The position numbers and the translations under genes are program-made. Below are positions 1 to 64,000 of a stretch of DNA of 64,000 nt, one piece after another. Source of the stretch: Leucobacter sp. G161. Lineage in GTDB: Bacteria > Actinomycetota > Actinomycetes > Actinomycetales > Microbacteriaceae. A model generated the notes under the pieces. That model ran no database searches and was not told the origin of the DNA. It saw only the letters and a program-made list of their open reading frames with translations. Where the stretch lies: contig NZ_LOHP01000063.1 of assembly GCF_001482305.1 (NCBI RefSeq), positions 1 through 64,000 of the forward strand. Reading direction: 5' to 3'. The first letter of the stretch is position 1; each line of letters begins with the position of its first letter.

Positions 1-126
1 GGGGCTCTGGCTACGTGCTGGATGGGTGGGGAGGGACTGACACTCCCGGAACCATCCACACGTTTTGTCCTATAAGCCCCGTTACACACATTCTGGCCGG
101 TAACCCGCGGCCTCACCCGGAGAACG

Positions 127-162
127 CAGAAACCCCCGCCGCTTCCGCGACGGGGGTTTCTG
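127..162 (-). terminator. Terminator of tRNA-Arg
   Basis: Perfect 12-bp stem (CAGAAACCCCCG against CGGGGGTTTCTG) with a 12-base loop, 9 bases beyond the 3' end of the tRNA-Arg gene on the minus strand. The position suggests it ends the tRNA transcript. Confidence 0.75.
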
Positions 163-171
163 GTGATGTTG

Positions 172-245
172 TGCGCCCCAAGGGATTCGAACCCCTGACC
201 TTCTGATCCGTAGTCAGATGCTCTATCCAGCTGAGCTAGGGGCGC
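172..245 (-). tRNA. tRNA-Arg(ACG)
   Basis: A 74-base cloverleaf reads on the minus strand. The GCGCCCC acceptor arm pairs with its 3' partner, the anticodon stem CTGA/TCAG holds loop CTACGGA (anticodon ACG), and the T arm contains GGTTCGAATCC. No CCA is encoded. The ACG wobble base would be converted to inosine to read CGN arginine codons (established knowledge). Confidence 0.95.
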
Positions 246-294
246 AGTGTTAAACTCTCAACTTGAAATACATTACACGAAAGTTGGGCCATGT

Positions 295-1896
295 TCAAAA
301 CGGGGTGGGAGCCGCCTGCGCGAATTGCTCCCGAAGCTCACGTTTGAGGATCTTTCCACTCGGGTTTTTTGGCAGAATCTCAACGATGTGGACGATTGTC
401 GGCACTTTGAACGCCGCGAGTCGCTCGCGCGTGTGGGCGCGGAGCTCTTCCTGCGTGGCGGAGGTTCCTGCGACGAGCACGACGGCCGCGGTAACGGTCT
501 CGACCCACTTCGGGTGCGGTGTGGCGAACACTGCACACTCGGCGATCGCTGCGTGCTCGTATAGTGCCTCCTCGACCTCTCGGCTTGCGACGTTCTCGCC
601 GCCGGTGTTGATCATGTCCTTGTTGCGGTCGACGATGCGCAGCCGGCCGTCTTCGTCAAACACTCCGAGGTCGCCCGAGTGGAACCAGCCGCCGCGGAAC
701 GCCTCGGCGGTCTGCTCCGGGGCATTCCAGTAGCCGAGCGCGAGCTGGGGGCTGCGGTGCACGATCTCGCCGACCTCGCCGACGGGGACCGAGTTGCCTG
801 CCTCGTCGACCACGCGGGTTTCGACGTGCAGCACCGGCCGGCCCGCGGAGCCAGCGTGGCTGAGCTGCTCGTGCGGCGGGAGGATCGTCGCCACGGGAGC
901 AAGCTCGGTCTGGCCGTAGAAGTTCCACAGTTGCAGCCCGGGAAGTCGCTGCTGGAGCTCGTGGAGCACCTCGACGGGCATCGCAGCTGCGCCGTAGTAG
1001 CCCTTCTTCAGGCTGGACAGGTCTGCGGTGTCGAAATCGGGGGAGCGCAGCAGTGAAATCCATACGGTGGGCGGTGCGAAGAACTTGGTGACGCGGTGTT
1101 CAGCGATCATGCGCAAGACGGTCGTTGGTTCGGGCGCAGGCAGCAGGATGCTTGTCGCGCCGAGCATGATGTCCGGCCCGAGGAAGCAGTCGAGCTGGGC
1201 GCAGTGGTAGAGGGGCAGCGCGTGGAGTTCGACGTCGTCGCCCGACATGCCTCCCTCGACGACGGCGCTCAGGTACTCGGAGCTCAGCGAGCGGCTCGAG
1301 TGCACGGCGCCCTTCGGCCGCGATTCGGTGCCGCTCGTGAACATGATGCGCAGCGGATCGTCAGGCCCAAGCGTCGCTGGGGGCTCGACGTCGGTCGCCG
1401 TTGCGAGCAGCTCCTCGAAGGGTATCCAGCCGCACGTTGGCGCGGTCGCGAGGTCGCTTGTGATCTCGACGAGCGTGTCGGCGCCCACACCTGAGTGCGC
1501 CAGCGCGGCTTCTGCGGTCGGCACGAGCGCGGATTGCACGATGAGCATCGTTGGCGATGATGCCGCGATGAGCGGCCCGATTTCACTGGGGGTGAGCACG
1601 AAGTTCAGCGGCACCAGGATTGCCCCGGCGCGGGCGGCCCCGTACGCGGTGACGGCGAACTGCCAGCAGTTGCGGCTGAGCAGCACGACCCGGTCGCCTG
1701 GCTTGACGCCAGCGTCGGTGAGCGCGTTCGCAAAACGGTTCGCGAACCTGTCGAACTCGGCGAAGCTCAGCGTCGTCTCACCATCAATCAGCGCCGGCTT
1801 GTTGGGGTGCCGTGCTGCTGTGCGCCGCAGGTGTTCCCCGATCGTGTCAGCCCGGGCCGTGGAAACGGTCGCGGAGAGTGCCTGATCGAACAGCAT
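295..1896 (-). CDS. Acyl-CoA synthetase (AMP-forming ligase)
   Basis: A 533-residue class I adenylate-forming enzyme expected to activate a carboxylic acid with ATP and transfer it to CoA. The phosphate-binding loop FTSGTESRPKGA is at about residues 186-197. The YGQTE motif lies near 330, the HSGDLG and GRLRIVDRNKD hinge region near 410-435, and the C-terminal catalytic lysine motif NPSGKILKR near 510. The length is normal for medium/long-chain ligases. GAGGTGAGG precedes the ATG. It is divergent from apt, with a perfect inverted repeat between them. The substrate cannot be assigned from sequence alone; crotonobetaine/carnitine-type or fatty acids are possible. Confidence 0.85.
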   Translation of the reverse strand: MLFDQALSATVSTARADTIGEHLRRTAARHPNKPALIDGETTLSFAEFDRFANRFANALTDAGVKPGDRVVLLSRNCWQFAVTAYGAARAGAILVPLNFVLTPSEIGPLIAASSPTMLIVQSALVPTAEAALAHSGVGADTLVEITSDLATAPTCGWIPFEELLATATDVEPPATLGPDDPLRIMFTSGTESRPKGAVHSSRSLSSEYLSAVVEGGMSGDDVELHALPLYHCAQLDCFLGPDIMLGATSILLPAPEPTTVLRMIAEHRVTKFFAPPTVWISLLRSPDFDTADLSSLKKGYYGAAAMPVEVLHELQQRLPGLQLWNFYGQTELAPVATILPPHEQLSHAGSAGRPVLHVETRVVDEAGNSVPVGEVGEIVHRSPQLALGYWNAPEQTAEAFRGGWFHSGDLGVFDEDGRLRIVDRNKDMINTGGENVASREVEEALYEHAAIAECAVFATPHPKWVETVTAAVVLVAGTSATQEELRAHTRERLAAFKVPTIVHIVEILPKNPSGKILKRELREQFAQAAPTPF

Positions 1897-1926
1897 CGTG
1901 ATACCTCACCTCGTTGTAAAGCAAAT

Positions 1927-1943
1927 CACCCGCAGTGCGGGTG
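1927..1943. promoter_or_regulatory. Candidate operator in the ligase/apt divergent promoter
   Basis: Perfect inverted repeat CACCCGCA-G-TGCGGGTG in the roughly 100-bp gap between two divergent genes. It sits 31 bases upstream of the ligase start and 55 upstream of the apt start. The shape suits a dimeric repressor site (inference); no regulator gene is adjacent. Confidence 0.4.
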
Positions 1944-1997
1944 AACGTAACGATAGCAATGACAGCGGCAGACCTCTACCCTCCTTCGGGAGGTACG

Positions 1998-2585
1998 ATG
2001 AAGTACGTGCCTATGAACACTGATAGCGACGAGCTCGCGATGCCGCACTTTCCCGAGCCGAGCGCAGAGCTCGCGCGAGCAGAGAAGCTCATCCTGGGAA
2101 TTCCCGATTACCCGGCTCCCGGGATCATCTTCCGGGACATCATGCCGCTGCTCGCGGACGGTCGAGCGTTGCGGGCGACGGTTGACGCGCTCATCGCTCC
2201 TTTCCTCGGCACCTTCGATGTGATCGCGGGGCTTGAGGCCCGCGGCTTCCTACTTGCGAGTGCCGCAGCGTACTCGACAGGTACTGGCCTCCTGCCCATC
2301 CGGAAGGCTGGCAAGCTGCCCCGCCCCGCGGCGTCCGTCGGCTACGAACTCGAGTACGGTGTGGCCGAGGTCGAGGCGCACGATGATCTTCCCGCTGGCA
2401 GCCGCGTTCTGCTCATTGACGACGTGCTCGCTACCGGAGGCACGCTCGAAGCGGCCCGTGAGCTGCTCGAGATGCTCGGCTACACCGTCGCCGGTACCGC
2501 GGTGCTCTTCGAGATCAATGGCCTTGGCGGCCGTGCCGCGGTTGCGGATCCGAACCTCCACACAGTGTTCACCAGCGGCGTGTGA
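1998..2585 (+). CDS. apt: Adenine phosphoribosyltransferase
   Basis: Purine salvage enzyme making AMP from adenine and PRPP in the cytoplasm; 195 residues. The PRPP-binding motif VLLIDDVLATGG is at about residues 136-147. The family motifs GIPDYPAPGIIFRDI, GLEARGFL and PIRKAGKLP precede it. I chose the ATG at 1998 because GGGAGG sits 4 bases before it; an upstream in-frame ATG at 1935 would add 21 unrelated residues and start inside the operator region. The stop codon overlaps the next start (GTGA), so translation is probably coupled to the membrane protein that follows. Confidence 0.93.
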   Translation: MKYVPMNTDSDELAMPHFPEPSAELARAEKLILGIPDYPAPGIIFRDIMPLLADGRALRATVDALIAPFLGTFDVIAGLEARGFLLASAAAYSTGTGLLPIRKAGKLPRPAASVGYELEYGVAEVEAHDDLPAGSRVLLIDDVLATGGTLEAARELLEMLGYTVAGTAVLFEINGLGGRAAVADPNLHTVFTSGV

Positions 2586-5500
2586 GTCCGCGGGCGAAGA
2601 AACGGAGCGGCTCGGATGCCGCGGCGGCCGCTGAGCTGCCGGGGAGCGATTTCAACCCGCTGAGCTCAGGGCGAATTCCCGATCCGCAGCCCGAGCACAC
2701 GCCGCTCTTCAGATGGCTCGCGGGCAGACTCGACGGTATCGAACAGTTTCTGCGCGCACGTGGCGGGAAGGGTCTGCGCACCGGGATCCGCCTATTCTGG
2801 GGGCTGCTCGCCGCCATCGGTGTCTTCCTGCTCGTCGGCCCGGTGCTGAACAAGCCCATGAGCTTTGACGACGTTATTGCCGCCGCCAATGTCTCGGACG
2901 TTGACTGGATCGCGCGCGACGCGGCAATCGACTACGAGGTGGATCGCGCGCCTGACGGCACGTTCTCTGCGCGCGTCACGGAGCGCTTCCTCGCGAACTT
3001 CGCCAACGGGCCCGAGCCTGACGTGGTTCGCACACTCGTCACCGAGGTCAATGGAAACGACGCCGAGTTCGCACTGCTCGGGGCGCTGATTGACGGCGTG
3101 CCAGCCGACACCACGGTGAAACGGCATCCGATCACAACTGACGTCACGATGCGCGCCCCAGGCGGGGAGCGGCTCGACGGCGAACGCGAGATCGTGCTTG
3201 AGTACGAACTCCATCACCTCGCGCGCCCCGCGAACGATCGCGCAACGGGCGAGGCTATCGACGAGTGGAACTGGCCGCTCTTCGCGCCGAGCTGGCCGCA
3301 GGCAACCAAAGGCCTTGAAGTGTCGGTGACGCTGCCGCGCGTTCTCGATGAAGCGCTGGTACGGCAGCCGCATGCGACTGTCGGCTGGCTTCTCGTCTCT
3401 GGGAACGTGTGGCTCACGCCCAACACGGAAACCGCCGAAACCGTCAGTTACGCCTTTGAGAACACTGATTCGTTGCCGCCGCACGCTGACGTCTGGGTGG
3501 AGTTCTCCTTCGCCGAGGGCACGTTCGCGCAGCCCCAGAAGACTGCGCTGTTCTGGGTGCAGACTTGGGGTCCGTTGCTCCCGCTCGGGGCGCTCGCGCT
3601 GCTCATGCTGTTCGCGCTCGCCGCACGCTGGATCGTCTGGGCTGATTCTGCTGGCGAGCCGTGGTTCACCGCCCGCGACGAGCCGCCGTCGCAGCTCAGC
3701 CCGATGCTGGCAGCGGAACTCATGGAGAAGCCCCGACACGCAGAACTCGTCGCGGAGCTCGCCGCGGGGCCCCCTGAGCACAGCGGCGTCGGAGGCTCGC
3801 TACACGGCCTGTGGCTGCGCGCCATCGCCCAAGCTGGCCGTCGCGCCGGCAGGCTCGGAAACCTCCCAGCGGTTTTCCGGTGGCGATCCCGCTGGGCGCG
3901 GCAGGAAACCGCCGTCGAGCAGCGGCTGCGGTGGCGCCCTGACAGCTACGTCAGAGATACGTTTATTCTCGCGCCAATTGCGGTCACGCTGCTGCAGTGG
4001 GGCCTGCTCAGGCAGCTGTCACACCAGGTCATCCTGCTTGTCGTGTGGTGGCCCGCGCTGTTTGTGCTCGCCTCGACCGTGATCGCCGCTGTCGCGCTCT
4101 GGGCGGTCGCCCGTCCTCGCCCGCTGACGCGCAAGGGTGCGCTCGCGGTGCAGCAGCTGCGCGGGATCGACGTCTTCGCCCGCACGACGCGCCTGCTTGA
4201 CCGCGGCCCGGTGACTGATCCGCTGCTGCCGTATGCCGTGTTGTTTAGTTCTCCGCGCACGGCTGGCAATGTGATCACCGCGCACGCTGAGCGTGACGCT
4301 GGTGAGCGGGGGCTTGCGGCGGGGTGGCGCGGTGAACACTTCCTGTCGATCCCGGCGCTACTCTCGCTTGTCGCCGCGGGCGCGCTCTTCGCGGGCTCGA
4401 TTGTGCTCGTGAGCACGCAACCGGCGCCGTATGGGCAGGACGAGTTTCTCACCTGGCCGTCATCTGAGTCGCGCGGCTCGATTTGGTCGCAGACCGAGGG
4501 GTTCAGCATCGAAGCTGAGCTCACGCGAGACTCGACTGGTGGCGCCAAGCTCGCCGTGACCGAGCACATTACCGCAGGCTTCGCTGCCGGCGGTGCGTCC
4601 GTTCCACAGTTCGAGCGCGAGTGGCCGCGGGAGCGGCAGGGGCAGGATCTCGGTCTTGAGGTGGAAGCGGTGCTCGTCGACGGCGCAGAGGTTCCGTTCA
4701 CGGAATCCGCTGGCTCGTCGACGACGAAGATCACGACCAAGCTGAGCGAGGTACGTAACGGCACACTTCCCGTCGAGGTGCGGTACTCGCTGGCGAGCCC
4801 TGCGGTCGAAGTGCGCGACGGTGGTGGCGTTGCACAGCAACTCCGCTGGACCGCGATGCACTGGTTCTGGGATGACACCTTTTACGCCGAACTGGCCAAC
4901 CCATACGCGGGCTCCGAGCCCGTGCGGCCGATCAGGGTGCAGCTCACGATCGCGCCGGAGCTCGTCGAGCAGGTTCAGTCGGGCGGGTGGATCGGGCACG
5001 GCGACCCCAAGAAGATTCCGATGGAAAGCGGAACAGGTCTGAACGACTGGCGCACCGAACGCGACATGTACACCGATGCGGGGCGGATAGAGCTCCTCGT
5101 CGGGGCTCAGGAACTGGCGGCTGACGGCGCGCTTGTTGTGACGGTCGACGCCGATGAGGTGCAATCCCGCCCCGCGCCTCCGCCCGGGGAAGCGGCGAGC
5201 GCAGGCGACGCCGAGTACGTCGTCGACGCAACGCTCAACGCGGGCCTCGGCCAGCACGAGCTCGGTCTGGGCAGTGACCTCGGCGCAGTGTTGAACTTTG
5301 CCGACGGCACCTTCACAAATGTCACTGAGGGGGCGGCGAAGGCCTACCGTGCCGAGCGTGCAGCGCCGCTAGCAGGCCTGGCCGGGTTCACGGGGCTCGT
5401 GTTCGCTGCCGCGGCTGGGCTGTTCGTGTTCGCGCTGCGTCGCGCCGGCGCCGCTGGGCCTTCGATCGTGCTCACCTCGTTCGTCACGCTTCCGCTGCTC

Positions 5501-5701
5501 GCCACCGCCCAGGCGGTCGTCTTCTGGTGGGTGACCGGCCCGATGGCGGGAAGCGAAGGGGCAGCCGCTGGCCTGATCGTCGCCTCGCTCGTGATGTGGG
5601 CTGCGATCGCCGCGCAGTGGATCGCGGTCGTCCGTGGCGCGGCGACGGCCCCGAACCGAGCAACGACGCGCGACACCGCCGCGCAGCGGACGAAGTCATA
5701 G
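2582..5701 (+). CDS. Large DUF2207-type membrane protein
   Basis: A 1039-residue multi-pass membrane protein starting at GTG and overlapping the apt stop by 4 bases. Hydrophobic segments appear near residues 72-92, 322-345, 455-510, 585-610, 930-950, 955-975 and 985-1010. Between them are two large soluble domains, about 95-320 and 620-925. Both resemble the beta-rich domain of DUF2207 proteins, where a tryptophan-rich stretch (WNWPLFAPSWP in the first, WTAMHWFWDD in the second) comes late. The protein therefore looks like an internal duplication of the usual single-domain architecture. DUF2207 proteins have no established function; a role at the cell envelope is inference. Confidence 0.7.
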   Translation: MSPRAKKRSGSDAAAAAELPGSDFNPLSSGRIPDPQPEHTPLFRWLAGRLDGIEQFLRARGGKGLRTGIRLFWGLLAAIGVFLLVGPVLNKPMSFDDVIAAANVSDVDWIARDAAIDYEVDRAPDGTFSARVTERFLANFANGPEPDVVRTLVTEVNGNDAEFALLGALIDGVPADTTVKRHPITTDVTMRAPGGERLDGEREIVLEYELHHLARPANDRATGEAIDEWNWPLFAPSWPQATKGLEVSVTLPRVLDEALVRQPHATVGWLLVSGNVWLTPNTETAETVSYAFENTDSLPPHADVWVEFSFAEGTFAQPQKTALFWVQTWGPLLPLGALALLMLFALAARWIVWADSAGEPWFTARDEPPSQLSPMLAAELMEKPRHAELVAELAAGPPEHSGVGGSLHGLWLRAIAQAGRRAGRLGNLPAVFRWRSRWARQETAVEQRLRWRPDSYVRDTFILAPIAVTLLQWGLLRQLSHQVILLVVWWPALFVLASTVIAAVALWAVARPRPLTRKGALAVQQLRGIDVFARTTRLLDRGPVTDPLLPYAVLFSSPRTAGNVITAHAERDAGERGLAAGWRGEHFLSIPALLSLVAAGALFAGSIVLVSTQPAPYGQDEFLTWPSSESRGSIWSQTEGFSIEAELTRDSTGGAKLAVTEHITAGFAAGGASVPQFEREWPRERQGQDLGLEVEAVLVDGAEVPFTESAGSSTTKITTKLSEVRNGTLPVEVRYSLASPAVEVRDGGGVAQQLRWTAMHWFWDDTFYAELANPYAGSEPVRPIRVQLTIAPELVEQVQSGGWIGHGDPKKIPMESGTGLNDWRTERDMYTDAGRIELLVGAQELAADGALVVTVDADEVQSRPAPPPGEAASAGDAEYVVDATLNAGLGQHELGLGSDLGAVLNFADGTFTNVTEGAAKAYRAERAAPLAGLAGFTGLVFAAAAGLFVFALRRAGAAGPSIVLTSFVTLPLLATAQAVVFWWVTGPMAGSEGAAAGLIVASLVMWAAIAAQWIAVVRGAATAPNRATTRDTAAQRTKS

Positions 5702-5755
5702 TTATCGCCTGTTAACTCCTCAGGTTGTGCGAGGGGTGGTGCATTTCTGGCCTTC

Positions 5756-7516
5756 GTGAGCGAGACTGGGATCGTGACTGAGAGCTTTTTTGCCGCAAGA
5801 GACCAATTGTTGACCCTGCAGGGCGACCCGGAGCGGGCTCGGGCCGAGTTCCGCTGGCCCGATGTCGGGGACAACTTCAACTGGGCGCACGACGTGTTCG
5901 ACCTCATTGCCGAGGACAACGACACGACAGCGCTGTGGATCGCTGAGGAGACCGGACGGGAGTACAAGCGCAGCTTCCGAGAGCTGAAGCGACGTTCCGA
6001 CCAGGTTGCGAACTGGCTGCGTGGCATCGGTGCCAAGCGTGGCGACATCGCGATGCTCATGCTCGGCAACCATGTCGAGCTGTGGGAGATCATGCTCGCG
6101 GCGATGAAGCTGGGCGTCGTGATCCTCCCCACGTCGGTCGTGCTTGGGCCGCAGGAGCTCGTCGACCGCGTCGAGCGCGGCAATGTGCGGTGGGTGTTCG
6201 CGGGCCCCGAGGACGCGGTGAAGTTCGCCTCCATTCCAGGCGACTTCCTTGGGATCGGGGTGCGGCTCGAAGAAGGCACGATGGATCAGCGCGCCGCGCT
6301 ATACAACTGGGCCCGCTTCGAGGAGTCCCGTTCTGCGTCGGTCGCGCCCGTCGCGAAGCTGACGGCGAGCACTGACCCAGCGCTGTTGTACTTCACCTCT
6401 GGCACGACGAAGTTGCCGAAGATCGCCGTGCACTCGCACACGAGCTACCCGCTCGGGCACTTCACCACAATGGCGTGGCTGGGTGTTCGTCCGGGTGACG
6501 TTCACTCGGTCATCAGCGCCCCCGGCTGGGCGAAGCACGCCTGGTCGAGCTTCTTCGGCCCCTGGAACGTTGGCGCAACCGTGTACGTCGCGAACTACGC
6601 GAAGTTCAAGGCCGAGCGCATCATCGCCGAGCTCGATCGCGTTGGCGTGACGAGCTTCTGTGCGCCACCGACGGTCTGGCGGATGCTTATCCAGAGCGAA
6701 CTGGGCGCGAAGCCCGCCGCGCTGCGTGAGGTCGTATCGGCCGGTGAGCCGCTCAACCCCGAGGTGATTTCGCGCATCGAGGAGAGCTGGGGGCTCGTGC
6801 TCCGCGACGGCTACGGCCAAACCGAGACGACCGCGACGATCGGCAACATGCCTGGTGAAACTGTGGTTCCCGGAGCCATGGGTAAGCCGCTGCCCGGCGT
6901 CGATATCGTACTCATCGACCCGATGACCGGCGAAGAGAGCGATGAGGGCGAAGCCTGCCTGCGGCTCGGGCCCGAGGACGGCGGTAAGGGTGCGGCACGA
7001 CCGGTGAACCTCATGACCGGCTACTACGGCAACCCCGAGGCGACGGCGGACGCGATGGCCGGCGGTTTCTACCACACCGGCGATGTCGCGCAGCGCGACG
7101 AGCACGGCTCACTCACCTTCGTTGGGCGCACCGACGATATTTTCAAGGCGAGCGACTTCAAGGTGTCGCCGTTCGAGGTCGAGAGCGTGCTCCTCGAGCA
7201 CGACTTCGTCGCCGAGGCGGCCGTCGTGGGGTGTCCCGACGATACGCGCCTGAACGTGACGAAGGCGTACGTCTCGCTTCCCGCCGATGTTGCGGCAACT
7301 GAGGAGACCGCGCGCGCGATTCTCGTGCACGCCCGCAAGGCGTTGCCCGCCTACATGCGCGTGCGCAGGGTCGAGTTCTTCGCGCTCCCGAAGACGACCT
7401 CGGGCAAGATCCGCCGCGTCGAACTGCGGCAGCGCGAGGAGGTCGCGCACTCGGCTGGCGAACGCATCGTCTCCGGGTGGCGCGAGGAAGACTTCCCCGA
7501 CCTCAAGGACGCCTAG
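5756..7516 (+). CDS. Acyl-CoA synthetase, MACS-like
   Basis: A 586-residue AMP-forming ligase. The ATP motif YFTSGTTKLPKIAVHS begins near residue 211. DGYGQTE and GFYHTGD follow, with GRTDDIFKASDFKVSPFEVE as hinge and KTTSGKIRRVELR near 547. The KASDFKVSPFEVE stretch and overall length are typical of acetyl/medium-chain acyl-CoA synthetases of the benzoate-CoA-ligase-like group. The GTG at 5756 gives the full N-terminus, but no strong ribosome site is close to it; a GTG at 5774 is an alternative. It is convergent with menC and the two genes share the bases CTAG as stop signals. Confidence 0.85.
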   Translation: MSETGIVTESFFAARDQLLTLQGDPERARAEFRWPDVGDNFNWAHDVFDLIAEDNDTTALWIAEETGREYKRSFRELKRRSDQVANWLRGIGAKRGDIAMLMLGNHVELWEIMLAAMKLGVVILPTSVVLGPQELVDRVERGNVRWVFAGPEDAVKFASIPGDFLGIGVRLEEGTMDQRAALYNWARFEESRSASVAPVAKLTASTDPALLYFTSGTTKLPKIAVHSHTSYPLGHFTTMAWLGVRPGDVHSVISAPGWAKHAWSSFFGPWNVGATVYVANYAKFKAERIIAELDRVGVTSFCAPPTVWRMLIQSELGAKPAALREVVSAGEPLNPEVISRIEESWGLVLRDGYGQTETTATIGNMPGETVVPGAMGKPLPGVDIVLIDPMTGEESDEGEACLRLGPEDGGKGAARPVNLMTGYYGNPEATADAMAGGFYHTGDVAQRDEHGSLTFVGRTDDIFKASDFKVSPFEVESVLLEHDFVAEAAVVGCPDDTRLNVTKAYVSLPADVAATEETARAILVHARKALPAYMRVRRVEFFALPKTTSGKIRRVELRQREEVAHSAGERIVSGWREEDFPDLKDA

Positions 7517-8538
7517 CCGGCCGCAGACAGCTCCGCGTAGCAGCGCTCGATCCGCTCGCGCCACCAGCGTTCGCGCTCCGGTGTGGCCCTGAAACGATCG
7601 AGCGCTGCGGCGTCAAGCGTCATACGGCGCACCGGCAGCTCGCCGCCCTCGGGGAGGAGCGGCCGGTCGACGACGTCGCCGGCGAGGAGCGCGACCGTGC
7701 CGAGCCCGCACGCGCCGGCGAGCACGCCCTCGGGGAGGGCCGCGGCAAGGTGCAGCCCCATGGAGACGCCGACCGAGGTGTCGAGCGCGCTCGATACGAT
7801 CACCGGTAGCTGGGCCTCCGCAATGATCCGCAGGGCCGGGGCGATGCCCCCGAGCGGCTGCGCCTTCACCACGAGCAGATCCGCGGCGCCTGCGCGCGCG
7901 ACAGCGAGCGGATCCTCCGCTTTGCGCACGCTCTCGTCGGCCGCGATCCGCAGTGCGACTCCCGCGTCCGCGAGCCGTTCGCGCAGCTCGGCGAGTTCCG
8001 GCACGCTCGCGCACGGTTGCTCGGCGTAGTCGAGATCGAACACCGCGAGCTGCGTGAGCGCCGCGAATGCGTCGGCGACGGACCAGCCACCGTTCGCATC
8101 CACACGCACGTGCGCGTCATCTCCGAGCGCCGCGCGGACCGCAGCGACCCGCGCGATGTCGTCGGCGAGCGTCTGGCCGCGCTCGGCGACCTTCACCTTC
8201 GCGGTGCGACAGCCGGGGAACCTGGCGAGCACGCCAGGGACCTCGGCGGCGAGCACCGCCGGCACCGTCGCGTTCACCGCGATGCGCTCCCGCAGCGTGC
8301 GCGGCACCTCGCTCCACCCGAACTCGATCGCGGCCGCCAGCCAGCGAGAGCTCTCCGCGTCACCGTACTCGGGGAAGGGAGAGAACTCGCTCGCGCCAGC
8401 TGGCGACTCGAAGATCACGGCTTCGCGTTCGGTGATGCCGCGGAATCTCGTGCGGGTGGGAATCGCGACCACGCGCGCGCTATCGAGGAGCTCCCTCAGC
8501 GGTGGAATCGCGGTGCTGCGCAGCCCATCTATTGCCAT
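7513..8538 (-). CDS. menC: o-Succinylbenzoate synthase
   Basis: A 341-residue enolase-superfamily dehydratase forming o-succinylbenzoate in menaquinone synthesis. The catalytic lysine motif is TAKVKVAE. The metal ligands are in VDANGGW, DYAEQP and AADES, and the second lysine is in VVKAQPLGG. The AxxDAxGxW-type Asp is intact. The gene faces away from the VIT transporter; the upstream gap carries two iron-box palindromes, the nearest 17 bases before the start codon. menB, menE and menA lie downstream in the opposite direction, so the pathway is split over both strands. Confidence 0.92.
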   Translation of the reverse strand: MAIDGLRSTAIPPLRELLDSARVVAIPTRTRFRGITEREAVIFESPAGASEFSPFPEYGDAESSRWLAAAIEFGWSEVPRTLRERIAVNATVPAVLAAEVPGVLARFPGCRTAKVKVAERGQTLADDIARVAAVRAALGDDAHVRVDANGGWSVADAFAALTQLAVFDLDYAEQPCASVPELAELRERLADAGVALRIAADESVRKAEDPLAVARAGAADLLVVKAQPLGGIAPALRIIAEAQLPVIVSSALDTSVGVSMGLHLAAALPEGVLAGACGLGTVALLAGDVVDRPLLPEGGELPVRRMTLDAAALDRFRATPERERWWRERIERCYAELSAAG

Positions 8539-8554
8539 GCCCCGATTGTCTCAC

Positions 8555-8573
8555 CTTGGTTAGGCTTACCTAA
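8555..8573. promoter_or_regulatory. DtxR/IdeR-type iron box 1
   Basis: The 19-mer CTTGGTTAGGCTTACCTAA matches the known DtxR/IdeR consensus TTAGGTTAGGCTAACCTAA at 15 of 19 positions, including the central AGGCT. It lies 17 bases upstream of menC and 109 upstream of the VIT gene. Confidence 0.75.
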
Positions 8574-8594
8574 AAAAGTAGCTCTGACCAGGGT

Positions 8595-8613
8595 AAAGGC
8601 AAGCCTAACCTTG
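8595..8613. promoter_or_regulatory. DtxR/IdeR-type iron box 2
   Basis: The 19-mer AAAGGCAAGCCTAACCTTG keeps the AGG and CCTAACCT core of the iron box. Its centre is 40 bp from the first box (about four helical turns), so both could bind on one DNA face (inference). It lies 69 bases upstream of the VIT start. Confidence 0.65.
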
Positions 8614-8681
8614 CTTGCGGTACCCGAAAAAGAGGCGCACACTGGGGGAAGAAACACCCCGAACTGGGGGAAGGGGATCCC

Positions 8682-9476
8682 ATGACACTCGAAGCAACAC
8701 GCACCACCACGACGCAGCTGGGGGAGCCCGCTGGGCAGTCCCAGACCGGAACCGACGCGCTCGCCGCGGGTGACGGCGGGCCAGAACCGCGCTCGGCGCG
8801 CATCGGTCAGAAGCTCAACTGGCTCCGCGCCGGCGTGCTCGGCGCGAACGACGGCATCGTCTCCGTCGCCGGCGTCGTCATCGGCGTCGCCGCGGCCACC
8901 CCGGGCAACACTGTCGCGGTCGCGACCGCTGGTGTTGCCGCGCTCGTCGCCGGCGCCTTCTCGATGGCCGGCGGCGAATACGTCTCAGTGAGCACACAGC
9001 GCGACACCGAGAAGGCGCTCATCGACCAGAAACGCCGCTCGCTCGCCGAACAGCCAGCGGTTGAGCTGCGCGGCCTCGCCGGGTTCTACCGCAGGCGCGG
9101 GGTGTCCGCGGCTCTCGCGACGCAGGTCGCCGAGGAGCTCAGCGCCCACGACGCACTTGCCGCACACGCTGAGGTCGAACTCGGCATCGACCCTGATGAG
9201 TACACGAGCCCGTGGGCAGCAGCGATCTCCTCGTTCGTCGCGTTCACGGTCGGCGGGCTGTTGCCGCTCATCATGATCCTGCTTCCGCTCGGCGCTGGTC
9301 GTATCCCGGCAGCGGGCCTCGCGGTGCTCGTTGGGCTCGTGCTCACCGGGTGGATCTCGGCCAAGCTCGGCGAGGCGCCACGGGCGCGTGCCGTCTTGCG
9401 GAACGTGCTTATGGGTGGCGCGACGATGATCGCGACCTACCTCATCGGATTGCTGTTCGGCGTCGCCGTCGGATAG
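8682..9476 (+). CDS. VIT/CCC1-family Fe/Mn transporter
   Basis: A 264-residue membrane protein of the vacuolar-iron-transporter family, which moves Fe(II) or Mn(II) out of the cytoplasm in exchange for protons. The family motif GANDGIVSVAGVVIGVAAA is at about residues 55-73, followed by GAFSMAGGEYVSVSTQRD. A charged helical metal-binding hairpin spans about 105-165 (many E/D/H), and three membrane helices close the protein. GGGGGAAGGGG precedes the ATG. The two upstream iron boxes suggest control by a DtxR/IdeR regulator, matching an iron-detoxification role. Confidence 0.88.
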   Translation: MTLEATRTTTTQLGEPAGQSQTGTDALAAGDGGPEPRSARIGQKLNWLRAGVLGANDGIVSVAGVVIGVAAATPGNTVAVATAGVAALVAGAFSMAGGEYVSVSTQRDTEKALIDQKRRSLAEQPAVELRGLAGFYRRRGVSAALATQVAEELSAHDALAAHAEVELGIDPDEYTSPWAAAISSFVAFTVGGLLPLIMILLPLGAGRIPAAGLAVLVGLVLTGWISAKLGEAPRARAVLRNVLMGGATMIATYLIGLLFGVAVG

Positions 9477-9490
9477 CTAGGCTGGGGGGC

Positions 9491-10405
<915 letters not shown>

Positions 10406-10411
10406 GAACTG

Positions 10412-10435
10412 GCTGCGCTGCTGCGCTGCTGCGCT
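10412..10435. repeat. 8-bp tandem repeat after menB
   Basis: Three perfect copies of GCTGCGCT begin 7 bases after the menB stop codon, followed by a degenerate fourth. Confidence 0.7.
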
Positions 10436-10487
10436 GCCGCGCCGCGGGGTCACGACGGAGGCCCGTTGCGCTCTGCCCAGCAACCCG

Positions 10488-10550
10488 GCCCCGTTTTTCC
10501 GTTCTGAGCCTTATACGGCCTGTGTAAGGCACAGAACGAAAAACTGGGGC
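10488..10550. repeat. Hairpin repeat, family 2, copy 1
   Basis: Long imperfect hairpin. GCCCC-TTTTTC-GTTCTG-GCCTTA pairs with TAAGGC-CAGAAC-GAAAAA-GGGGC around a short loop. It is 83 bases after menB and could also end its transcript. It shares its outline and CTGAGCCT core with the element at 11168-11231. Confidence 0.7.
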
Positions 10551-10648
10551 TCGGAAGGATACTGGGGCGGGTCAGTTGGGGCCGCAAACTGATATGAGGG
10601 GTTCTTCACGGTTGAGCGTGTAGGCCTCGGCAAGCAGGAGCGCCGAAC

Positions 10649-10725
10649 AGACATGCCCTGAGCAAAGTCAGGGTGTTTTCGCTGCTGATCAATCCTGACT
10701 TCGCTGAGGACATGTCTTCTGAGCG
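10649..10725. repeat. Palindromic repeat, family 1, copy A
   Basis: The 69-base palindromic part begins AGACATG and ends CATGTCT, with inner arms around AAAGTCAGG and CCTGACTT and a TGAGCG tail. It is related to copies at 35618 and 54849 and has the same length. Confidence 0.75.
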
Positions 10726-11167
10726 CTATTCAGGGGCGTTCTTTGCTGTGCAGGTGTAGCAGCCGTGGTGAGCGGGAGGGCTTCACAGTGGACCCAGCGG
10801 GCCGGAGGAAACCGCTCAGCGCAATCGGGCGCCGCCAGCTGCTCGCCGGCAGTGGGAGCCCCGCAGCGCTCAGACCCGGGCCACCCGGCTTCACCGCGGG
10901 AACGCGACGCACCTGCTGGCATCTGTGCGCGGAGCTGCCGCGGGCGCTTCGCGCCCGTGCCGTGGAGGGCAGGCGGGCCCGGGTCGCGCGCATGTCGCAG
11001 TAGTCGAGACGCGTTCGTCGGGCCTGGTGGTTATGGCCTTCCGGTGGTTCCAGAAATGCCTCACTCGCCACGTCCATTCGCCAGCACCGGGAGCCCCCAC
11101 ACCCCGAATGTGAAGAGCCACATGCGATTGGGGGCGAGCGTCCGGCACCGCCCATCGCACCTGCTCC

Positions 11168-11231
11168 GCCCCGAGTTTTCTTTGCTGAGCCTGATGCAGG
11201 CTGCAAATGCCTCGGAATAGAAAAATGGGGG
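11168..11231. repeat. Hairpin repeat, family 2, copy 2
   Basis: Begins CCCCGAGTTTTC, contains CTGAGCCTGATGCAGGC and ends GAAAAATGGGG. It aligns along its length with copy 1 at 10488-10550, though its own stem is less perfect. It lies about 50 bases upstream of menE. Confidence 0.6.
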
Positions 11232-11280
11232 GTGGGGGAGGGGCGCGCCTCCTTTCACCGGGGCGCGGTACCCTGGATGG

Positions 11281-12525
11281 GTGACCGCACCCCACGTTCT
11301 CCGCACGATTCCGGTTGAGGATCGCGCCTGGCTCATCGCCGCACTCGACGACGCCCTCGCTGGCGGCGCCCCAATTCTTCCGCTCGCTCCCGGGCTCGAC
11401 CCGGGAGACCCCGAGATCGAAGCGATCCGCGCGCTCGCGCTGCCCGAGGGCACCGCGGTGGTGGTGCGCACCTCAGGATCGAGCGGGACGCCCAAAGCCG
11501 TCGCGCTGTCCCGCGACGCGATCGTGGCGAGCGCTGCGGCGACCGCCGAGACCCTCGGTGGGCCCGGCCAGTGGCTGGTCGCCCTCCCGACGCAGCTGAT
11601 CTCGGGACTGCAGATGCTCGTGCGCAGCGCCGCCAGCGGCATCGAGCCCGTGTTCGCGCCCGCGGGTGCCGACGCGCGTGCGCTGCTCGACGCGGCGGAT
11701 CAGCTTGCGCACGACCGGCGCTACGTGTCGCTCGTACCTGTGCAGCTCGCCCGGCTGCTCGATGTCGCCGAAGCCGACGAGGACGCGGCAGAGACGCTCC
11801 GCCGCTTCGACGCAGTGCTCGTCGGCGGGCAGGCGGTGTCGCTCGAACTGCGCCGCCGCGCCCACGCCCTCGGCGTGAGCCTGCGCCGGTCGTACGGTAT
11901 GACCGAGACGGCGGGCGGCTGCGTGTACGACGGCGTCGAGATCGGGGACACGCTCGTGCGTATCCGCGGCGGCGAGGTGCAGCTGGCTGGGCCGACGCTC
12001 GCGCTCGGATACCTCGGCGACGACGCGCAGACCAACGACCGGTTCGTGGTCGAGCCCGACCGCGATGGTGTGCCAGTGCGCTGGTATCGCACCGGCGATG
12101 CTGGCGAACTGCTGGGCGGCATGCTCACGGTGACCGGGCGGCTCGATCGCGTCGTGATCTCGGGCGGGGTGAACGTGTCGCTCGACGAAATCGAGCGCGT
12201 CGCCCGCGAGTATGCCGGGTGGGAGAGCGCGGTCGCGCTCGCCACCGATCACCCGGAGTGGGGATCCCGCCCTGGGCTCGTCGTCGAAACGACGGCGGGC
12301 GCCGCACCGTTCGACGAGGTACGCGAGGGCGTGCGGGCGAGGCTCGGAGCCGCCGCAGCGCCCGAGTGGGCGACCGAGGCCGAGCAGCTGCCGCGCCTCG
12401 CGGGCGGCAAGCCAGACTATGCCGCCATTGACACGTGGATCCGCTCGCTGCGCCAAAGCCTGGTCCAGCTTGGCGGGACTATACGCGACGCAACCCCACC
12501 GGCCGAGAACGAGGAGACAGCGTGA
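11281..12525 (+). CDS. menE: o-Succinylbenzoate-CoA ligase
   Basis: A 414-residue AMP-forming ligase activating o-succinylbenzoate for MenB. The short length, compared with 500+ residues for general acyl-CoA ligases, is typical of actinobacterial MenE. The nucleotide motif RTSGSSGTPKAVALS starts near residue 64, then RRSYGMTETAGGCVYDG, WYRTGDAGEL and GRLDRVVISGGVNVS. The C-terminal lysine motif is LAGGKPDYA. The GTG start has a GGATGG sequence before it. The stop overlaps the menA start (GTGA), indicating translational coupling. Confidence 0.93.
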   Translation: MTAPHVLRTIPVEDRAWLIAALDDALAGGAPILPLAPGLDPGDPEIEAIRALALPEGTAVVVRTSGSSGTPKAVALSRDAIVASAAATAETLGGPGQWLVALPTQLISGLQMLVRSAASGIEPVFAPAGADARALLDAADQLAHDRRYVSLVPVQLARLLDVAEADEDAAETLRRFDAVLVGGQAVSLELRRRAHALGVSLRRSYGMTETAGGCVYDGVEIGDTLVRIRGGEVQLAGPTLALGYLGDDAQTNDRFVVEPDRDGVPVRWYRTGDAGELLGGMLTVTGRLDRVVISGGVNVSLDEIERVAREYAGWESAVALATDHPEWGSRPGLVVETTAGAAPFDEVREGVRARLGAAAAPEWATEAEQLPRLAGGKPDYAAIDTWIRSLRQSLVQLGGTIRDATPPAENEETA

Positions 12526-13475
12526 GCACGAAGAACCCGAAACGATCGGGTAACCCCGCCCTGCGCGCCGTCGCCGACGAGCTGATCGCGGCCGGCGAGA
12601 CCGGCAGAGTGACGTGGCGCGATTGGGTGTCAGGGGCGCGGCTGCGTACGCTGCCGCTCGCGATTGCCCCCGTCGCCGCCGGCGCAGGCATCGCGAACAT
12701 GCTGCACGAGTTCTCGCTTACCCTCTCGTTGCTCGCGCTCGCGGTGGCCCTGCTGCTGCAGATCGGCGTGAACTACGCGAACGCCTACTCCGACGGCATT
12801 CGCGGCACCGACGCGTTTCGGGTCGGCCCTGCCCGGCTCACCGGTTCCGGCAGGGTGAACCCGAAGCGGGTGCTCACCACCGCGCTCGTGTTCTTCGGGC
12901 TCGCAGCGGTCGCTGGAATCACGGCCGTGGTCATCAGCGAACGCTGGTGGTTCCTCGCCGTGGGAGCGGTCGCGATCGTCGCCGCCTGGTTCTACACGGG
13001 CGGTAAGCGCCCGTACGGCTACGCGGGGCTCGGCGAGCTTGTCGTGTTCATCTTCTTCGGGCTCGTCGCGACCGTGGGAACGGTGTGGTTGCAGACCGAG
13101 ATCGCGAACCAGGAAATGTGGGTTGCTGGCGCCGGTGTCGGGCTCTTTGCCGTCGCCGTGCTCATCGTTAACAACCTGCGCGATATCCCGACCGACCGCG
13201 CGGCCGGCAAACGCACGCTCGCGGTGCGGATCGGTGAGCGCTGGACTCGGGTGCTCTACGTCGTGTGCATGGTGCTGCCGTTTGGCGTCCCGCTGCTGTA
13301 CGGCTGGGCATACTCGGGCATGATCCTGGTTTGGTTTGTGCTCGCTGCGGTCATTCCCGCGGTCATCATCACGATCACCGCGCGCACCGCACGCGAGCTC
13401 ATCCTCGTGCTGCAGCTCACGAGCTTTGCGGCGCTTGCCTACGGCGTGCTGCTCGGGATTGCCTTCGCGTTCTGA
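12522..13475 (+). CDS. menA: 1,4-Dihydroxy-2-naphthoate polyprenyltransferase
   Basis: A 317-residue UbiA-family membrane enzyme attaching the isoprenoid tail to the naphthoate head group. The first aspartate-rich motif is NYANAYSDGIRGTD near residues 85-98, and the second, NNLRDIPTD, is near 223-231; about eight hydrophobic helices follow the family pattern. The GTG at 12522 overlaps the menE stop by 4 bases. The last 37 bases overlap the end of the oppositely oriented acyltransferase gene. Confidence 0.94.
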   Translation: MSTKNPKRSGNPALRAVADELIAAGETGRVTWRDWVSGARLRTLPLAIAPVAAGAGIANMLHEFSLTLSLLALAVALLLQIGVNYANAYSDGIRGTDAFRVGPARLTGSGRVNPKRVLTTALVFFGLAAVAGITAVVISERWWFLAVGAVAIVAAWFYTGGKRPYGYAGLGELVVFIFFGLVATVGTVWLQTEIANQEMWVAGAGVGLFAVAVLIVNNLRDIPTDRAAGKRTLAVRIGERWTRVLYVVCMVLPFGVPLLYGWAYSGMILVWFVLAAVIPAVIITITARTARELILVLQLTSFAALAYGVLLGIAFAF

Positions 13476-14755
13476 CGCCACTCGCAGCTCGTGAGGAGCG
13501 CGGCCGCGAGGAGCGCTGACCCGGCGATCCACGCCCAGACGGCTCCCGTGCCCGCGAGGATGACGAGGACGCCGGCGCCACCCGTGAGGGCCGCTGCCGC
13601 GGCGCGAGCGGGCGACGGGGTGGCCGCGGTGCGCACCCAGGCGAGGGCCCGTCGCTCGAGCCGGCACGCGCCGAGCACGGTGAGCGTCACGACAACCGCC
13701 ACCGCGGCGAGCCAGGCCGGGCGTGACAGCCACCATTCGCTGCCGAGCGGCAGCGGGAGCGTGCCGCCGAGTGCGCCAGTCGCGGTGAGCAGCAGGCCAG
13801 CGAGCAGCACCGTCACCGGCATGTGCCACGAGTAAATCGTCATCGACCGCGCATTCAGGGCCTGCGCAATATCCCGCACTGCTGGCACGCTCGCGAGGCG
13901 TGCAAGGTGCGGCCTGAGCGCGGCGAACACCGCGAGCTGCACGACCCCGAGCAGCGCGAGCACAGCGGTGGGCGGGTTCAACGCCTCGAAAAGGTTTGCC
14001 GGTGAAGCCCCCACCGCGATGAGCGCGGCGCCACAGCCGAGCGAGGCAAGCGCGAGCCGGGGCCCTGGCACGATGCCGTCGGAGAGGAAGAACCCGAGCT
14101 GCTGCACGAACAGCCACACGAGCAGCAGATTCGCGAAGCCGATCGCGTCGACACCGGTGACAAAGCGTAGGCCATCGACGAGCAGGATTCCGACGCCGAG
14201 CAGCGCGAGCGTGGTTCGCGGGGCGCGCTCGTGCAGCGTGAGCAGGGCCGGGACGAGCGCGGAGCACAGCACGTACACGCCGAGGAACCAGAGGGGCTGA
14301 CTCATCCGCCAGCCCGCGGTAGCGACGATCGAGGGGTCCACCCCGCTGAGCGTGAGCACGCCGAGCACGAGTGTCGTTGCCCCCGCTGCGAGGAGCGGTA
14401 TCGGGAGGAGCCTGCCGAGCCTGGAGGCGACGTAGCCGGGCGCGGTCACCCCGCGGCCACGCTGTCTGCGGTAGTGGGTCGCCGAAGCGAAGCCGCCTGC
14501 GATGAAGAACAGTGGCATCATCTGGGCAAACCACGAGAACACGGTGAAGCCATCCCACGGTTCAAGCGCGTTCTCGAGCACGGCCTTGCCGCCCTGCACG
14601 CTCACGCCGACCATGAGCGCGTGCACGACGACGACCGCGATGAGGGAGGCGGCGCGCACGAGATCCACCGCGGCGTCCCGGGTGCCGGTACTCGCACGCG
14701 GTGTGCGGCCAGACGAGGCGGCAGACGGCGCGGATGGGGAGCTGATGAGCGACAT
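13439..14755 (-). CDS. Acyltransferase-3 family membrane protein
   Basis: A 438-residue integral membrane protein of the acyltransferase-3 group, which O-acylates cell-surface sugars or lipids. It opens with RDAAVDLVRAASLIAVVVVH, carrying the family's conserved Arg and the His at the end of helix 1. QMMPLFFIAGGFAS, QPLWFLGVYVL and ARSMTIYSWHMPV follow, with about ten hydrophobic helices. I start at 14755 because GGAAGGA precedes that ATG; a frame to 14800 lacks such a site. The acceptor is unknown. Its 3' end overlaps menA by 37 bases on the other strand. Confidence 0.8.
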   Translation of the reverse strand: MSLISSPSAPSAASSGRTPRASTGTRDAAVDLVRAASLIAVVVVHALMVGVSVQGGKAVLENALEPWDGFTVFSWFAQMMPLFFIAGGFASATHYRRQRGRGVTAPGYVASRLGRLLPIPLLAAGATTLVLGVLTLSGVDPSIVATAGWRMSQPLWFLGVYVLCSALVPALLTLHERAPRTTLALLGVGILLVDGLRFVTGVDAIGFANLLLVWLFVQQLGFFLSDGIVPGPRLALASLGCGAALIAVGASPANLFEALNPPTAVLALLGVVQLAVFAALRPHLARLASVPAVRDIAQALNARSMTIYSWHMPVTVLLAGLLLTATGALGGTLPLPLGSEWWLSRPAWLAAVAVVVTLTVLGACRLERRALAWVRTAATPSPARAAAAALTGGAGVLVILAGTGAVWAWIAGSALLAAALLTSCEWRQNAKAIPSSTP

Positions 14756-14964
14756 AGTGGATCCTTCCGGGTGGAACACCAGCATCTCGGCATGGAGCAC
14801 TGTGGCGCGTCACCTTCAGGAGCGAATCCCTACCCCTACCGGGGGACTACGCGGGGATCTCACGGCCGGGACGCGCCGGTCGCGCAAAATAAACCTTGCG
14901 CCGGTTCGATCAGAACGGATAGGGTGACTTCTTGGAATCCCCACGACCCGGAAAGGAGCAGTTC

Positions 14965-15027
14965 ATGACTCGCGTCATCGCATTCACAGCAGCTGCTCGT
15001 CCGGGCAGCGCGCTGACCGGACATTAG
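14965..15027 (+). CDS. Candidate 20-residue leader peptide
   Basis: A short frame encodes [27 protein letters not shown] sits 7 bases before its ATG, the best ribosome site in the 345-base gap between the acyltransferase and the exporter genes. It ends 73 bases before the exporter start, which itself has only a weak site (AGGGA). The arrangement resembles attenuator peptides that tune transporter genes by ribosome stalling. That role is inference; it could also be a non-functional short frame. Confidence 0.4.
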
Positions 15028-15100
15028 TTCTGGGCCATTTTCGGCCTGCTCTTCCATCACCGCACTCGCGCCACTGGCGCAATCCTCTCGTTTAGGGATC

Positions 15101-16993
15101 ATGTCTTCCTCATCTTCAGTATCACTGTCGTTGCCCCGGGCACTCGGCAGGCTCATCCCGTTCGCCAAGCCCGCCAAGTGGTGGCTGCTTGCGGGCCTCA
15201 TCGTCGCGCTCGCCGGATCCGTCGCGAGCCTCATCATCCCCATCGTGCTGCAGGAGGTCGTTGACGGCCCGCTCCGCACGGGAGATCGCACCGCGATCCT
15301 CTGGGGCGTCGCTGCCGTGCTCGGGCTCGGCATCGCCGAAGCACTCTTCATCTTCCTGCGCCGCCGCTTCGTGCTGCGCCCCATGACCGAGGTCGAGTTC
15401 ACGATCCGGCAAACCTTCTACGAGCGGCTGCAGCGCCTCCCCGTCGCGTTCCACGACCGGTGGCAGTCGGGGCAGCTACTCAGCCGCATGATGCAGGACA
15501 TCGGGCTGATTCGCCGCTGGCTCACCTTCGGCCTCATCATGCTCATCGTGAACGTCCTCACCATGCTCATCGGCATTGGGCTGTTGTTCCGCTGGCACTG
15601 GGTACTCGGCACCGTGTTCTTCGTCTGCTCGCTCCCCATCTGGGTCGTCGGCTACCGCTTCGAACAGAAGTACGGTGCGCTGTCGCGCAAGAGCCAAGAC
15701 CAGTCAGGCGATCTCGCGACCGCGGTCGAGGAGAGCGTGCACGGCATCCGCGTGCTCAAAGCATTCGGTCGCGGCGGGCACTCGCTCGCGAACTTCCGTA
15801 AGCAGGCCGAGACGCTGCGCGGCACCGAGATGGGCAAGGCCCGCGAGGTCGGGATCATGTGGTTCTGGTACGACCTCGTACCGTTCCTCGCGCTCGCCGC
15901 ATGCCTCTTCACCGGCATCGTCCTCGCCGCGATGGGACAGCTCACCGTTGGCGAGCTCTTCGGCTTCTTCGCGCTCGCCGCCGCGGTGCGCTGGCCAATG
16001 AACTCGCTCGGCTTCCTGTTCTCCTTCCTCATCGACGCGCGCACCGCGACCGATCGCGTGTTCGAGGTCTTCGATGCCGAGATCACGATCACGGACCCGG
16101 AGCACCCGCGCACCGTCGAAGAGCCACGCGGCGAGCTCGCGTTCCGCGGCGTGCACTTCCGCTTCCCCGATGCGCGCGAGCACGAACGTGATCTCGTCGA
16201 CGGCCTCGACCTCGTGCTGCGTCCAGGCGAGACGATGGCGCTGGTTGGCGCGACCGGCTCGGGCAAGACGACACTCACCGCACTGCCGACCCGGCTGTAC
16301 GACGTGACCGCCGGCGCCGTCGAACTCGACGGCGTTGACGTCCGAGACCTCACACTCGAGGAGCTTCGGGGCCGCATCGGCGTCGCGTTTGAGGATCCGA
16401 TCCTGTTCTCGGCAAGCGTGCGCGAGAACGTGCTGCTCGGGCGTGAAGACCTCGACCCTGAGAGTGCCGAGGCGGATCGCGTGATCCGCGAGGCGATCGA
16501 TGTCGCGCAGGCGCACTTCGCCTACGACCTGCCCGAGGGGCTGAACACCGAAGTGGGTGAAGAGGGTATGAGCCTCTCCGGTGGCCAGCGACAGCGGCTC
16601 GCGCTCGCGCGCGTTGTCGCCGCGGGACCAGACGTGCTCGTGCTCGACGATCCACTGTCCGCGCTCGACGTCGACACCGAGGCGCTCGCGGAAGCCGCGC
16701 TTCGACGCGTGCTCGCAACCACGACCGCCCTCATCGTCGCGCACCGACCCTCGACCGTGTCGATGGCCGACCGCGTCGCCGTGATGGAGCGCGGCCGCGT
16801 CACCGCAGTCGGTACGCACAGCGAGCTGCTCCGCACGAGCGATCACTACCGCTACCTCATTTCCTCGCTCGAGCCAGGCGAGGAGGCTCCCGCCGCCGCC
16901 GATCCGGCAGTCGGCAGCCCGGTGGCCGGCGGCCCGCCACACCCCACAGATACCCCTGACACCACGACCAGCACCGAGGAGGTGGCACGATGA
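15101..16993 (+). CDS. ABC exporter half-transporter, degenerate-site subunit
   Basis: A 630-residue fusion of a six-helix permease (about residues 1-325) and an ATPase domain. Walker [10 protein letters not shown] is near 383, the signature [14 protein letters not shown] near 491, and the H-loop is IVAHRPST. Walker B reads [12 protein letters not shown], so the usual catalytic glutamate after it is aspartate. The following gene overlaps by 4 bases (ATGA) and supplies the complementary subunit, so the two should form a heterodimeric drug/lipid exporter of the TmrAB/BmrCD type. A small-peptide frame lies upstream. The C-terminal tail is P/T-rich and probably disordered. Confidence 0.9.
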
Positions 16994-18816
16994 GTTCCGA
17001 GAGCGTGCGCGGCACGCGCGGCGAAGACCGCAGCAACTACACCCGCGAGGAGAGCCGTGCCATCAGGCAGCGGTCGCTCAGGCTCCTCGGCTCACTGCTG
17101 AAGCCGCTCCGCCGGCTCATCATTCTCACCGCTGGCGTCGTCGTCATTTCCGCGTTGTTCCGCGCAATCGGGCCGTCGCTCATCGCGTTCGGCATCGACG
17201 AGGCGCTGCCGCGTGCCGTGAACCACGGCGACTGGGGGCCGGCGATCGGTATCTCGCTCGCCTACCTCGCGATCGGCGGCGGGGGTGCCGCGCTGGTCGG
17301 CTGGTACGTCGTGCTCATCGCGAAGCTCACGCAGGCAGTCATGCTTGAGCTGCGGCTGCGCATCTTCCGGCACACGCAGCGACTCAGCCTTGAATTCCAC
17401 GAGGGCTACACGTCTGGCCGCATCATCTCGCGCCAGACGAGTGATCTCGAGTCGATCCAGGAGCTGCTCTCTGGCAGCCTCTCGGAGCTCATCGACGCGG
17501 TGCTACTTGGGACGTTCACGCTCATCGCACTGTTCCTCATCGACTGGCGCAGCGGCGTGCTGCTGGTCTGTATGGGCGTGCCGCTGGCGCTGCTCATGTG
17601 GTGGTTCGTCATCGAATCCCAGAAGGGGTTCCGCGCGACCCGCACCGTCTCCGCACGGCTCATCGTGCAGTTCGTTGAGACGATGACCGGCATCCGTGCC
17701 GTCCAGGCGTTCCGCCGTGAGAAGCGCAACGACAAGGCGTTCGCGAAGGTGTCTGACGACTACCGTCGCGCGAACCTGCGCGTCGTCAACCTCTTCGGCG
17801 TGCTCGATCCCGGCCTGGTGCTGCTCGGTAACATCACCGTCGCGCTCGTGCTGCTCTGGGGCGCCTTCCGAGTGACCGACAATGCGCTCGCGGTGGGTGT
17901 GCTGCTCGCGGCCGTGCTGCACGTGCGCAACTTCTTCGGACCGCTCGAGGACATTGCGATGTTCCTGAACTCGTACCAGTCGGCCGTCGCGGCACTCGAA
18001 AAGGTCTCGGGTGTGCTCGAGGAGGAGCCGACGGTGCAGGATCCGGAGCGTCCGGTCGCCCTGGCCGCAGCGCGCGGTGCGCTGCGCTTCACCGACGTGA
18101 GCTTCCGCTACGGTGGCGCCGACGACCCACGGGTCGTGCTCGACGACTGCAACCTCGACATCCCAGCGGGGCAGACAATCGCGCTCGTCGGCACCACGGG
18201 TGCAGGCAAGTCGACGCTCGCGAAGCTCGTCGCCAGGTTCTACGACCCAACCGAGGGCAGGCTCACGCTCGACGGCATCGACCTGCGCGAACTCGACCCC
18301 GCCGACATGCGGCGCGCGATCGTGATGGTCACGCAGGAGGCCTACCTCTTTAGTGGCACTGTCGCGGAGAACATCGCGCTCGGGGAGCCCGACGCGACGC
18401 CCGAGCAGATCCGTGCGGCGGCCGTCGCCGTGGGTGCCGACGAGTTCATCTCGGCGCTGCCCGACGGCTACGACACTGACGTGAACAAGCGTGGTGGGCG
18501 CGTGTCCGCCGGGCAGCGCCAGCTCATCTCGTTCGCGCGCGCGTTCCTCGCGGACCCCGCAGTGCTCATCCTCGACGAGGCCACCGCCTCACTCGACCTA
18601 CCGAGCGAGCGACTTGTGCAGGATGCGCTGCAGACGCTCCTCGCCGACCGTACCGCGATCATCATCGCGCACCGGTTGTCGACAGTGGCCATTGCTGATC
18701 GCGTGCTCGTCATGGAGCACGGTCGCGTCGTGGAAGACGGGACTCCAGCTGAGCTCATCGCCGCCGGCGGCCGCTTCGCAGGTCTCCACGCGGCCTGGGA
18801 GGACTCGCTGGCGTAG
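16990..18816 (+). CDS. ABC exporter half-transporter, catalytic subunit
   Basis: A 608-residue permease-ATPase fusion. Walker [10 protein letters not shown] is near residue 401, Walker [13 protein letters not shown] with the normal glutamate near 523, and the H-loop is IIAHRLST. The signature is [14 protein letters not shown] instead of LSGGQ. In heterodimers the degenerate ATP site is formed by Walker A/B of one subunit and the signature of the other. The aspartate in the upstream partner and the altered signature here fall in the same composite site, as expected. Substrate unknown. Confidence 0.9.
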
Positions 18817-18825
18817 AGTGGGACC

Positions 18826-19368
18826 GTGCGAAAAGGGTTGGGAGCCGAGCTGCGTGCGCTCGTGACAAGCACGCAGCCTCGGCTACCCTGGCGCCGGATC
18901 GCGCTAGCGGCCATCGGCACAGGGGGAGCGGTCGCGGTACTCGGAGCGCTCGGCTCCTCGATGGATCTCACGCTCCTGTTTCTCGGCTTCGCCCCGAGCT
19001 GCCTGCTCGTGTTCGCGCTGCCCGAGGCGCCTGTCTCGCAGCCGACCGCGGTCGTTGGCGGACACATGGTCTCCGCCGCGATCGGACTCGGCATCGGGGC
19101 GATTCCGCACTCCGGCTGGTGGGATGGTGAGCTCGCCTCAGCGCTCGCCGGCGCGCTCGCGGCTGCCCTGTCGGTTGTCGCGATGCTCGTGCTCCGGGTG
19201 CTGCATCCGCCCGCGGTGGCGAACGCGGTCGTCGTGTGCGTGACGGGGGCCGGCTGGAGCTACCTGTTCGCGCCGGTACTGTTGAGCTCTATCGTGATCG
19301 TGGCTGCGGCGATGATCTGGCACCGCTTCAGCGGCGGAACGTACCCGCACCGGTCGACGATTCGGTAG
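18826..19368 (+). CDS. HPP-family membrane protein
   Basis: A 180-residue integral membrane protein with the eponymous motif HPPAVANAVVV near residue 125. The preceding helices include FLGFAPSCLLVFALPEAPVSQP and VVGGHMVSAAIGLGIGA. The HPP family includes nitrite transporters in cyanobacteria and chloroplasts; other members are uncharacterised. GTG start, 9 bases after the exporter, so probably co-transcribed. Confidence 0.75.
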   Translation: MRKGLGAELRALVTSTQPRLPWRRIALAAIGTGGAVAVLGALGSSMDLTLLFLGFAPSCLLVFALPEAPVSQPTAVVGGHMVSAAIGLGIGAIPHSGWWDGELASALAGALAAALSVVAMLVLRVLHPPAVANAVVVCVTGAGWSYLFAPVLLSSIVIVAAAMIWHRFSGGTYPHRSTIR

Positions 19369-19389
19369 ACCGGACCCGCTCGGCCGCCG

Positions 19390-20505
19390 TCACTCAGTGT
19401 TGTCAGGCTGGCCGCGCTTGGCGCGCGTGGACCGTCGCGCCGCCACAGCGAGTGCGATGCCGAGCGCCGCGGTCGCCCCTGCGCCTACGATCCACGGGGT
19501 CGGGTTGAACCCGCCAGTGCTGGCGACGTCTGCAGCTTCGCTCGTGCCGGAACCCCTGGTGGGCGCCGGGTCATCGGGTGAGCGCGTTGACGTGTTGCCG
19601 GGCGCGGTGTGTCCGGGGCCGGTGGGCTCACGCGCATCCTGTGGGTCTGGATCGGTGCGCGGCTTGGGCGTCTTCGGCTGTCCCTCCTGATCCCGCGACT
19701 GCTTCTCCGAGCCGCGATCTGGCGTGTTCGGGGAATGTGGCTGCTGCCCTTGATCCCCATCCTCCGGTGTCGACGCTGGCTTCTCGTCGGGGGAGCCGAC
19801 CGGCTCCACGGACACCGTGCAGCCCTGGACGGCCCGCGCCAGCACCTGCCCTGGTGTCCACTCCGTTGTCTCAGTGCTGAGCACGCCCGCCGTGACCTCC
19901 GAGGTCATGCCTGCGATGAGCGGGACGTCACCACCGACACTGTCGGGCACCGTGACCGTGAAGTCGAGTACGCCCGCCGAGTCTGCGGCGCGGGCGGCGG
20001 TTGGGCTGTCGCTCGGGTGGATCTGCGTGCCGTCTGCATCGCTGAGCGCGTCGACATCGTGCAGCCACGTGATCGTGCTGCCCGACACGGTCGCCGATTC
20101 CCACGGTGCGCTGGGAAGCTTGCGGTAATTGTCGATCGGAGCGTGGTCGTCGCCCGCCCCGCCGACCGCAACGCCCTGCGAGATCGACACATCGGAAACA
20201 GTGAGACCGTCGCCGACCGACACCGTGTTCGTGCTCAACCGGAGGTTCGGATCGAGGGGGAGCTTGACGAAACTGTCCCCAGCCTCGCGCTCAGCTGCGT
20301 GCAGCGTGAAATCAGTGATGGACACCCGGAAGCTCCGGCCTGCCATCCAGTCCACCTGAACGTGATGTGAGTTCTCTCCCGCAGGCGACCAGTGCGAGCA
20401 AACCGTGTTCGGGTGGTCCGCTTGCGCGGCGGTCGCGCCGACCGGCAGCGCAGAGCCGACGACCGCAGCGGCAACTGCCGCGGCGCCGATGGCCGTTCTG
20501 CGCAT
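19390..20505 (-). CDS. Secreted, probably wall-anchored protein of unknown function
   Basis: A 371-residue protein with a signal peptide (RRT, then an alanine/valine-rich core to about residue 28). A beta-rich domain spans about 33-235 with single cysteines near both ends (VCSHW and QGCTVS), which could pair. A proline/aspartate-rich spacer follows to about 330, then VASTGGFNPTPW, a membrane helix and the basic tail RRSTRAKRGQ. That tail has the layout of a sortase sorting signal, but the motif is a weak match to LPxTG. I do not recognise the globular domain. It is convergent with the HPP gene. Confidence 0.65.
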   Translation of the reverse strand: MRRTAIGAAAVAAAVVGSALPVGATAAQADHPNTVCSHWSPAGENSHHVQVDWMAGRSFRVSITDFTLHAAEREAGDSFVKLPLDPNLRLSTNTVSVGDGLTVSDVSISQGVAVGGAGDDHAPIDNYRKLPSAPWESATVSGSTITWLHDVDALSDADGTQIHPSDSPTAARAADSAGVLDFTVTVPDSVGGDVPLIAGMTSEVTAGVLSTETTEWTPGQVLARAVQGCTVSVEPVGSPDEKPASTPEDGDQGQQPHSPNTPDRGSEKQSRDQEGQPKTPKPRTDPDPQDAREPTGPGHTAPGNTSTRSPDDPAPTRGSGTSEAADVASTGGFNPTPWIVGAGATAALGIALAVAARRSTRAKRGQPDNTE

Positions 20506-20600
20506 GCTCCCCCTTTGCGGTGCGAGTTGCCCACGCTACCGGACACGGGGCCAGGCCGTCGAGGGCATGCAGGGGATGCACAGGGGCGATGCAGGGAAAG

Positions 20601-20634
20601 CACTGAGCCCCACTCCGAAGAGTGGGGCTCAGTG
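20601..20634 (-). terminator. Terminator of tRNA-Ser(GCT)
   Basis: Perfect 14-bp stem CACTGAGCCCCACT/AGTGGGGCTCAGTG with a 6-base loop, 14 bases beyond the 3' end of the tRNA on the minus strand. Confidence 0.75.
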
Positions 20635-20647
20635 TGTTGCTTGTCTA

Positions 20648-20739
20648 TGGCGGAGACGGGGGGATTTGAACCCCCGGTCGAGTTTAACCCCGACCCTTCA
20701 TTAGCAGTGAAGTCCGTTCGGCCGCTCCGGCACGTCTCC
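20648..20739 (-). tRNA. tRNA-Ser(GCT)
   Basis: A 92-base class II tRNA on the minus strand. Acceptor GGAGACG pairs with CGTCTCC, the anticodon arm CTTCA-CTGCTAA-TGAAG gives anticodon GCT, a long variable arm follows, and the T arm contains GGTTCAAATCC. CCA is encoded. Confidence 0.95.
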
Positions 20740-20797
20740 ATGAGCAGGCAACGCCATTTAGTCTAACGGGAAAAACCTGTGCTCGGAAATCCTCGCG

Positions 20798-22069
20798 CTA
20801 GTAGTTTGTGCGCCCGACCACACACGATTCGACATCGGGCTTCAACCCGGTGATCTCAGGGGGAAGCTTGTAGCGCCCGTCCTCGCCCTGTGGGGCCCCG
20901 GTCTCGGCTGGCGGAGCCTCGCCCTCGGGCGTTTCCGTGGCGGGTGCCTCAGGCGTTGCTGGCACTTCTGCGGCTCCCTCAGCGGGTGGCGTGGCTACTG
21001 CCCCGCCTGTGCCGGTGACGTCGAATGCGGCGCCACTCTCGAGCGTGTCGAAGAGGATCGTGGCGAGCTCCGAATTGGGAAGGAGGCGACCCGACTCGTA
21101 TGGGTGGTCGACCGTTGGGTACTGCACGAAGTTGATGTTCCCGAGGTCGATGTCGCGCACCGTCCCAGCAGCTGCCTGCATGAACTGCATGCTCTTCATG
21201 CTCTCTGAGAGCAGCATGTTGTCGACGGCGGCCTTGGCCAGGTTCCACACCTTGAACGGGTCGGTCAGCGTCTCCGCGCTCTTGAGCTTTCGCATGAGCG
21301 AGGACATGAAGACCTGCTGATTGTTGATGCGCGAGATGTCGCTGCCGTCCCCGACGCCGTAGCGGGTGCGGAGGAACTGCAGCGCGTCCCAGCCCTCGAG
21401 CGTGTTCATGCCCGCGGGGAGATCAAGGTTCGTCTTCGGGTCAACGAGGGGTTCGGTAAGGCAGACGTCGACGCCGCCGACAGCTTCCGAAATGCCAACG
21501 ACGCCGTCGAACGTGATGACCGCGGCGTAGGGGATGTCCATGCCGGTGAGCTCGGAGATGGTGCGAGCCACGCATGGCAGTCCGCCATATCCCATGGCCG
21601 TGTTGAGCTGCTGCTCACTCATCGCCGGGTAAAAGTCTTCCTCGCCGTCCTCGCTGGGGCAGCTCGGGATCGGCACCATGAGGTCACGCGGGAAGCTGAC
21701 GACGGTCGCGTTCTTGTGGTCGGCGGAGACGTGCAGCAGGAGGTTCACATCGTTGAGCTCGCCCTCCTCGCCGTCGTCGTATCCCTGGCCAACGCGGGTG
21801 TCTGAGCCCGCGAGGAGGATCGTCAGCTCGCCGTCGATTGACTGCGTACCTGCCCCGACCGCGGAGGTGTTTCCGCCGAGATCGACGGTCTTTGCGCTGT
21901 TGACGAATCCCCACACGGCGTACGCTGCGGTTGCGACACCGGAGAACGCTACGACGAGCAGCGTCGTGAGTAGGAACCGGCTGACGTTCTTCACGGAGGA
22001 AGAGCGTGGGAGCTTTCCGTGGCGTACGACTGATCGGCGCGGCTGCTCTGGCTGCGTCTTTCTCGCCAT
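20798..22069 (-). CDS. LytR-CpsA-Psr (LCP) cell-wall ligase
   Basis: A 423-residue membrane-anchored LCP protein, the family that transfers undecaprenyl-linked glycopolymers onto peptidoglycan outside the membrane. One helix lies near residues 30-52. The extracellular domain shows LLAGSDTR, VSFPRDLMVPIP (phosphate-binding Arg), ITFDGVVGISEAVGGVDVCL and LQFLRTRYGVGDGSDISRI with the conserved arginines. The C-terminal 65 residues are P/E/A-rich and end with CVVGRTNY. The ATG at 22069 has AGGGAG upstream. Before the satellite inserted, this gene probably lay directly behind tRNA-Ser(TGA). Confidence 0.9.
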   Translation of the reverse strand: MARKTQPEQPRRSVVRHGKLPRSSSVKNVSRFLLTTLLVVAFSGVATAAYAVWGFVNSAKTVDLGGNTSAVGAGTQSIDGELTILLAGSDTRVGQGYDDGEEGELNDVNLLLHVSADHKNATVVSFPRDLMVPIPSCPSEDGEEDFYPAMSEQQLNTAMGYGGLPCVARTISELTGMDIPYAAVITFDGVVGISEAVGGVDVCLTEPLVDPKTNLDLPAGMNTLEGWDALQFLRTRYGVGDGSDISRINNQQVFMSSLMRKLKSAETLTDPFKVWNLAKAAVDNMLLSESMKSMQFMQAAAGTVRDIDLGNINFVQYPTVDHPYESGRLLPNSELATILFDTLESGAAFDVTGTGGAVATPPAEGAAEVPATPEAPATETPEGEAPPAETGAPQGEDGRYKLPPEITGLKPDVESCVVGRTNY

Positions 22070-22182
22070 GCGGTAACTCCCTGTTCGTCGAAGCGGCACG
22101 CAAACATGCCGCGCGATCTTGCTAATTTACCCGATGCTTCTGGGCGGAGCCTGGAGCCGGCGAAGAGTTCTTGAAGAACGAA

Positions 22183-22213
22183 AGATGCCCCGAGCGAATC
22201 GCGCGGGGCATCT
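22183..22213 (-). terminator. Ancestral tRNA-Ser(TGA) terminator, now separated
   Basis: Stem AGATGCCCCG/CGGGGCATCT, followed on the minus strand by TTTCGTTC. It lies immediately beyond the displaced 3' end of tRNA-Ser, so it was probably that gene's terminator before the element inserted (inference). Confidence 0.65.
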
Positions 22214-22215
22214 CG

Positions 22216-22240
22216 TGGCGGAGGGTAGGAGATTTGAACT
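22216..22240. repeat. Attachment site, left (displaced tRNA 3' end)
   Basis: The 25 bases TGGCGGAGGGTAGGAGATTT plus GAACT are identical to 30310-30334 within tRNA-Ser(TGA). The rest of the tRNA is absent here, so this is the original 3' end displaced by insertion. Confidence 0.88.
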
Positions 22241-22306
22241 TTCAAGCTCCACCCAACTCCAGCAAGCCTCACGGTGCACTAAATGGCATGATAGCAACGA
22301 TCTGCG

Positions 22307-22326
22307 GGTGCTACACATGTAGCACC
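22307..22326. promoter_or_regulatory. Palindrome 1 near the left att site
   Basis: GGTGCTACA-CA-TGTAGCACC, 9-bp perfect arms, 67 bases from the att core. Possible arm-type site for integrase or excisionase. Confidence 0.4.
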
Positions 22327-22418
22327 TGCACCCAGAAACATGATGATGCGCCAGCGGTGCCCCATCGTTTGCCCCATGGAAACGTCTGAGCTCACGCAAT
22401 TCTGAGATTGCGCGCACC

Positions 22419-22440
22419 AGGTGTCACATTTGTTACACCT
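22419..22440. promoter_or_regulatory. Palindrome 2 near the left att site
   Basis: AGGTGT and ACACCT arms around a 10-base spacer. Same AGGTGT element as palindrome 3. Confidence 0.35.
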
Positions 22441-22580
22441 GAGCCGAACACACACAAGATGGCCTCTCTGCTGCAGAGGTCATCGACACAGACAGAACTG
22501 TCCACATGGTCGGATCTCAAATCCGGTCATCTTTACCCCCGAACCGGGGAAAAGGACCCGTTCTCAAAACTTACCCCAGG

Positions 22581-22596
22581 TGTAAAGACCTTTACA
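22581..22596. promoter_or_regulatory. Palindrome 3 near the left att site
   Basis: TGTAAAG-AC-CTTTACA, 7-bp perfect arms, embedded in two flanking AGGTG words. Possible integrase arm-type site. Confidence 0.35.
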
Positions 22597-22743
22597 GGTG
22601 ACCACTTCGTTGAGCTCAACAACATGATCGCCAAGGGTACTCAGAAGTGAGTACCCCATGACCTGCATCACACAGGCGATGCCGCTCGAGCTCCACGCCG
22701 CTGCCGCACCCGATCAAGCACAGTGGGCACGTGCAAAGCGAAC

Positions 22744-22962
22744 CTACCGAGAACGGCGGTCAGGAGCAGCAAGCCCCCTCAAACCAAGACGAACCTCTCG
22801 CTCCTCCACAATCTTCGCCAACAAACCACCAGGCCAAGAATTCGACTCAGCCCACACAGACCGCGCCGCCTTCCACTCATCGAACGAACCCCACACCGAC
22901 TCATCAAACCGCACCAACTCCACCGGCACGCCCTCCAGCCGGTCCACCTTCTTACGCCTCAC
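22744..22962 (-). CDS. Small hypothetical element protein
   Basis: A 72-residue charged protein whose start overlaps the stop of the terminase-like gene upstream (ATGA), so it is translationally coupled. It is rich in Arg, Glu and Val with no membrane segment. I do not recognise it. Codons end in T/G far more often than in the flanking chromosome, supporting phage origin. It is the last gene of the leftward block. Confidence 0.6.
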   Translation of the reverse strand: MRRKKVDRLEGVPVELVRFDESVWGSFDEWKAARSVWAESNSWPGGLLAKIVEEREVRLGLRGLAAPDRRSR

Positions 22963-23294
22963 CGCTTGCCCCCATACACTCCACGAGCCTTACCCGCCGC
23001 CGGCAAATCATCATTCGCATCAGGCACACCCAACGTCACCAACAACCGAGCCAAAGCAAGCCGCTGCTGCCGAGCCTCAGCCACAGCCGGATGCAACCTC
23101 GCACCCTGCGACGACGCAAGCATCAGACCCTCATCCGACACCAGACCATCCAAATCACCAATCCGGTCACGCACACGACACGCCTGCTCCAACTGCGCAA
23201 GCTCATGCTCCGCCAAATCAAACTCACCAGTAACCGACCTCCAAAGCCGCTTACCACCATCACCAAGCCCCCTAGGGGCACGTGTTTCACTCAT
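22959..23294 (-). CDS. Terminase small-subunit-like protein
   Basis: A 111-residue helical protein beginning MSETRAPRGLGDGGKRLWRS. It continues with EFDLAEHELAQLEQACRVRD, LVSDEG, SQGARLHPAVAEARQQRLAL and LLVTLGVPD. That order (GKRLW at the start, HPAV-E-R near the C-terminus) resembles the small subunit of P27-type phage terminases, which recognises the packaging site on DNA. AAAGGA lies 7 bases before the ATG at 23294. No large subunit is present in the element, so a helper phage motor would be needed. Family assignment is from motif resemblance only. Confidence 0.65.
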   Translation of the reverse strand: MSETRAPRGLGDGGKRLWRSVTGEFDLAEHELAQLEQACRVRDRIGDLDGLVSDEGLMLASSQGARLHPAVAEARQQRLALARLLVTLGVPDANDDLPAAGKARGVYGGKR

Positions 23295-23411
23295 AATCAA
23301 TCCTTTCAAGGGTCATTCATTTCAAAGCTCGGAGGGAGCGATCGCTATGCCGCGGGGGCGAACCTGAGTGGCATAGGGGGCTCCCCTCCCCACCCTTCTG
23401 TTGGTATGGGT

Positions 23412-23447
23412 GAGGCCCGCCGCTCCTGGTGTGGAGTTGCGGGCCTC
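23412..23447. terminator. Terminator-like hairpin behind the capsid gene
   Basis: Perfect 9-bp stem GAGGCCCGC/GCGGGCCTC with an 18-base loop, in the 239-base gap between the capsid gene and the terminase-like gene. No U-tract is obvious. Confidence 0.45.
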
Positions 23448-23533
23448 GGTGGCGCAGGTAGGTCTTCACGTCAATTCACTGAAACCCGCTCGCTACCTTC
23501 AGGCGAAAGGATGCCTGTTGACGCCTGCTTGTG

Positions 23534-24376
23534 TCACTCGCTTGTGAGTGAGAACTTTCCGATTCGGTTTGCCTTGACGACGTTCCAACCGATTCGCCAA
23601 GTCGCGCGAAGTGCAACGCTGTCGCTGGTGAAGTAGATGCTTTCGTCGGTTGCGACCTTCACTGGTCCGACTGCTGATGCGATCGCGCTGGAGTCGAGAA
23701 CGATTCCGCTGTTGGCGCTGAGTGCGCTGGTGACTGTGACTGGCAGATCGAGCAGCATCTTCACGCTGTCGTTGGTGCCTGCTCCGAGTAGTGCGGTCTG
23801 TGCGCCGGTGCCGGTCTTGATCTTGCGGAGGGCGGCCCATGCGAGGGGGTCGAGGAGGATGCCGGTGGGGGTGCCCCCGTTGGATTCCAGGCCCGCCACC
23901 AGATCGATGAGGGGGTCAAGGTTCGCGGTGATGGGGTCGCCCTGAACGATGCCCGGAATGTTCAGGATGCCTGCAGGGGGTGCGGTGTTGCTGCCGGTGG
24001 GCTTGGGCTGGGTGAGGAATGCCTCGTTGCCCTTCTTCGTGATCGCACGCTGCACACTCAGCGAGAGTTCCCCCGCGGTGCCCTGCTGGTGGTACTGCTC
24101 CTGGGAGAGACGAACGAGCTGGGTGATCTTCGCCGTGTAGACGAGCACCTCGTCAAGCGTCGGGTTTGCCTCGGGGATCTCGGCTGCCTCGGCGGTGAAC
24201 TGGGCGGTGTCGTCGGTGACGTATGCGACTCGCAGTGCGGGTGCGTCTCCCTCGATCACACCGGCAACGGTGGAGTGCTGGAGGATGAGCGCGTCGGGGA
24301 CGACCTCGGCGGGGTTGAAGATGCTCTGATCCGGTCGCCATGCCTTGGACGCGGTGAGGGTTGTCTGGGTAGCCAT
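23534..24376 (-). CDS. Phage major capsid protein, HK97 fold
   Basis: A 280-residue protein typical of compact actinophage major capsid proteins. The N-terminal arm (WRPDQSIFNPAEVVPDALI) is followed by the spine-helix region with VLVYTAKITQLVRLSQEQYH. The A-domain contains NGGTPTGILLDPLAWAALRKIK, and the C-terminus TDESIYFTSDSVALRATWRIGW. No prohead delta domain or fused protease precedes it; a separate scaffold-like gene lies upstream. AGGAG sits 6 bases before the ATG. A hairpin lies in front of the gene and another behind it. It is the clearest structural gene in the element. Confidence 0.85.
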   Translation of the reverse strand: MATQTTLTASKAWRPDQSIFNPAEVVPDALILQHSTVAGVIEGDAPALRVAYVTDDTAQFTAEAAEIPEANPTLDEVLVYTAKITQLVRLSQEQYHQQGTAGELSLSVQRAITKKGNEAFLTQPKPTGSNTAPPAGILNIPGIVQGDPITANLDPLIDLVAGLESNGGTPTGILLDPLAWAALRKIKTGTGAQTALLGAGTNDSVKMLLDLPVTVTSALSANSGIVLDSSAIASAVGPVKVATDESIYFTSDSVALRATWRIGWNVVKANRIGKFSLTSE

Positions 24377-24391
24377 TGTGGGCTCCTGTCC

Positions 24392-24417
24392 GGTGGCCTG
24401 AATAGAAGAAGGCCACC
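24392..24417. terminator. Hairpin upstream of the capsid gene
   Basis: Perfect 8-bp stem GGTGGCCT/AGGCCACC with a 10-base loop, just upstream of the capsid ribosome site. It could attenuate read-through or stabilise the capsid mRNA 5' end. Confidence 0.4.
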
Positions 24418-24508
24418 AACGAAAACGAGTGTGTTTCGCCGGTGGCCTCTGGCCTGTCCGGGTTGCCCCTGTCTGGGGCTTCCTTGCAGATAGTCGCGGC
24501 CTCGGGCC

Positions 24509-24541
24509 TGCGGTAGAACCTGCACTAATGATTCTACCGCA
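24509..24541 (-). terminator. Hairpin after the scaffold-like gene
   Basis: Perfect 10-bp stem TGCGGTAGAA/TTCTACCGCA with a 13-base loop, 12 bases beyond the scaffold-like stop on the minus strand. No U-tract, so partial termination or processing is possible. Confidence 0.5.
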
Positions 24542-24553
24542 GACCGGGGACTT

Positions 24554-25009
24554 TTACCTCTTGGGGGCGAATGCCGTGTCGAAGTCGGCCTGTGGGACGA
24601 ATGCGGCGGACTCGGCTCCTGCGCGTATCTTCGGTAGCTCGGTGAACATGTAGGGCTTGTGTTCCAGGAGTCCACTCATGAGCGTTTCGAAGGCTTCGGG
24701 GTCGAGGGTGCCGCCGTTGGTGAAGATTTCCTCGGTGTCGATCCCGGCGTCCTGGAGGGCGTCGAGGTTGAACTGTTTGCCCCCGATTGCGTGTGCAGTG
24801 AGGTGGGCGCGGAGAAGTTCGGTGCGTGCTGCGTGTAGCGAGTTTTTGAGTGTGTCGCGTTCGGTTTCGGTGTCTCGCAACTGGCGACGGTATTTCGCGG
24901 CCTCCCGTCCGGGCTTGCTGGTGTCGTCTGGCGTCTCGGTAGTGGGAGGTTCCAGTGTGGCCTCTGTCGTGGTGTCGGTCGGGTTCTCGGTCACGGTTTC
25001 CTCGGTCAT
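24554..25009 (-). CDS. Scaffold-like capsid assembly protein
   Basis: A 151-residue acidic protein. The first 35 residues are T/E/P-rich (TTTEATLEPPTTETPDDTSK). A coiled-coil follows at about 38-70 (YRRQLRDTETERDTLKNSLH), then LDALQDAGIDTEEIFTNGG and a C-terminal tail ending FAPKR. This layout, directly upstream of an HK97-type capsid gene, is typical of phage scaffolds. The ATG overlaps the previous stop by one base (TAATG). Confidence 0.7.
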   Translation of the reverse strand: MTEETVTENPTDTTTEATLEPPTTETPDDTSKPGREAAKYRRQLRDTETERDTLKNSLHAARTELLRAHLTAHAIGGKQFNLDALQDAGIDTEEIFTNGGTLDPEAFETLMSGLLEHKPYMFTELPKIRAGAESAAFVPQADFDTAFAPKR

Positions 25010-25254
25010 TATTTGTTCCTTTCGTTGAGCTGCATTCGCAGCGCGTTGATGGTTTGGTCGCGTCGGGCGACTTGTTGTTGAGCGGTTCGTGCCGCCGCTT
25101 CGGCGCGCGTGACGCGGTCGCGAAGTGCGATGTTTTCTGCGGACAGCCGAACTGCTACTTGTCTGTCGCGGTCGCCGTCTTTGGCTTTGACTCGTGATGT
25201 GGCGGCTTCGCGCCTGAGCCTTTGCACGTACTCGAGAGTGAACGTCTCTGTCAC
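25009..25254 (-). CDS. Small coiled-coil element protein
   Basis: An 81-residue protein from a GTG at 25254 that overlaps the previous stop (GTGA). Its centre is a long charged helix with heptad spacing (VRLSAENIALRDRVTRAEAA, then ARTAQQQVARRDQTINALRM). It probably acts as an oligomeric coiled coil; I do not recognise a family. It is coupled to the scaffold-like gene, so a structural or assembly role is plausible. Confidence 0.55.
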   Translation of the reverse strand: MTETFTLEYVQRLRREAATSRVKAKDGDRDRQVAVRLSAENIALRDRVTRAEAAARTAQQQVARRDQTINALRMQLNERNK

Positions 25255-25448
25255 GGTTGGGTGTCCCTTCGTTCGTGTGCTTCGGTGAGGTCGTGGATTC
25301 GATTCACGAATTTGTACGCATCGGCGTATTCCATGAACCCGGCCCGTTTGACTCCCATGTAGATGACGATGACGTGTCGGTCGGTTGTGCCGTCGTCGTT
25401 TCTGAACTCGTAATCTCGGGCTTTGAAGCCTGAAAACTTTTGGTGCAT
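25251..25448 (-). CDS. Small hypothetical element protein
   Basis: A 65-residue protein from the ATG at 25448, rich in aromatic residues (FKARDYEFRNDDG, VIVIYMGVKRAGFMEYADAY). The frame stays open to a GTG at 25505, but that region is occupied by a hairpin, so I prefer the internal ATG. It is coupled to the next gene by GTGA. No recognised family. Confidence 0.5.
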   Translation of the reverse strand: MHQKFSGFKARDYEFRNDDGTTDRHVIVIYMGVKRAGFMEYADAYKFVNRIHDLTEAHERRDTQP

Positions 25449-25475
25449 GTGATGCCCATTTCTTGCGTTGAGGGT

Positions 25476-25552
25476 GTGAGCGCTGGCGTTTTGACCAACG
25501 CTCACATCCGCATGATTTCAACGATCTAAGCGTTGGCCGTTTGCCCAGCGCT
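25476..25552. repeat. Pair of similar hairpins
   Basis: Two inverted repeats share arms of AGCGyTGG/CCArCGCT: 25476-25505 (11-bp arms, one mismatch) and 25529-25552 (8-bp arms). They span the end of the putative replication gene and the gap behind it. They could be tandem terminators or protein/origin sites. Confidence 0.5.
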
Positions 25553-26821
25553 AGAGCCAATTAGAGAGATTCGCTCGGTCCTTTGACCTCGGTAGACTTC
25601 CTCGCGAATGATGACCTGCCCGTCGTCCTCGAGGTCATAGAGGGCGGCGTCGAGGTACTCACGAAGCCGACGAGAGAGCCCGGCTTGGATGCGACCCTTG
25701 GCGACTGAGTCCGTGCCGATGGTCTTGATTATGCGCTCCTTGACCTTTGCTATTGCCACGTCAGCAGCCCTCACGTCGGTCTCAACCTCGGCTTCACCTC
25801 GCAGCACGGCTGAGGCGCGGCTGCGGGCTTGCGTAGCGTCACGGAGCGCGTCCACACATGACTGCCTCACCCGGTCGGACTCTTCCATCACGAGACCAGA
25901 CAGTCGCCAGTCCTCCTCATTGACGCCGGTCTTGCCGTCGAGCAGCGCGAGCAGTGCCGCAATCTTCAAGCGAGCAAGTAGCGCGTGACCGTCGAGCGCG
26001 TCGCCTTCACCTCGGAGCCTTGCGACTGCTGCCGTGGTGATCGTGGTTGCTGCGGTGGCGCACACCTTGAGCACTCGCTTACCGTCCTCTCGGGCGGGCA
26101 CCTGGGGTGGTGTCCACTCGTGGGGCTCGAGCGGTGCCGGGGGTTGTGCTGGCGCGTCTGGGTCGGATGCCGTGAACCACACGAACCGCTGCGGAAACCC
26201 ACCTGCCGATTCATCGAGCAGGGTTCCGGAGCGCTCAGGCTGCACACCCATAACCACGGCCATTCGGTAACTGTGTGCAGGCACGATGATTGACCGTTCA
26301 GCAGTTCGGTTGCGAAACCCGAGCGGTGCCCCATCCCACGCTTTGCGGAGCTCACTCGTTGTGGTGGAGCCGCTGCGGCCTGCAATGGCTCCGAGCGTGT
26401 CCACCTCGGCTATGTCGATCAACGCGCTGTCGGTGTGGATCTCGGTGATCGGGGTGCCGTCGTCAGCTTTCCCTGGTTTAGCGAATGCTGCCGCGATGCC
26501 TTCACCGGAACCGATGGTGGTTTCTGTAAACCTGAGCAGACAGTTTGTCACCCGAAACCATGATCCAGCGGCCCCTTGAGATGCCCCTTTGCCGCCACCT
26601 GATCTTGCGACGATTGTAAAGAACGGGTTAATGCTCGCGACGCTTCCCACGAACTCGGGCGTAACCACCTCCGGTGGGACTGCTGTTGCCACTCGGGCGA
26701 GCACACCGGCAAGCATGGCCGTTGGCGCCACTCTGCGGGCTTGTGCTTGTTGTCTGATTTGGGCGAGCACTGGGCGTGATTCCCAGAACTCACGCGGCAA
26801 CCCTGATGCTGTTGCTGTCAT
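25526..26821 (-). CDS. Putative replication/primase-helicase-like protein
   Basis: A 431-residue protein resembling DUF3987-type proteins found in phages and integrative elements. An N-terminal helical part (LPREFWESRPVLAQIRQQAQ) precedes a weak P-loop, VARSGGGKGAS near residue 71. An acidic motif (DSALIDIAEVDTLGAIAG) follows near 115, then VMGVQPERSG and FPQRFVWFT. The order fits an ATPase that acts on element DNA, but the P-loop has Gly instead of Ser/Thr after Lys. GGAAG precedes the ATG at 26821. It overlaps the upstream gene by 32 bases. Confidence 0.55.
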   Translation of the reverse strand: MTATASGLPREFWESRPVLAQIRQQAQARRVAPTAMLAGVLARVATAVPPEVVTPEFVGSVASINPFFTIVARSGGGKGASQGAAGSWFRVTNCLLRFTETTIGSGEGIAAAFAKPGKADDGTPITEIHTDSALIDIAEVDTLGAIAGRSGSTTTSELRKAWDGAPLGFRNRTAERSIIVPAHSYRMAVVMGVQPERSGTLLDESAGGFPQRFVWFTASDPDAPAQPPAPLEPHEWTPPQVPAREDGKRVLKVCATAATTITTAAVARLRGEGDALDGHALLARLKIAALLALLDGKTGVNEEDWRLSGLVMEESDRVRQSCVDALRDATQARSRASAVLRGEAEVETDVRAADVAIAKVKERIIKTIGTDSVAKGRIQAGLSRRLREYLDAALYDLEDDGQVIIREEVYRGQRTERISLIGSSAGQTANA

Positions 26822-27125
26822 TGGTATCTTCCACATCTGCCGCGAAGAAGGCGGCCTCTTGAAGTTTGAAATGATGATCGAGGCGGCGCTGGTAGACCTC
26901 TGCACGGTCTTTCGGTGCGTATGCCTGGAGGTAGGCGAGGTCGAGCTTGTGCTCGTACTCGCGGGCCTGCTGCTGTGCCACACTGGCCGCTGCCGCCCAC
27001 CCCGCGTGATAGAACGCTTCGACCGAGAGGGGGAGTTCTCCGAGAAGGAGCTCCCCCCTCATCAGTCGATCAAGCCACACTTCGAGGTGACGGTCAGCGA
27101 TCTCGCTAATGCTCTGGCGAGTCAT
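26790..27125 (-). CDS. Hypothetical element protein
   Basis: A 111-residue, mostly helical soluble protein beginning MTRQSISEIADRHLEVWLDR, with AFYHAGWAAAASVAQQQARE in the middle. No recognised family. It overlaps both neighbours (20 bases with the gene before, 32 with the one after), as in compact phage early operons. Confidence 0.6.
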   Translation of the reverse strand: MTRQSISEIADRHLEVWLDRLMRGELLLGELPLSVEAFYHAGWAAAASVAQQQAREYEHKLDLAYLQAYAPKDRAEVYQRRLDHHFKLQEAAFFAADVEDTNDSNSIRVAA

Positions 27126-27381
27126 TGCTGCCCCAGTCCACTCCTCGCACGACGTTGTCGAACGAGTAAGGCACGGTCTTGCCGTAACGGATCTCGTGGG
27201 CGATCTCGTGGAGTCTGGAAGCGACAGCATCTATCACGTCCGGCTCGTGGATCGAGAGCACGAGCTTGTCGCCGTCGTCGGAGAGAAACCCAGCCGCGCA
27301 GGTGCGTTCGTCGTGTTCGCCGGGGAACACAGGTACGACGTAATCGTTCGCGGTCATGCGCGAGTCATGGTTGCAGTTCAC
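27106..27381 (-). CDS. Hypothetical element protein
   Basis: A 91-residue acidic protein from a GTG at 27381 that overlaps the previous stop (GTGA). An internal ATG at 27357 would give 83 residues. It contains FPGEHDERTCAAGFLSDDGD and EPDVIDAVASRLHEIAHEIR. No recognised family. Confidence 0.55.
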   Translation of the reverse strand: MNCNHDSRMTANDYVVPVFPGEHDERTCAAGFLSDDGDKLVLSIHEPDVIDAVASRLHEIAHEIRYGKTVPYSFDNVVRGVDWGSNDSPEH

Positions 27382-27719
27382 AGTCCACCCCCGATTCCGT
27401 GCTGGTCGGGCTCGCCTGGCTCGGTGTGGCGTACGAGCGGGTTCATGGTGACCATGAATCCGACGGCTGCGGCCTCGATCTTGTCGAGCTCGGCGCGCAT
27501 GTTCTGGATGAACGCGGGCATCTGAGCGAGGGGGATACTCCAGTCGATGGACTCGCAAATGTCTATTGACGGTGAGCCCTCGTCGAGCACGAGGTCATGG
27601 CGCAGGACCGCGACACCGGTTTTGCGGCGGTCGTGCTTCATGTGGAAGTTGGGGCACCCGCGAGGGTTGGTGTGGTCTTCTTCGCACCACGAGCGTTCGG
27701 GGCAAGTGTTCGCGCTCAT
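27378..27719 (-). CDS. Hypothetical protein with Cys/His N-terminus
   Basis: A 113-residue protein with C-x(5)-C-x(9)-C at residues 6-22 (CPERSWCEEDHTNPRGCPNF) and a following histidine, plausibly a small metal-binding module. It resembles short CP-WC proteins common in actinobacterial mobile elements. The remainder is helical (MPAFIQNMRAELDKIEAAAV). One-base overlap with the gene before. Confidence 0.6.
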   Translation of the reverse strand: MSANTCPERSWCEEDHTNPRGCPNFHMKHDRRKTGVAVLRHDLVLDEGSPSIDICESIDWSIPLAQMPAFIQNMRAELDKIEAAAVGFMVTMNPLVRHTEPGEPDQHGIGGGL

Positions 27720-27928
27720 TATGCTGCCACCTCGCTCTGCTGTTCAAGGATGTGCACCGCGACGGCCTGCAGGGCTGCTGCGAAGGCGCAGGCCTGTTCC
27801 GGGCTGAACTCGAGTGCTCCGAGCTCGGTGTGTACCCAGACACTGTTGTCTGTGGCGAACACGGTCTTGTTGCCGACGTGAATATCGGTATCGAACTTCT
27901 CAGCCTGAACGGCTACTGTTGTAAGCAT
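27719..27928 (-). CDS. Small hypothetical element protein
   Basis: A 69-residue protein starting MLTTVAVQAEKFDTDIHVGN. AAGAAGGAG lies 5 bases before the ATG at 27928. An ATG at 28018 is in frame, but a GC hairpin (27975-27994) lies between, so I use the downstream start. No recognised family. Confidence 0.6.
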   Translation of the reverse strand: MLTTVAVQAEKFDTDIHVGNKTVFATDNSVWVHTELGALEFSPEQACAFAAALQAVAVHILEQQSEVAA

Positions 27929-27974
27929 CGATGCTCCTTCTTCTTGCAAGTGGAATTGGTTTCGGTTTCTGATT

Positions 27975-27994
27975 GCCCCGCCTGGCCGCGGGGC
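27975..27994. terminator. GC hairpin behind the excisionase-like gene
   Basis: Perfect 7-bp stem GCCCCGC/GCGGGGC with a 6-base loop, between the excisionase-like gene and the rest of the leftward operon. It could limit read-through. Confidence 0.4.
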
Positions 27995-28010
27995 TTTCTT
28001 CATTTCTGGG

Positions 28011-28226
28011 CTAGTCATCTTCGACCTCGAAAAGCTTGATGAACTTCTCGCGTGGGATTAGCACGCGCCGACCTAGCTTGATCGCGGGAATCGTCCCGTC
28101 TTTAATTCCCGCCGTGATGGTTCGCGGGTCCACCCCCGCAATCGCGCCGGCCTCCGCTCGAGTAATCGCGGCGAGGGTTGATTCGCGGGCTTCGGCCAGC
28201 GTCCCGATGGGTTTAGGGCTAGTCAT
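28011..28226 (-). CDS. Excisionase-like HTH protein
   Basis: A 71-residue DNA-binding protein of the excisionase/MerR-like winged-helix group. TRAEAGAIAGVDPRTITAGI forms the helix-turn-helix, and DGTIPAIKLGRRVLIPREKF is the wing typical of this group. GAAAGGA lies 5 bases before the ATG at 28226. It is the first gene of the leftward block and faces the regulator/integrase genes across a region with two identical-architecture operators. It probably directs excision and/or represses its own promoter. Confidence 0.75.
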   Translation of the reverse strand: MTSPKPIGTLAEARESTLAAITRAEAGAIAGVDPRTITAGIKDGTIPAIKLGRRVLIPREKFIKLFEVEDD

Positions 28227-28237
28227 TTTTTCCTTTC

Positions 28238-28261
28238 GTGAGGCACTTCGACCTGCCTCAC
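28238..28261. promoter_or_regulatory. Element operator 1
   Basis: GTGAGG-N12-CCTCAC inverted repeat, 12 bases upstream of the excisionase-like start. The arms extend to 7 bp (GTGAGGC/GCCTCAC). Confidence 0.65.
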
Positions 28262-28278
28262 CATGAGCGTACACGGTC

Positions 28279-28304
28279 GGTGAGGTTCATGCAACTACCT
28301 CACC
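28279..28304. promoter_or_regulatory. Element operator 2
   Basis: Same GTGAGG-N12-CCTCAC layout with 8-bp arms (GGTGAGGT/ACCTCACC), 32 bases upstream of the rightward regulator start. It is exactly 42 bp (four helical turns) from operator 1. Confidence 0.65.
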
Positions 28305-28335
28305 AAACATCGAGGTGCCTTGCTATGCTTGGGGC

Positions 28336-29016
28336 ATGACGGGTCAAATACTCACACCGGAAGAACTTGAGCGAGCCAAACCAAAGCTCCCCGACCCCTG
28401 GGTCGAGGAAGGGCTCTTGGACGCCGGACGACGCGACGCCATCGAATCAGTCGCGGGCATGGACCTCTGGATTGAAGATCTGACTGAGGGCGAGAAGCGT
28501 GGAGAGCTGAGGACACCTCGCGCAGCTTACGTACTAGGCCGCCGGTGGGTGCGCGTGCGCAACACGGAAACAGGCACTGTCGCCTTTCTCCGGCTGCAAC
28601 AACGCGTCACGCCAGAGCAGCCTTCCGTACGGGTGAGTTCGGTGGTGCTCCCCTTCAACCCGGACAAGGATCTAACTGGTGCCGACCTTCGAAGCGTCCC
28701 CATCCAGGCAATAACCGCTGCATATTCGGCGCACGAAGACGAGGGAAACGCGAACCTCATGCGCTCACTATTGCTCATGGGGGAACTGGACGAGGACCCC
28801 ATGTCACCCCTCCCTCCGGCGGAATCTAGCGACGTGTTTAGTGCCCGCGTTTCGCGGCAGTACATCGAGATCGAAAGGCAGCACCCTGAGCTGTCGCCTG
28901 TGGAAGAAATGATGAGAATAAACAGCGCGGCTCGGAGTAGCGTGCAACGATGGGTGACTCGGGCGCGCAAACGCGGGTTGCTGCCTCCGGCAGTTCAAGG
29001 CAAGCGAAATGACTGA
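28336..29016 (+). CDS. Putative element regulator
   Basis: A 226-residue soluble protein. The N-terminal two thirds are not recognised. The C-terminus ERQHPELSPVEEMMRINSAA then SSVQRWVTRARKRGLLPP looks like a helix-turn-helix similar to regulators that precede integrases in actinobacterial elements. It overlaps the integrase start by 8 bases, so the two are one transcription unit reading towards the tRNA. Candidate binder of the twin operators, as is the excisionase-like protein. The ATG at 28336 has a weak ribosome site. Confidence 0.6.
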   Translation: MTGQILTPEELERAKPKLPDPWVEEGLLDAGRRDAIESVAGMDLWIEDLTEGEKRGELRTPRAAYVLGRRWVRVRNTETGTVAFLRLQQRVTPEQPSVRVSSVVLPFNPDKDLTGADLRSVPIQAITAAYSAHEDEGNANLMRSLLLMGELDEDPMSPLPPAESSDVFSARVSRQYIEIERQHPELSPVEEMMRINSAARSSVQRWVTRARKRGLLPPAVQGKRND

Positions 29017-30226
29017 GAAGCGCTCCCGCCGCCGCGGCAAGGGCTCGCTGCAGAGCTACCAGACCAAAGCCGGTGTGCGTTGGCGGTTCCAAATCTGGGT
29101 GCCCGTCGATCACGAGAAGCCCGAACTCGGAGACAAGAAGCACAGCCGTGCCGGATTCATGACGAGCAACGATGCCGACGATGCCATGCAGGACGCGCTC
29201 AAGAAGCGACGCGCTCAAGAGGCCTTCCACAAGTCGGTGCCGACTGTCAGCGAGTACGCGACCCAATGGCTCGAATCACTGCGCCTCGAAGCCTCGACAG
29301 TCGATAGCTACCGGCGATTGATCCGCAACCACATCGCGCCCTACTTCGAGACGCTGCCGATCGACAAGCTCACGCCAACACGCATTGCGCGCCACTATCG
29401 GGATCTTGAGAAGCACGGACGCAAGGATGCGCGTGGCCTCGGGCAAGGGTTGTCTGCGAACACGGTCAACAAGGTTCACATCGCGCTCGGCGCACTGCTC
29501 GAGGCGGCACTAGATGACGGCCTGATCTCTTCAAACCCTGCCAAGAAGAAGCGCACCGTGAATGCGCCCACAGGCCGCGATATTCGTGCCGCGAAGCCTG
29601 ATATTCAGACCTGGACTGCAGCCCAGTTGCATGCCTTCCTCCGGTGGGATCGCGATGTTCACGAAGACGAGCTCTTCACGTTGTGGCGTGTGATCGCGTT
29701 CACTGGGTTGCGCCGTTCAGAAGCGCTCGCGCTGCGCTGGGAAGACGTGCACCAAAAGACCGCCAAGCTCAGCTTGCGGCGTGCCGTCAATATCGCGGAC
29801 AGGCAGCACACCAAGAAGACCAAGACCGGCTCAGCCCGCTCGCTCGAGCTGGACGCTGAGACACTGCAGGCGCTCAAGTCACTCAAGGCGCTGCGCGGTT
29901 CGATCTCGCTGGATCTCGCGAGGCCGGAGGCGTACATCTTCGCCGGCCTCGATGGTGGACTCCGCAACCCTGACAAGGTGAGCAAGCGTTGGGGGACACT
30001 CATGAAATACGCAACCGGCGCAATTCCAGGACTTCCGCGCATTACCCTCAAGGAACTCCGCCACACACACGCCACAGTGCTGCTGGAACTAGGGGAGCAT
30101 CCGAAGATTGTTCAGGAACGGCTCGGGCATTCGACCATCGCCACGACCATGAATATCTATTCGCACGTCACCCCGACGATGCAGCGCAGCGCAATCGACA
30201 GGCTCGCAAAACACGTCGACGGATAG
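29009..30226 (+). CDS. int: Tyrosine integrase
   Basis: A 405-residue site-specific recombinase that integrates and excises the element at tRNA-Ser. An N-terminal AP2-like arm-binding domain (SYQTKAGVRWRFQIW) is followed by a SAM-like core-binding domain (about 75-180). The catalytic domain carries Arg in TGLRRSEALALRW, HTHATVLLELGEHPKIVQER with the His-x-x-Arg-type box, LGHSTIATTMNIYSHV, and the nucleophilic Tyr in that last motif. Its stop is 84 bases from the att core, the usual place for such a gene. Confidence 0.92.
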   Translation: MTEKRSRRRGKGSLQSYQTKAGVRWRFQIWVPVDHEKPELGDKKHSRAGFMTSNDADDAMQDALKKRRAQEAFHKSVPTVSEYATQWLESLRLEASTVDSYRRLIRNHIAPYFETLPIDKLTPTRIARHYRDLEKHGRKDARGLGQGLSANTVNKVHIALGALLEAALDDGLISSNPAKKKRTVNAPTGRDIRAAKPDIQTWTAAQLHAFLRWDRDVHEDELFTLWRVIAFTGLRRSEALALRWEDVHQKTAKLSLRRAVNIADRQHTKKTKTGSARSLELDAETLQALKSLKALRGSISLDLARPEAYIFAGLDGGLRNPDKVSKRWGTLMKYATGAIPGLPRITLKELRHTHATVLLELGEHPKIVQERLGHSTIATTMNIYSHVTPTMQRSAIDRLAKHVDG

Positions 30227-30261
30227 CCCCTGCCCCATATTTCGCCCCATAGACGCGAAAA

Positions 30262-30300
30262 AGCCCCCGACCTCGGTAGTAAACTACCTGATCGGGGGCT
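30262..30300. terminator. Element terminator serving int and tRNA-Ser
   Basis: Stem AGCCCCCGA/TCGGGGGCT with an inner GGTAGT/ACTACC stem. On the minus strand it ends in TTTTT, so it can terminate tRNA-Ser, and on the plus strand it lies 36 bases after int. It is element DNA and replaces the displaced host terminator at 22183-22213. Confidence 0.7.
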
Positions 30301-30309
30301 AGTTCTTAC

Positions 30310-30334
30310 TGGCGGAGGGTAGGAGATTTGAACT
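30310..30334. repeat. Attachment site, right (within tRNA-Ser)
   Basis: 25 bases identical to 22216-22240, covering the T-arm 3' half, acceptor 3' strand and CCA of tRNA-Ser(TGA). Confidence 0.88.
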
Positions 30335-30400
30335 CCTGAGACGGGATCACCGCCTGCTTGTTTTCAAGACAAGTTCCTTCGGCCGCTCGGACAACCCTCC
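30310..30400 (-). tRNA. tRNA-Ser(TGA)
   Basis: A 91-base class II tRNA on the minus strand. Acceptor GGAGGGT pairs with ACCCTCC, the anticodon arm CTTGT-CTTGAAA-ACAAG gives anticodon TGA, a long variable arm follows, and the T arm contains AGTTCAAATCT. CCA is encoded. Its 3' end is supplied by the integrated element. Confidence 0.95.
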
Positions 30401-30442
30401 GCGAACGAGCCTAGCAAATAAATGAGGCTGTTCTTGCCAAAT

Positions 30443-31294
30443 TTAGGCGCCGAGCAGCTCCGGGAAGCGCTTACGGAGCGCGAGCAGCAGCCCGCCGTCC
30501 TCTGCAGAGGCGGTCACATCGGTGGCTGCGGCCTTCACTTCCGGCACCGCCTGCCCCATCGCGACGGATACGCCGACGCGCCCTGCCCACTCGAGCATTT
30601 CGATGTCGTTGCGCCCGTCACCCGCGGCAAATACGTTCGACGGGTGAATGTCGAGCTTCGCGCGCAGCACTTCGAGAGCACTCGCTTTTGTGACGCCGTC
30701 GGGCGCGATATCGAGCCACGAGGTGGTGCCGACGGCGTACGAGACATGGGTGAGGCCGAGCGACTCGATTGCGGTGAGGAACTCCTCGACACGGTAGTCG
30801 GGGGAGAACACGATCACGCGGGCTGCCTGCACGCCGAGGAGATCCTCGAACGCAACCTGACGCTGGTTTGACGGCAGCGTGCCAGCGGGAATCGCTTTGG
30901 TGTAGAGGAACGCGCCGTCTGCAAGCTCGACCGAGAAGTGCGCTGTCGTGAGCTGGGGTCGGATCTTCAGCAGCGCGTCGGCTGGGTTGAAGGCCTCGAC
31001 GTACTCGCGGCGGTAGCCGTGGGTGCCGAACGGGTCACGCTTGAGCGTGACCGCGCCGTTCGCGGTGACGACCCACTCGGGGCGGATCCCGAGTCGCTCC
31101 ACGATGGGCAGCGTCGCGTCGACCGAGCGGCCGGTCGACACGATGACCTCGTGACCCGATTCGTGCAGCGTGCGGATCGCCTCCGCGAGTTCGGGATCAA
31201 TGATCCCTCCCGCGGCATGGTCACCCGCGCCTTCAAATCCGTGACGAAGTACGGTTCCGTCGAGATCGAGGGCGATGATGTGGCGATCCTGCAT
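30443..31294 (-). CDS. HAD-superfamily (Cof-type) phosphatase
   Basis: A 283-residue class IIB HAD hydrolase. Motif I IIALDLDGTVLR is at residues 5-16, motif II IVSTGRSVDA near 50, then motif III lysine in DGVTKASALEVL and motif IV FAAGDGRNDIEML near 225. The cap between motifs II and III is of the C2B type. Substrates are usually sugar phosphates or cofactors and cannot be read from sequence. It follows serS by 3 bases and is probably co-transcribed with it. Confidence 0.85.
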   Translation of the reverse strand: MQDRHIIALDLDGTVLRHGFEGAGDHAAGGIIDPELAEAIRTLHESGHEVIVSTGRSVDATLPIVERLGIRPEWVVTANGAVTLKRDPFGTHGYRREYVEAFNPADALLKIRPQLTTAHFSVELADGAFLYTKAIPAGTLPSNQRQVAFEDLLGVQAARVIVFSPDYRVEEFLTAIESLGLTHVSYAVGTTSWLDIAPDGVTKASALEVLRAKLDIHPSNVFAAGDGRNDIEMLEWAGRVGVSVAMGQAVPEVKAAATDVTASAEDGGLLLALRKRFPELLGA

Positions 31295-31297
31295 TGT

Positions 31298-32569
31298 TTA
31301 TGTTCCTTCTACCGGGCTGAGTACTTCGAGTCCGCCGAGGTATGGCCGAAGCGCCTCGGGTACGGTGACGCTGCCGTCTGCGTTCTGATGGGTTTCGAGA
31401 ATGGCGACGATCCACCGGGTGGTGGCGAGCGTGCCGTTGAGCGTCGCAACGGGCGCGGTCTTGCCGCTCTCGGTGCGGAAGCGGGTCTGGAGCCTGCGCG
31501 ACTGGAAGGTCGTGCAGTTCGAGGTGGAGGTGAGCTCGCGGTACGTGCCCTGCGTCGGCACCCACGCCTCGATATCGAACTTGCGGGCCGCGCTGGATCC
31601 GAGATCACCGGCGGCGACGTCGATGACGCGGTAGCTCAGACCGAGGGCCTGCAGCATTTCTTCCTGCCAGCCGACGAGGCGGTCGTGTTCGGCCTCGGCG
31701 TTCACCGGGTCGGTGTACACGAACATTTCGAGCTTGTTGAACTGGTGCACGCGGAGGATGCCGCGGGTGTCCTTGCCGTGCGAGCCGGCCTCGCTGCGGT
31801 AGCAGGTCGACCAGCCGGCGTAGCGGATCGGGCCCTTCTCGACGTTCAGGATCTCGTCTGAGTGGTAGCCCGCGAGGGCGACCTCGCTCGTGCCGGTGAG
31901 GTACAGATCCTGATCCTGCAGGTGGTAGACCTCGTCGGCGTGCTCGCCGAGGAAGCCGGTGCCTGCCATGATCTCGGGCTTCACGAGCGTCGGCGTGATG
32001 AGCGGGGTGAAGTCGTTGCGCATCGCGAGGTCGAGCGCCATGTTCATGAGCGCGATCTCGAGGCGTGCGCCGACGCCGCGGAGGAAGTAGAAGCGTGCGC
32101 CAGAGACCTTCGCGCCGCGCTCCATGTCGATCGCGCCGAGCATCTCGCCGAGCTCAAGGTGGTCGCGGGGCTCGAAGTCGAATGTGGGCACATCGCCGAC
32201 GGTGCGGAGCGTGACGAAGTTCTCTTCGCCGCCTTCGGGAACGCCCTCAATGACGATGTTCTCGATGCGGGAGGCGATCCTGTCGAACTCCGCCCCGGCG
32301 TCCTTCGCGCGGGCGTCAGCGGCCTTCACCGCGGCAGCAAATTCCTGCGCCTCGGCGATCAGTGCGGGCTTCTCTTCTTTCGAGGCCGCCTTCACGCGGT
32401 CACCCATCGACTTCTGCGAGGCACGCAACTGTTCGAACTCACCGAGCGCTGAGCGGCGGGCGGCGTCGGCGGCAAGCGCCTCGTCCACCACCGACTCATC
32501 GTTCCCTCGGGCGCGCTGTGAGCGCTTGACGACATCGGGATCGTTGCGGAGGAGTACTGGATCGATCAC
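31298..32569 (-). CDS. serS: Seryl-tRNA synthetase
   Basis: A 423-residue class II synthetase charging tRNA-Ser. The N-terminal coiled-coil arm is at about 30-100. Motif 2 lies around [20 protein letters not shown] and [11 protein letters not shown], and the substrate loop is [19 protein letters not shown]. Motif 3 is [19 protein letters not shown]. Length is normal. It is divergent from the lipid-kinase gene with a 43-base gap. Two of its tRNA substrates are in this window. Confidence 0.96.
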
Positions 32570-32612
32570 ATCGCTAAGCCTACCGCGCCCAGCTGGCGAC
32601 TACGATTGACCC

Positions 32613-33626
32613 ATGACTATGGTCCCTACGCGCGCGCTGCCTCACGCCGCAGTTGTGTACCACCCGTTGAAAACAGACCTCGCCGGGTTGCGCACGGCCG
32701 TGCGCGCGGCCGAGCTCAAGGCCGGCTGGGCCGCCACGCGTTGGTACGAGACCGCAGCGGAGGATCGTGGGACCGGCGCTGCCCGCCAGGCAATCGCCGA
32801 CGGGGCAGGCGTGGTATTTGGTTCGGGCGGCGACGGCACGATCCGCGCGATCGCCGAGTCTATTCGCGGCAGCGGCATCCCGCTCGGAATTGTCCCGCAG
32901 GGCACAGGCAACCTGCTGGCACGCAACATTGGCATGCCGCTTGGCGATCTCGGCAAGGCCGTCGAGGCGGGCTTTTTCGGGCGGAACCAGCCCATCGATC
33001 TCGGGCTCATGACGATCGTGCGCCCCGCGGATGAGGCCGGTCATGTCGCCGAAGACGAGCACGCGTTCCTCGTGCTCGCCGGGATGGGGCTCGATGCGCG
33101 GGTGATCCGTTCGACACGGTCGACGCTGAAGAAGCGGCTCGGCTGGCTCGCCTACGTCGATGCGGGGGTCCGCACGATGATGAAGGACAAGCCACTCGAG
33201 CTCCACTACTCCATGGACGGTTCCGAGCTGAAGCCGCTCACCGTCTACACGGTGATGATTGGCAACTGCGGGCTGCTCCCCGGCGGCGTGCTGCTCATCC
33301 CCGACGCGAAGATCGATGACGGGTTACTCGACGTCGTCTCGCTCCGGCCGCTCGGCCCGTTCTCGTGGCTGCGCATCTGGAACAAGATTGGGTGGGAGAA
33401 CGGCGTGCTTCGGAAGACGAAGACCGGCAGACGCATCATCGACCTCGTAAACGACACGAAGAACGTCACCTATCTCCGCGCTCGAAAGTACGCGCTTACC
33501 GTTGCGAGCCCGGAGCCGATCCAGCTCGATGGCGACGATTTCGGTCTTGCGGTCGAGGTCCGCGGGCGGGTGGACCCTGGTGCCCTGATCGTCCGCGTGC
33601 TTCCGGGATGGCATCTCCCTGAATAG
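32613..33626 (+). CDS. Diacylglycerol/lipid kinase family protein
   Basis: A 337-residue protein of the DAGK catalytic family. The glycine-rich nucleotide motif VFGSGGDGTIRAIAESI is near residue 70. The family hallmark GIVPQGTGNLLARN is near 92, and the C-terminal beta domain contains IGNCGLLPGGVLLIPDAKID and the DGLLDVV motif. It phosphorylates a lipid or polyprenol; YegS/DgkB-type specificity is unresolved. Confidence 0.88.
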   Translation: MTMVPTRALPHAAVVYHPLKTDLAGLRTAVRAAELKAGWAATRWYETAAEDRGTGAARQAIADGAGVVFGSGGDGTIRAIAESIRGSGIPLGIVPQGTGNLLARNIGMPLGDLGKAVEAGFFGRNQPIDLGLMTIVRPADEAGHVAEDEHAFLVLAGMGLDARVIRSTRSTLKKRLGWLAYVDAGVRTMMKDKPLELHYSMDGSELKPLTVYTVMIGNCGLLPGGVLLIPDAKIDDGLLDVVSLRPLGPFSWLRIWNKIGWENGVLRKTKTGRRIIDLVNDTKNVTYLRARKYALTVASPEPIQLDGDDFGLAVEVRGRVDPGALIVRVLPGWHLPE

Positions 33627-33628
33627 CG

Positions 33629-34720
33629 TCACGGCGCATCCGTCGCCTTCGTGTCGGCTGCCTCTGCGTCTCCCGTGGCTTCTGTTTTCTTCTCGGTAGC
33701 ATCTCCCGACTCGCCTTCGGCGGTGGGGGAGGCGCCGTCTGCCGTTGCTCCTGGCGTGCAGTCGCGGGACAGCGGTGGAAAGTATCCCGAGGGTGGCGTC
33801 GCCGGCTCCATCTTGCCGGGCTCGCCGGTGGTCCCGTCGACCTCGGCCGCGGAGAGCGGGAAGACGTTCCATGCCTCGGCGTCCTTCGCGAGAGGGTTGA
33901 AATCGTGCTGAATGCCGAACCCGCTGTTCTCTTCCCAGGACTCGGGTGGCTCGGATGCATCCTCGCCGAGGGTCGTGAGCGGATTGCCGCGCTGGTCGTA
34001 GAGGCGTACCGACTCGAGCGGGTTGCCCTCACAGTCGTAGGCGAAGATGTTCGTCACCTGCTCGCCGTTCTGGACAATGCCGTCCGCAGAGAAGTCCTCG
34101 TGGACGTACTCGACGCTCGGCGAAGTGGCATTTGCCCAGCTGCTGAAGAGAAACGGGAGCAGGAGCACCACGGCCGCGACGTTCCCGATCGTCCGTAGCA
34201 CCTCGATCCAGGGGCGTGGCAGCCACCTGCCCCGGCCCCACTGCACGCTGAGCACGATGAGCGCGAGCGTAAACACTAGGGACCAGAACGAGATCGGCCA
34301 GCCGTTCACCAGCGGGTGGTTGAACACGACGAAGGCAGCCCAGGCGACGATGACTGCCCGGAGCACCCACCACAGCGGGCGCACGGAAACCGCGAAGTCA
34401 CGGAAGCCGCGGCGGCCAGGGGTGGCGGCAAGCCAGCCCGCGGCGCGCTGCTCGACACTCGCGATCCGCTCCCGGAAGGTGACGCGCGGTGCATCGCCCG
34501 GGGCGCGCTCTGGCAGCCCGGCCGCCTGCCGCAGCTCTTCGGCGTAGTGCGCAGCATCGCCGAGCTCACCGCCGTCATCGAGCCGTTCGGTGAGATCCGC
34601 GCCGAGGCCGTCGAGGAGGTCATCGAGTTCGTCAGCCGGGAGGTCGCTAAGGTGAGAGCGCACCTCAGCAGCGAAGCCCTCAGCGCGCTGCGCGTTGGTG
34701 AGTGAATCGGTGGCGTTCAT
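33629..34720 (-). CDS. HAAS-domain membrane protein (PadR partner)
   Basis: A 363-residue protein. The N-terminal 75 residues (FAAEVRSHLSDLPADELDDL then LTERLDDGG) match the HAAS/DUF1700 signalling domain that accompanies PadR regulators. Three or four hydrophobic helices follow at about 125-210, then an extracytoplasmic domain with VTNIFAYDCEGNPLESVRLY. The C-terminus (about 315-363) is E/T/A-rich. It starts by overlapping the PadR stop (ATGA). Such pairs are known in envelope-stress or antibiotic responses; the function here is not known. Confidence 0.75.
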   Translation of the reverse strand: MNATDSLTNAQRAEGFAAEVRSHLSDLPADELDDLLDGLGADLTERLDDGGELGDAAHYAEELRQAAGLPERAPGDAPRVTFRERIASVEQRAAGWLAATPGRRGFRDFAVSVRPLWWVLRAVIVAWAAFVVFNHPLVNGWPISFWSLVFTLALIVLSVQWGRGRWLPRPWIEVLRTIGNVAAVVLLLPFLFSSWANATSPSVEYVHEDFSADGIVQNGEQVTNIFAYDCEGNPLESVRLYDQRGNPLTTLGEDASEPPESWEENSGFGIQHDFNPLAKDAEAWNVFPLSAAEVDGTTGEPGKMEPATPPSGYFPPLSRDCTPGATADGASPTAEGESGDATEKKTEATGDAEAADTKATDAP

Positions 34721-35091
34721 GCTGCGGGTCCTTCGCTGCTCGTAGGGCTTTCGGGTACTGGCTGTGGCTGCGACTGCGGGGAGATCAGCGCGGTGAGCGT
34801 CTCGGAGAAGCGCTGCCAGCCGATCCGCTGCTCGCCGAGCAGCTCTTGCCCGTTCGGTGTAATGCTGTAGTACTTGCGGTGCGGGCCGCCCTCCGAGGGG
34901 ACGACGTAGGTCGAGAGTGCACCAGCCGCGTACAGCCTGCGCAGTGTGCCGTAGACGGATGCGTCACCGACTTCCTCAAGCCCGGCGTCGCGCAGGCGGC
35001 GCACGACGTCGTAGCCGTAGCCGTCTTCGTGGTCCACCACCGCGAGTACGGCGGCATCAAGCACGCCCTTCAGTAGTTGCGTCCCGTCCAC
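34717..35091 (-). CDS. PadR-family transcriptional regulator
   Basis: A 124-residue PadR winged-helix protein. LKGVLDAAVLAVVDHEDGYG begins the HTH, followed by LEEVGDASVYGTLRRLYAAG (recognition helix) and the wing GPHRKYYSITPNGQELL. It is the first gene of a two-gene operon with the HAAS membrane protein. A candidate operator with a perfect 12-bp palindrome lies 40 bases upstream. Confidence 0.9.
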   Translation of the reverse strand: MDGTQLLKGVLDAAVLAVVDHEDGYGYDVVRRLRDAGLEEVGDASVYGTLRRLYAAGALSTYVVPSEGGPHRKYYSITPNGQELLGEQRIGWQRFSETLTALISPQSQPQPVPESPTSSEGPAA

Positions 35092-35120
35092 GCGGACCCT
35101 CCTTCACCATTCCCTGTTAC

Positions 35121-35147
35121 GCACTAGTGTGTATTACGTAATAGTGC
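35121..35147. promoter_or_regulatory. Candidate PadR operator
   Basis: GCACTA and TAGTGC arms 15 bases apart, the right arm overlapping the perfect palindrome TATTACGTAATA (35132-35143). It lies 30 bases upstream of padR. AT-rich palindromes of this kind are typical PadR autoregulatory sites. Confidence 0.55.
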
Positions 35148-35286
35148 GGTGTCAAGAACACCGCGTGTGCGTCGTAGAACGAAGCATCGTCCAACGACGG
35201 ATGGGGCCGCGCACGGAGTCGAGTCAGCCGCTGCGCTTGCCGTTACGACGCTTGACGATTCGGCGCTTGCAGCGTTCACTGGAGGC

Positions 35287-35580
35287 ATGGTCTTCATCGG
35301 ATGGGCGCTCGCGGTGCTGGGCGTCTTTGGGTGTTTGTTCTCGGGGGCTCTCAGCCTCCGGGCAGCCCCAGAGTCCCCCGTCAAGATATGGGACGTCGAT
35401 CCGGTGGCGCCGCACGCGGGGTGGATGCAGGTGATCGGGGTCCTGCTCGTGATTGTGGGCGGTGCGCTGCTCGACCAGCCGCAGAAATGGGTACTTGCCC
35501 CATTCCTCGTTTTCAACTTCTTGATCTGGGTCGGCATGCGTGCGGCCCACAACCGCCGGGTCGCGGGTCTCGATTTTTAA
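35287..35580 (+). CDS. Small membrane protein of unknown function
   Basis: A 97-residue protein with three hydrophobic segments (MVFIGWALAVLGVFGCLFSG, QVIGVLLVIVGGALL, and APFLVFNFLIWVGMRAA). The ATG at 35287 follows GGAGG by only one base, which is close. The frame is open back to a GTG at 35149, inside the PadR operator region, but those 46 residues look non-coding. No recognised family. Confidence 0.55.
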   Translation: MVFIGWALAVLGVFGCLFSGALSLRAAPESPVKIWDVDPVAPHAGWMQVIGVLLVIVGGALLDQPQKWVLAPFLVFNFLIWVGMRAAHNRRVAGLDF

Positions 35581-35617
35581 GCACCCGCCCCGCTGCGCCC
35601 GCGCCACGGCGCTCAGG

Positions 35618-35694
35618 TCATGGCAACTCAACGAAACAAGGAGTTCTCAGCCGTAAATCACTCCTGACTTCGCTGAAACAATGGCGACTGAGCG
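35618..35694. repeat. Palindromic repeat, family 1, copy C
   Basis: The same 69-base palindromic unit with a more diverged left arm; the right arm ACTCCTGACTTCGCTG is intact. The TGAGCG tail at its end runs into an 8-bp tandem array. Confidence 0.65.
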
Positions 35695-35718
35695 ACTGAG
35701 CGACTGAGCGACTGAGCG
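35684..35718. repeat. 8-bp tandem repeat
   Basis: Four perfect copies of GCGACTGA plus GCG, overlapping the end of palindromic repeat copy C. Slippage of the repeat tail is the simplest explanation. Confidence 0.85.
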
Positions 35719-35827
35719 CGTGCGCGGGGAGCAACAGCGCAGAGCGCGGTCAAGAGGCATGGGCAGGCGGAGGTGCGGCCGGGGGCCTCAGCACCGCAGT
35801 ACCTCAGCCCCGCAGCACCTCAACACC

Positions 35828-36781
35828 TCAGCTCTCTTCGACGCCCTCGATGACCTCGCGCAGCCAGTCGCGGGCGTCGCGGAAACGGTCGTTGTCGTGC
35901 ACCGGGCGGAACTCTGCCGAGATCTTGTCGGCCCGCGGGTAGGACCCGAGGAATACGACGTTCGGGCTCGACCGCTTCACCCCGAGCAGGGCGTCGGCGA
36001 CGCGCTCGTCCTTAATGTGCCCCTCGGCGTCAATGACGAAGCGGTACCGCCCCATCTGATCACCGATGGGCCTGGAGGCAAGCAGCGTGAGGTTCACACC
36101 GCGGGTCGCGAACTGTTCGAGGAGGTCGAGCAGTGCGCCCGAACGGTCCTCGGAGAGCTCAGCGATCAGGGATGTCTTGTCGGCTCCGGTCGGTTCGCCA
36201 ATCGGCACGACCCGGCTCACGAGCACGAAGCGAGTGACAGCGTCAGGATTGTCGGCAAGGCTATGGGCGAGCACCTCAACGTCGTAGTGGTCTTCGATGC
36301 CGGGGGGCGCGATCGCGGCGTCGATGTGTTTGGCGTCGTCGAAGAGATCGGCGGCGGCCTGTACGTTCGAGGTTGCCGGCAGGTGCAGGTGCGCGGGGCG
36401 TGCCCCGTCGAGCCACGTGCGGCACTGCGCATACGCGACGGGATGGCCAGCGACGACCGAGATGTCCTCGAGCGTGACGCCGGGGCGCGCGACGAGCACG
36501 AAGTCGACGGGCACGAGATACTCGCCGATGATGCGGAGCCCCGGGATGGTCGCAAGCAGATCTTGTGCGACGGTAACGCCGCCGTCGATCGAATTCTCGA
36601 TCGCGATCATCGCGGCGTCGCTCGCGCCGGTCACGACATCATTCAGCGCCTCGCCGAGGTTCGTGACGGGATTCCAGTCCTGGCCCCGCGCCTCCTCGAC
36701 CTGCTTGAGCGCAGCTTCGGTAAACGTCCCCGCGGGTCCCAGGTAGGAGTACCGGCGGAGACGTTCTGGGCGCTGTGACAT
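35828..36781 (-). CDS. pheA: Prephenate dehydratase
   Basis: A 317-residue enzyme of phenylalanine synthesis converting prephenate to phenylpyruvate. YSYLGPAGTFTEAAL is at the N-terminus, GASDAAMIAIENSIDGGV in the middle, and the catalytic TRF motif in NPDAVTRFVLVSR near 200. The C-terminal ACT domain has GALLDLLEQFATRGVNLT and LASRPIGDQMGRY, where phenylalanine would bind for feedback control. It is convergent with the small membrane protein across a repeat-rich gap. Confidence 0.95.
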   Translation of the reverse strand: MSQRPERLRRYSYLGPAGTFTEAALKQVEEARGQDWNPVTNLGEALNDVVTGASDAAMIAIENSIDGGVTVAQDLLATIPGLRIIGEYLVPVDFVLVARPGVTLEDISVVAGHPVAYAQCRTWLDGARPAHLHLPATSNVQAAADLFDDAKHIDAAIAPPGIEDHYDVEVLAHSLADNPDAVTRFVLVSRVVPIGEPTGADKTSLIAELSEDRSGALLDLLEQFATRGVNLTLLASRPIGDQMGRYRFVIDAEGHIKDERVADALLGVKRSSPNVVFLGSYPRADKISAEFRPVHDNDRFRDARDWLREVIEGVEES

Positions 36782-36879
36782 GTGCCCAAGCGTATCGCGG
36801 TGGACCAGCGTGCCCTAGCCGGACGTCTGTACCCGCGCACGAAGCCCGCGAAGCGAACGCCCGCTGCCCGGAACGCTCG

Positions 36880-38523
36880 CTACCCGAGAGCGCGAGCGAC
36901 GAGCGCCTGCGCCGCCGACTGCACCTCGACGAGGTGCTCGGGGCCCGCGAACGACTCTGCGTACACCTTCATCACGTCTTCGGTGCCAGACGGCCGCGCC
37001 GCGAACCAGGCGCGCGCGGTCTCCACCTTGAGTCCGCCGATCGCCGCACCGTTCGACGCTTCGGTGAGGATCGCAACGATCGGGTCACCGGCGAGCTCGG
37101 TCTCGGCGACGTCCGCCGCGGAGAGCGCCGCGAGCCGCGCCTTCTGTTCGGCGGTCGCCGGGGCGTCGATGCGCGCGTAGGCTGGCTCGCCGAAGCGCTC
37201 GACGAGGGCGGCGTAGCGCTCAGACGGCGACTGGCCGGTGACGGCCTGGATCTCGGCGGCGAGCAGGCAGAGCAGGATCCCGTCCTTGTCGGTGCTCCAC
37301 GCGGTGCCATCGAAGCGCTGGAAGGACGCGCCTGCGCTTTCCTCTCCACCGAACACGACGGTGCCGTCGGAGAGACCGGGCACGAACCACTTGAAGCCCA
37401 CGGGCACCTCGTCGAGCCGGCGGCCGTGCGCGGCGACGACGCGGTCGATCATTGCCGACGATACGAGGGTCTTGCCGATGCCGGCGCTCACGGGCCAGTC
37501 GGGGCGGTGCTCGAGCAGGTAGTCGATTGCGACCGCGAGGAAGTGGTTCGGGTTCATGAGCCCACCGTCGCGCGTGAGGATGCCGTGCCTGTCGGCGTCG
37601 GCGTCGTTGCTCGTGACGATCGGGTACTCGTCGCGGTACGAGGCGACGGTCGACATGACCTGCGCTGAGGAAGGGTCCATACGAATTTTCCCGTCCCAAT
37701 CGAGGTGCAAGAAGCCGAACTGCGGGTCGACGCCAGCGCCGAGCACCGCGAGATCGAGCTCGTAGCGGTCGCGGATCGCCGGCCAGTAGGCGACGCTCGC
37801 GCCGCCGAGCGGGTGCGCTGCGAAGCGCAGACCGGAGTCGCGGATCGCTGCCACATTGATGACGTTCGCGAGCCCCTCGACGTAGGCGCCGAGGAAGTCG
37901 TAGGCGCCCGGGGTTGCCGGGGCGGGCGACTCGTGGTGCGCGAGCTCGCGCCAGGCGCCGCTCTCGAGCAGCTCGTTCGCACGGGCAGCGATCCGCCCGG
38001 TGACATCGCTGTCGGCGGGGCCACCGTGCGGCGGGTTGTACTTGATGCCGCCGTCAGCGGGCGGGTTATGGCTCGGGGTGACGATGATGCCGTCGGCGCG
38101 CTCCGGGTCGTCGTGTGCGCGACCACGGTTATGGGTGAGGATCGCGTGGCTCAGCGCGGGCGTCGGCACGAAGGCCTCGTCACCGCTGCCCGCGTTTGCG
38201 AGCACGTGCACGCCAGCGGCCGCGAGTACCTCGATCGCCGTGTGCTCGGCCGGGCCGGAGAGGGCGTGCGTGTCAGCGCCAATGAACAGCGGGCCGCGGA
38301 TCCCGGCTGCGGCACGGTGCTCGGCGATTGCGGCGGCGATGGCCGCGATGTGCGCTTCGTTGAACGAAGCGGTGAGGGCTGAGCCGCGGTGTCCGGAGGT
38401 GCCGAAGACGACGCGCTGGACGGCGACGTTGGGGTCTGGCACGAGCTCCGAGTAGGCGCGGGTGAGGGCCGCCACATCGATGAGATCTTCGGGGCGGGGA
38501 AGCAAACCAGCGCGAACGTCCAT
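36880..38523 (-). CDS. pgm: Phosphoglucomutase (alpha-D-glucose phosphate-specific)
   Basis: A 547-residue mutase interconverting glucose 1- and 6-phosphate. VVFGTSGHRGSALTASFNE is near residue 38. The phosphoserine loop VTPSHNPPADGGIKYNPPHG is near 150, the metal loop SNDADADRHGIL near 305, the sugar loop GGEESAGASF near 390, and the phosphate site RPSGTEDVMKVY near 520. It is divergent from the NagD-like pseudogene. Confidence 0.95.
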   Translation of the reverse strand: MDVRAGLLPRPEDLIDVAALTRAYSELVPDPNVAVQRVVFGTSGHRGSALTASFNEAHIAAIAAAIAEHRAAAGIRGPLFIGADTHALSGPAEHTAIEVLAAAGVHVLANAGSGDEAFVPTPALSHAILTHNRGRAHDDPERADGIIVTPSHNPPADGGIKYNPPHGGPADSDVTGRIAARANELLESGAWRELAHHESPAPATPGAYDFLGAYVEGLANVINVAAIRDSGLRFAAHPLGGASVAYWPAIRDRYELDLAVLGAGVDPQFGFLHLDWDGKIRMDPSSAQVMSTVASYRDEYPIVTSNDADADRHGILTRDGGLMNPNHFLAVAIDYLLEHRPDWPVSAGIGKTLVSSAMIDRVVAAHGRRLDEVPVGFKWFVPGLSDGTVVFGGEESAGASFQRFDGTAWSTDKDGILLCLLAAEIQAVTGQSPSERYAALVERFGEPAYARIDAPATAEQKARLAALSAADVAETELAGDPIVAILTEASNGAAIGGLKVETARAWFAARPSGTEDVMKVYAESFAGPEHLVEVQSAAQALVARALG

Positions 38524-38588
38524 ACCCCTCAGTCTGCCAGGGCCGGGACGCTACGTCTCGTTTACCTACTACGAGTAGTCTGTGAGGC

Positions 38589-39373
38589 ATGAGCGAGATG
38601 CAGCAGGGCCGTCCGTCAATTGAGTGCTGGCTGACCGATATGGACGGAGTGCTCGTGCACGAAAACCGTGCCATTCCCGGGGCTGCCGAGCTGATCGCGC
38701 AGTGGGAGGCGAAGGACCAGCCGTACCTCGTGCTCACGAACAACTCGATTTTCACCGCCCGCGACCTGTCTGCGAGGCTCGCGGCGAGCGGCATCAGGTG
38801 CCGGAGGATCGGATCTGGACGAGCGCGCTCGCGACGGCCGCCTTCCTCAAGCAGCAGAAGCCAGGCGGATCGGCGTTCGTGCTCGGCGAGGCGGGGATCC
38901 TCACGGCGCTGCACGACGCCGGCTACGTCATGACCGAGACGAACCCTGACTACGTGGTTGTCGGTGAGACCCGCAACTATTCGTTCGACGCGATCACGAA
39001 GGCGATCCGGCTCATCAATAACGGTGCCCGCTTCATCTCGACGAACCCGGACGCGACGGGCCCGAGCCCCGACGGGGTGCTGCCCGCGACCGGTGCGATC
39101 AACGCACTCATCACGAAGGTCACCGGCAAGGAGCCGTACATTGTTGGCAAGCCGAACCCGATGATGTTCCGCTCGGCGATGAACAAGATCGGCGCGCACT
39201 CGCACAACACCGGCATGATCGGCGACCGGATGGACACCGACATTGTCGCGGGCATGGAGGCTGGCCTGCACACGGTGCTCGTGATGACCGGCATCGCCGA
39301 CCAGGCAGAGATCGAGAAGTTCCCGTTCCGGCCGGTCGAGGTGCTCGGCTCGGTGGCTGAGCTGCTCGACTAG
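38589..39373 (+). pseudogene. NagD-like HAD-IIA phosphatase with a frameshift
   Basis: The coding sequence is split between two frames. Residues from 38589 give motif I CWLTDMDGVLVHENRAIPGA and YLVLTNNSIFTARDLSARLA. After GlyIle at about 38795 the frame must shift to continue with VPEDRIWTSALATAAFLKQQ. Motif III follows in VGKPNPMMFRSA, and motif IV in MIGDRMDTDIVAGMEAGL. The context GGCATC-AGGTGCCG lacks one base (expected GAG GTG CCG). Apart from this the gene is intact to its stop, so it is either a recent inactivation or a sequencing error. Confidence 0.8.
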
Positions 39374-39396
39374 CCGAAACGGGTCTCCCGCTCGGG

Positions 39397-40908
39397 CTAC
39401 GCCCCGATCTTGCGGTAGCGCTCGAACCGGCGCGACCGGCGGTGCGGTGCGCGCTGCAACTGCAGCGTAGCGAGCTCCTGCGAGATCGCATCGCCCATCC
39501 GTGCGCAGAACTCGCGCGCCTCGTCGGTTGCGTCTGGCAGCTCCGCGACGACGCGATCCACGATCCCGTTCGCGAGCAGCTTGCCCGAGGCGACGCCCTG
39601 CTGCTCGGCGAGTTCGGCGGCGTGCGCGATGTCGCGGTAGACGATCGCTGAAGCGCCCTCGGGCGGCAGCGGCGACAGCCAGGCGTGCTCGGCTGCGATC
39701 GTGCGATCGGCCGGCAGGATCGCGAGCGCCCCACCACCGGTGCCTTCGCCGAGGATCACGGAGAGCGTTGCGCCGCGGTGCGTGGTGAGGTCGGCGAGGC
39801 AGTGCGCGATCTCGCGGGCGAGCCCACCCTCCTCAGCGTCCTGGGAGAGCGCGGCGCCCGGCGTATCGATGACGGTAACGAGCGGGAGCCGCAGTTCCTC
39901 GGCAAGGTGCATCGCCCGGCGTGCGGCTCGCAGTGCGCCCGGCCCGAGGGGCGCGTGCGAGCGCTGCGCGCGCCGATCCTGCCCGACGACGACAGCCGGC
40001 ACCCCGCCGAAGCGGGCGAGGCAGAGGGACAACCCGGGGTCGCGCTCGCCCTGGCCGGTACCCGACAGCGGCACCACGTCGGTCGCGGCGAAACGGAGTA
40101 GTTCACGAAGCCCCGGCCGACGGGGGTTGCGCGACCGGGTCACCGAATCCCAGGTGTCGGCCGACCCACGATGCAGGTCGTCGGCGGTGCCAGGGTTCGC
40201 GGCACGGGCGACGAGGTCCGCGTGGGTTGGCGGTTCGAGCAGCCGGAGTGTGCGCGAGATGACGTCCCTGAGGCCCTCCGGCGGCAGCACGCCGTCGATG
40301 ATGCCGTGATGCGCGAGGTTCTCGGCCGACTGGACGCCCTCCGGAAACGGCTCGTCGTAGAGCGCCTCGTAGACGCGCGGCCCGAGGAAGCCGACCAGTG
40401 CGCCCGGCTCGGCGACGGTGACCTGTCCGAGCGAGCCGAAGGAGGCGAGGGCCCCGCCCGTTGACGGGTGCCTGAGGTAGGTGAAGTACGGCAGGCCCTC
40501 GGCCTGGTGCACCGCGACCGCGGCCGCGATCTTCACCATGGCGACGAACGCGAGCGTGCCCTCCTGCATGCGGGTGCCGCCCGATGCGGTGGATGCGAGC
40601 ACGGGGAGCCCCTCCGAAGTGGCACGCTCCATGGCCCGCACGAAGCGTTCTGCTGCGGCGAGCCCGACGGAACCCGCGAGGAACCGGAACTCGCAGGCAA
40701 TGAGCGCGACGCGGCGGCCATCGATGAGGGCCTCGCCCGACACGATTGACTCGTCGACGCCCGATTTCTCGGCGGCCGCCGCGAGCTCGGCGAGGTACTC
40801 GGGGTTCGCGAGCGGCTGCTCGGGCGGCGTATCCCACGACTGGAAGCTCTGTGGGTCGGCAACGAGCTCGATGAGTTCGGCGGCGCTGTAGCGGCGGGTC
40901 GCGGTCAT
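39397..40908 (-). CDS. Fused beta/alpha carboxyltransferase of an acyl-CoA carboxylase
   Basis: A 503-residue protein joining an AccD-like N-half and an AccA-like C-half. The N-half has VSGEALIDGRRVALIACEFR, STASGGTRMQEG and YLRHPSTGGALASFGSLGQ; the C-half has PLVTVIDTPGAALSQDAEEG and LGEGTGGGALAILPADR. It would move the carboxyl group from carboxybiotin to an acyl-CoA. No N-terminal zinc ribbon is visible, unlike E. coli AccD. The ATG at 40908 overlaps the CoA-transferase stop (ATGA). No biotin carboxylase subunit is next to it. Confidence 0.82.
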   Translation of the reverse strand: MTATRRYSAAELIELVADPQSFQSWDTPPEQPLANPEYLAELAAAAEKSGVDESIVSGEALIDGRRVALIACEFRFLAGSVGLAAAERFVRAMERATSEGLPVLASTASGGTRMQEGTLAFVAMVKIAAAVAVHQAEGLPYFTYLRHPSTGGALASFGSLGQVTVAEPGALVGFLGPRVYEALYDEPFPEGVQSAENLAHHGIIDGVLPPEGLRDVISRTLRLLEPPTHADLVARAANPGTADDLHRGSADTWDSVTRSRNPRRPGLRELLRFAATDVVPLSGTGQGERDPGLSLCLARFGGVPAVVVGQDRRAQRSHAPLGPGALRAARRAMHLAEELRLPLVTVIDTPGAALSQDAEEGGLAREIAHCLADLTTHRGATLSVILGEGTGGGALAILPADRTIAAEHAWLSPLPPEGASAIVYRDIAHAAELAEQQGVASGKLLANGIVDRVVAELPDATDEAREFCARMGDAISQELATLQLQRAPHRRSRRFERYRKIGA

Positions 40909-42128
40909 CGGACTACCTCCGTCTGCAGCCACTCGCGGATCGCGGCACCGTGCTCATCGAGCATCGGGGGCGCGTCGTGGCTGGTGCGTGCGCGCTCCTG
41001 CTCGCCGTCTGCGTCAACGTCGAAGAACCTGAGCACGGGCCCGGGCAGTGAAATCTCCCCAAGCGCCGAGTGCTCGACGTCGACGATGAGCCCCTGCGAG
41101 CGCACCTGATCCCACTCGTAGACTTCAGTGAGGTTGCGAACCTTGCCCGCGGGGATGCCCGCGGCGCTGAGTCGCGCAAGCAGCTCGGCCGCGTCGACGC
41201 TCGCGAACGCCTGTTCGACGAATGCGATCGTTGCCTGCCGGTTCGCGACCCTGTCTGGGTTCGATTCGAGCCCGGGGGTGCGCGGATCGAGACCAAACTC
41301 AGAGCAGAAGGCCTGCCAGAGCCTGTCGTTCGCGACAGAGATCTGCACCTGGCTGTCGCGGCAGCGGAACAGGCCGTACGGCGCGATCGACGGATGATGG
41401 TTACCCTGCGCCTCCGGGGTTTGGTCCGCGACCGTGACCCGGGTGCCCTGGAACGCGTGCACGCCGATGAGTGAGGAGAGCAGTGACGCGCGGACGACGC
41501 GCCCCCTGCCGGTGGTCGCGCGCTCGTGGAGTGCTGCGAGTACGCCGACGACGCCGTGGATCCCGCCGAGGAGATCCGCAATCGGGGTGCCGACGCGCTG
41601 CGGATCGTCGGGGCCAGGCCCGGTGATCGACATCAGTCCAGCCTCACCCTGCACGATCTGGTCGTAGCCGGCTCGGCCGCCCTCCGGGCCGTCGTGGCCG
41701 AAGCCGGTGATCGACAGCTGGATGAGGCGCGGGTTGAGTTCGGCGAGCGCGGTGGTGCTGAAGCCGAGCCTGTCCATCACGCCCGTGCGGAAGTTCTCGA
41801 CGAGAATGTCGGCCCGCGCGATGAGATCGGTGAGCACCGCACGCCCGTCGTCGCTCTTGAGATCGAGTGCGATCGACTCCTTGTTCCGGTTGCAGGAGAG
41901 GAAGTAGGTCGAGTAGTTTTCGCCGTCGTTGCCGGTGACGAAGGGCGGCCCCCACGAGCGCGTATCGTCGCCGGTTCCGGGGGATTCCACCTTGGTAACT
42001 CGGGCGCCGAGGTCGCCGAGCATCTGCCCAGCGTGTGGGCCCGCGAGCGCTCGGGACAGATCGACGACGAGCAGCCCGGTGAGCGGGGCGCCCTCAGGCA
42101 GCGAAGGGGGTGTTGTCGGGGGGATCAC
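40905..42128 (-). CDS. CaiB/BaiF-family CoA-transferase
   Basis: A 407-residue class III CoA-transferase. VVDLSRALAGPHAGQMLGDL and ARVTKVESPGTGDDTRSWGP are at the N-terminus. NPRLIQLSITGFG and RAGYDQIVQGEAGLMSITG carry the catalytic aspartate near 165. I use the GTG at 42128: GGAGG lies upstream and it overlaps the amidohydrolase stop (GTGA). It moves CoA between organic acids; partners unknown. It sits between an M20 hydrolase and a carboxyltransferase. Confidence 0.85.
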   Translation of the reverse strand: MIPPTTPPSLPEGAPLTGLLVVDLSRALAGPHAGQMLGDLGARVTKVESPGTGDDTRSWGPPFVTGNDGENYSTYFLSCNRNKESIALDLKSDDGRAVLTDLIARADILVENFRTGVMDRLGFSTTALAELNPRLIQLSITGFGHDGPEGGRAGYDQIVQGEAGLMSITGPGPDDPQRVGTPIADLLGGIHGVVGVLAALHERATTGRGRVVRASLLSSLIGVHAFQGTRVTVADQTPEAQGNHHPSIAPYGLFRCRDSQVQISVANDRLWQAFCSEFGLDPRTPGLESNPDRVANRQATIAFVEQAFASVDAAELLARLSAAGIPAGKVRNLTEVYEWDQVRSQGLIVDVEHSALGEISLPGPVLRFFDVDADGEQERARTSHDAPPMLDEHGAAIREWLQTEVVR

Positions 42129-43351
42129 GGCGTGCTCCTCCCTCCTTTCGAGAGGTAGTGGCCGAGCGTGCTCACCGCGGCGCGTACGCCGGTGGTGAGG
42201 GTGGGCTCGAGGTCCGGCAGGAAGAACGGCGAGTGGTTGACTGGCGGCGCGGGATGGTCGGCGGGGTAGGCCCCGAAGAACCAATAGACGCCCGGCACGC
42301 CGATGCTGTCGGCAAGGTGGCCGAAATCCTCCGAACCCATCGCGGTCGGCATGGTCTCAACCTGGGCGTCGCCGAGCTCAGCGACGAGGGCTGCACGGAC
42401 GAGCGTCGTGTGCTCCGGGTCGTTGTAGAGCCGCGGGAAGCGAGTGAGCTCATCGATCTCTGGCGCGGGCGCCGCAGAGGCCGCTGCCTCAGCGTTGACG
42501 ATGCGAGTGATCGCGGCGAGCACCTGCTCGCGCACCTCGGGCGTGAGCGTTCGGATGTTCAGCGTGATCTCAGCGCTTGCAGGGATGATGTTCTCTTTCA
42601 GGCCCGCATGGAAGGTGCCGCACGTCACCACCGCCGGAGTCTGCGGGGGCAGCTCGCGCGACACGATCGTCTGGAGTCGCGTAACGATGTGCGCGCCGAG
42701 CACGATCGGGTCGATCGAGTCCTGCGGCTGTGAGCCGTGCGACTGCTTGCCGTGCAGGGTGATCCTGAGCGAATCAGCGAGCGCCATCGTCGGGCCGGAG
42801 GCGAGCCCAATGCTGCCGGCAGGCGCTGCCGGGAAGACGTGTTGTCCGAGTACGACCTGCGGTTTCGGCGCGCGATCCCAGAGGCCATCGTCGACCATCG
42901 CGACCGCACCCTCGGCAGTTTCCTCACCGGGCTGGAAGATCCACACGATCGTGCCGGCCCAGTCGCCCCGCTGCTCGGTGAACAGCTCTGCGGCGGCGAG
43001 AGCGGCCGCGACGTGGGTGTCGTGGCCACAGCCGTGCATGACGGGCACGTCGGTGCCGTCCTTCAGGGTGCCCGTCGCCGTCGAAGCGTAATCTGCCCCG
43101 GTGTCTTCCTGGATCGGGAGCCCGTCTGTGTCCGCGCGGAACCCGACAACCGGGCCGTCGCCGTTGCGGAGCACCCCGACGACGCCGGTGCCGCCGCAGC
43201 GGAAGTGCTCGATGCCGAGCTCGGTGAGCCTGGCCTCGATGAACTCGGCAGTGCGATGCTCTTGCATCGACAGCTCGGGGGTGCGATGGAGGCGCTTGTA
43301 CGTCTCGTGCAGCCGGTCGAGTGCCGAGTCGGTGAGAGTGGCGGAAAGCAT
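42125..43351 (-). CDS. M20-family amidohydrolase
   Basis: A 408-residue metal-dependent hydrolase of the hippurate/IAA-amino-acid hydrolase type. Zinc ligands lie in PVMHGCGHDTHVAAAL, WIFQPGEETAEGA and GLVLGQH-like VVLGQHVFPAAPAG, and TAMGSEDFGHLAD near 350. The lid domain contains the GKQSHGSQPQDSIDPI loop. Such enzymes release an amino acid or amine from N-acyl conjugates. It lies behind two membrane-protein genes that may import the substrate. Confidence 0.88.
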   Translation of the reverse strand: MLSATLTDSALDRLHETYKRLHRTPELSMQEHRTAEFIEARLTELGIEHFRCGGTGVVGVLRNGDGPVVGFRADTDGLPIQEDTGADYASTATGTLKDGTDVPVMHGCGHDTHVAAALAAAELFTEQRGDWAGTIVWIFQPGEETAEGAVAMVDDGLWDRAPKPQVVLGQHVFPAAPAGSIGLASGPTMALADSLRITLHGKQSHGSQPQDSIDPIVLGAHIVTRLQTIVSRELPPQTPAVVTCGTFHAGLKENIIPASAEITLNIRTLTPEVREQVLAAITRIVNAEAAASAAPAPEIDELTRFPRLYNDPEHTTLVRAALVAELGDAQVETMPTAMGSEDFGHLADSIGVPGVYWFFGAYPADHPAPPVNHSPFFLPDLEPTLTTGVRAAVSTLGHYLSKGGRSTP

Positions 43352-43372
43352 GGGGGACTCCTTTGGTGCTCG

Positions 43373-44104
43373 TTAGTTGACCAGCACGGCGTCGCGCTGG
43401 CTACGGTCGCGGACGAACCACGAGATGACGATTGAGCTGATAACCGCGAGGGCGGTCGCAAAGATGGCGAGCTGCGGCACGAGCGGCACGACGACGAACT
43501 GCAGCAGCAGAGCGACGGCGATCGCCACGACTGTCGCGCGGAACTGCTTCATCGACACGATGCACTGCACGAGCACGGCGCCCATGAGCGAGGGCAGGAT
43601 GTAGAGGCGGGCAACCTCGACGAACTCGGCCGGGATGAGTGACACGAGCCATGTGCCGAGGAGACCAACGAAGACGAGCAGGCTCACGAGGTGAACGGTT
43701 GCCGCCCCGCCGATCGCCATGACCGCGGAGATGTCGCCGCGCTTGGTTCCCGGCTTTGCGTTGATGCTTGACTGCGCGACGATCGCGGCGGGCAGGAGCT
43801 TGTTCGAAATGTTGCCGATCATGAACGCCTGGTACATCGCGGCGGATCCGAGTACGGGGAAATAGGTGAGGGGCTCGACGATCCAGAACACCGCGAATGT
43901 GGCTGCGACGGCGGCGAAGGCGACCCAGACCATCGTTGGGGTGATGTAGAGCTCGGTGAAGAACACCAGGTAGAGCGGGCCGGCGAGCGAGAGCACAAGA
44001 CCGGCGAGCATTGTGAGTGAACCGTAACGCGTGGTCTGCCGTTCGAAGAGCTGCATGGCAGCGTCGGCGGTGCTCACTGAGGGGGTGGTAGTCGTTGCAG
44101 ACAT
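43373..44104 (-). CDS. Membrane protein, probable transporter partner
   Basis: A 243-residue protein with about six hydrophobic helices and short loops. QAFMIGNISNKLLPAAIVAQ and SINAKPGTKRGDISAVMAIG stand out in the middle. No recognised domain. It is 16 bases downstream of the DUF5058 gene and 21 upstream of the amidohydrolase, so the pair may form a two-component permease (inference). Confidence 0.65.
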   Translation of the reverse strand: MSATTTTPSVSTADAAMQLFERQTTRYGSLTMLAGLVLSLAGPLYLVFFTELYITPTMVWVAFAAVAATFAVFWIVEPLTYFPVLGSAAMYQAFMIGNISNKLLPAAIVAQSSINAKPGTKRGDISAVMAIGGAATVHLVSLLVFVGLLGTWLVSLIPAEFVEVARLYILPSLMGAVLVQCIVSMKQFRATVVAIAVALLLQFVVVPLVPQLAIFATALAVISSIVISWFVRDRSQRDAVLVN

Positions 44105-44120
44105 GAGAACTCCTGTGAGG

Positions 44121-44870
44121 TTACGAGGCGGTGTGGATGAGGAAGGCGCAGATGAGGGCGACGATGATGGCGATGCCCAGCGCCCACTCCTTCAACCAGC
44201 GCGCCTTGAGGAGGTGGGAAGCGAAGAGGCACAGGCCCATGGTTGCTGCCGAGATCAACACGACGATCAGGTGGGTGGGTGTCTTCGCGGTCTCGGCGAC
44301 CGCGAGCATCGAGAACGCGCCGATGAGGGCGGCGGTCGGGATGAGGGCCATCACTGCCGGGTTGCGCTTCGCGAGCGTGGCGCTGCCGCGCTTGAGCAGC
44401 GGGGTCATGATCAGCGTGGAGAGCATCCACATGCCGCCGGAGAGGCTCATCGCAAGGAATGCGACCGCGAAGACCTGCTGCGTGTACGAGGCAGCACCGA
44501 GTTCGGCGCCCATCGACGTGGCTGCGATGCCGGCCGATGCGGTCTCGGTCGCGGCGGAACCGATGAGGCCGATCCGCACGAGCACCGCGGGGGTGCCAAA
44601 CAGCGCGAGCAGCGAGATCGCGACGATGACCACAGCAAGCGAGGGGCCAATCGAGGCAACCGCGCCAGCGCGGAACGACTCCTTGACCTCGCGCATGGGC
44701 ATCTCGATGCCCGGTGCGGCCTGTTTGGCGGCGCGGACATAGAGGATGGTCTGGATGAAGATCACGGCGAAGACGCCGAGCGCGCACAGCCAGAGAATGG
44801 GGGAATTCGCGAGGGCCCAGATATCAGTCGAGGCTGGGTTAGCTGCGCGGATGAGTGAGGTGTATTGCAT
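44121..44870 (-). CDS. DUF5058-type membrane protein
   Basis: A 249-residue protein with six or seven hydrophobic helices. Conserved-looking stretches are NSPILWLCALGVFAVIF, GAVASIGPSLAVVIVAISLL, GSAATETASAGIAA and AVAFLAMSLSGGMWMLSTL. I recognise the DUF5058 pattern, which has no defined function but is found next to amidohydrolases. It is the first gene of a five-gene leftward operon and is divergent from the amidase. Confidence 0.65.
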   Translation of the reverse strand: MQYTSLIRAANPASTDIWALANSPILWLCALGVFAVIFIQTILYVRAAKQAAPGIEMPMREVKESFRAGAVASIGPSLAVVIVAISLLALFGTPAVLVRIGLIGSAATETASAGIAATSMGAELGAASYTQQVFAVAFLAMSLSGGMWMLSTLIMTPLLKRGSATLAKRNPAVMALIPTAALIGAFSMLAVAETAKTPTHLIVVLISAATMGLCLFASHLLKARWLKEWALGIAIIVALICAFLIHTAS

Positions 44871-45079
44871 GCCGTGCTCCTTTGCATCTCATGCGTTGAG
44901 AGATCTACTCTCGCACTCACCCTGAGGGACAGACGGCCCCCGGACAAGGGGCTGCGCGATGCCGCCACGGATCTGGCGAGATCCCCCATTTTCCTGCGGA
45001 AGCCTTGAATGCGCTTCTCGTGGGCAGTGAAGCGGGGGAAGCTCTCTTATAAGCACTTCAACGGCGAAAGGTCAGGCTT

Positions 45080-46498
45080 ATGGACGAGATCCAGCAGTTC
45101 AGCGCAGTGGAGGTCACACACCTCATCCGGCGACGCGACCTCTCAGCTCGGGAGGCACTCGAGAGCCACATCGCGGCGATCGACGCACACAACGGCCCTA
45201 TCAACGCCGTGATCACGACCGACTTTGAACGGGCGACAGAGCTCGCGGCCGCGGCAGACGAGCGAACGGCACAGGGCGCCCCCACGGGGATCCTGCACGG
45301 GCTGCCCATGACCCACAAGGACACGTTCAACACCGCGGGGCTCCGATCCACACAGGGATCGAAGGCGCTCGAGCACAACGTGCCGCAGCAGGATGACCTG
45401 CAGATTGCCCGGCTCGCCGCGGCCGGCGCGATCCGCACCGGGAAGACGAACGTCCCCGAGTTCGGCGCCGGATCGCATACGTTCAATGACCTGTTCGGTA
45501 CGACGACGAACCCCTACGACCCGACGCGCTCCGCGGGCGGATCCTCCGGCGGAGTCGCCGCGGTCGTGGCCGCACGCATTCAGGCCTTCGGCGACGGCTC
45601 GGACATGGGCGGCTCCCTACGGATCCCTGCCTCCTTCTGCAACGTGTTCGGCCTGCGTCCCTCCTACGGAGTGATCCCCATGCAGAGCGCAGCGAACGCC
45701 TACTCGTGGCTCGGGCGCTCCGGACCGATGGCACGAACGGTCGAAGACATCGCGCTGTTCATGCGCGCGAGCACCGGAGCGACGAGTCTGCCGAACCCGA
45801 GCCCGCTCACCCCTGAGGATTTCGGAACCCCGCTGCCAGACCTCGCGGGCGTGCGCATCGGGTACAGCTTCGACTTCGGCATCGACATGCCGATCGAGCC
45901 CGAGGTGATCGAGGTGCTGCGCGCGCAGCTGCAGGTGTTCGAGGACGCCGGCGCGATCCTTGAAGAGGCGACGATCGACTTCAGTGACGCCGACGAGGTG
46001 TTCCAGGTGACGCGGGCATACGACTTCGCGACCGGAATCGGCCCGCTGCTCGCCGACTTCGGCGACGTCATCAAGCCCGAGGTGATCTGGAACGTGCAGA
46101 AGGGACTCGACCTCGACGGCGCGAAGATGATCTCCGCCCAGGCCGCGCGCACGCGACTTGAAGCCGGCGTGCAGCAGTTCTTCTCGAAGTACGACGCGTT
46201 CCTGAGCCCCGCCGCCCAGGTACTCCCGTTCGACGCGAGCTGGCGTTGGCCGAAGGATATCGCGGGCACGCCCGCAGAAACCTACCTCGACTGGATGCGG
46301 TCGGCGTGCGTGCTCTCGGCGACGAGCCTCCCCGTGCTCGCGATGCCGGGCGGCTTTACGCCAGCGGGGTTGCCTGTCGGCTGGCAGCTTGCCGCGAACC
46401 ACTACCGCGATCCCGACCTGCTGCGCTGGGCTGCAGCTTACGAGCAGGCAACCGGGTTCGCGAAGCAGCCCCCGCAGCTCATCGCCGCCAGCCGGTAG
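45080..46498 (+). CDS. Amidase (amidase-signature family)
   Basis: A 472-residue Ser-Ser-Lys amidase. The catalytic lysine is in GLPMTHKDTF near residue 80. The signature RSAGGSSGGVAAVVAAR is near 152 with the cis-serine, and DMGGSLRIPASFCNVFGLRP carries the nucleophilic serine. GAAAGG precedes the ATG. It hydrolyses an amide; the substrate is unknown. It is divergent from the DUF5058 operon and followed by an Lrp-type regulator. Confidence 0.9.
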   Translation: MDEIQQFSAVEVTHLIRRRDLSAREALESHIAAIDAHNGPINAVITTDFERATELAAAADERTAQGAPTGILHGLPMTHKDTFNTAGLRSTQGSKALEHNVPQQDDLQIARLAAAGAIRTGKTNVPEFGAGSHTFNDLFGTTTNPYDPTRSAGGSSGGVAAVVAARIQAFGDGSDMGGSLRIPASFCNVFGLRPSYGVIPMQSAANAYSWLGRSGPMARTVEDIALFMRASTGATSLPNPSPLTPEDFGTPLPDLAGVRIGYSFDFGIDMPIEPEVIEVLRAQLQVFEDAGAILEEATIDFSDADEVFQVTRAYDFATGIGPLLADFGDVIKPEVIWNVQKGLDLDGAKMISAQAARTRLEAGVQQFFSKYDAFLSPAAQVLPFDASWRWPKDIAGTPAETYLDWMRSACVLSATSLPVLAMPGGFTPAGLPVGWQLAANHYRDPDLLRWAAAYEQATGFAKQPPQLIAASR

Positions 46499-46547
46499 AA
46501 TACGAGCGGCGCCTCTCGCTCGGCCGCCAGTCAGAGAGGACGCCCTG

Positions 46548-47495
46548 ATGCCCGCAGACAGCTTGAACGACCTGCAGCGGCGCATCGCTGCCGCGTTGCA
46601 GGTCGACGGGAGAGCTCCGTGGCGGAAGATCGCCGACACCCTCGGCGAACCTGAGCGCACTGTCGCCCGCTACGGCACCGGTCTGATCGAGAACGGCCGG
46701 GTCGTGGTGGCCGCGGTGAGCCACTCTGAGCATTCGATGGTGCTCGCCTGCAAGAGCGCCTCGGGAACGGCCCGGCTGAACGGCGAGGCGCTCGCGCAGC
46801 GCCCCGACGTGACCTTCTGCTACCTCACTACGGGCTCGGCAGATGTTGTCGCTGAGATCGGCTATCGCGAGAACCTGAAGGAGCTGCTCACCCTGCAGCT
46901 CCCGGCAACGGCGGGCCTGCAGAGCCTCACCGCGTTCCCGATCTTGAAGTACTTCAAGACGATCCGCGGGTGGCGCACCGGCGCACTCACCGAAGCCGAG
47001 GAGCAGGCGATGCTCTCGCGCACCGGCCCCGACCGTACCGAGTGGACCATCCCGGAGACGCGCGGGCCCAAAGACGACGACATCATCGGCGCGCTGCAGG
47101 AGGACGGTCGGGTCAGCGTTGAGGCGCTCGCGCGGCGCACCAAGATGAGCGAAACGTCAGTCGCTCGCCGCGTCGAATGGTTGCTCGGCTCCGGCCAATT
47201 TTCAATCAGGGCGCTCGTCGACCCGGCGCTCGTGGGCTTTGACGTCGAGGCCCTGCTCTGGGTGCGCGCGCCCTCACACAGCGTCGAGGCGCTCGGGCGT
47301 GAGCTGCGACAGTGGCCCGAGGTGCGCTACGCGGCGGCGATCGCCGGCGACGCGCAACTCATCGTCAACGTGACGGTCACCACGCACCTCGAGCTGTACC
47401 GGTTGCTGTCACGCGCCCTCTGGGAGGAGCACGGCACGCACGTGAGCACCGACCTCATCTTCGAGTCACGCAAGCGCGGCGGGAGATCGATGTAG
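46548..47495 (+). CDS. Double-domain Lrp/AsnC-family regulator
   Basis: A 315-residue regulator with two tandem Lrp units. The first HTH is LNDLQRRIAAALQVDGRAPW with ADTLGEPERTVARY (about 5-45), and a ligand-binding domain follows. The second HTH is DDDIIGALQEDGRVSVEALA with KMSETSVARRVEWL (about 182-222), and a second ligand domain ends the protein. The ATG at 46548 follows GAGAGGA. Its position behind the amidase suggests control of the neighbouring catabolic genes. Confidence 0.87.
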   Translation: MPADSLNDLQRRIAAALQVDGRAPWRKIADTLGEPERTVARYGTGLIENGRVVVAAVSHSEHSMVLACKSASGTARLNGEALAQRPDVTFCYLTTGSADVVAEIGYRENLKELLTLQLPATAGLQSLTAFPILKYFKTIRGWRTGALTEAEEQAMLSRTGPDRTEWTIPETRGPKDDDIIGALQEDGRVSVEALARRTKMSETSVARRVEWLLGSGQFSIRALVDPALVGFDVEALLWVRAPSHSVEALGRELRQWPEVRYAAAIAGDAQLIVNVTVTTHLELYRLLSRALWEEHGTHVSTDLIFESRKRGGRSM

Positions 47496-47518
47496 CGCAG
47501 CGGCTAGCGTCGCAGTCG

Positions 47519-48073
47519 CTACTGCGGGGCGAGCCCGAGATCCTCGAGGCCGATCGCGAAACGGTACTCGTAGCCCGCCTCCTCGATGCGCGCCTTCGCG
47601 GGGGCCTGTCGATCCACCACGACGGCGACCGCGACGACCTCAGCGCCCACCTTCTTCAGCGCCTCGATCGCGGCGAGTGGCGAGCCGCCGGTCGTCGAGG
47701 TGTCCTCGACGACGACGACGCGCTTGCCGTCGAGATCCGGGCCCTCGACCTGTCGGCCGCGGCCGTGATCCTTCGGCTCCTTGCGCACGACGAACGAGTC
47801 ATAGACCTGACCGCGGGCGACGCCCTGGTGCATGATCGCCGACGCGATCGGGTCCGCGCCCATCGTCAGCCCGCCGACGGCGACGACGCCGTCAATATCC
47901 TCGATGAGGTCAAGCATGACCTGTCCGATGAGCGGGGCCGCACGGTGGTCGAGCGACAGCTTGCGCAGATCGATGTAGTACGTGGCCTTCTTACCGCTCG
48001 TGAGCGTGAAGTCGCCGTGGAAGACGGCCTCCGATTTGATGAGTTCGATGAGCTGTTCGCGCGCGGTGGTCAT
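47519..48073 (-). CDS. pyrE: Orotate phosphoribosyltransferase
   Basis: A 184-residue pyrimidine-synthesis enzyme joining orotate and PRPP. TLTSGKKATYYIDLRKLSLD is near residue 22, GGLTMGADPIASAI near 62, and the PRPP motif VVVVEDTSTTGGSPL near 118. Convergent with the Lrp gene. Confidence 0.95.
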   Translation of the reverse strand: MTTAREQLIELIKSEAVFHGDFTLTSGKKATYYIDLRKLSLDHRAAPLIGQVMLDLIEDIDGVVAVGGLTMGADPIASAIMHQGVARGQVYDSFVVRKEPKDHGRGRQVEGPDLDGKRVVVVEDTSTTGGSPLAAIEALKKVGAEVVAVAVVVDRQAPAKARIEEAGYEYRFAIGLEDLGLAPQ

Positions 48074-48107
48074 GCTTTGATTCTAGTGAGAAGGCCGGTG
48101 CCACGCA

Positions 48108-48143
48108 GCGGGCGGGGTGGCGCCGAAGCCCCACCCCGCCCGC
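48108..48143 (-). terminator. Terminator of the amino-acid importer operon
   Basis: Perfect 13-bp stem GCGGGCGGGGTGG/CCACCCCGCCCGC with a 10-base loop, 20 bases beyond the ATPase stop. No U-tract; it also lies just upstream of pyrE. Confidence 0.6.
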
Positions 48144-48162
48144 GGTTGCGCGCCGAAGCGAA

Positions 48163-48978
48163 CTATTGCACGCTCTCCAAGAAGTTCCGCGTGCGCTGTC
48201 GCTGCGGGTTGTCGAGTACCTCGCTCGGCGGGCCCACCTCAACGACAACGCCGCCGTCCATGAACGCGACCTGATCTGCGACGCCCCGGGCGAACCCGAT
48301 CTCGTGGGTGACGACGATCATCGTCATGCCGTCGTTCGCGAGCTCCCGCATCACGTCGAGCACGTCGCCAACGAGCTCGGGGTCGAGCGCGCTCGTCGGC
48401 TCGTCAAACAACATGAGCTTCGGGTCCATCGCGAGTGCGCGCGCGATCGCGACGCGCTGCTGCTGCCCGCCGGAGAGCTGCGCCGGGTAGTGATTCGCGA
48501 ACTCGGTGAGCCCGACACGGTCGAGCAGTTCGAGGGCCCGTGCCTTCGCAGCCCCGCGAGCCCGTCCGGCGACACCGATGGGCGCCTCACAGATATTCTC
48601 GACAGCGGTCAGGTGCGGGAACAGGTTGAACTTCTGAAACACCATCCCGATGTTGGCACGCTGTTTCGCGATCTGGCGCGGCGTCATCTCGTGCGTTTTG
48701 TTCCCGGCCTGCCGGTAACCGATGAGATCACCATCGACGAGAATGCGCCCGCCGTCAATGGTCTCGAGGTGGTTCACGCAACGCAGCAGCGTCGATTTTC
48801 CCGAGCCAGACGGTCCGAGGAGCACGGTCACCGTACCCGCGGGAACCGCGAGGGAGATGTCGCGGAGCACCTGGTGGTTGCCGAAGCTCTTGCGGACGCG
48901 ACGGATCTGCACGAGCGCGTCGGAGGCGATGGGCTCCGCTGCAGGAGCGGTCGGGCTTGCATCGGTCATCATTGTCAT
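48163..48978 (-). CDS. Polar amino-acid ABC transporter, ATPase
   Basis: A 271-residue ATPase of the GlnQ/HisP type. Walker [15 protein letters not shown] is near 53, the signature [15 protein letters not shown] near 165, Walker [15 protein letters not shown] near 190, and H-loop [20 protein letters not shown]. The start overlaps the permease stop. Last gene of the importer operon. Confidence 0.93.
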
Positions 48979-49961
48979 TCTCCGATCACCTCTGTCATCT
49001 GTGTGGGTGGCGCAGGGGCGGGGCCTGGCTTCCGCTTGTGCATCGCAGCGCGGAGCCGCTCAAACGGGGTCGGCGGTATATTGCGTGAGCTGCCGCGACC
49101 GAAGCGGCGCTCAAGGTAGTACTGCGGGATCGAGAGCAGGCTCGTCATGAAGAGGTACCAGACGCTCACAACGATGAGCAGCTCGACCTGCTTGAGGTTC
49201 GACGAGGAGATAATCGAGGCTTGCGTGTAGAGCTCAAGCACGGCGATCACTGAGAGCAGCGAGGTGTTCTTCAGCATCGAGATGAGCTCGTTGCCCATGG
49301 GTGGAATGATGACGCGCATCGCCTGCGGCAGCAGTACCCGCCTAAACGTGTACAGGGGCGACATGCCGAGCGAGTATGCGGCCTCGCGCTGGCCCTCATC
49401 GACAGACACCATGCCAGCCCGCACGATTTCAGACGAGTAGGCGGCCTGGTTGAGGGTGAGCGCGAGCAAGCCAGCGATGAGCGGCGTGACGAGCGTGTTC
49501 GTGTCGACCGACCAGAACTCGACGCCGGTAAACGGGATCCCGACACGGATCCGGTCAAAGAGCAGTCCGAGGTAGCCCCAGAGCACGATCTGCACCAGCA
49601 GCGGGGTGCCGCGGAAGGCCCACACGTAAAACCAGGCGACGCTTGAGAGCACTGGGTTCGAGGAGAGCCGCATGGCCGCGATGACGATCGAGAGGACCGT
49701 CGAGACGACCATCGAAATCACGGTGATGAGGATCGTGAGCCAGACGCCGCTGAGGATGCGGGCGTCGAACAGAAACGCCCCAACGGTGGTGAAGTCGAGA
49801 TTCGGGTTGGTCGCGATGGTCGTGACGAACCAGACGAGAAGCGCGAGCACGATGACGGCGCTGATCCATCGCCACGGCCTGCGCAGCGGAACTGCCGTCA
49901 CGTCATCATCGGTGTGCTGCTCAACGGGCGGTGCGGGAGGCGCGAGGGTAGACGCGGTCAT
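48975..49961 (-). CDS. Polar amino-acid ABC transporter, permease
   Basis: A 328-residue HisM/GlnP-type permease. FLFDARILSGVWLTILITVI begins the domain, with AWFYVWAFRGTPLLVQIVLW and the family signature AAYSSEIVRAGMVSVDEGQR. The EAA loop is EAAYSLGMSPLYTFRRVLLP. Being a single permease, it probably forms a homodimer. Its start overlaps the binding-protein stop by one base. Confidence 0.93.
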   Translation of the reverse strand: MTASTLAPPAPPVEQHTDDDVTAVPLRRPWRWISAVIVLALLVWFVTTIATNPNLDFTTVGAFLFDARILSGVWLTILITVISMVVSTVLSIVIAAMRLSSNPVLSSVAWFYVWAFRGTPLLVQIVLWGYLGLLFDRIRVGIPFTGVEFWSVDTNTLVTPLIAGLLALTLNQAAYSSEIVRAGMVSVDEGQREAAYSLGMSPLYTFRRVLLPQAMRVIIPPMGNELISMLKNTSLLSVIAVLELYTQASIISSSNLKQVELLIVVSVWYLFMTSLLSIPQYYLERRFGRGSSRNIPPTPFERLRAAMHKRKPGPAPAPPTQMTEVIGE

Positions 49962-50881
49962 CAGGCGTCCTTACCCTGGTTCACGTCGGCAGCGTCAACC
50001 GCGTAGGCGCCGATGTGGTTGCGTTCGAGGACCTGCTCGTACGTGCCCTCGTCGATGAGTGCCTGCAGCGCAGCCTGGATCGCAGCAACGAGTTCGGTGT
50101 TGTCCTTGAGGATGCCGATGCCCGAGTAGACCGGGTTGAAACCGGCCGGGTTGTTGGGGTCGCGTACGATCTCGAATGCGTTGCCGTCGTCGGTCGTCGC
50201 GACCACGTACTCGGCGACCACCGCGTCGGCTACATACGCCTGGCTCTTGCCCGCGCGCAGCGCGGTTTGTGCATCAAGATCGCTGGGGAGCTCCATCACC
50301 GAGACGTCGCAGTTCATGGCGCGGAGCAGGTCGCCCTGGATCGTCGCCTTCTGCACGGACACTGTCTTGCCGCACAGGTCCTGCTGCTCGGCGATTCCAG
50401 CCTCATTTCCGGCCTTCACCGCGATCGCGAAGCCACCGTGCGAGTAGTCAACGAAGGAGAGCGTCTGCTGGCGTTCCTCCGTGTCGTTCATCCCGCTCAT
50501 GATCATGTCGCTCTTGCCTGCTTGCAGCGCCGGGATCACTGAGTCGAATGCCTGTTTGTTGATGACGACGTCGACGCCGAGCTTCTGACCGAGCAGCCGA
50601 CCGAGTTCGGGATCGAAACCGACCTCCCGGTTCTTGTCGTCGTACATCGCCATGGGCGGGAACGGGATGTCGACGGCGATCGACAGCTTGCCTTTTTCTG
50701 CGATTGCGGCGGGAAGGAGTTCGGTGAGCGCAGGGTCCGCTGTCGTGGAGACCTCATCGGCGGTGGGCACGTTGGGGCCCGTCTGGGCCGCAGCGTCATC
50801 CGCGTCAGCGGCGGGCGAGCAGCCGGCGAGCAGTAGCGTGAATGCTGCGACTGCAGCGACAATGATCGGTGTCTTCTTCAT
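49961..50881 (-). CDS. Amino-acid ABC transporter binding lipoprotein
   Basis: A 306-residue lipoprotein. The signal peptide MKKTPIIVAAVAAFTLLLAG is followed by the lipobox cysteine, and the mature domain belongs to the type 3 solute-binding family (LSIAVDIPFPPMAMYDDKNR, EVGFDPELGRLLGQKLGVDV, MIMSGMNDTEERQ). The gene follows lysA by 52 bases. The binding pocket cannot be assigned; the lysA linkage suggests a basic or diamino acid (inference). Confidence 0.9.
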   Translation of the reverse strand: MKKTPIIVAAVAAFTLLLAGCSPAADADDAAAQTGPNVPTADEVSTTADPALTELLPAAIAEKGKLSIAVDIPFPPMAMYDDKNREVGFDPELGRLLGQKLGVDVVINKQAFDSVIPALQAGKSDMIMSGMNDTEERQQTLSFVDYSHGGFAIAVKAGNEAGIAEQQDLCGKTVSVQKATIQGDLLRAMNCDVSVMELPSDLDAQTALRAGKSQAYVADAVVAEYVVATTDDGNAFEIVRDPNNPAGFNPVYSGIGILKDNTELVAAIQAALQALIDEGTYEQVLERNHIGAYAVDAADVNQGKDA

Positions 50882-50933
50882 GTGGGGGTCCTTCATCATT
50901 GGAGGGTGGGGGTGTTGCCGACGCGAGTGCGGG

Positions 50934-52262
50934 TCAGCGGGTGAAGGCGAGCACGGGTGCGTGAGTGGCGAGGAGGTCGTCGTAGGTTTCGCGGCGGGCC
51001 GCCAGGCGGGCAACCCCGTCACGCACGAACACGATCGCGGGTTTGAGTGCGCCGTTGTAGTTGTTTGACATGGTGTAGGCGTATGCGCCGGTGACGGGCA
51101 TGACGATGAGGTCGCCGACTCGCGGCGCCGGCATCGGGGCGCCGTCGACGAGCAGATCGCCCGACTCGCACTGTCGCCCGACGACCTGAGCGCTGTCGGT
51201 CCAGGGCTCGTCGATCCGGTTCGCGAGGACCGCCTCGTAGCGTTGCTGCGTGAGCGCGATGTCCATCTGGTCCGCGAGCCCACCGTCGACCGCGACGAAG
51301 ACCTCGCCGGTGCGCTTCACGGACACGACGCGGTAGATCGTCACGCCGGCGCGCGCCACGACGGATCGCCCGGGCTCGATCATGAGCTTCGCGTCGGCTG
51401 GAAGGTGGGCCTTCGCCGCAGCGACGACAGCGTCGAGGTACGCCTCGACGCTGGGCGCTTCTTCCCCGTACGTGTACTTCACGCCGAGTCCGCCGCCAAC
51501 ATCGTAGGTACGGAAGGTGCCAGTCGAGGAGATGTTCTCAACGGCCTGCGCGAACTGGGTCGTGTTCAAGATCTGTGAGCCGATGTGGAGGTGAACGCCC
51601 TCGAAATCGATGAGGGGCATCGCCCGCATGCGTTCGATCGCGGACTTGGCCTGGTCCATGGGCAGCCCGAACTTCGACCGCGCGCCGCCCGTGGCCTGCG
51701 AAGCGTGTGTTTCGGCCTCAACGCCGGGGATGACGCGAAGCAGCACCTTCTGAGGTGAGGTGAGGAGTCGCTCGAGGCGATCGATCTCGTCCTCGTTATC
51801 GACGATGATTGTGCCGATGCCTGCGTCGATCGCGAGCTGGAGCTCAGCGTCGGTTTTGGCGTTTCCGTGGAAGTGAATCCGCTCGGGGTCAACGCCCGCA
51901 GCGAGGGCAAGCTTGATCTCACCGCCGCCGGCCACGTCGACCGACAGGCCTTCCTCCTGCGCAACGCGGTACATGCCGACCGCGGGGAGCGACTTCGATG
52001 CGTACAGCACCTCGGAGTTCGGCCAGCGCTCGCGCAGCCCATCGATGAAGCGGCGGATCTGGCGACGCAGCCCCGCGTCGTCCATGACGTGCAGTGGGGT
52101 GCCGAATTCTTCGGCGAGTTCGCTGACCGCGACACCGCCGATGGCGAGCTCGCCACCCTCGGGCCCTACGACCCTGCTGGACTCCTCAGGGAGTATGCTC
52201 CACAGTTCTCCGAGCCGTGTATTGGCCGGGGCGGGCTGAGCCGTCGTGAGTTCGTTCGACAA
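50934..52262 (-). CDS. lysA: Diaminopimelate decarboxylase
   Basis: A 442-residue fold-III PLP enzyme making L-lysine from meso-diaminopimelate. The PLP lysine is in EVLYASKSLPAVGMY, with RSKFGLPMDQAK, DVGGGLGVKYTYGEE and MIEPGRSVVARAG as cofactor and fold motifs. The DapDC-type GRQCESGDLL carries the substrate cysteine. I place the start at the TTG at 52262 because GGAGG lies 7 bases before it; the in-frame ATG at 52319 has no such site. It leads an operon with an amino-acid ABC importer and is divergent from a PucR regulator. Confidence 0.85.
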   Translation of the reverse strand: MSNELTTAQPAPANTRLGELWSILPEESSRVVGPEGGELAIGGVAVSELAEEFGTPLHVMDDAGLRRQIRRFIDGLRERWPNSEVLYASKSLPAVGMYRVAQEEGLSVDVAGGGEIKLALAAGVDPERIHFHGNAKTDAELQLAIDAGIGTIIVDNEDEIDRLERLLTSPQKVLLRVIPGVEAETHASQATGGARSKFGLPMDQAKSAIERMRAMPLIDFEGVHLHIGSQILNTTQFAQAVENISSTGTFRTYDVGGGLGVKYTYGEEAPSVEAYLDAVVAAAKAHLPADAKLMIEPGRSVVARAGVTIYRVVSVKRTGEVFVAVDGGLADQMDIALTQQRYEAVLANRIDEPWTDSAQVVGRQCESGDLLVDGAPMPAPRVGDLIVMPVTGAYAYTMSNNYNGALKPAIVFVRDGVARLAARRETYDDLLATHAPVLAFTR

Positions 52263-52348
52263 AGGTGTCCTCCAGTTCGCGTCGTTGCGAAGCCAGCCTA
52301 GGACGGAGTGCGTGGTCATTTTTTGTGGAAATCGGATAGATTTGCCGA

Positions 52349-53965
52349 ATGAATGCAGGAGAACCGCCAACACTGCTCTCGAGGTCGCTCCGGCTCGGGG
52401 AACTCGTCGACCATCTAGGGCCACGCACAGTGACCGCCCTCGGCGCGTTGAACGTCAACGTGCCCGTGCTCGGCACCGAGTTCTATGACGCGATGGACGA
52501 GCTCCCCGACCAGGCGGGCGTGCTGCTCATCGTGCCCTCGGGGTCGACCCTCGACGTCGTCGCACTGTCCGCTCTCGCTGCCCAGGCAGCAGAACTGCGC
52601 TACGCGGCACTTGCGCTCAAGTGCGCTGACGACACTGCTCCGACCATTGCCGCGATCGCGGAGACCAGCGGGATCCCGATCCTGCGCGTGGTTGAACGCG
52701 TTGGCTGGCGACTCTTCGAGGCGCTTGTCGGCGGCCTGCTGGGTGAGCAGCGCAGCACCGAGAGCGCGCGCCCAGATCACGGTTCGGAACCCCTGTTCGC
52801 GCTCGCCAACGAACTCGCGGGCCACTTCGGGGGTTCGGTCGCGATCGAGGACCTGGGGCGCAGAATCGTCGCGTACTCATCCGTCCCAGGCCAGCTCATT
52901 GACTCCCTCCGCACACGCGGTATTCTCGCGCGTCGGGTGCCCGAATCGCCGTTCAATGACGACCAGTACCGTTCAGTGATCCGCTCCGATGAGCCCATCA
53001 AGTATCCGCAGCTCGACGACGAACTCCCGCGAATTGCCTGTGCGATCCGCGCGGGCGCGCTACCGCTCGGTACGATCTGGGCCATCGACGCCTCGGGGGA
53101 GGAGGCACTCACACCAACGCAGGTGGAGCACGTGAAACGGGCGGCGGGGCTTGCTGCCGGACACATGCTCGACGATATTCGTGTCCGTGAGGCGGGGCAG
53201 GCGCCTCGCGAAGAGCTGCTGCGCACCATGCTCTCGGGCAGGGGCGTCGCGGGTTCCGAACTGGTCGAGCTCGGCATCCCCGAGGAACGCGGCGCGCAGC
53301 TGCTCGCGTTCGCCCCCGGAGCCAACGAACACCCGACCACGCTCGCACAGCTCCGGACGACCGTGCAGCGGCATCTCGCCCTTCACCGCCCCGAGACCGC
53401 GACCGTGGTGCGTCGCGGCCGCGTCTACGCCCTCATCTCGTTTGAAGAGCCCGCAGCGCTCGCACGCATCATCGACCCACTGCTACCGATCCTCGATAGG
53501 CTCATCGGCACCGACGACGGCGCGGGGATCGTCATCGCAGTGCCCGGCAGGACGCACAGGGTGGGTGGAGTCGCAGAGTTGCGCGAGCGAGCCGATTGGC
53601 TGTTCGACACCGCCGCCCAGTCGCCATTCCGAGCAGGCGACCGTGTCCTCACCGTCGAAGCGCTCCGCCCACAACTCCTGCTCTCGCGGGTGAGCGACCT
53701 GTTTGCTGCCGACGCCACACTCGTCGACCCCCGGCTCGACCGGCTCGCGAGGGAGCATGCGTCCGTAGCCGATGCCGTGCTCTGGTGGTGCGAATCCTTT
53801 GGAAACGTCACGCGCGCCGCGGCAGGAGCTGGAGTGCACGAAAACACCATCCGATACCGACTGCGGAAAGCGGAAGAGCTCACTGGGGTTTCTCTTGGAG
53901 ACCCCGACACCCTCCTCGCCGTGTGGCTGCAACTGCGGGCGGCCCGCTCAGGGGCGCCAACGTAA
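52349..53965 (+). CDS. PucR-family transcriptional regulator
   Basis: A 538-residue regulator. The N-terminal PucR domain (about 10-125) has TALGALNVNVPVLGTEFYDA and AGVLLIVPSGSTLDVVALSA. A GGDEF-like middle part follows, and the C-terminal HTH_30 contains VADAVLWWCESFGNVTRAAA then GVHENTIRYRLRKAEELTG. PucR proteins commonly control purine or amino-acid use. It is divergent from the lysA-transporter operon with an 86-base gap and probably regulates it. Confidence 0.88.
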   Translation: MNAGEPPTLLSRSLRLGELVDHLGPRTVTALGALNVNVPVLGTEFYDAMDELPDQAGVLLIVPSGSTLDVVALSALAAQAAELRYAALALKCADDTAPTIAAIAETSGIPILRVVERVGWRLFEALVGGLLGEQRSTESARPDHGSEPLFALANELAGHFGGSVAIEDLGRRIVAYSSVPGQLIDSLRTRGILARRVPESPFNDDQYRSVIRSDEPIKYPQLDDELPRIACAIRAGALPLGTIWAIDASGEEALTPTQVEHVKRAAGLAAGHMLDDIRVREAGQAPREELLRTMLSGRGVAGSELVELGIPEERGAQLLAFAPGANEHPTTLAQLRTTVQRHLALHRPETATVVRRGRVYALISFEEPAALARIIDPLLPILDRLIGTDDGAGIVIAVPGRTHRVGGVAELRERADWLFDTAAQSPFRAGDRVLTVEALRPQLLLSRVSDLFAADATLVDPRLDRLAREHASVADAVLWWCESFGNVTRAAAGAGVHENTIRYRLRKAEELTGVSLGDPDTLLAVWLQLRAARSGAPT

Positions 53966-53974
53966 GCTGGGGGC

Positions 53975-54814
53975 GTGAACGCAGCACTCCCTGAAACCCA
54001 GCTCGCCGAACTCATCTCGTTGTTCGAGCGCGGCACCGTCGCGGTGCTCACCGGCGCCGGAATGAGTACCGACTCAGGCATTCCCGACTATCGCGGAGCT
54101 GGCACGCCGCCGCGCACGCCCATGAACATCGCGCAGTTCACCGAGGACGCCCATTACCGGCGCCGCTTCTGGGCCGGAGCCCGGATCGGGCAGAACAGCA
54201 TGAGCACAATCGAACCCAACGACGGGCATCGCGCCCTCGCGCGGCTCGAAGCCGCCGGGCACATCGAGGGCGTCATTACGCAAAACGTTGACGGCCTGCA
54301 CAAGCGAGGCGGAACCCGCACCGTCGTCGAACTCCACGGAGGGGGCGGCACCATGCGCTGCCTCCAGTGTGGCGAACGATGGACGCGTGCGGAAACCCTC
54401 AGCTGGTTCGACACGCTCAACCCCGGCTACGCGGAGCGGAACGCCGACGCAGAGATCGCCCCCGACGGCGACGCACTCGTGGGTGAAGTGGAATCGGTAC
54501 GGGTACCGCTCTGCCCGGGCTGCGGCGGCATGCTCCGGCCCGACGTCGTGTACTTCGGGGAGACCGTCCCCGTACCCGTGTTTGAGGCCGCAGCATCGCT
54601 GGTCGAGCGATCGACGGCGCTGCTCATCGCCGGGTCATCCCTCGCCGTCAACACGGGGATGCGACTCGTGCACAAGACCGAACGGCGGGGAAACCCGCTC
54701 GCGGTGATCAACCGCGGGCCGACCGCCGTTGACCGTCGCCCCGCCCTCGCCGTCCGCATCGACGCCGGCACCACCGAAACGCTCACGGCGCTCGCCGCAG
54801 CACTCGGAGCGTAG
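53975..54814 (+). CDS. Sir2-family NAD-dependent protein deacylase
   Basis: A 279-residue sirtuin. VLTGAGMSTDSGIPDYRGAG is at the N-terminus (NAD site), TQNVDGLHKRGG near 93, and the catalytic His in VELHGGGGTMRC near 111. The zinc cysteines are in CLQCG and CPGCG; C-terminal PDVVYFGETVP and AGSSLAVNTG complete the NAD pocket. GTG start, 9 bases after the PucR gene. Confidence 0.92.
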   Translation: MNAALPETQLAELISLFERGTVAVLTGAGMSTDSGIPDYRGAGTPPRTPMNIAQFTEDAHYRRRFWAGARIGQNSMSTIEPNDGHRALARLEAAGHIEGVITQNVDGLHKRGGTRTVVELHGGGGTMRCLQCGERWTRAETLSWFDTLNPGYAERNADAEIAPDGDALVGEVESVRVPLCPGCGGMLRPDVVYFGETVPVPVFEAAASLVERSTALLIAGSSLAVNTGMRLVHKTERRGNPLAVINRGPTAVDRRPALAVRIDAGTTETLTALAAALGA

Positions 54815-54848
54815 CGGGCTGGCGTTCTCGCGCAACTCCCCGCCGAAG

Positions 54849-54925
54849 TGCCATAACCTCAGCGAAGTCAGGAGCTTTTAACGGTAAAAAACTCCTGACT
54901 TCGCTGACGACATGGCAGTTGAGCG
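54849..54925. repeat. Palindromic repeat, family 1, copy B
   Basis: The best-preserved copy. TGCCAT and ATGGCA ends enclose a perfect 15-bp stem CAGCGAAGTCAGGAG/CTCCTGACTTCGCTG and a TTTTAACGGTAAAA loop, then a TGAGCG tail. It lies between convergent Sir2 and pyc genes. Confidence 0.8.
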
Positions 54926-54990
54926 AGGCGCGGGCGGAGGCAAGCGCGGGCGCAGACAGGCGGGCGCGGCCTGCCTGCGGGGACAGCACA

Positions 54991-55028
54991 GAGGGTGGTT
55001 GCCTGGGCTAGCCCAGGCAACCACCCTC
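54991..55028. terminator. Perfect 19-bp hairpin between Sir2 and pyc
   Basis: GAGGGTGGTTGCCTGGGCT paired with its exact complement with no loop, 8 bases beyond the pyc stop on the minus strand. There is no U-tract, so it may be a processing or bidirectional stop signal. Confidence 0.6.
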
Positions 55029-55035
55029 ACGCGCG

Positions 55036-58000
55036 TTACTCGATGACGAGGACGAGGTCGCCTGCCTCGACACCGCGGGTGCCGTCGAACGCGAGGCGCT
55101 TGACGACGCCGGCGACGGGGCTGGTGATCGCGGCCTCCATCTTCATTGCCTCGATCGTCGCGATTGCCTGGCCCGCAGCGACCGAGTCGCCCTCGGCGAC
55201 CTTCACGGTGACGGTGCCCGAGAAGGGCGCGGCGATCTGGCCGGCCGCGGTACGGTCTGCCTTCTCAGCGGTGACAGCCGTGACGGTGATCCGCTCGTCC
55301 TTCACGAACACGGGACGCAGCTGGCCGTTGACGCGCACCATCACGGTGCGCACGCCCTTCTCATCTGCGGCACCGATGGCTTCGAGGCCAACGTAGAGGC
55401 GCACGCCGCGGCTGAGGTCGATCGCGTGCTCCGCGGCGGGGTCGAGCCCGTACAGGTAGTCGCCGGTGTCGACGACCGAGAGGTCACCGAAGCGCTCGCG
55501 TGCCTCCTCGAACTGCGCGGTGGGCGCCGGGAAGAGTAGCCGGTTGAGCGTGCTGCGGCGTGACGCGCTGTCGCCGTCGAGCTTCGCCTCGTCCTCGGGC
55601 GCGACGGGCGCGACCTCGATAGAGACCTCGCGGCCCTCGAGCACGCGTGAACGGAACGGCTCGGGCCAGCCACCCGGGATCTCGCCGAGCTCGCCCGCGA
55701 GGAAGCCCACGACCGAATCAGGTACGTCGTACTTCTCGGGGTTCGCCTCGAAGTCGGCCGGGTCGGCGTCGACTGCTGCGAGGTGCAGCGCGAGGTCACC
55801 GACGACCTTTGACGATGGGGTGACCTTCGGGATGCGGCCGAGGATGCGATCCGCCGCGGCGTACATATCCTCGATCTTCTCGAAGTTCTCGGAGAGGCCG
55901 AGCGCGATCGCCTGCTGGCGCAGGTTCGACAGCTGGCCGCCCGGGATCTCGTGCGTGTACACGCGACCCGTCGGCGCGGTGAGGCCAGACTCGAACGGCT
56001 TGTACAGGGTGCGCACGGCGTCCCAGTACGGCTCGAGCTCGTACACGGCGTCGGGGTCGATGCCGGTGTCGCGCTCGGTGTTGGCGAGCGAGGCGACGAG
56101 GCCCGAGAGCGACGGTTGGCTCGTGGTGCCCGACATCGGGGCCGAAGCCGCGTCGACCGCGTCAACGCCCGCGGCCGATGCTGCGAGGAGGGTCGCGAGC
56201 TGGCCGCCCGGGGTGTCGTGCGTGTGCAGGTGCACGGGCAGGTCGAAGCGTTCGCGCAGCGCGGTGACGAGCTTTGCTGCCGCGGCCGGGCGGAGCAGCC
56301 CAGCCATGTCCTTGATCGCGAGCACGTGCGCGCCGGCGTCAACGATGCGCTCGGCGAGCGACAGGTAATAGTCGAGCGTGAACTTGTCCTCGGCTGGCGA
56401 GAGTAGATCGCCGGTGTAGCAGAAGGCGACCTCGGCGACGGCTGAGCCGGTCTCGCGCACGGCGTCGATCGCGACGCGCATCTGGTTCACGTCGTTGAGC
56501 GCGTCGAAGATGCGGAACACGTCGACGCCGGTATCGGCAGCCTCACGCACGAAGGCCTGGGCGACCTTCGGCGGGTACGGCGTGTAGCCGACGGTGTTCT
56601 GGCCGCGGAGCAGCATCTGAATCGGCACATTTGGCAGCGCCTCGCGCATCGCAGCGAGCCGCTCCCAGGGATCTTCGCCGAGGAACCGGAGCGCGACATC
56701 GTACGTCGCACCGCCCCACGCCTCGACGGAGAACAGCTGCGGCGTCATGCGGGCGACGTACGGGGCAACCGCGACGAGGTCTCGGGTGCGCACGCGGGTC
56801 GCGAGCAGCGACTGGTGCGCATCGCGGAACGTGGTGTCGGTGACGGCGAGCGCAGTCTGCTCGCGCAGGGCCTTCGCGAAGCCCTCGGGTCCGAGTTCGA
56901 GCAGCTGCTGGCGGCCGGCAGCCGGCGCGGGCTCGCTGAGGTCGAGCGACGGCAGCTTCACGGCGGGCTCGATCGTCTGCGGGCGTGCGCCGTTCGGCTG
57001 GTTCACTGTGACGTTCGCGAGGTGCTGCAGCAGACGGGTCGCGCGATCCTTCGGCTTATTCAACGTGAGCAGCTCGGGCCGCTCCTCGATGAACGCCGTC
57101 GAGACGTCGCCCGCCTGGAAGTCGGAATCCTCGAGCACCGACTGCAGGAACGGGATGTTTGTTGCGACGCCGCGGATGCGGAACTCAGCGAGCGCGCGGC
57201 GTGCGCGCACGACGGCGTCCTCGAAGGTGCGGCCACGGCACGTGAGCTTCGCGAGCATCGAGTCGAAGTGCGGGCTGATGTAGGCGCCAGGGTTGATGGT
57301 GCCACCGTCGAGGCGCACGCCGCTGCCGCCGGGGGAGCGGTAGGCCGAGATCCGGCCGAGGTCGGGGCGGAAGCCGTTCGCGGGATCCTCAGTGGTGATG
57401 CGGCACTGCAGGGCGGCGCCGTGGATCTGGATCTTGTCCTGCGTCAGGCCGAGCTCTGCGAGCGTCGCGCCAGCAGCGATCCGCATCTGCGACTGCACAA
57501 GATCGACGTCTGTGATTTCCTCGGTGACAGTGTGCTCGACCTGGATGCGCGGGTTCATCTCGATGAACACGTGCTCACCCTTGCGTTCACCCTCGGTGTC
57601 GAGGAGAAACTCGACCGTGCCAGCGTTCGCGTAACCGATCGACTTCGCGAACGCGATGGCGTCGCGGGTCATTGCGTCGCGCTGCTCCTGCGTGAGATTC
57701 GGCGCTGGCGCGATCTCGACGACCTTCTGGTGGCGGCGCTGCACCGAGCAGTCTCGCTCGAAAAGATGTACTGCCTCGCCGGTGCCGTCCGCGAGGACCT
57801 GCACCTCGATGTGGCGCGGACGCAGCACGGCCTGCTCGATGAACATGGTTGCATCGCCAAACGCGCTCTCAGCCTCGCGCATCGCAGCCTCGAGGGCTTC
57901 ACGGAGATCCTCTGCGCGCTCAACGCGACGCATGCCGCGACCGCCGCCGCCGGCGACCGCCTTCGCGAACACCGGGTAGCCGATGCCCTCGGCTCCTGCG

Positions 58001-58434
58001 ATGAGCGCCTCGACGTCAGTTGAGGGCGGTGTGGATCGCAGCACCGGCACGCCAGCGGCGATCGCGTGCTCCTTCGCGGCAACCTTGTTGCCTGCCATTT
58101 CGAGCGCCTTGCGGCCCGGCCCGATGAACGTGATCCCGACGGCCTCTGCCGCTGCCGCGAGCTCGGGATTCTCGGAGAGGAAACCGTAGCCGGGGTAAAT
58201 CGCGTCAGCGCCGCACTCCTGCGCGACACGCACGATCTCGGCGATATCGAGGTACGCCCGCACGGGGCCGCCCTCCTTGCCGATGAGGTACGCCTCGTCT
58301 GCCTTCAACCGGTGGAGCGAGTTGCGGTCCTCATACGGGTAAACAGCTACCGTCTTCGCGCCCAGTTCATTTGCAGCGCGAAAAGCGCGAATCGCGATCT
58401 CTCCGCGGTTTGCAACCAGAATCTTTTCGAACAT
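55036..58434 (-). CDS. pyc: Pyruvate carboxylase
   Basis: A 1132-residue biotin enzyme making oxaloacetate from pyruvate. The N-terminal biotin carboxylase (about 1-450) shows KILVANRGEIAIRAFRA, the ATP loop KAVAGGGGRGMR and EMNPRIQVEHTVTEE. The carboxyltransferase domain (about 530-810) has DTTFRDAHQSLLATRVRTRD and the metal/lysine region AIKDMAGLLRP. The C-terminal biotinyl domain ends with ATIEAMKMEAAITSPVAG, carrying the biotinylated lysine. Start ATG 58434. Single gene, probably monocistronic. Confidence 0.97.
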   Translation of the reverse strand: MFEKILVANRGEIAIRAFRAANELGAKTVAVYPYEDRNSLHRLKADEAYLIGKEGGPVRAYLDIAEIVRVAQECGADAIYPGYGFLSENPELAAAAEAVGITFIGPGRKALEMAGNKVAAKEHAIAAGVPVLRSTPPSTDVEALIAGAEGIGYPVFAKAVAGGGGRGMRRVERAEDLREALEAAMREAESAFGDATMFIEQAVLRPRHIEVQVLADGTGEAVHLFERDCSVQRRHQKVVEIAPAPNLTQEQRDAMTRDAIAFAKSIGYANAGTVEFLLDTEGERKGEHVFIEMNPRIQVEHTVTEEITDVDLVQSQMRIAAGATLAELGLTQDKIQIHGAALQCRITTEDPANGFRPDLGRISAYRSPGGSGVRLDGGTINPGAYISPHFDSMLAKLTCRGRTFEDAVVRARRALAEFRIRGVATNIPFLQSVLEDSDFQAGDVSTAFIEERPELLTLNKPKDRATRLLQHLANVTVNQPNGARPQTIEPAVKLPSLDLSEPAPAAGRQQLLELGPEGFAKALREQTALAVTDTTFRDAHQSLLATRVRTRDLVAVAPYVARMTPQLFSVEAWGGATYDVALRFLGEDPWERLAAMREALPNVPIQMLLRGQNTVGYTPYPPKVAQAFVREAADTGVDVFRIFDALNDVNQMRVAIDAVRETGSAVAEVAFCYTGDLLSPAEDKFTLDYYLSLAERIVDAGAHVLAIKDMAGLLRPAAAAKLVTALRERFDLPVHLHTHDTPGGQLATLLAASAAGVDAVDAASAPMSGTTSQPSLSGLVASLANTERDTGIDPDAVYELEPYWDAVRTLYKPFESGLTAPTGRVYTHEIPGGQLSNLRQQAIALGLSENFEKIEDMYAAADRILGRIPKVTPSSKVVGDLALHLAAVDADPADFEANPEKYDVPDSVVGFLAGELGEIPGGWPEPFRSRVLEGREVSIEVAPVAPEDEAKLDGDSASRRSTLNRLLFPAPTAQFEEARERFGDLSVVDTGDYLYGLDPAAEHAIDLSRGVRLYVGLEAIGAADEKGVRTVMVRVNGQLRPVFVKDERITVTAVTAEKADRTAAGQIAAPFSGTVTVKVAEGDSVAAGQAIATIEAMKMEAAITSPVAGVVKRLAFDGTRGVEAGDLVLVIE

Positions 58435-58587
58435 CGTCTTCGAGTTCCTCCCTTGGGTGGCCGTTCAGGTCTGTGCGCTTGGTAAGCGACGGGCCAGTGT
58501 CCGCCGCAGATCGTCCTGCGGCTTCTCAGCATGAGATTCGGAGCCTAGCCGTTGTTGTGAACAAGGGGCCCCGACCCCCGACCCAGA

Positions 58588-59343
58588 CTAACGCACGTAA
58601 TCGGCACCTGTGATATCTATCGTGCTCCCTGTTGTGTGCCTAGCCCGCCCGGTGGCGAGGAACGCGATCACTTCGGCCACATCGCTCGGCGGCGTCACCT
58701 CACCGAGCGGGAGGGCATCGAGCACCGACTGCTCGAGGGCTCCGTCTGCGAGATCTGTTGCGACCCAGCCGGGTGCAACAGCATATGCAAGTACGCCCTC
58801 GTGGCCGTAGCCCCTCGCAATCCCCTTAGTGAGTGCGAGCAGACCACCTTTCGCGGCACCGTATGCGAGGTGCTCGGCGTCATCACCCCGGTGAGAGGAG
58901 CGGCTCGCAAGGTTCACGATGATGCCGCCCCGGCGCTTGCGGAAGTGAAGGATCGCTCGACGGCTCAGTTCCGCTGGTGCGATGAGGTTGAGCCCGAGGT
59001 TAGCCTCCCAGCCGGCATCCCACTCGCTAGCTGGCTCTAACGACGACGGGAGCCAGGCACCCGCGTTGTTGACAAGCACGTCGATATGTCCGAAAGCGCG
59101 TTCGGCCCGGCTCCAGACCTCACGGGCTCCTCCGGCGTCCTGGAGGTCGCCGGTAACGAGGGCACCGCGGTTCCCGAACAGCGAGATCAGGCTGTCGGTG
59201 TGTGCAGAGGCGGATCTAGCGTGCACAATCACCGACGCCCCGCGCTGGTGGAGGAGCTGCGCTGTCGCGCGGCCGATACCGCGGGAGCTTCCGGTGACGA
59301 GCACGGTACGTCCAGCGAGCTCAAGCTTCGTGAGCGCGGACAC
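58588..59343 (-). CDS. SDR-family oxidoreductase
   Basis: A 251-residue short-chain dehydrogenase. VLVTGSSRGIGRATAQLLHQ binds the cofactor, VLVNNAGAW follows, and the catalytic Ser-Tyr-Lys are in IVNLASRSSHRG and LAYGAAKGGLLAL. Last gene of the hydroxyproline operon; its start overlaps the previous stop by one base. Role in the pathway not obvious. Confidence 0.85.
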   Translation of the reverse strand: MSALTKLELAGRTVLVTGSSRGIGRATAQLLHQRGASVIVHARSASAHTDSLISLFGNRGALVTGDLQDAGGAREVWSRAERAFGHIDVLVNNAGAWLPSSLEPASEWDAGWEANLGLNLIAPAELSRRAILHFRKRRGGIIVNLASRSSHRGDDAEHLAYGAAKGGLLALTKGIARGYGHEGVLAYAVAPGWVATDLADGALEQSVLDALPLGEVTPPSDVAEVIAFLATGRARHTTGSTIDITGADYVR

Positions 59344-60104
59344 TAGGCAACCGCCTGGGCGCCAGTGATCTCAACGCAGGCCCCGCATACAAACTCCGCC
59401 TCATCCGAGGCGAGGAAGGCGATGAGCGCCGCAACCTCGTCCGGCCTACCGATGCGCCCGAGCGGCACCATCGCATCGAGATCTGCGATCGTCTTGCCCT
59501 TTTCAGCGATGCCTCGCTCGAGCATCGGGGTGTGGATCTCACCCGGGCACACGGCGTTGACGCGCACATTGGACGGCGCATAGTCACGGGCAAGGCTCTT
59601 CGTGAAGGACACTACGGCTGCCTTCGTGACGTTGTAGGCAATGTGCCCGGGTGCCGGGGTCAGCCCCCATTGCGAGGCAGTGTTGACGATGGATCCTGTG
59701 CCCGCCGCGATCATGCCGGGCAGCACTGCTCGGCACATGTGGAACAGCGCGTCGACGTTGACCGCGAAGCTCAGCTCCCAGTCAGGCTCGCTTGTCTCGA
59801 GCAGCGCGCCGCGGCGCATCGCTCCAGCATTGTTCACGAGGACGTCGATTGCCCCGCTTGGAGATGCGGCCTCAACCTCTGCGACGGCAGCACGGCAGGC
59901 TTCGGCCAACGTGAGATCGAACACGAGTTCCTGGGCCTCCCCGCCCGCCTCGCGAATGCCTGCCGCGACGGTTACCGCATGCTCGGCAACTGCGTCCGCC
60001 ACATAGACGTGTGCCCCCTCCGAGGCGAGCCGCCGGCAGGTTTCTGAGCCGATCCCGCCGCCCCCGCCGGTGACGAGTGCAACTTTGCCTGCGAAACGCT
60101 TCAT
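59343..60104 (-). CDS. SDR-family oxidoreductase
   Basis: A 253-residue short-chain dehydrogenase. VALVTGGGGGIGSETCRRLA is the Rossmann loop, DVLVNNAGAM the second motif, and the active site is in SIVNTASQWG and HIAYNVTKAAVVSFTKSLAR. It resembles 3-oxoacyl-ACP-reductase-type SDRs. Part of the hydroxyproline operon. Confidence 0.85.
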   Translation of the reverse strand: MKRFAGKVALVTGGGGGIGSETCRRLASEGAHVYVADAVAEHAVTVAAGIREAGGEAQELVFDLTLAEACRAAVAEVEAASPSGAIDVLVNNAGAMRRGALLETSEPDWELSFAVNVDALFHMCRAVLPGMIAAGTGSIVNTASQWGLTPAPGHIAYNVTKAAVVSFTKSLARDYAPSNVRVNAVCPGEIHTPMLERGIAEKGKTIADLDAMVPLGRIGRPDEVAALIAFLASDEAEFVCGACVEITGAQAVA

Positions 60105-60127
60105 GATGGTGTCTTTCTGCTGGGGGC

Positions 60128-61189
60128 CTAAGCGGCCCAGATGTCGCCGAGGGTATATCCCTCGCTGTACGGGTCAGACGGGTCGAGCTGCCATGTCGCG
60201 CGGCCGGTGATCCAGCCCCTACCAGTGACGGTCGGAAGCACAGCGGAGTGGCCGCCGAGGTCGACTTCGCCCACCAGGCGGCCGATGAACTCGGATCCGA
60301 TGATGCTCTGGTGGGAAAAGTCCTCGTGCAGCGCGAGCTGGCCACGGGCGTGCAACGCCGCCATGCGAGAACTCGTACCGGTGCCGCACGGTGAGCGGTC
60401 GAGCACACCCGTCCAGCTCTCCTCCCGTAAGGGATCGAGCGGTGCGCTCGTGAGTACGTTCGCGTTGCGCGCCTGCTTTCCTGGCAACCTGTCTCCGTTG
60501 TGGATCAGCGCCATAGCAATTTTGTTGATCGACGGGTTGCTTGGGTGCGCAACGCTGATCTGCTCGAGTGCGGCCATTTTAATGAGCGCTCCGGCGCGGG
60601 TGAGCTGCTTTGCGTTCTCCGGGATGAGCTCAATATTGAGCTGTGCTGCGTCGAGCTGCACGAAGAACTGACCACCAAAGACCACGTCGACACGTAGTGC
60701 TCCGAACTCCGGCACTGTGATCGGACAATCAAGCTCTACCGCGTACGATGGCACGTTCGCGACAGTCACGGTCTCGACCTTGCCGTCGACGACGTGGGCC
60801 GTCGCTCGCACGACGCCGACGGCTGTATCGATCACCACCTCGGTTTCCGGGCCGCGCGCTGGAACGATCCCAGTCTCTATTGCGGCGGTGACGGCACAGA
60901 TCGTGTTGCTGCCCGACATTGGAGTGAACCCGCCTTGCTCGAGCACGATGATCCCAAAGTCCGCGCCTGGGGTAACGGGGGAAACGAGGAAAACGCCGCA
61001 TGTTGCCGGGTAGCCCCTTGGCTCCCGCAGCAGGAGCTTCCGCAGGCCGTCAAGCTCGCGCACGCAGTAGTCAAAGCGCTCGGCCATTGTCTCGCCGCGC
61101 ACGAAGCGATCGGCGTTCGGAACAATGCGTCCAGGCTCACCCTCTGCGTGCACCTCGATAGTGTTGACCGAGAAGACTTCGCGCGTCAT
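60128..61189 (-). CDS. Proline-racemase-family hydroxyproline epimerase/dehydratase
   Basis: A 353-residue member of the proline racemase superfamily, probably epimerising trans-4-hydroxy-L-proline to the cis-D form. Active-site half 1 reads GGFTPMSGSNTICAVTAAIE (about 85-104), with Ser at the position that is Cys in canonical racemases. Half 2 retains Cys in DRSPCGTGTSSRMAALHARG near 265. HAEGEPGRIV at the N-terminus is typical. A Ser/Cys pair is known in some family members, so activity could include hydroxyproline epimerase or dehydratase. Neighbouring genes supply the rest of the D-hydroxyproline route. Confidence 0.85.
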   Translation of the reverse strand: MTREVFSVNTIEVHAEGEPGRIVPNADRFVRGETMAERFDYCVRELDGLRKLLLREPRGYPATCGVFLVSPVTPGADFGIIVLEQGGFTPMSGSNTICAVTAAIETGIVPARGPETEVVIDTAVGVVRATAHVVDGKVETVTVANVPSYAVELDCPITVPEFGALRVDVVFGGQFFVQLDAAQLNIELIPENAKQLTRAGALIKMAALEQISVAHPSNPSINKIAMALIHNGDRLPGKQARNANVLTSAPLDPLREESWTGVLDRSPCGTGTSSRMAALHARGQLALHEDFSHQSIIGSEFIGRLVGEVDLGGHSAVLPTVTGRGWITGRATWQLDPSDPYSEGYTLGDIWAA

Positions 61190-62091
61190 TAGGCGAGCAG
61201 ACCGAGTCGATCGAGGGAAGCGGCAATCCGTTCGCGGTCTACGTCAGCGAGCGGCAGCAGCGGTTCCCGCACCGGGCCTGCAACGTGGCCACTGAGCTCG
61301 ATCGCAGCTTTGATTCCGGCGGGGTAGTTTACCGACTCGAGCACTGAACTCAACTCCCACAGCGGTGCCCAGAGCTGGCGGCCACGCTCGAGATCCTTCT
61401 CTACAGCGATCGTCTGAAATAGCTCTGCGGCGTGAGCGGGGGCGATCGAGGCAACGCCCCATACCGAGCCCTTTGCTCCGAGGGAAATGCCGAGAAAGGT
61501 GAGGGTGTCCCAGCCATTGAATGCCGTGATGTTTTCGGTGCGGCTCGTGAGTATATCGGTGAGGGTGACGGCGTCTCCGGAGGTGTCCTTGAAATAGTTC
61601 ACCCCGTCGATCGTGCCGATCTCTGCGAGCTGAGCAGCGTCGAGATGGATGCCGGTCGCGCCGGGAACGTTGTAGTACATGATCTCTAGGCTTGTCGCCG
61701 CAGAGACGCGGCGGAGGAATGCCATGAGCTGATCAAACGAGAGCGGGTCGTAGAACGGTGGCACCACCATGACGGCGTCCGCGCCGACTTCCTCCGCGTA
61801 CGTCACGTACTCGACTGCCCCGGCAGTACTGGTGCTGCCGACGCCCGCGATGACCTTGATTCGCCCGGCGGCAGCTTCTACATTGAGGCGGATTGCGGCG
61901 CGGTACTCGGCATCACTCAGGCTGAAAAACTCACCGGTCGTGCCTGTTGGCACGACACCCGAGATCCCTCCGGCGACCATGCGGTCGATTTGATCCCGCA
62001 ACGCGAGCTCGTCAATTGTGGAGCCGTCTGCGGAGAAAGGGGTGGGGATCGCGGCAAAGATCCCAGTGAGGTTGGCGTTCTTACGAGTCAT
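61189..62091 (-). CDS. DapA-family 1-pyrroline-4-hydroxy-2-carboxylate deaminase (probable)
   Basis: A 300-residue TIM-barrel Schiff-base lyase. VVPTGTTGEFFSLSDAEYRA is near residue 45, the proton-relay tyrosine is in IMYYNVPGATGIHLD near 138, and the Schiff-base lysine in VNYFKDTSGDAV near 168. The closest general name is dihydrodipicolinate-synthase-like, but its place between an epimerase and a hydroxyproline dehydrogenase points to the deaminase making alpha-ketoglutarate semialdehyde. One-base overlap with the epimerase start. Confidence 0.85.
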   Translation of the reverse strand: MTRKNANLTGIFAAIPTPFSADGSTIDELALRDQIDRMVAGGISGVVPTGTTGEFFSLSDAEYRAAIRLNVEAAAGRIKVIAGVGSTSTAGAVEYVTYAEEVGADAVMVVPPFYDPLSFDQLMAFLRRVSAATSLEIMYYNVPGATGIHLDAAQLAEIGTIDGVNYFKDTSGDAVTLTDILTSRTENITAFNGWDTLTFLGISLGAKGSVWGVASIAPAHAAELFQTIAVEKDLERGRQLWAPLWELSSVLESVNYPAGIKAAIELSGHVAGPVREPLLPLADVDRERIAASLDRLGLLA

Positions 62092-62115
62092 GATTGTTCC
62101 TTTTGTGCGTGGGTA

Positions 62116-63360
62116 CTAGCGACCGCCGCGAAAGCGGGCGGGGGAGAATGGGGCGAGCAGAGGAGACTCGTGCCCGTCACGGATGAGATCCGTGACGACT
62201 CGAGCCGTTGCGGGGGCGAGCGTGACTCCGAGCATGCCGTGCCCTGTCGAGACGAAGCCGTTGCTTAGCCTGGGGAGGCGACCGATGATGGCAAGCCCAT
62301 CTGGGGACATTGGCCGCATGCCTGCTCGGGGCTTGATTTCCGCCTTGGCGGGAGGCTCCCAGTCTCGGAAGTACTGCCCAGGGGCGCGGAGAATCGCGTC
62401 AACGCGAACTTGGTTGATCTTTTCGTCCAGTCCGCCAAACTCCATCGTGCCCGCGAGCCTGAAACGGTCGCTTAGCGGAGTGGTGGCGACCTTCGCATCA
62501 TGAAGGTTGGTTGCCCCACGTAGCCCGAAGGGGGCAACCTCAACGCAGTAGCCCTTCCCGGAGCGGATCGGGAGATTCGCGCCGAAGATCCGTGACAGCT
62601 CGCCGCTCCACGCACCGGCGGCAAGGAGGAAACGGTCTCCCGCGAACACCCTGTTGCCTGACGACACGCTCAAGATCCGGCCGTCGTTGATCTGCGCAGC
62701 GTCGATCGCCGCGTGCTCAACCACGTCAACTCCGAGATCCACAAGCTTTGCCCGCATTGCCGCGGCGAACCCGCCGGGGTCGAGGTGGAGTTCCTTCGGG
62801 AAGTACAGGCCACCCTCGACACTGTCGTTGAGCAGCGGTTCATGTTCGCGAACGGCATCACCCACGAGAGACTCCGGTGAAAGACCGTAGCGCTTCGTGA
62901 GATCGACATAGCCGAGGTGGTGGTGCATGAGCTCTTTGTCAGTGAACGCCATTAGGAGGCCCTGGTGGTGGAGCTCGTAGTTGATACCGTCGGCCCGGTA
63001 GTCATCGAAGAGATGCACCGAGTCTTCTGCAAGCGCGAGGTGCGCCGCGAACCCGGCCCGCTGCGACTTTGCATTGGATGCTCGAAACATGCCGAGCATG
63101 AACGAGATGAAGTCGGGCTTGAGTGACGGCTTGATGTAGAGCGGGCTGTCGGGCCGGGTCATCCACTTGAGCGACTGGAGCACGACACCAGGCCCTGGGA
63201 CCGGGGCAGACTCGGCTGGAACGACCCAGCCGGCATTCACATCGCTCGCCCCCTGGCCGGTGTCCCGCTGATCGATTACGGTGACGGTTTCTCCCGCGCG
63301 GGCGAGGTGGTAGGCAGACGTGAGACCGATGACTCCGCCTCCAATAACGACTGTGTGCAA
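62116..63360 (-). CDS. FAD-dependent D-hydroxyproline dehydrogenase (probable)
   Basis: A 414-residue DAO-superfamily flavoprotein. The dinucleotide fold TVVIGGGVIGLTSAYHLARA is at the N-terminus with DQRDTG following. LHLDPGGFAAAMRAKLVDLG is in the substrate domain, and the C-terminal FAD contact is LPRLSNGFVSTGHGMLGVTL. It would oxidise cis-4-hydroxy-D-proline to the pyrroline. D-amino-acid dehydrogenase (DadA-like) activity is the alternative. Confidence 0.85.
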   Translation of the reverse strand: MHTVVIGGGVIGLTSAYHLARAGETVTVIDQRDTGQGASDVNAGWVVPAESAPVPGPGVVLQSLKWMTRPDSPLYIKPSLKPDFISFMLGMFRASNAKSQRAGFAAHLALAEDSVHLFDDYRADGINYELHHQGLLMAFTDKELMHHHLGYVDLTKRYGLSPESLVGDAVREHEPLLNDSVEGGLYFPKELHLDPGGFAAAMRAKLVDLGVDVVEHAAIDAAQINDGRILSVSSGNRVFAGDRFLLAAGAWSGELSRIFGANLPIRSGKGYCVEVAPFGLRGATNLHDAKVATTPLSDRFRLAGTMEFGGLDEKINQVRVDAILRAPGQYFRDWEPPAKAEIKPRAGMRPMSPDGLAIIGRLPRLSNGFVSTGHGMLGVTLAPATARVVTDLIRDGHESPLLAPFSPARFRGGR

Positions 63361-63378
63361 CTCGGTATCCTTCCGAAC

Positions 63379-64000
63379 CTAGTTGGCCGCTACGAAGTAG
63401 AGGCGCTTGTTGACGAACTCATCGATACCGACCGGCCCCATTTCGCGCCCAAAACCCGAGCGTTTAACACCTCCGAACGGAAGTTCTGCTGCCTCGGCCG
63501 CGATGATATTGACATGTGCCATGCCAACCTCGAGGCGTGCGGCGACCCTCGCAGCGCGGGCCTCATCCCTGGAAAACACCGATCCGCCGAGACCGAGCGC
63601 ACAGTCGTTCGCGAGCTCGAGTGCCTCCTCATCGCTTGATACCCGGTATACGATCGCTACAGGACCGAAAATTTCCTCACTGTATGAGTCAGATCCTCGT
63701 GGTACCCCGGTGAGTACCGCCGGGGAGTAGTAAGCGGCGGACCCATCGCACAGTTCACCGCCAGCCTCGAGGGTCGCACCCGCGGCCACTGCGCGCGTAA
63801 CCTGGGCGTGCACAGTTTCAGCCGCTGCGCGTGATGAGAGCGGTGCGTACGCACCCGGCGGGAGGTCGAGCTGGTCACCCGGGACCAGTCCCGTCGCGAG
63901 CTTTTTCAGCTCGGCGACGAACTCATCGTAGATGTCGGCCATGACGATGAGCCGCTTGTTCGAGTTGCAGACCTGGCCGCCGTTATAGACACGGAAGTTC
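63379..64000 (-). CDS. Aldehyde dehydrogenase, C-terminal part (cut by window end)
   Basis: The last 206 codons of an aldehyde dehydrogenase whose 5' part lies beyond 64000. The nucleophilic cysteine is in YNGGQVCNSNKRLIVM. The catalytic region continues with VTRAVAAGATLEAGGELCDG, EIFGPVAIVYRV and ELPFGGVKRSGFGREMGPVG. The context suggests alpha-ketoglutarate-semialdehyde dehydrogenase, the last step of hydroxyproline breakdown; succinate-semialdehyde-type activity is possible. The open frame runs to the window edge without a start. Confidence 0.88.
   Translation of the reverse strand, partial: NFRVYNGGQVCNSNKRLIVMADIYDEFVAELKKLATGLVPGDQLDLPPGAYAPLSSRAAAETVHAQVTRAVAAGATLEAGGELCDGSAAYYSPAVLTGVPRGSDSYSEEIFGPVAIVYRVSSDEEALELANDCALGLGGSVFSRDEARAARVAARLEVGMAHVNIIAAEAAELPFGGVKRSGFGREMGPVGIDEFVNKRLYFVAAN

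Follow-up and report, generated by a model that had tools for sequence, protein, structure and literature searches.

A tRNA-Ser island of Leucobacter with its own capsid gene, a probable helper-dependent phage satellite with relatives in other actinobacteria

Phage satellites that make their own capsid, as described in PMC10690885, also bring a portal and a packaging motor, and a small island of Leucobacter raises the question of what a shell gene may be doing where those partners are missing. The window analysed (64,000 nt of Leucobacter sp. G161, contig NZ_LOHP01000063.1, positions 1-64,000) contains an element of 8,119 bp at a tRNA-Ser(TGA) gene, enclosed by an exact 25-bp repeat (TGGCGGAGGGTAGGAGATTTGAACT). 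The two copies, attL at 22216-22240 and attR at 30310-30334, are spaced by 8,094 nt and lie at both ends proposed by an earlier sequence-only reading; as a rough estimate, the chance of an exact 25-mer pair within 10 kb is below 1e-6. Since ARAGORN finds an intact tRNA-Ser(tga) at 30310-30400 on the minus strand, which also matches the Rfam tRNA family, the 3′ end of the gene used as integration site forms the right repeat, and the left one is a displaced tRNA-Ser fragment, as had been read. The GC content of the element is 0.603 compared with 0.668 for the remainder of the window, and it reached at least 0.648 in all 81 other 8.1-kb segments sampled. Moreover, among 30 loci fetched through the neighbouring LCP gene, the four closest relatives examined (L041-L044, 88-90% identity) all have the site empty: in three of them (L041, L043 and L044) the tRNA adjoins LCP with one att copy, and in L042, with no att within 1.5 kb, a longer stretch (L075) revealed one att and one unrelated gene, with no element.

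The 14 ORFs of the element were all scanned against PHROGs and Pfam. On the plus strand, a tyrosine integrase of 405 residues (29009..30226; PF00589 1.6e-18) follows a protein of 226 residues in the position of a regulator (28336..29016), without family match and 27% identical to a gene beside the integrase of L112. All the features that follow lie on the minus strand. An HTH_17 excisionase/AlpA-like protein of 71 residues (28011..28226; PF12728 1e-6) and a DUF3987 replication protein of the primase-helicase C-terminal type (25526..26833; PF13148 1e-10; phrog_11515 1.4e-63), whose PHROG 'DNA polymerase/primase' match covers only the C-terminal part, give family matches, like the integrase, to three genes that the sequence-only reading had assigned from the letters. 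Between them we find a 69-aa ORF without family match (27719..27928) and three conserved small proteins, at 27378..27719 (50% to its L014 homologue, no family match), 27106..27357 (34% to L014, no family match) and 26790..27125 (43% to L014 and 52% to L026). Two further ORFs are one of 65-84 aa with an uncertain start (25251..25448; 51% to its L014 homologue) and one of 81 aa without PHROG match (25009..25254), for which a PolyA_pol match of 0.0011, below the cut-off, was taken as chance.

The capsid gene (23534..24376), which had been described as HK97-type with 280 residues, matches PF05065 (1.2e-17) and phrog_10 (1.9e-19), and its AF2 model (pLDDT 65, pTM 0.65) gives HK97-type capsids as best Foldseek matches (E 1.8e-12, TM ~0.58). 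Foldseek lists encapsulins too, but this identity was rejected, as by sequence the protein belongs to Phage_capsid, with a scaffold-like gene and a terminase small subunit (TerS) linked to it. Judging from its length and the AF2 model, the protein has no obvious delta domain, and with dN/dS values of 0.16-0.30 in seven pairs it is under purifying selection. The 151-aa protein encoded upstream (24554..25009) has homologues just before the capsid gene in 30 of the 33 loci examined with a related capsid, 8 of these 30 being in the model by construction. The earlier description as scaffold-like stands by this position, with no Pfam or PHROG family behind it; moreover, though less directly, an isolated relative has in the equivalent place a gene annotated 'scaffolding protein', which matches the scaffold-like homologues in L018 and L017, and altogether these data suggest a scaffold function. 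The region between both genes (24377..24553) is a structured RNA leader of the capsid gene (z -6.0). In a comparison that left out L109, z was below -2 in 25 of 27 equivalent leader regions and in 1 of 27 capsid-coding controls, and hairpin 1 shows two-sided changes at 9 of 16 pairs. The leader has no match in Rfam, and no literature on capsid leader RNAs was recognised among the matches listed.

Downstream of the capsid gene, the terminase-small-like gene (22959..23294, 111 aa) was supported by a phrog_1496 match of 1.2e-18, that to Pfam Terminase_4 being only 0.0034, under the family cut-off. Its stop is overlapped by 4 bp by a 72-aa ORF (22744..22962) without PHROG or Pfam match; a small ORF beside TerS also occurs in L070 and L118, and comparison of these positional equivalents gave no clear homology. 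The intergenic region between capsid and TerS genes (23295..23533) is a candidate packaging site, as the linear records of isolated relatives start just upstream of TerS; a by-eye comparison of this gap with the ends of three Mycolicibacterium records gave no convincing motif match.

Altogether, this is an integrated island, intact and targeted to a tRNA gene, whose genes cover integration, replication, a scaffold-like protein, capsid and TerS. It shows the features of an integrative satellite: an att-bounded island, an integrase, excisionase-like and replication genes, and a partial virion gene set. In agreement with the sequence-only reading, scanning the 14 ORFs with PHROG and Pfam profiles brought up no gene for portal, large terminase (TerL), protease, tail or lysis; the missing portal may reflect the limits of the profiles, because phrog_12 missed the portal of the resident prophage itself. 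We consider it likely that the element is a helper-dependent phage satellite, which would build its own small shell and use its TerS to direct the motor, portal and tails of a helper. After helper infection or prophage induction, the island would excise and replicate by its own primase-helicase, scaffold and capsid proteins would assemble a small shell around the helper portal, the satellite TerS would bind its own packaging site and recruit the helper TerL, and helper tails would be attached to the shell; the leader RNA between the scaffold and capsid genes would probably set capsid expression. Anti-phage functions are frequent in satellites, and several small genes of the element are without family match, so that a satellite needing only helper packaging, whose capsid gene mainly interferes with phage assembly as a defence element, could also be imagined; we regard this as very improbable, given that the scaffold-like gene and TerS linked to the capsid gene speak for packaging.

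Related capsids occur often enough for study: counting the genome of the window, they were found in 11 of 299 genomes of the family (at 1e-5), 30 of 396 of the order (at 1e-10) and 13 of 394 of the class (at 1e-20). The order-level search gave 34 places, of which 20 were taken together with long flanking stretches, 13 with weaker matches were left out and one is the window; the 14 new places of the class-level search lie outside the loci examined. The set of 33 loci omits L021, L022, L023, L029, L037 and L107 (decayed, carrying another capsid, unrelated or located at contig edges), of which L029 was returned for the dN/dS, capsid tree and leader RNA analyses; L105 duplicates L033, and L027, L034 and L035 duplicate L014, L016 and L017. 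Decayed relatives occur as well, namely L115 (5.3 kb, its match broken by two stops), which was omitted from the size statistics, L037 (broken capsid) and L021 (integrase fragment).

Direct repeats enclose 25 of the 33 loci, 20 at tRNA genes, and these islands measure 7,069-9,912 bp (mean 8,638, sd 732) in a search that permitted spacings to 16 kb or more. The repeats are of only 17-21 bp in L016, L106, L108 and L116. The L016 locus also contains a longer repeat of 18 bp, which was set aside, the one beside the integrase being used. We read the 25 loci as stand-alone islands, each below the size of a full prophage, so that the gene block is not always confined to full prophages; in the other eight, no portal was seen in the annotated parts of the flanks. 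The lack of most structural genes and the decay of some relatives (L115, L037 and L021) are what a decayed or domesticated prophage remnant would leave, which we hold nevertheless to be the least probable explanation, since stand-alone islands of similar size occur in many hosts and sites, the genes of the element are open and its capsid is under purifying selection. The same facts uphold the element as a stand-alone satellite, as first read. This matters for annotation too, because an integrase plus one structural gene suffices for an intact prophage by published criteria (PMC10023795), and such islands can thus be misfiled.

As far as sequence comparison goes, numerous relatives of the element, so far little described, exist in other actinobacteria. 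A sister element in Leucobacter ruminantium (L026; 8,118 bp, 22-bp att, tRNA-Tyr) shares 57% identity in the integrase, 62% in the HTH protein, 47% in the DUF3987 protein and 75% in the capsid, and a member of the capsid clade was found in Mycobacterium nebraskense (L036). The TerS step proposed above cannot be general, because L026 has a different gene in place of TerS, which occurs in only 2 of the 33 loci (the window and L118). Other islands carry near the capsid a head-tail adaptor, a tape measure, an HNH nuclease or a split TerL. The adaptor of L031 is 71% identical to that of Rhodococcus phage ReT1v, and of the tape measures seen in L015 and L020, that of L015 reaches 46-54% with the top-ranked Microbacterium, Corynebacterium and Arthrobacter phages, in alignments spanning 40-62% of the protein.

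Portals and TerL were also sought in the relatives. The phrog_12 portal profile gave a single match in 26 genomes (G684:C20, with one stop), which lay apart from the island capsid of C6, a weak piece of evidence because other portal families escape phrog_12. Matches to phrog_2 turned up in 17 of the 26, many of them weak, and only three inside islands (G217, G481 and G684). In 67 proteins scanned with PHROG and Pfam (62 of the 82 ORFs following the capsid, plus five others) no portal appeared in the full Pfam list of 21 families or among the best 25 of 66 PHROG families, so that here the absence is read from Pfam. The 33 loci hold 107 ORFs of at least 240 aa, and the unscanned ones were assigned by similarity, except for a few that lie on the other strand or, in L028, past the capsid. 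Given the varied genes near the capsids, it seems that every element brings a shell of its own together with one or a few parts for the interface with the helper, which vary from element to element. A broader proposal, which we hold in even balance between belief and doubt, is that a satellite family of ~8-9 kb across Actinomycetota comprises minimal shell-builders, whose own scaffold-capsid pair with a conserved leader RNA would be plugged into the portal, motor and tail of a helper via a single interchangeable interface gene or a few of them (TerS, HNH, adaptor, tape measure, split TerL). On this view, the capsid lineage would be satellite-specific and not taken from present-day phages. Both the narrow size range of the islands and the capsid leader RNA lend themselves to testing.

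A search of 50,697 phage records with the element capsid gave one match, at 30%, and the L017 capsid also gave one, the 11-kb Alyssa1. Pieces of a candidate helper exist in the same genome, with TerS, TerL and portal close to the end of contig C102, and major capsid protein, tail protein and tape measure on C91. Its TerS belongs to a different family (phrog_1459) and its capsid protein cannot be aligned with that of the element (BLASTP E 0.34), so no element-helper match emerges. The resident prophage was likewise rejected as source of the capsid, both capsids being without similarity. Low similarity is nonetheless compatible with a capsid redirector, in which the satellite protein would co-assemble with the helper capsid into a smaller mixed shell in the manner of Ccm of SaPIbov5, because Ccm is only 24% identical to the helper capsid protein and, according to PMC8569155, formed no capsids alone. 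A capsid gene without an accompanying portal also fits such a role. As reported there, however, SaPIbov5 needed Ccm alone, whereas in 30 of the 33 loci here the capsid comes with a linked scaffold-like gene, and the capsid family is nearly missing from phage records; we therefore judge the redirector unlikely. If the preferred reading of an own shell is true, its separation from portal and motor would imply that a helper portal can nucleate a foreign capsid, which would offer a test of portal-vertex specificity.

The closest isolated counterparts are 12 Mycolicibacterium aichiense phage records in GenBank (OR387110-OR387121; 10.9-11.1 kb) with a distantly related capsid, about 25% identical to that of the window and placed among the island capsids in the capsid tree. 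Like the element, they have a scaffold-like gene and, in the two compared (Alyssa1 and JSForest2), a TerS 37-46% identical to its own; unlike it, they are larger, were deposited as phages and carry a serine integrase, head-tail adaptor, stopper and tape measure. The three records opened annotate TerS, adaptor, stopper, capsid and tape measure, and neither portal nor TerL. As phage records with a related capsid and TerS, they are indirect evidence that such elements may be packaged. No literature on them or on Leucobacter satellites was recognised among the matches listed.

Among known systems, SaPI-type PICIs redirect helper packaging through TerS, a gene that the element has by its phrog_1496 match, redirection being putative here. 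The phiRv elements carry a protease, whereas the window element is without a protease match. SaPIbov5 also has an HK97-type capsid homologue, Ccm, but with a delta domain and as the only satellite protein in its capsids, as far as PMC8569155 describes them. The cf-PICIs, as presented in PMC10690885, share with the element a capsid gene of their own; of their protease, portal, connectors, both terminase subunits and HNH, only TerS is found here, and no PHROG or Pfam match places portal, protease, connectors or large terminase on the island. Closer in host are the Streptomyces satellites MulchRoom and MiniFlayer, actinobacterial and with their own capsid, scaffold and TerS, which in the same account encode portal and TerL but are without a known primase, the reverse of the element with its primase-helicase and neither portal nor TerL. 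The PLE satellites of Vibrio cholerae, a separate family likened by gene content only, have their own tape measure (PMC12987554), as do L015, L020 and the Mycolicibacterium records, but not the window element. Finally, the kind of element described here is already known: Mycobacterium 'candidate PICIs' with integrase plus capsid, said to include phiRv1 and phiRv2, have been published (PMC10654092) as a class defined in that source by those two genes only, some at tRNA genes like ours and some with helicase, terminase and scaffold.

The sequence-only reading had placed the element between 25-bp att repeats, and this is borne out by two exact copies enclosing 8,119 bp (22216-30334), and the right copy forms the 3′ end of a tRNA-Ser(tga) gene that is itself intact. 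The GC content of the element is 60.3%, against 66.8% across the remaining window. In a comparison that drew on 30 neighbour-gene loci from 54 genomes of the genus, the site was free of the element in all four relatives whose neighbouring gene is 88-90% identical. One of these loci (L075 2038-3429, genome G314) has a 463-aa ORF between the LCP gene and tRNA-Ser(tga), absent there in L041, L043 and L044.

Two genes run rightward: one encodes a 226-aa protein whose family is unknown, the other a tyrosine integrase. The leftward genes comprise, in order, that of an HTH_17 protein, then four small ORFs, of which three have homologues in locus L014, a DUF3987 replication protein, two small ORFs, a scaffold-like protein, the capsid, a small terminase (TerS) and a 72-aa ORF. 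The closest sister, L026 of Leucobacter ruminantium, has the integrase, HTH, DUF3987, scaffold-like and capsid genes in identical order, with a 184-aa protein occupying the TerS position; in both islands the DUF3987 ORF aligns with the C-terminal part only of PHROG primase families. Approximate Nei-Gojobori estimates (dS 0.8-2) gave dN/dS values between the element and this sister of 0.32 for the integrase, 0.26 for DUF3987 and 0.54 for the scaffold, and of 0.16-0.30 for the capsid over seven pairs. The predicted capsid structure is of modest confidence (pLDDT 65, pTM 0.65), and Foldseek ranked HK97-type shells at the top (best E 1.8e-12, TM about 0.58, rmsd about 9).

Searches with the capsid found matches in 11 of 299 genomes of the family, 30 of 396 of the order and, at 1e-20, 13 of 394 of the class, as well as 12 loci in GTDB contigs and one of 4.9 kb in IMG/VR. 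A single comparison set of 33 loci, window included, was used. Direct repeats enclose islands of 7,069-9,912 bp in 25 of them, and the repeat overlaps an ARAGORN tRNA gene in 20 (Ser, Arg, Leu, Met, Pro, Tyr, Val, Ala, Gly), lying outside any such gene in L016, L020, L112, L116 and L118. Among the eight loci outside this group, L115, 5.3 kb long, is a decayed island that has a repeat, and L121 is interrupted by a contig edge; L028, L033, L117 and L119 have serine-recombinase-like genes (the last two by similarity, the first two by eye) and no usable repeat was detected around them. L114 (9,087 bp) and L120 (8,580 bp), with no integrase match, are entire small contigs of genome G511 carrying capsid and scaffold-like genes; L114 ends in a 95-bp terminal repeat, as expected of a circular molecule, L120 is without one, and both are possibly plasmid-like satellites.

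Thirty of the 33 loci have a scaffold homologue (E<=0.01) just ahead of the capsid gene, none being detected at that threshold in L106, L111 and L115, and the genes around the capsid vary from island to island. TerS occurs near the capsid in the window and L118, a head-tail adaptor in L031, L033 and L029 (the last not in the 33-locus set), an HNH nuclease in three to four of 67 proteins scanned, and a tape measure in L015 (676 aa, 6978-9008) and L020 (729 aa, 6861-9050), with a weak match in L030; the post-capsid genes of many islands have no known family. The large terminase (TerL) appears as two adjacent ORFs in L019 (11514-12952), L121 (7490-8880) and L122 (7489-8904), and since three related islands carry it, the split is probably real rather than an error. 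WhiB-like segments were also seen in satellite proteins of L016 (11897-12661, weak matches) and L033 (8042-8317, by similarity to L016). No portal was recognised in the 33 loci, within the reach of PHROG and Pfam scans of the 67 proteins, of similarity assignments for most other large ORFs, and of a portal profile that misses other portal families. L022, left out of the set, is an att-bounded 7.8-kb island at tRNA-Ser(cga). At 9192-11843 it encodes both a portal and a longer capsid of 380 aa, a combination that differs from that of the other islands.

The window TerS matched 15 phage records, four of them 11-kb Mycolicibacterium records; the L017 capsid matches one of these, and their capsid retrieves 12 such records. 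They were submitted as phages from soil, and hence were presumably sequenced from particles; no publication on them was found in the literature searched. In three deposited as complete phages of about 11 kb (L070, L071 and L072; OR387110, OR387116 and OR387121) the annotation includes neither a portal nor a large terminase nor a major tail protein; these records look like satellites. In a 37-capsid tree the Mycolicibacterium records adjoin L118 among the island capsids (fork 89/92, not starred). The three true phages in the tree are long-branched and of unsure placement, one within the island capsids, so that a satellite-only capsid lineage is suggested by the searches and unproved by the tree.

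Scaffold and capsid genes are separated by 177 nt (24377-24553, minus strand), a gap that folds far better than its shuffles (z -6.0). A z<-2 was reached in 25 of 27 equivalent gaps (all except L036 and L018) against one of 27 segments within the capsid gene, with 60 shuffles each. Hairpin 1 shows two-sided changes at nine of 16 pairs across six related islands, a value equalled by two of 500 shuffles and above every slid version, in an alignment picked around the hairpin itself, a choice that favours this result. Rfam has no family for this gap, whose RNA we infer to act as a capsid leader. A copy of GGCCACCGG next to the ribosome-binding region could allow an alternative pairing.

As portal, motor and tail are missing from the element, a helper would have to supply them. 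The genome contains prophage pieces with TerS, TerL and portal on contig C102 (L074), and others on C91 (L024, L025, L136) that encode a capsid, a tail protein and a tape measure of 1,015 aa; these are perhaps one tailed prophage split across two contig ends, and a candidate helper. Against the reading that the element forms its own shell and uses its TerS with a helper's portal, motor and tail, the TerS proteins of element and prophage belong to different families, and TerS is rare among the islands. In many phages procapsids need only scaffold and capsid, without a protease; in Microbacterium phage Footloose the gene order is TerS, TerL, portal, MuF, scaffold, capsid, adaptor, and the annotation of the first 20 kb lists no protease. 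The precedent of Ccm, the SaPIbov5 homologue, also speaks against an own shell, being a divergent capsid described as able to co-assemble in the available part of PMC8569155; we consider such co-assembly with the helper capsid less likely for this element.

The window element is predicted to work like a self-capsid satellite. It is not a cf-PICI, since the tested genes that define that group are absent. Its part list is smaller than that of self-capsid satellites as far as described in the accessible text of PMC10690885, and it falls within the working definition published for a Mycobacterium candidate PICI, as worded in the excerpt of PMC10654092.
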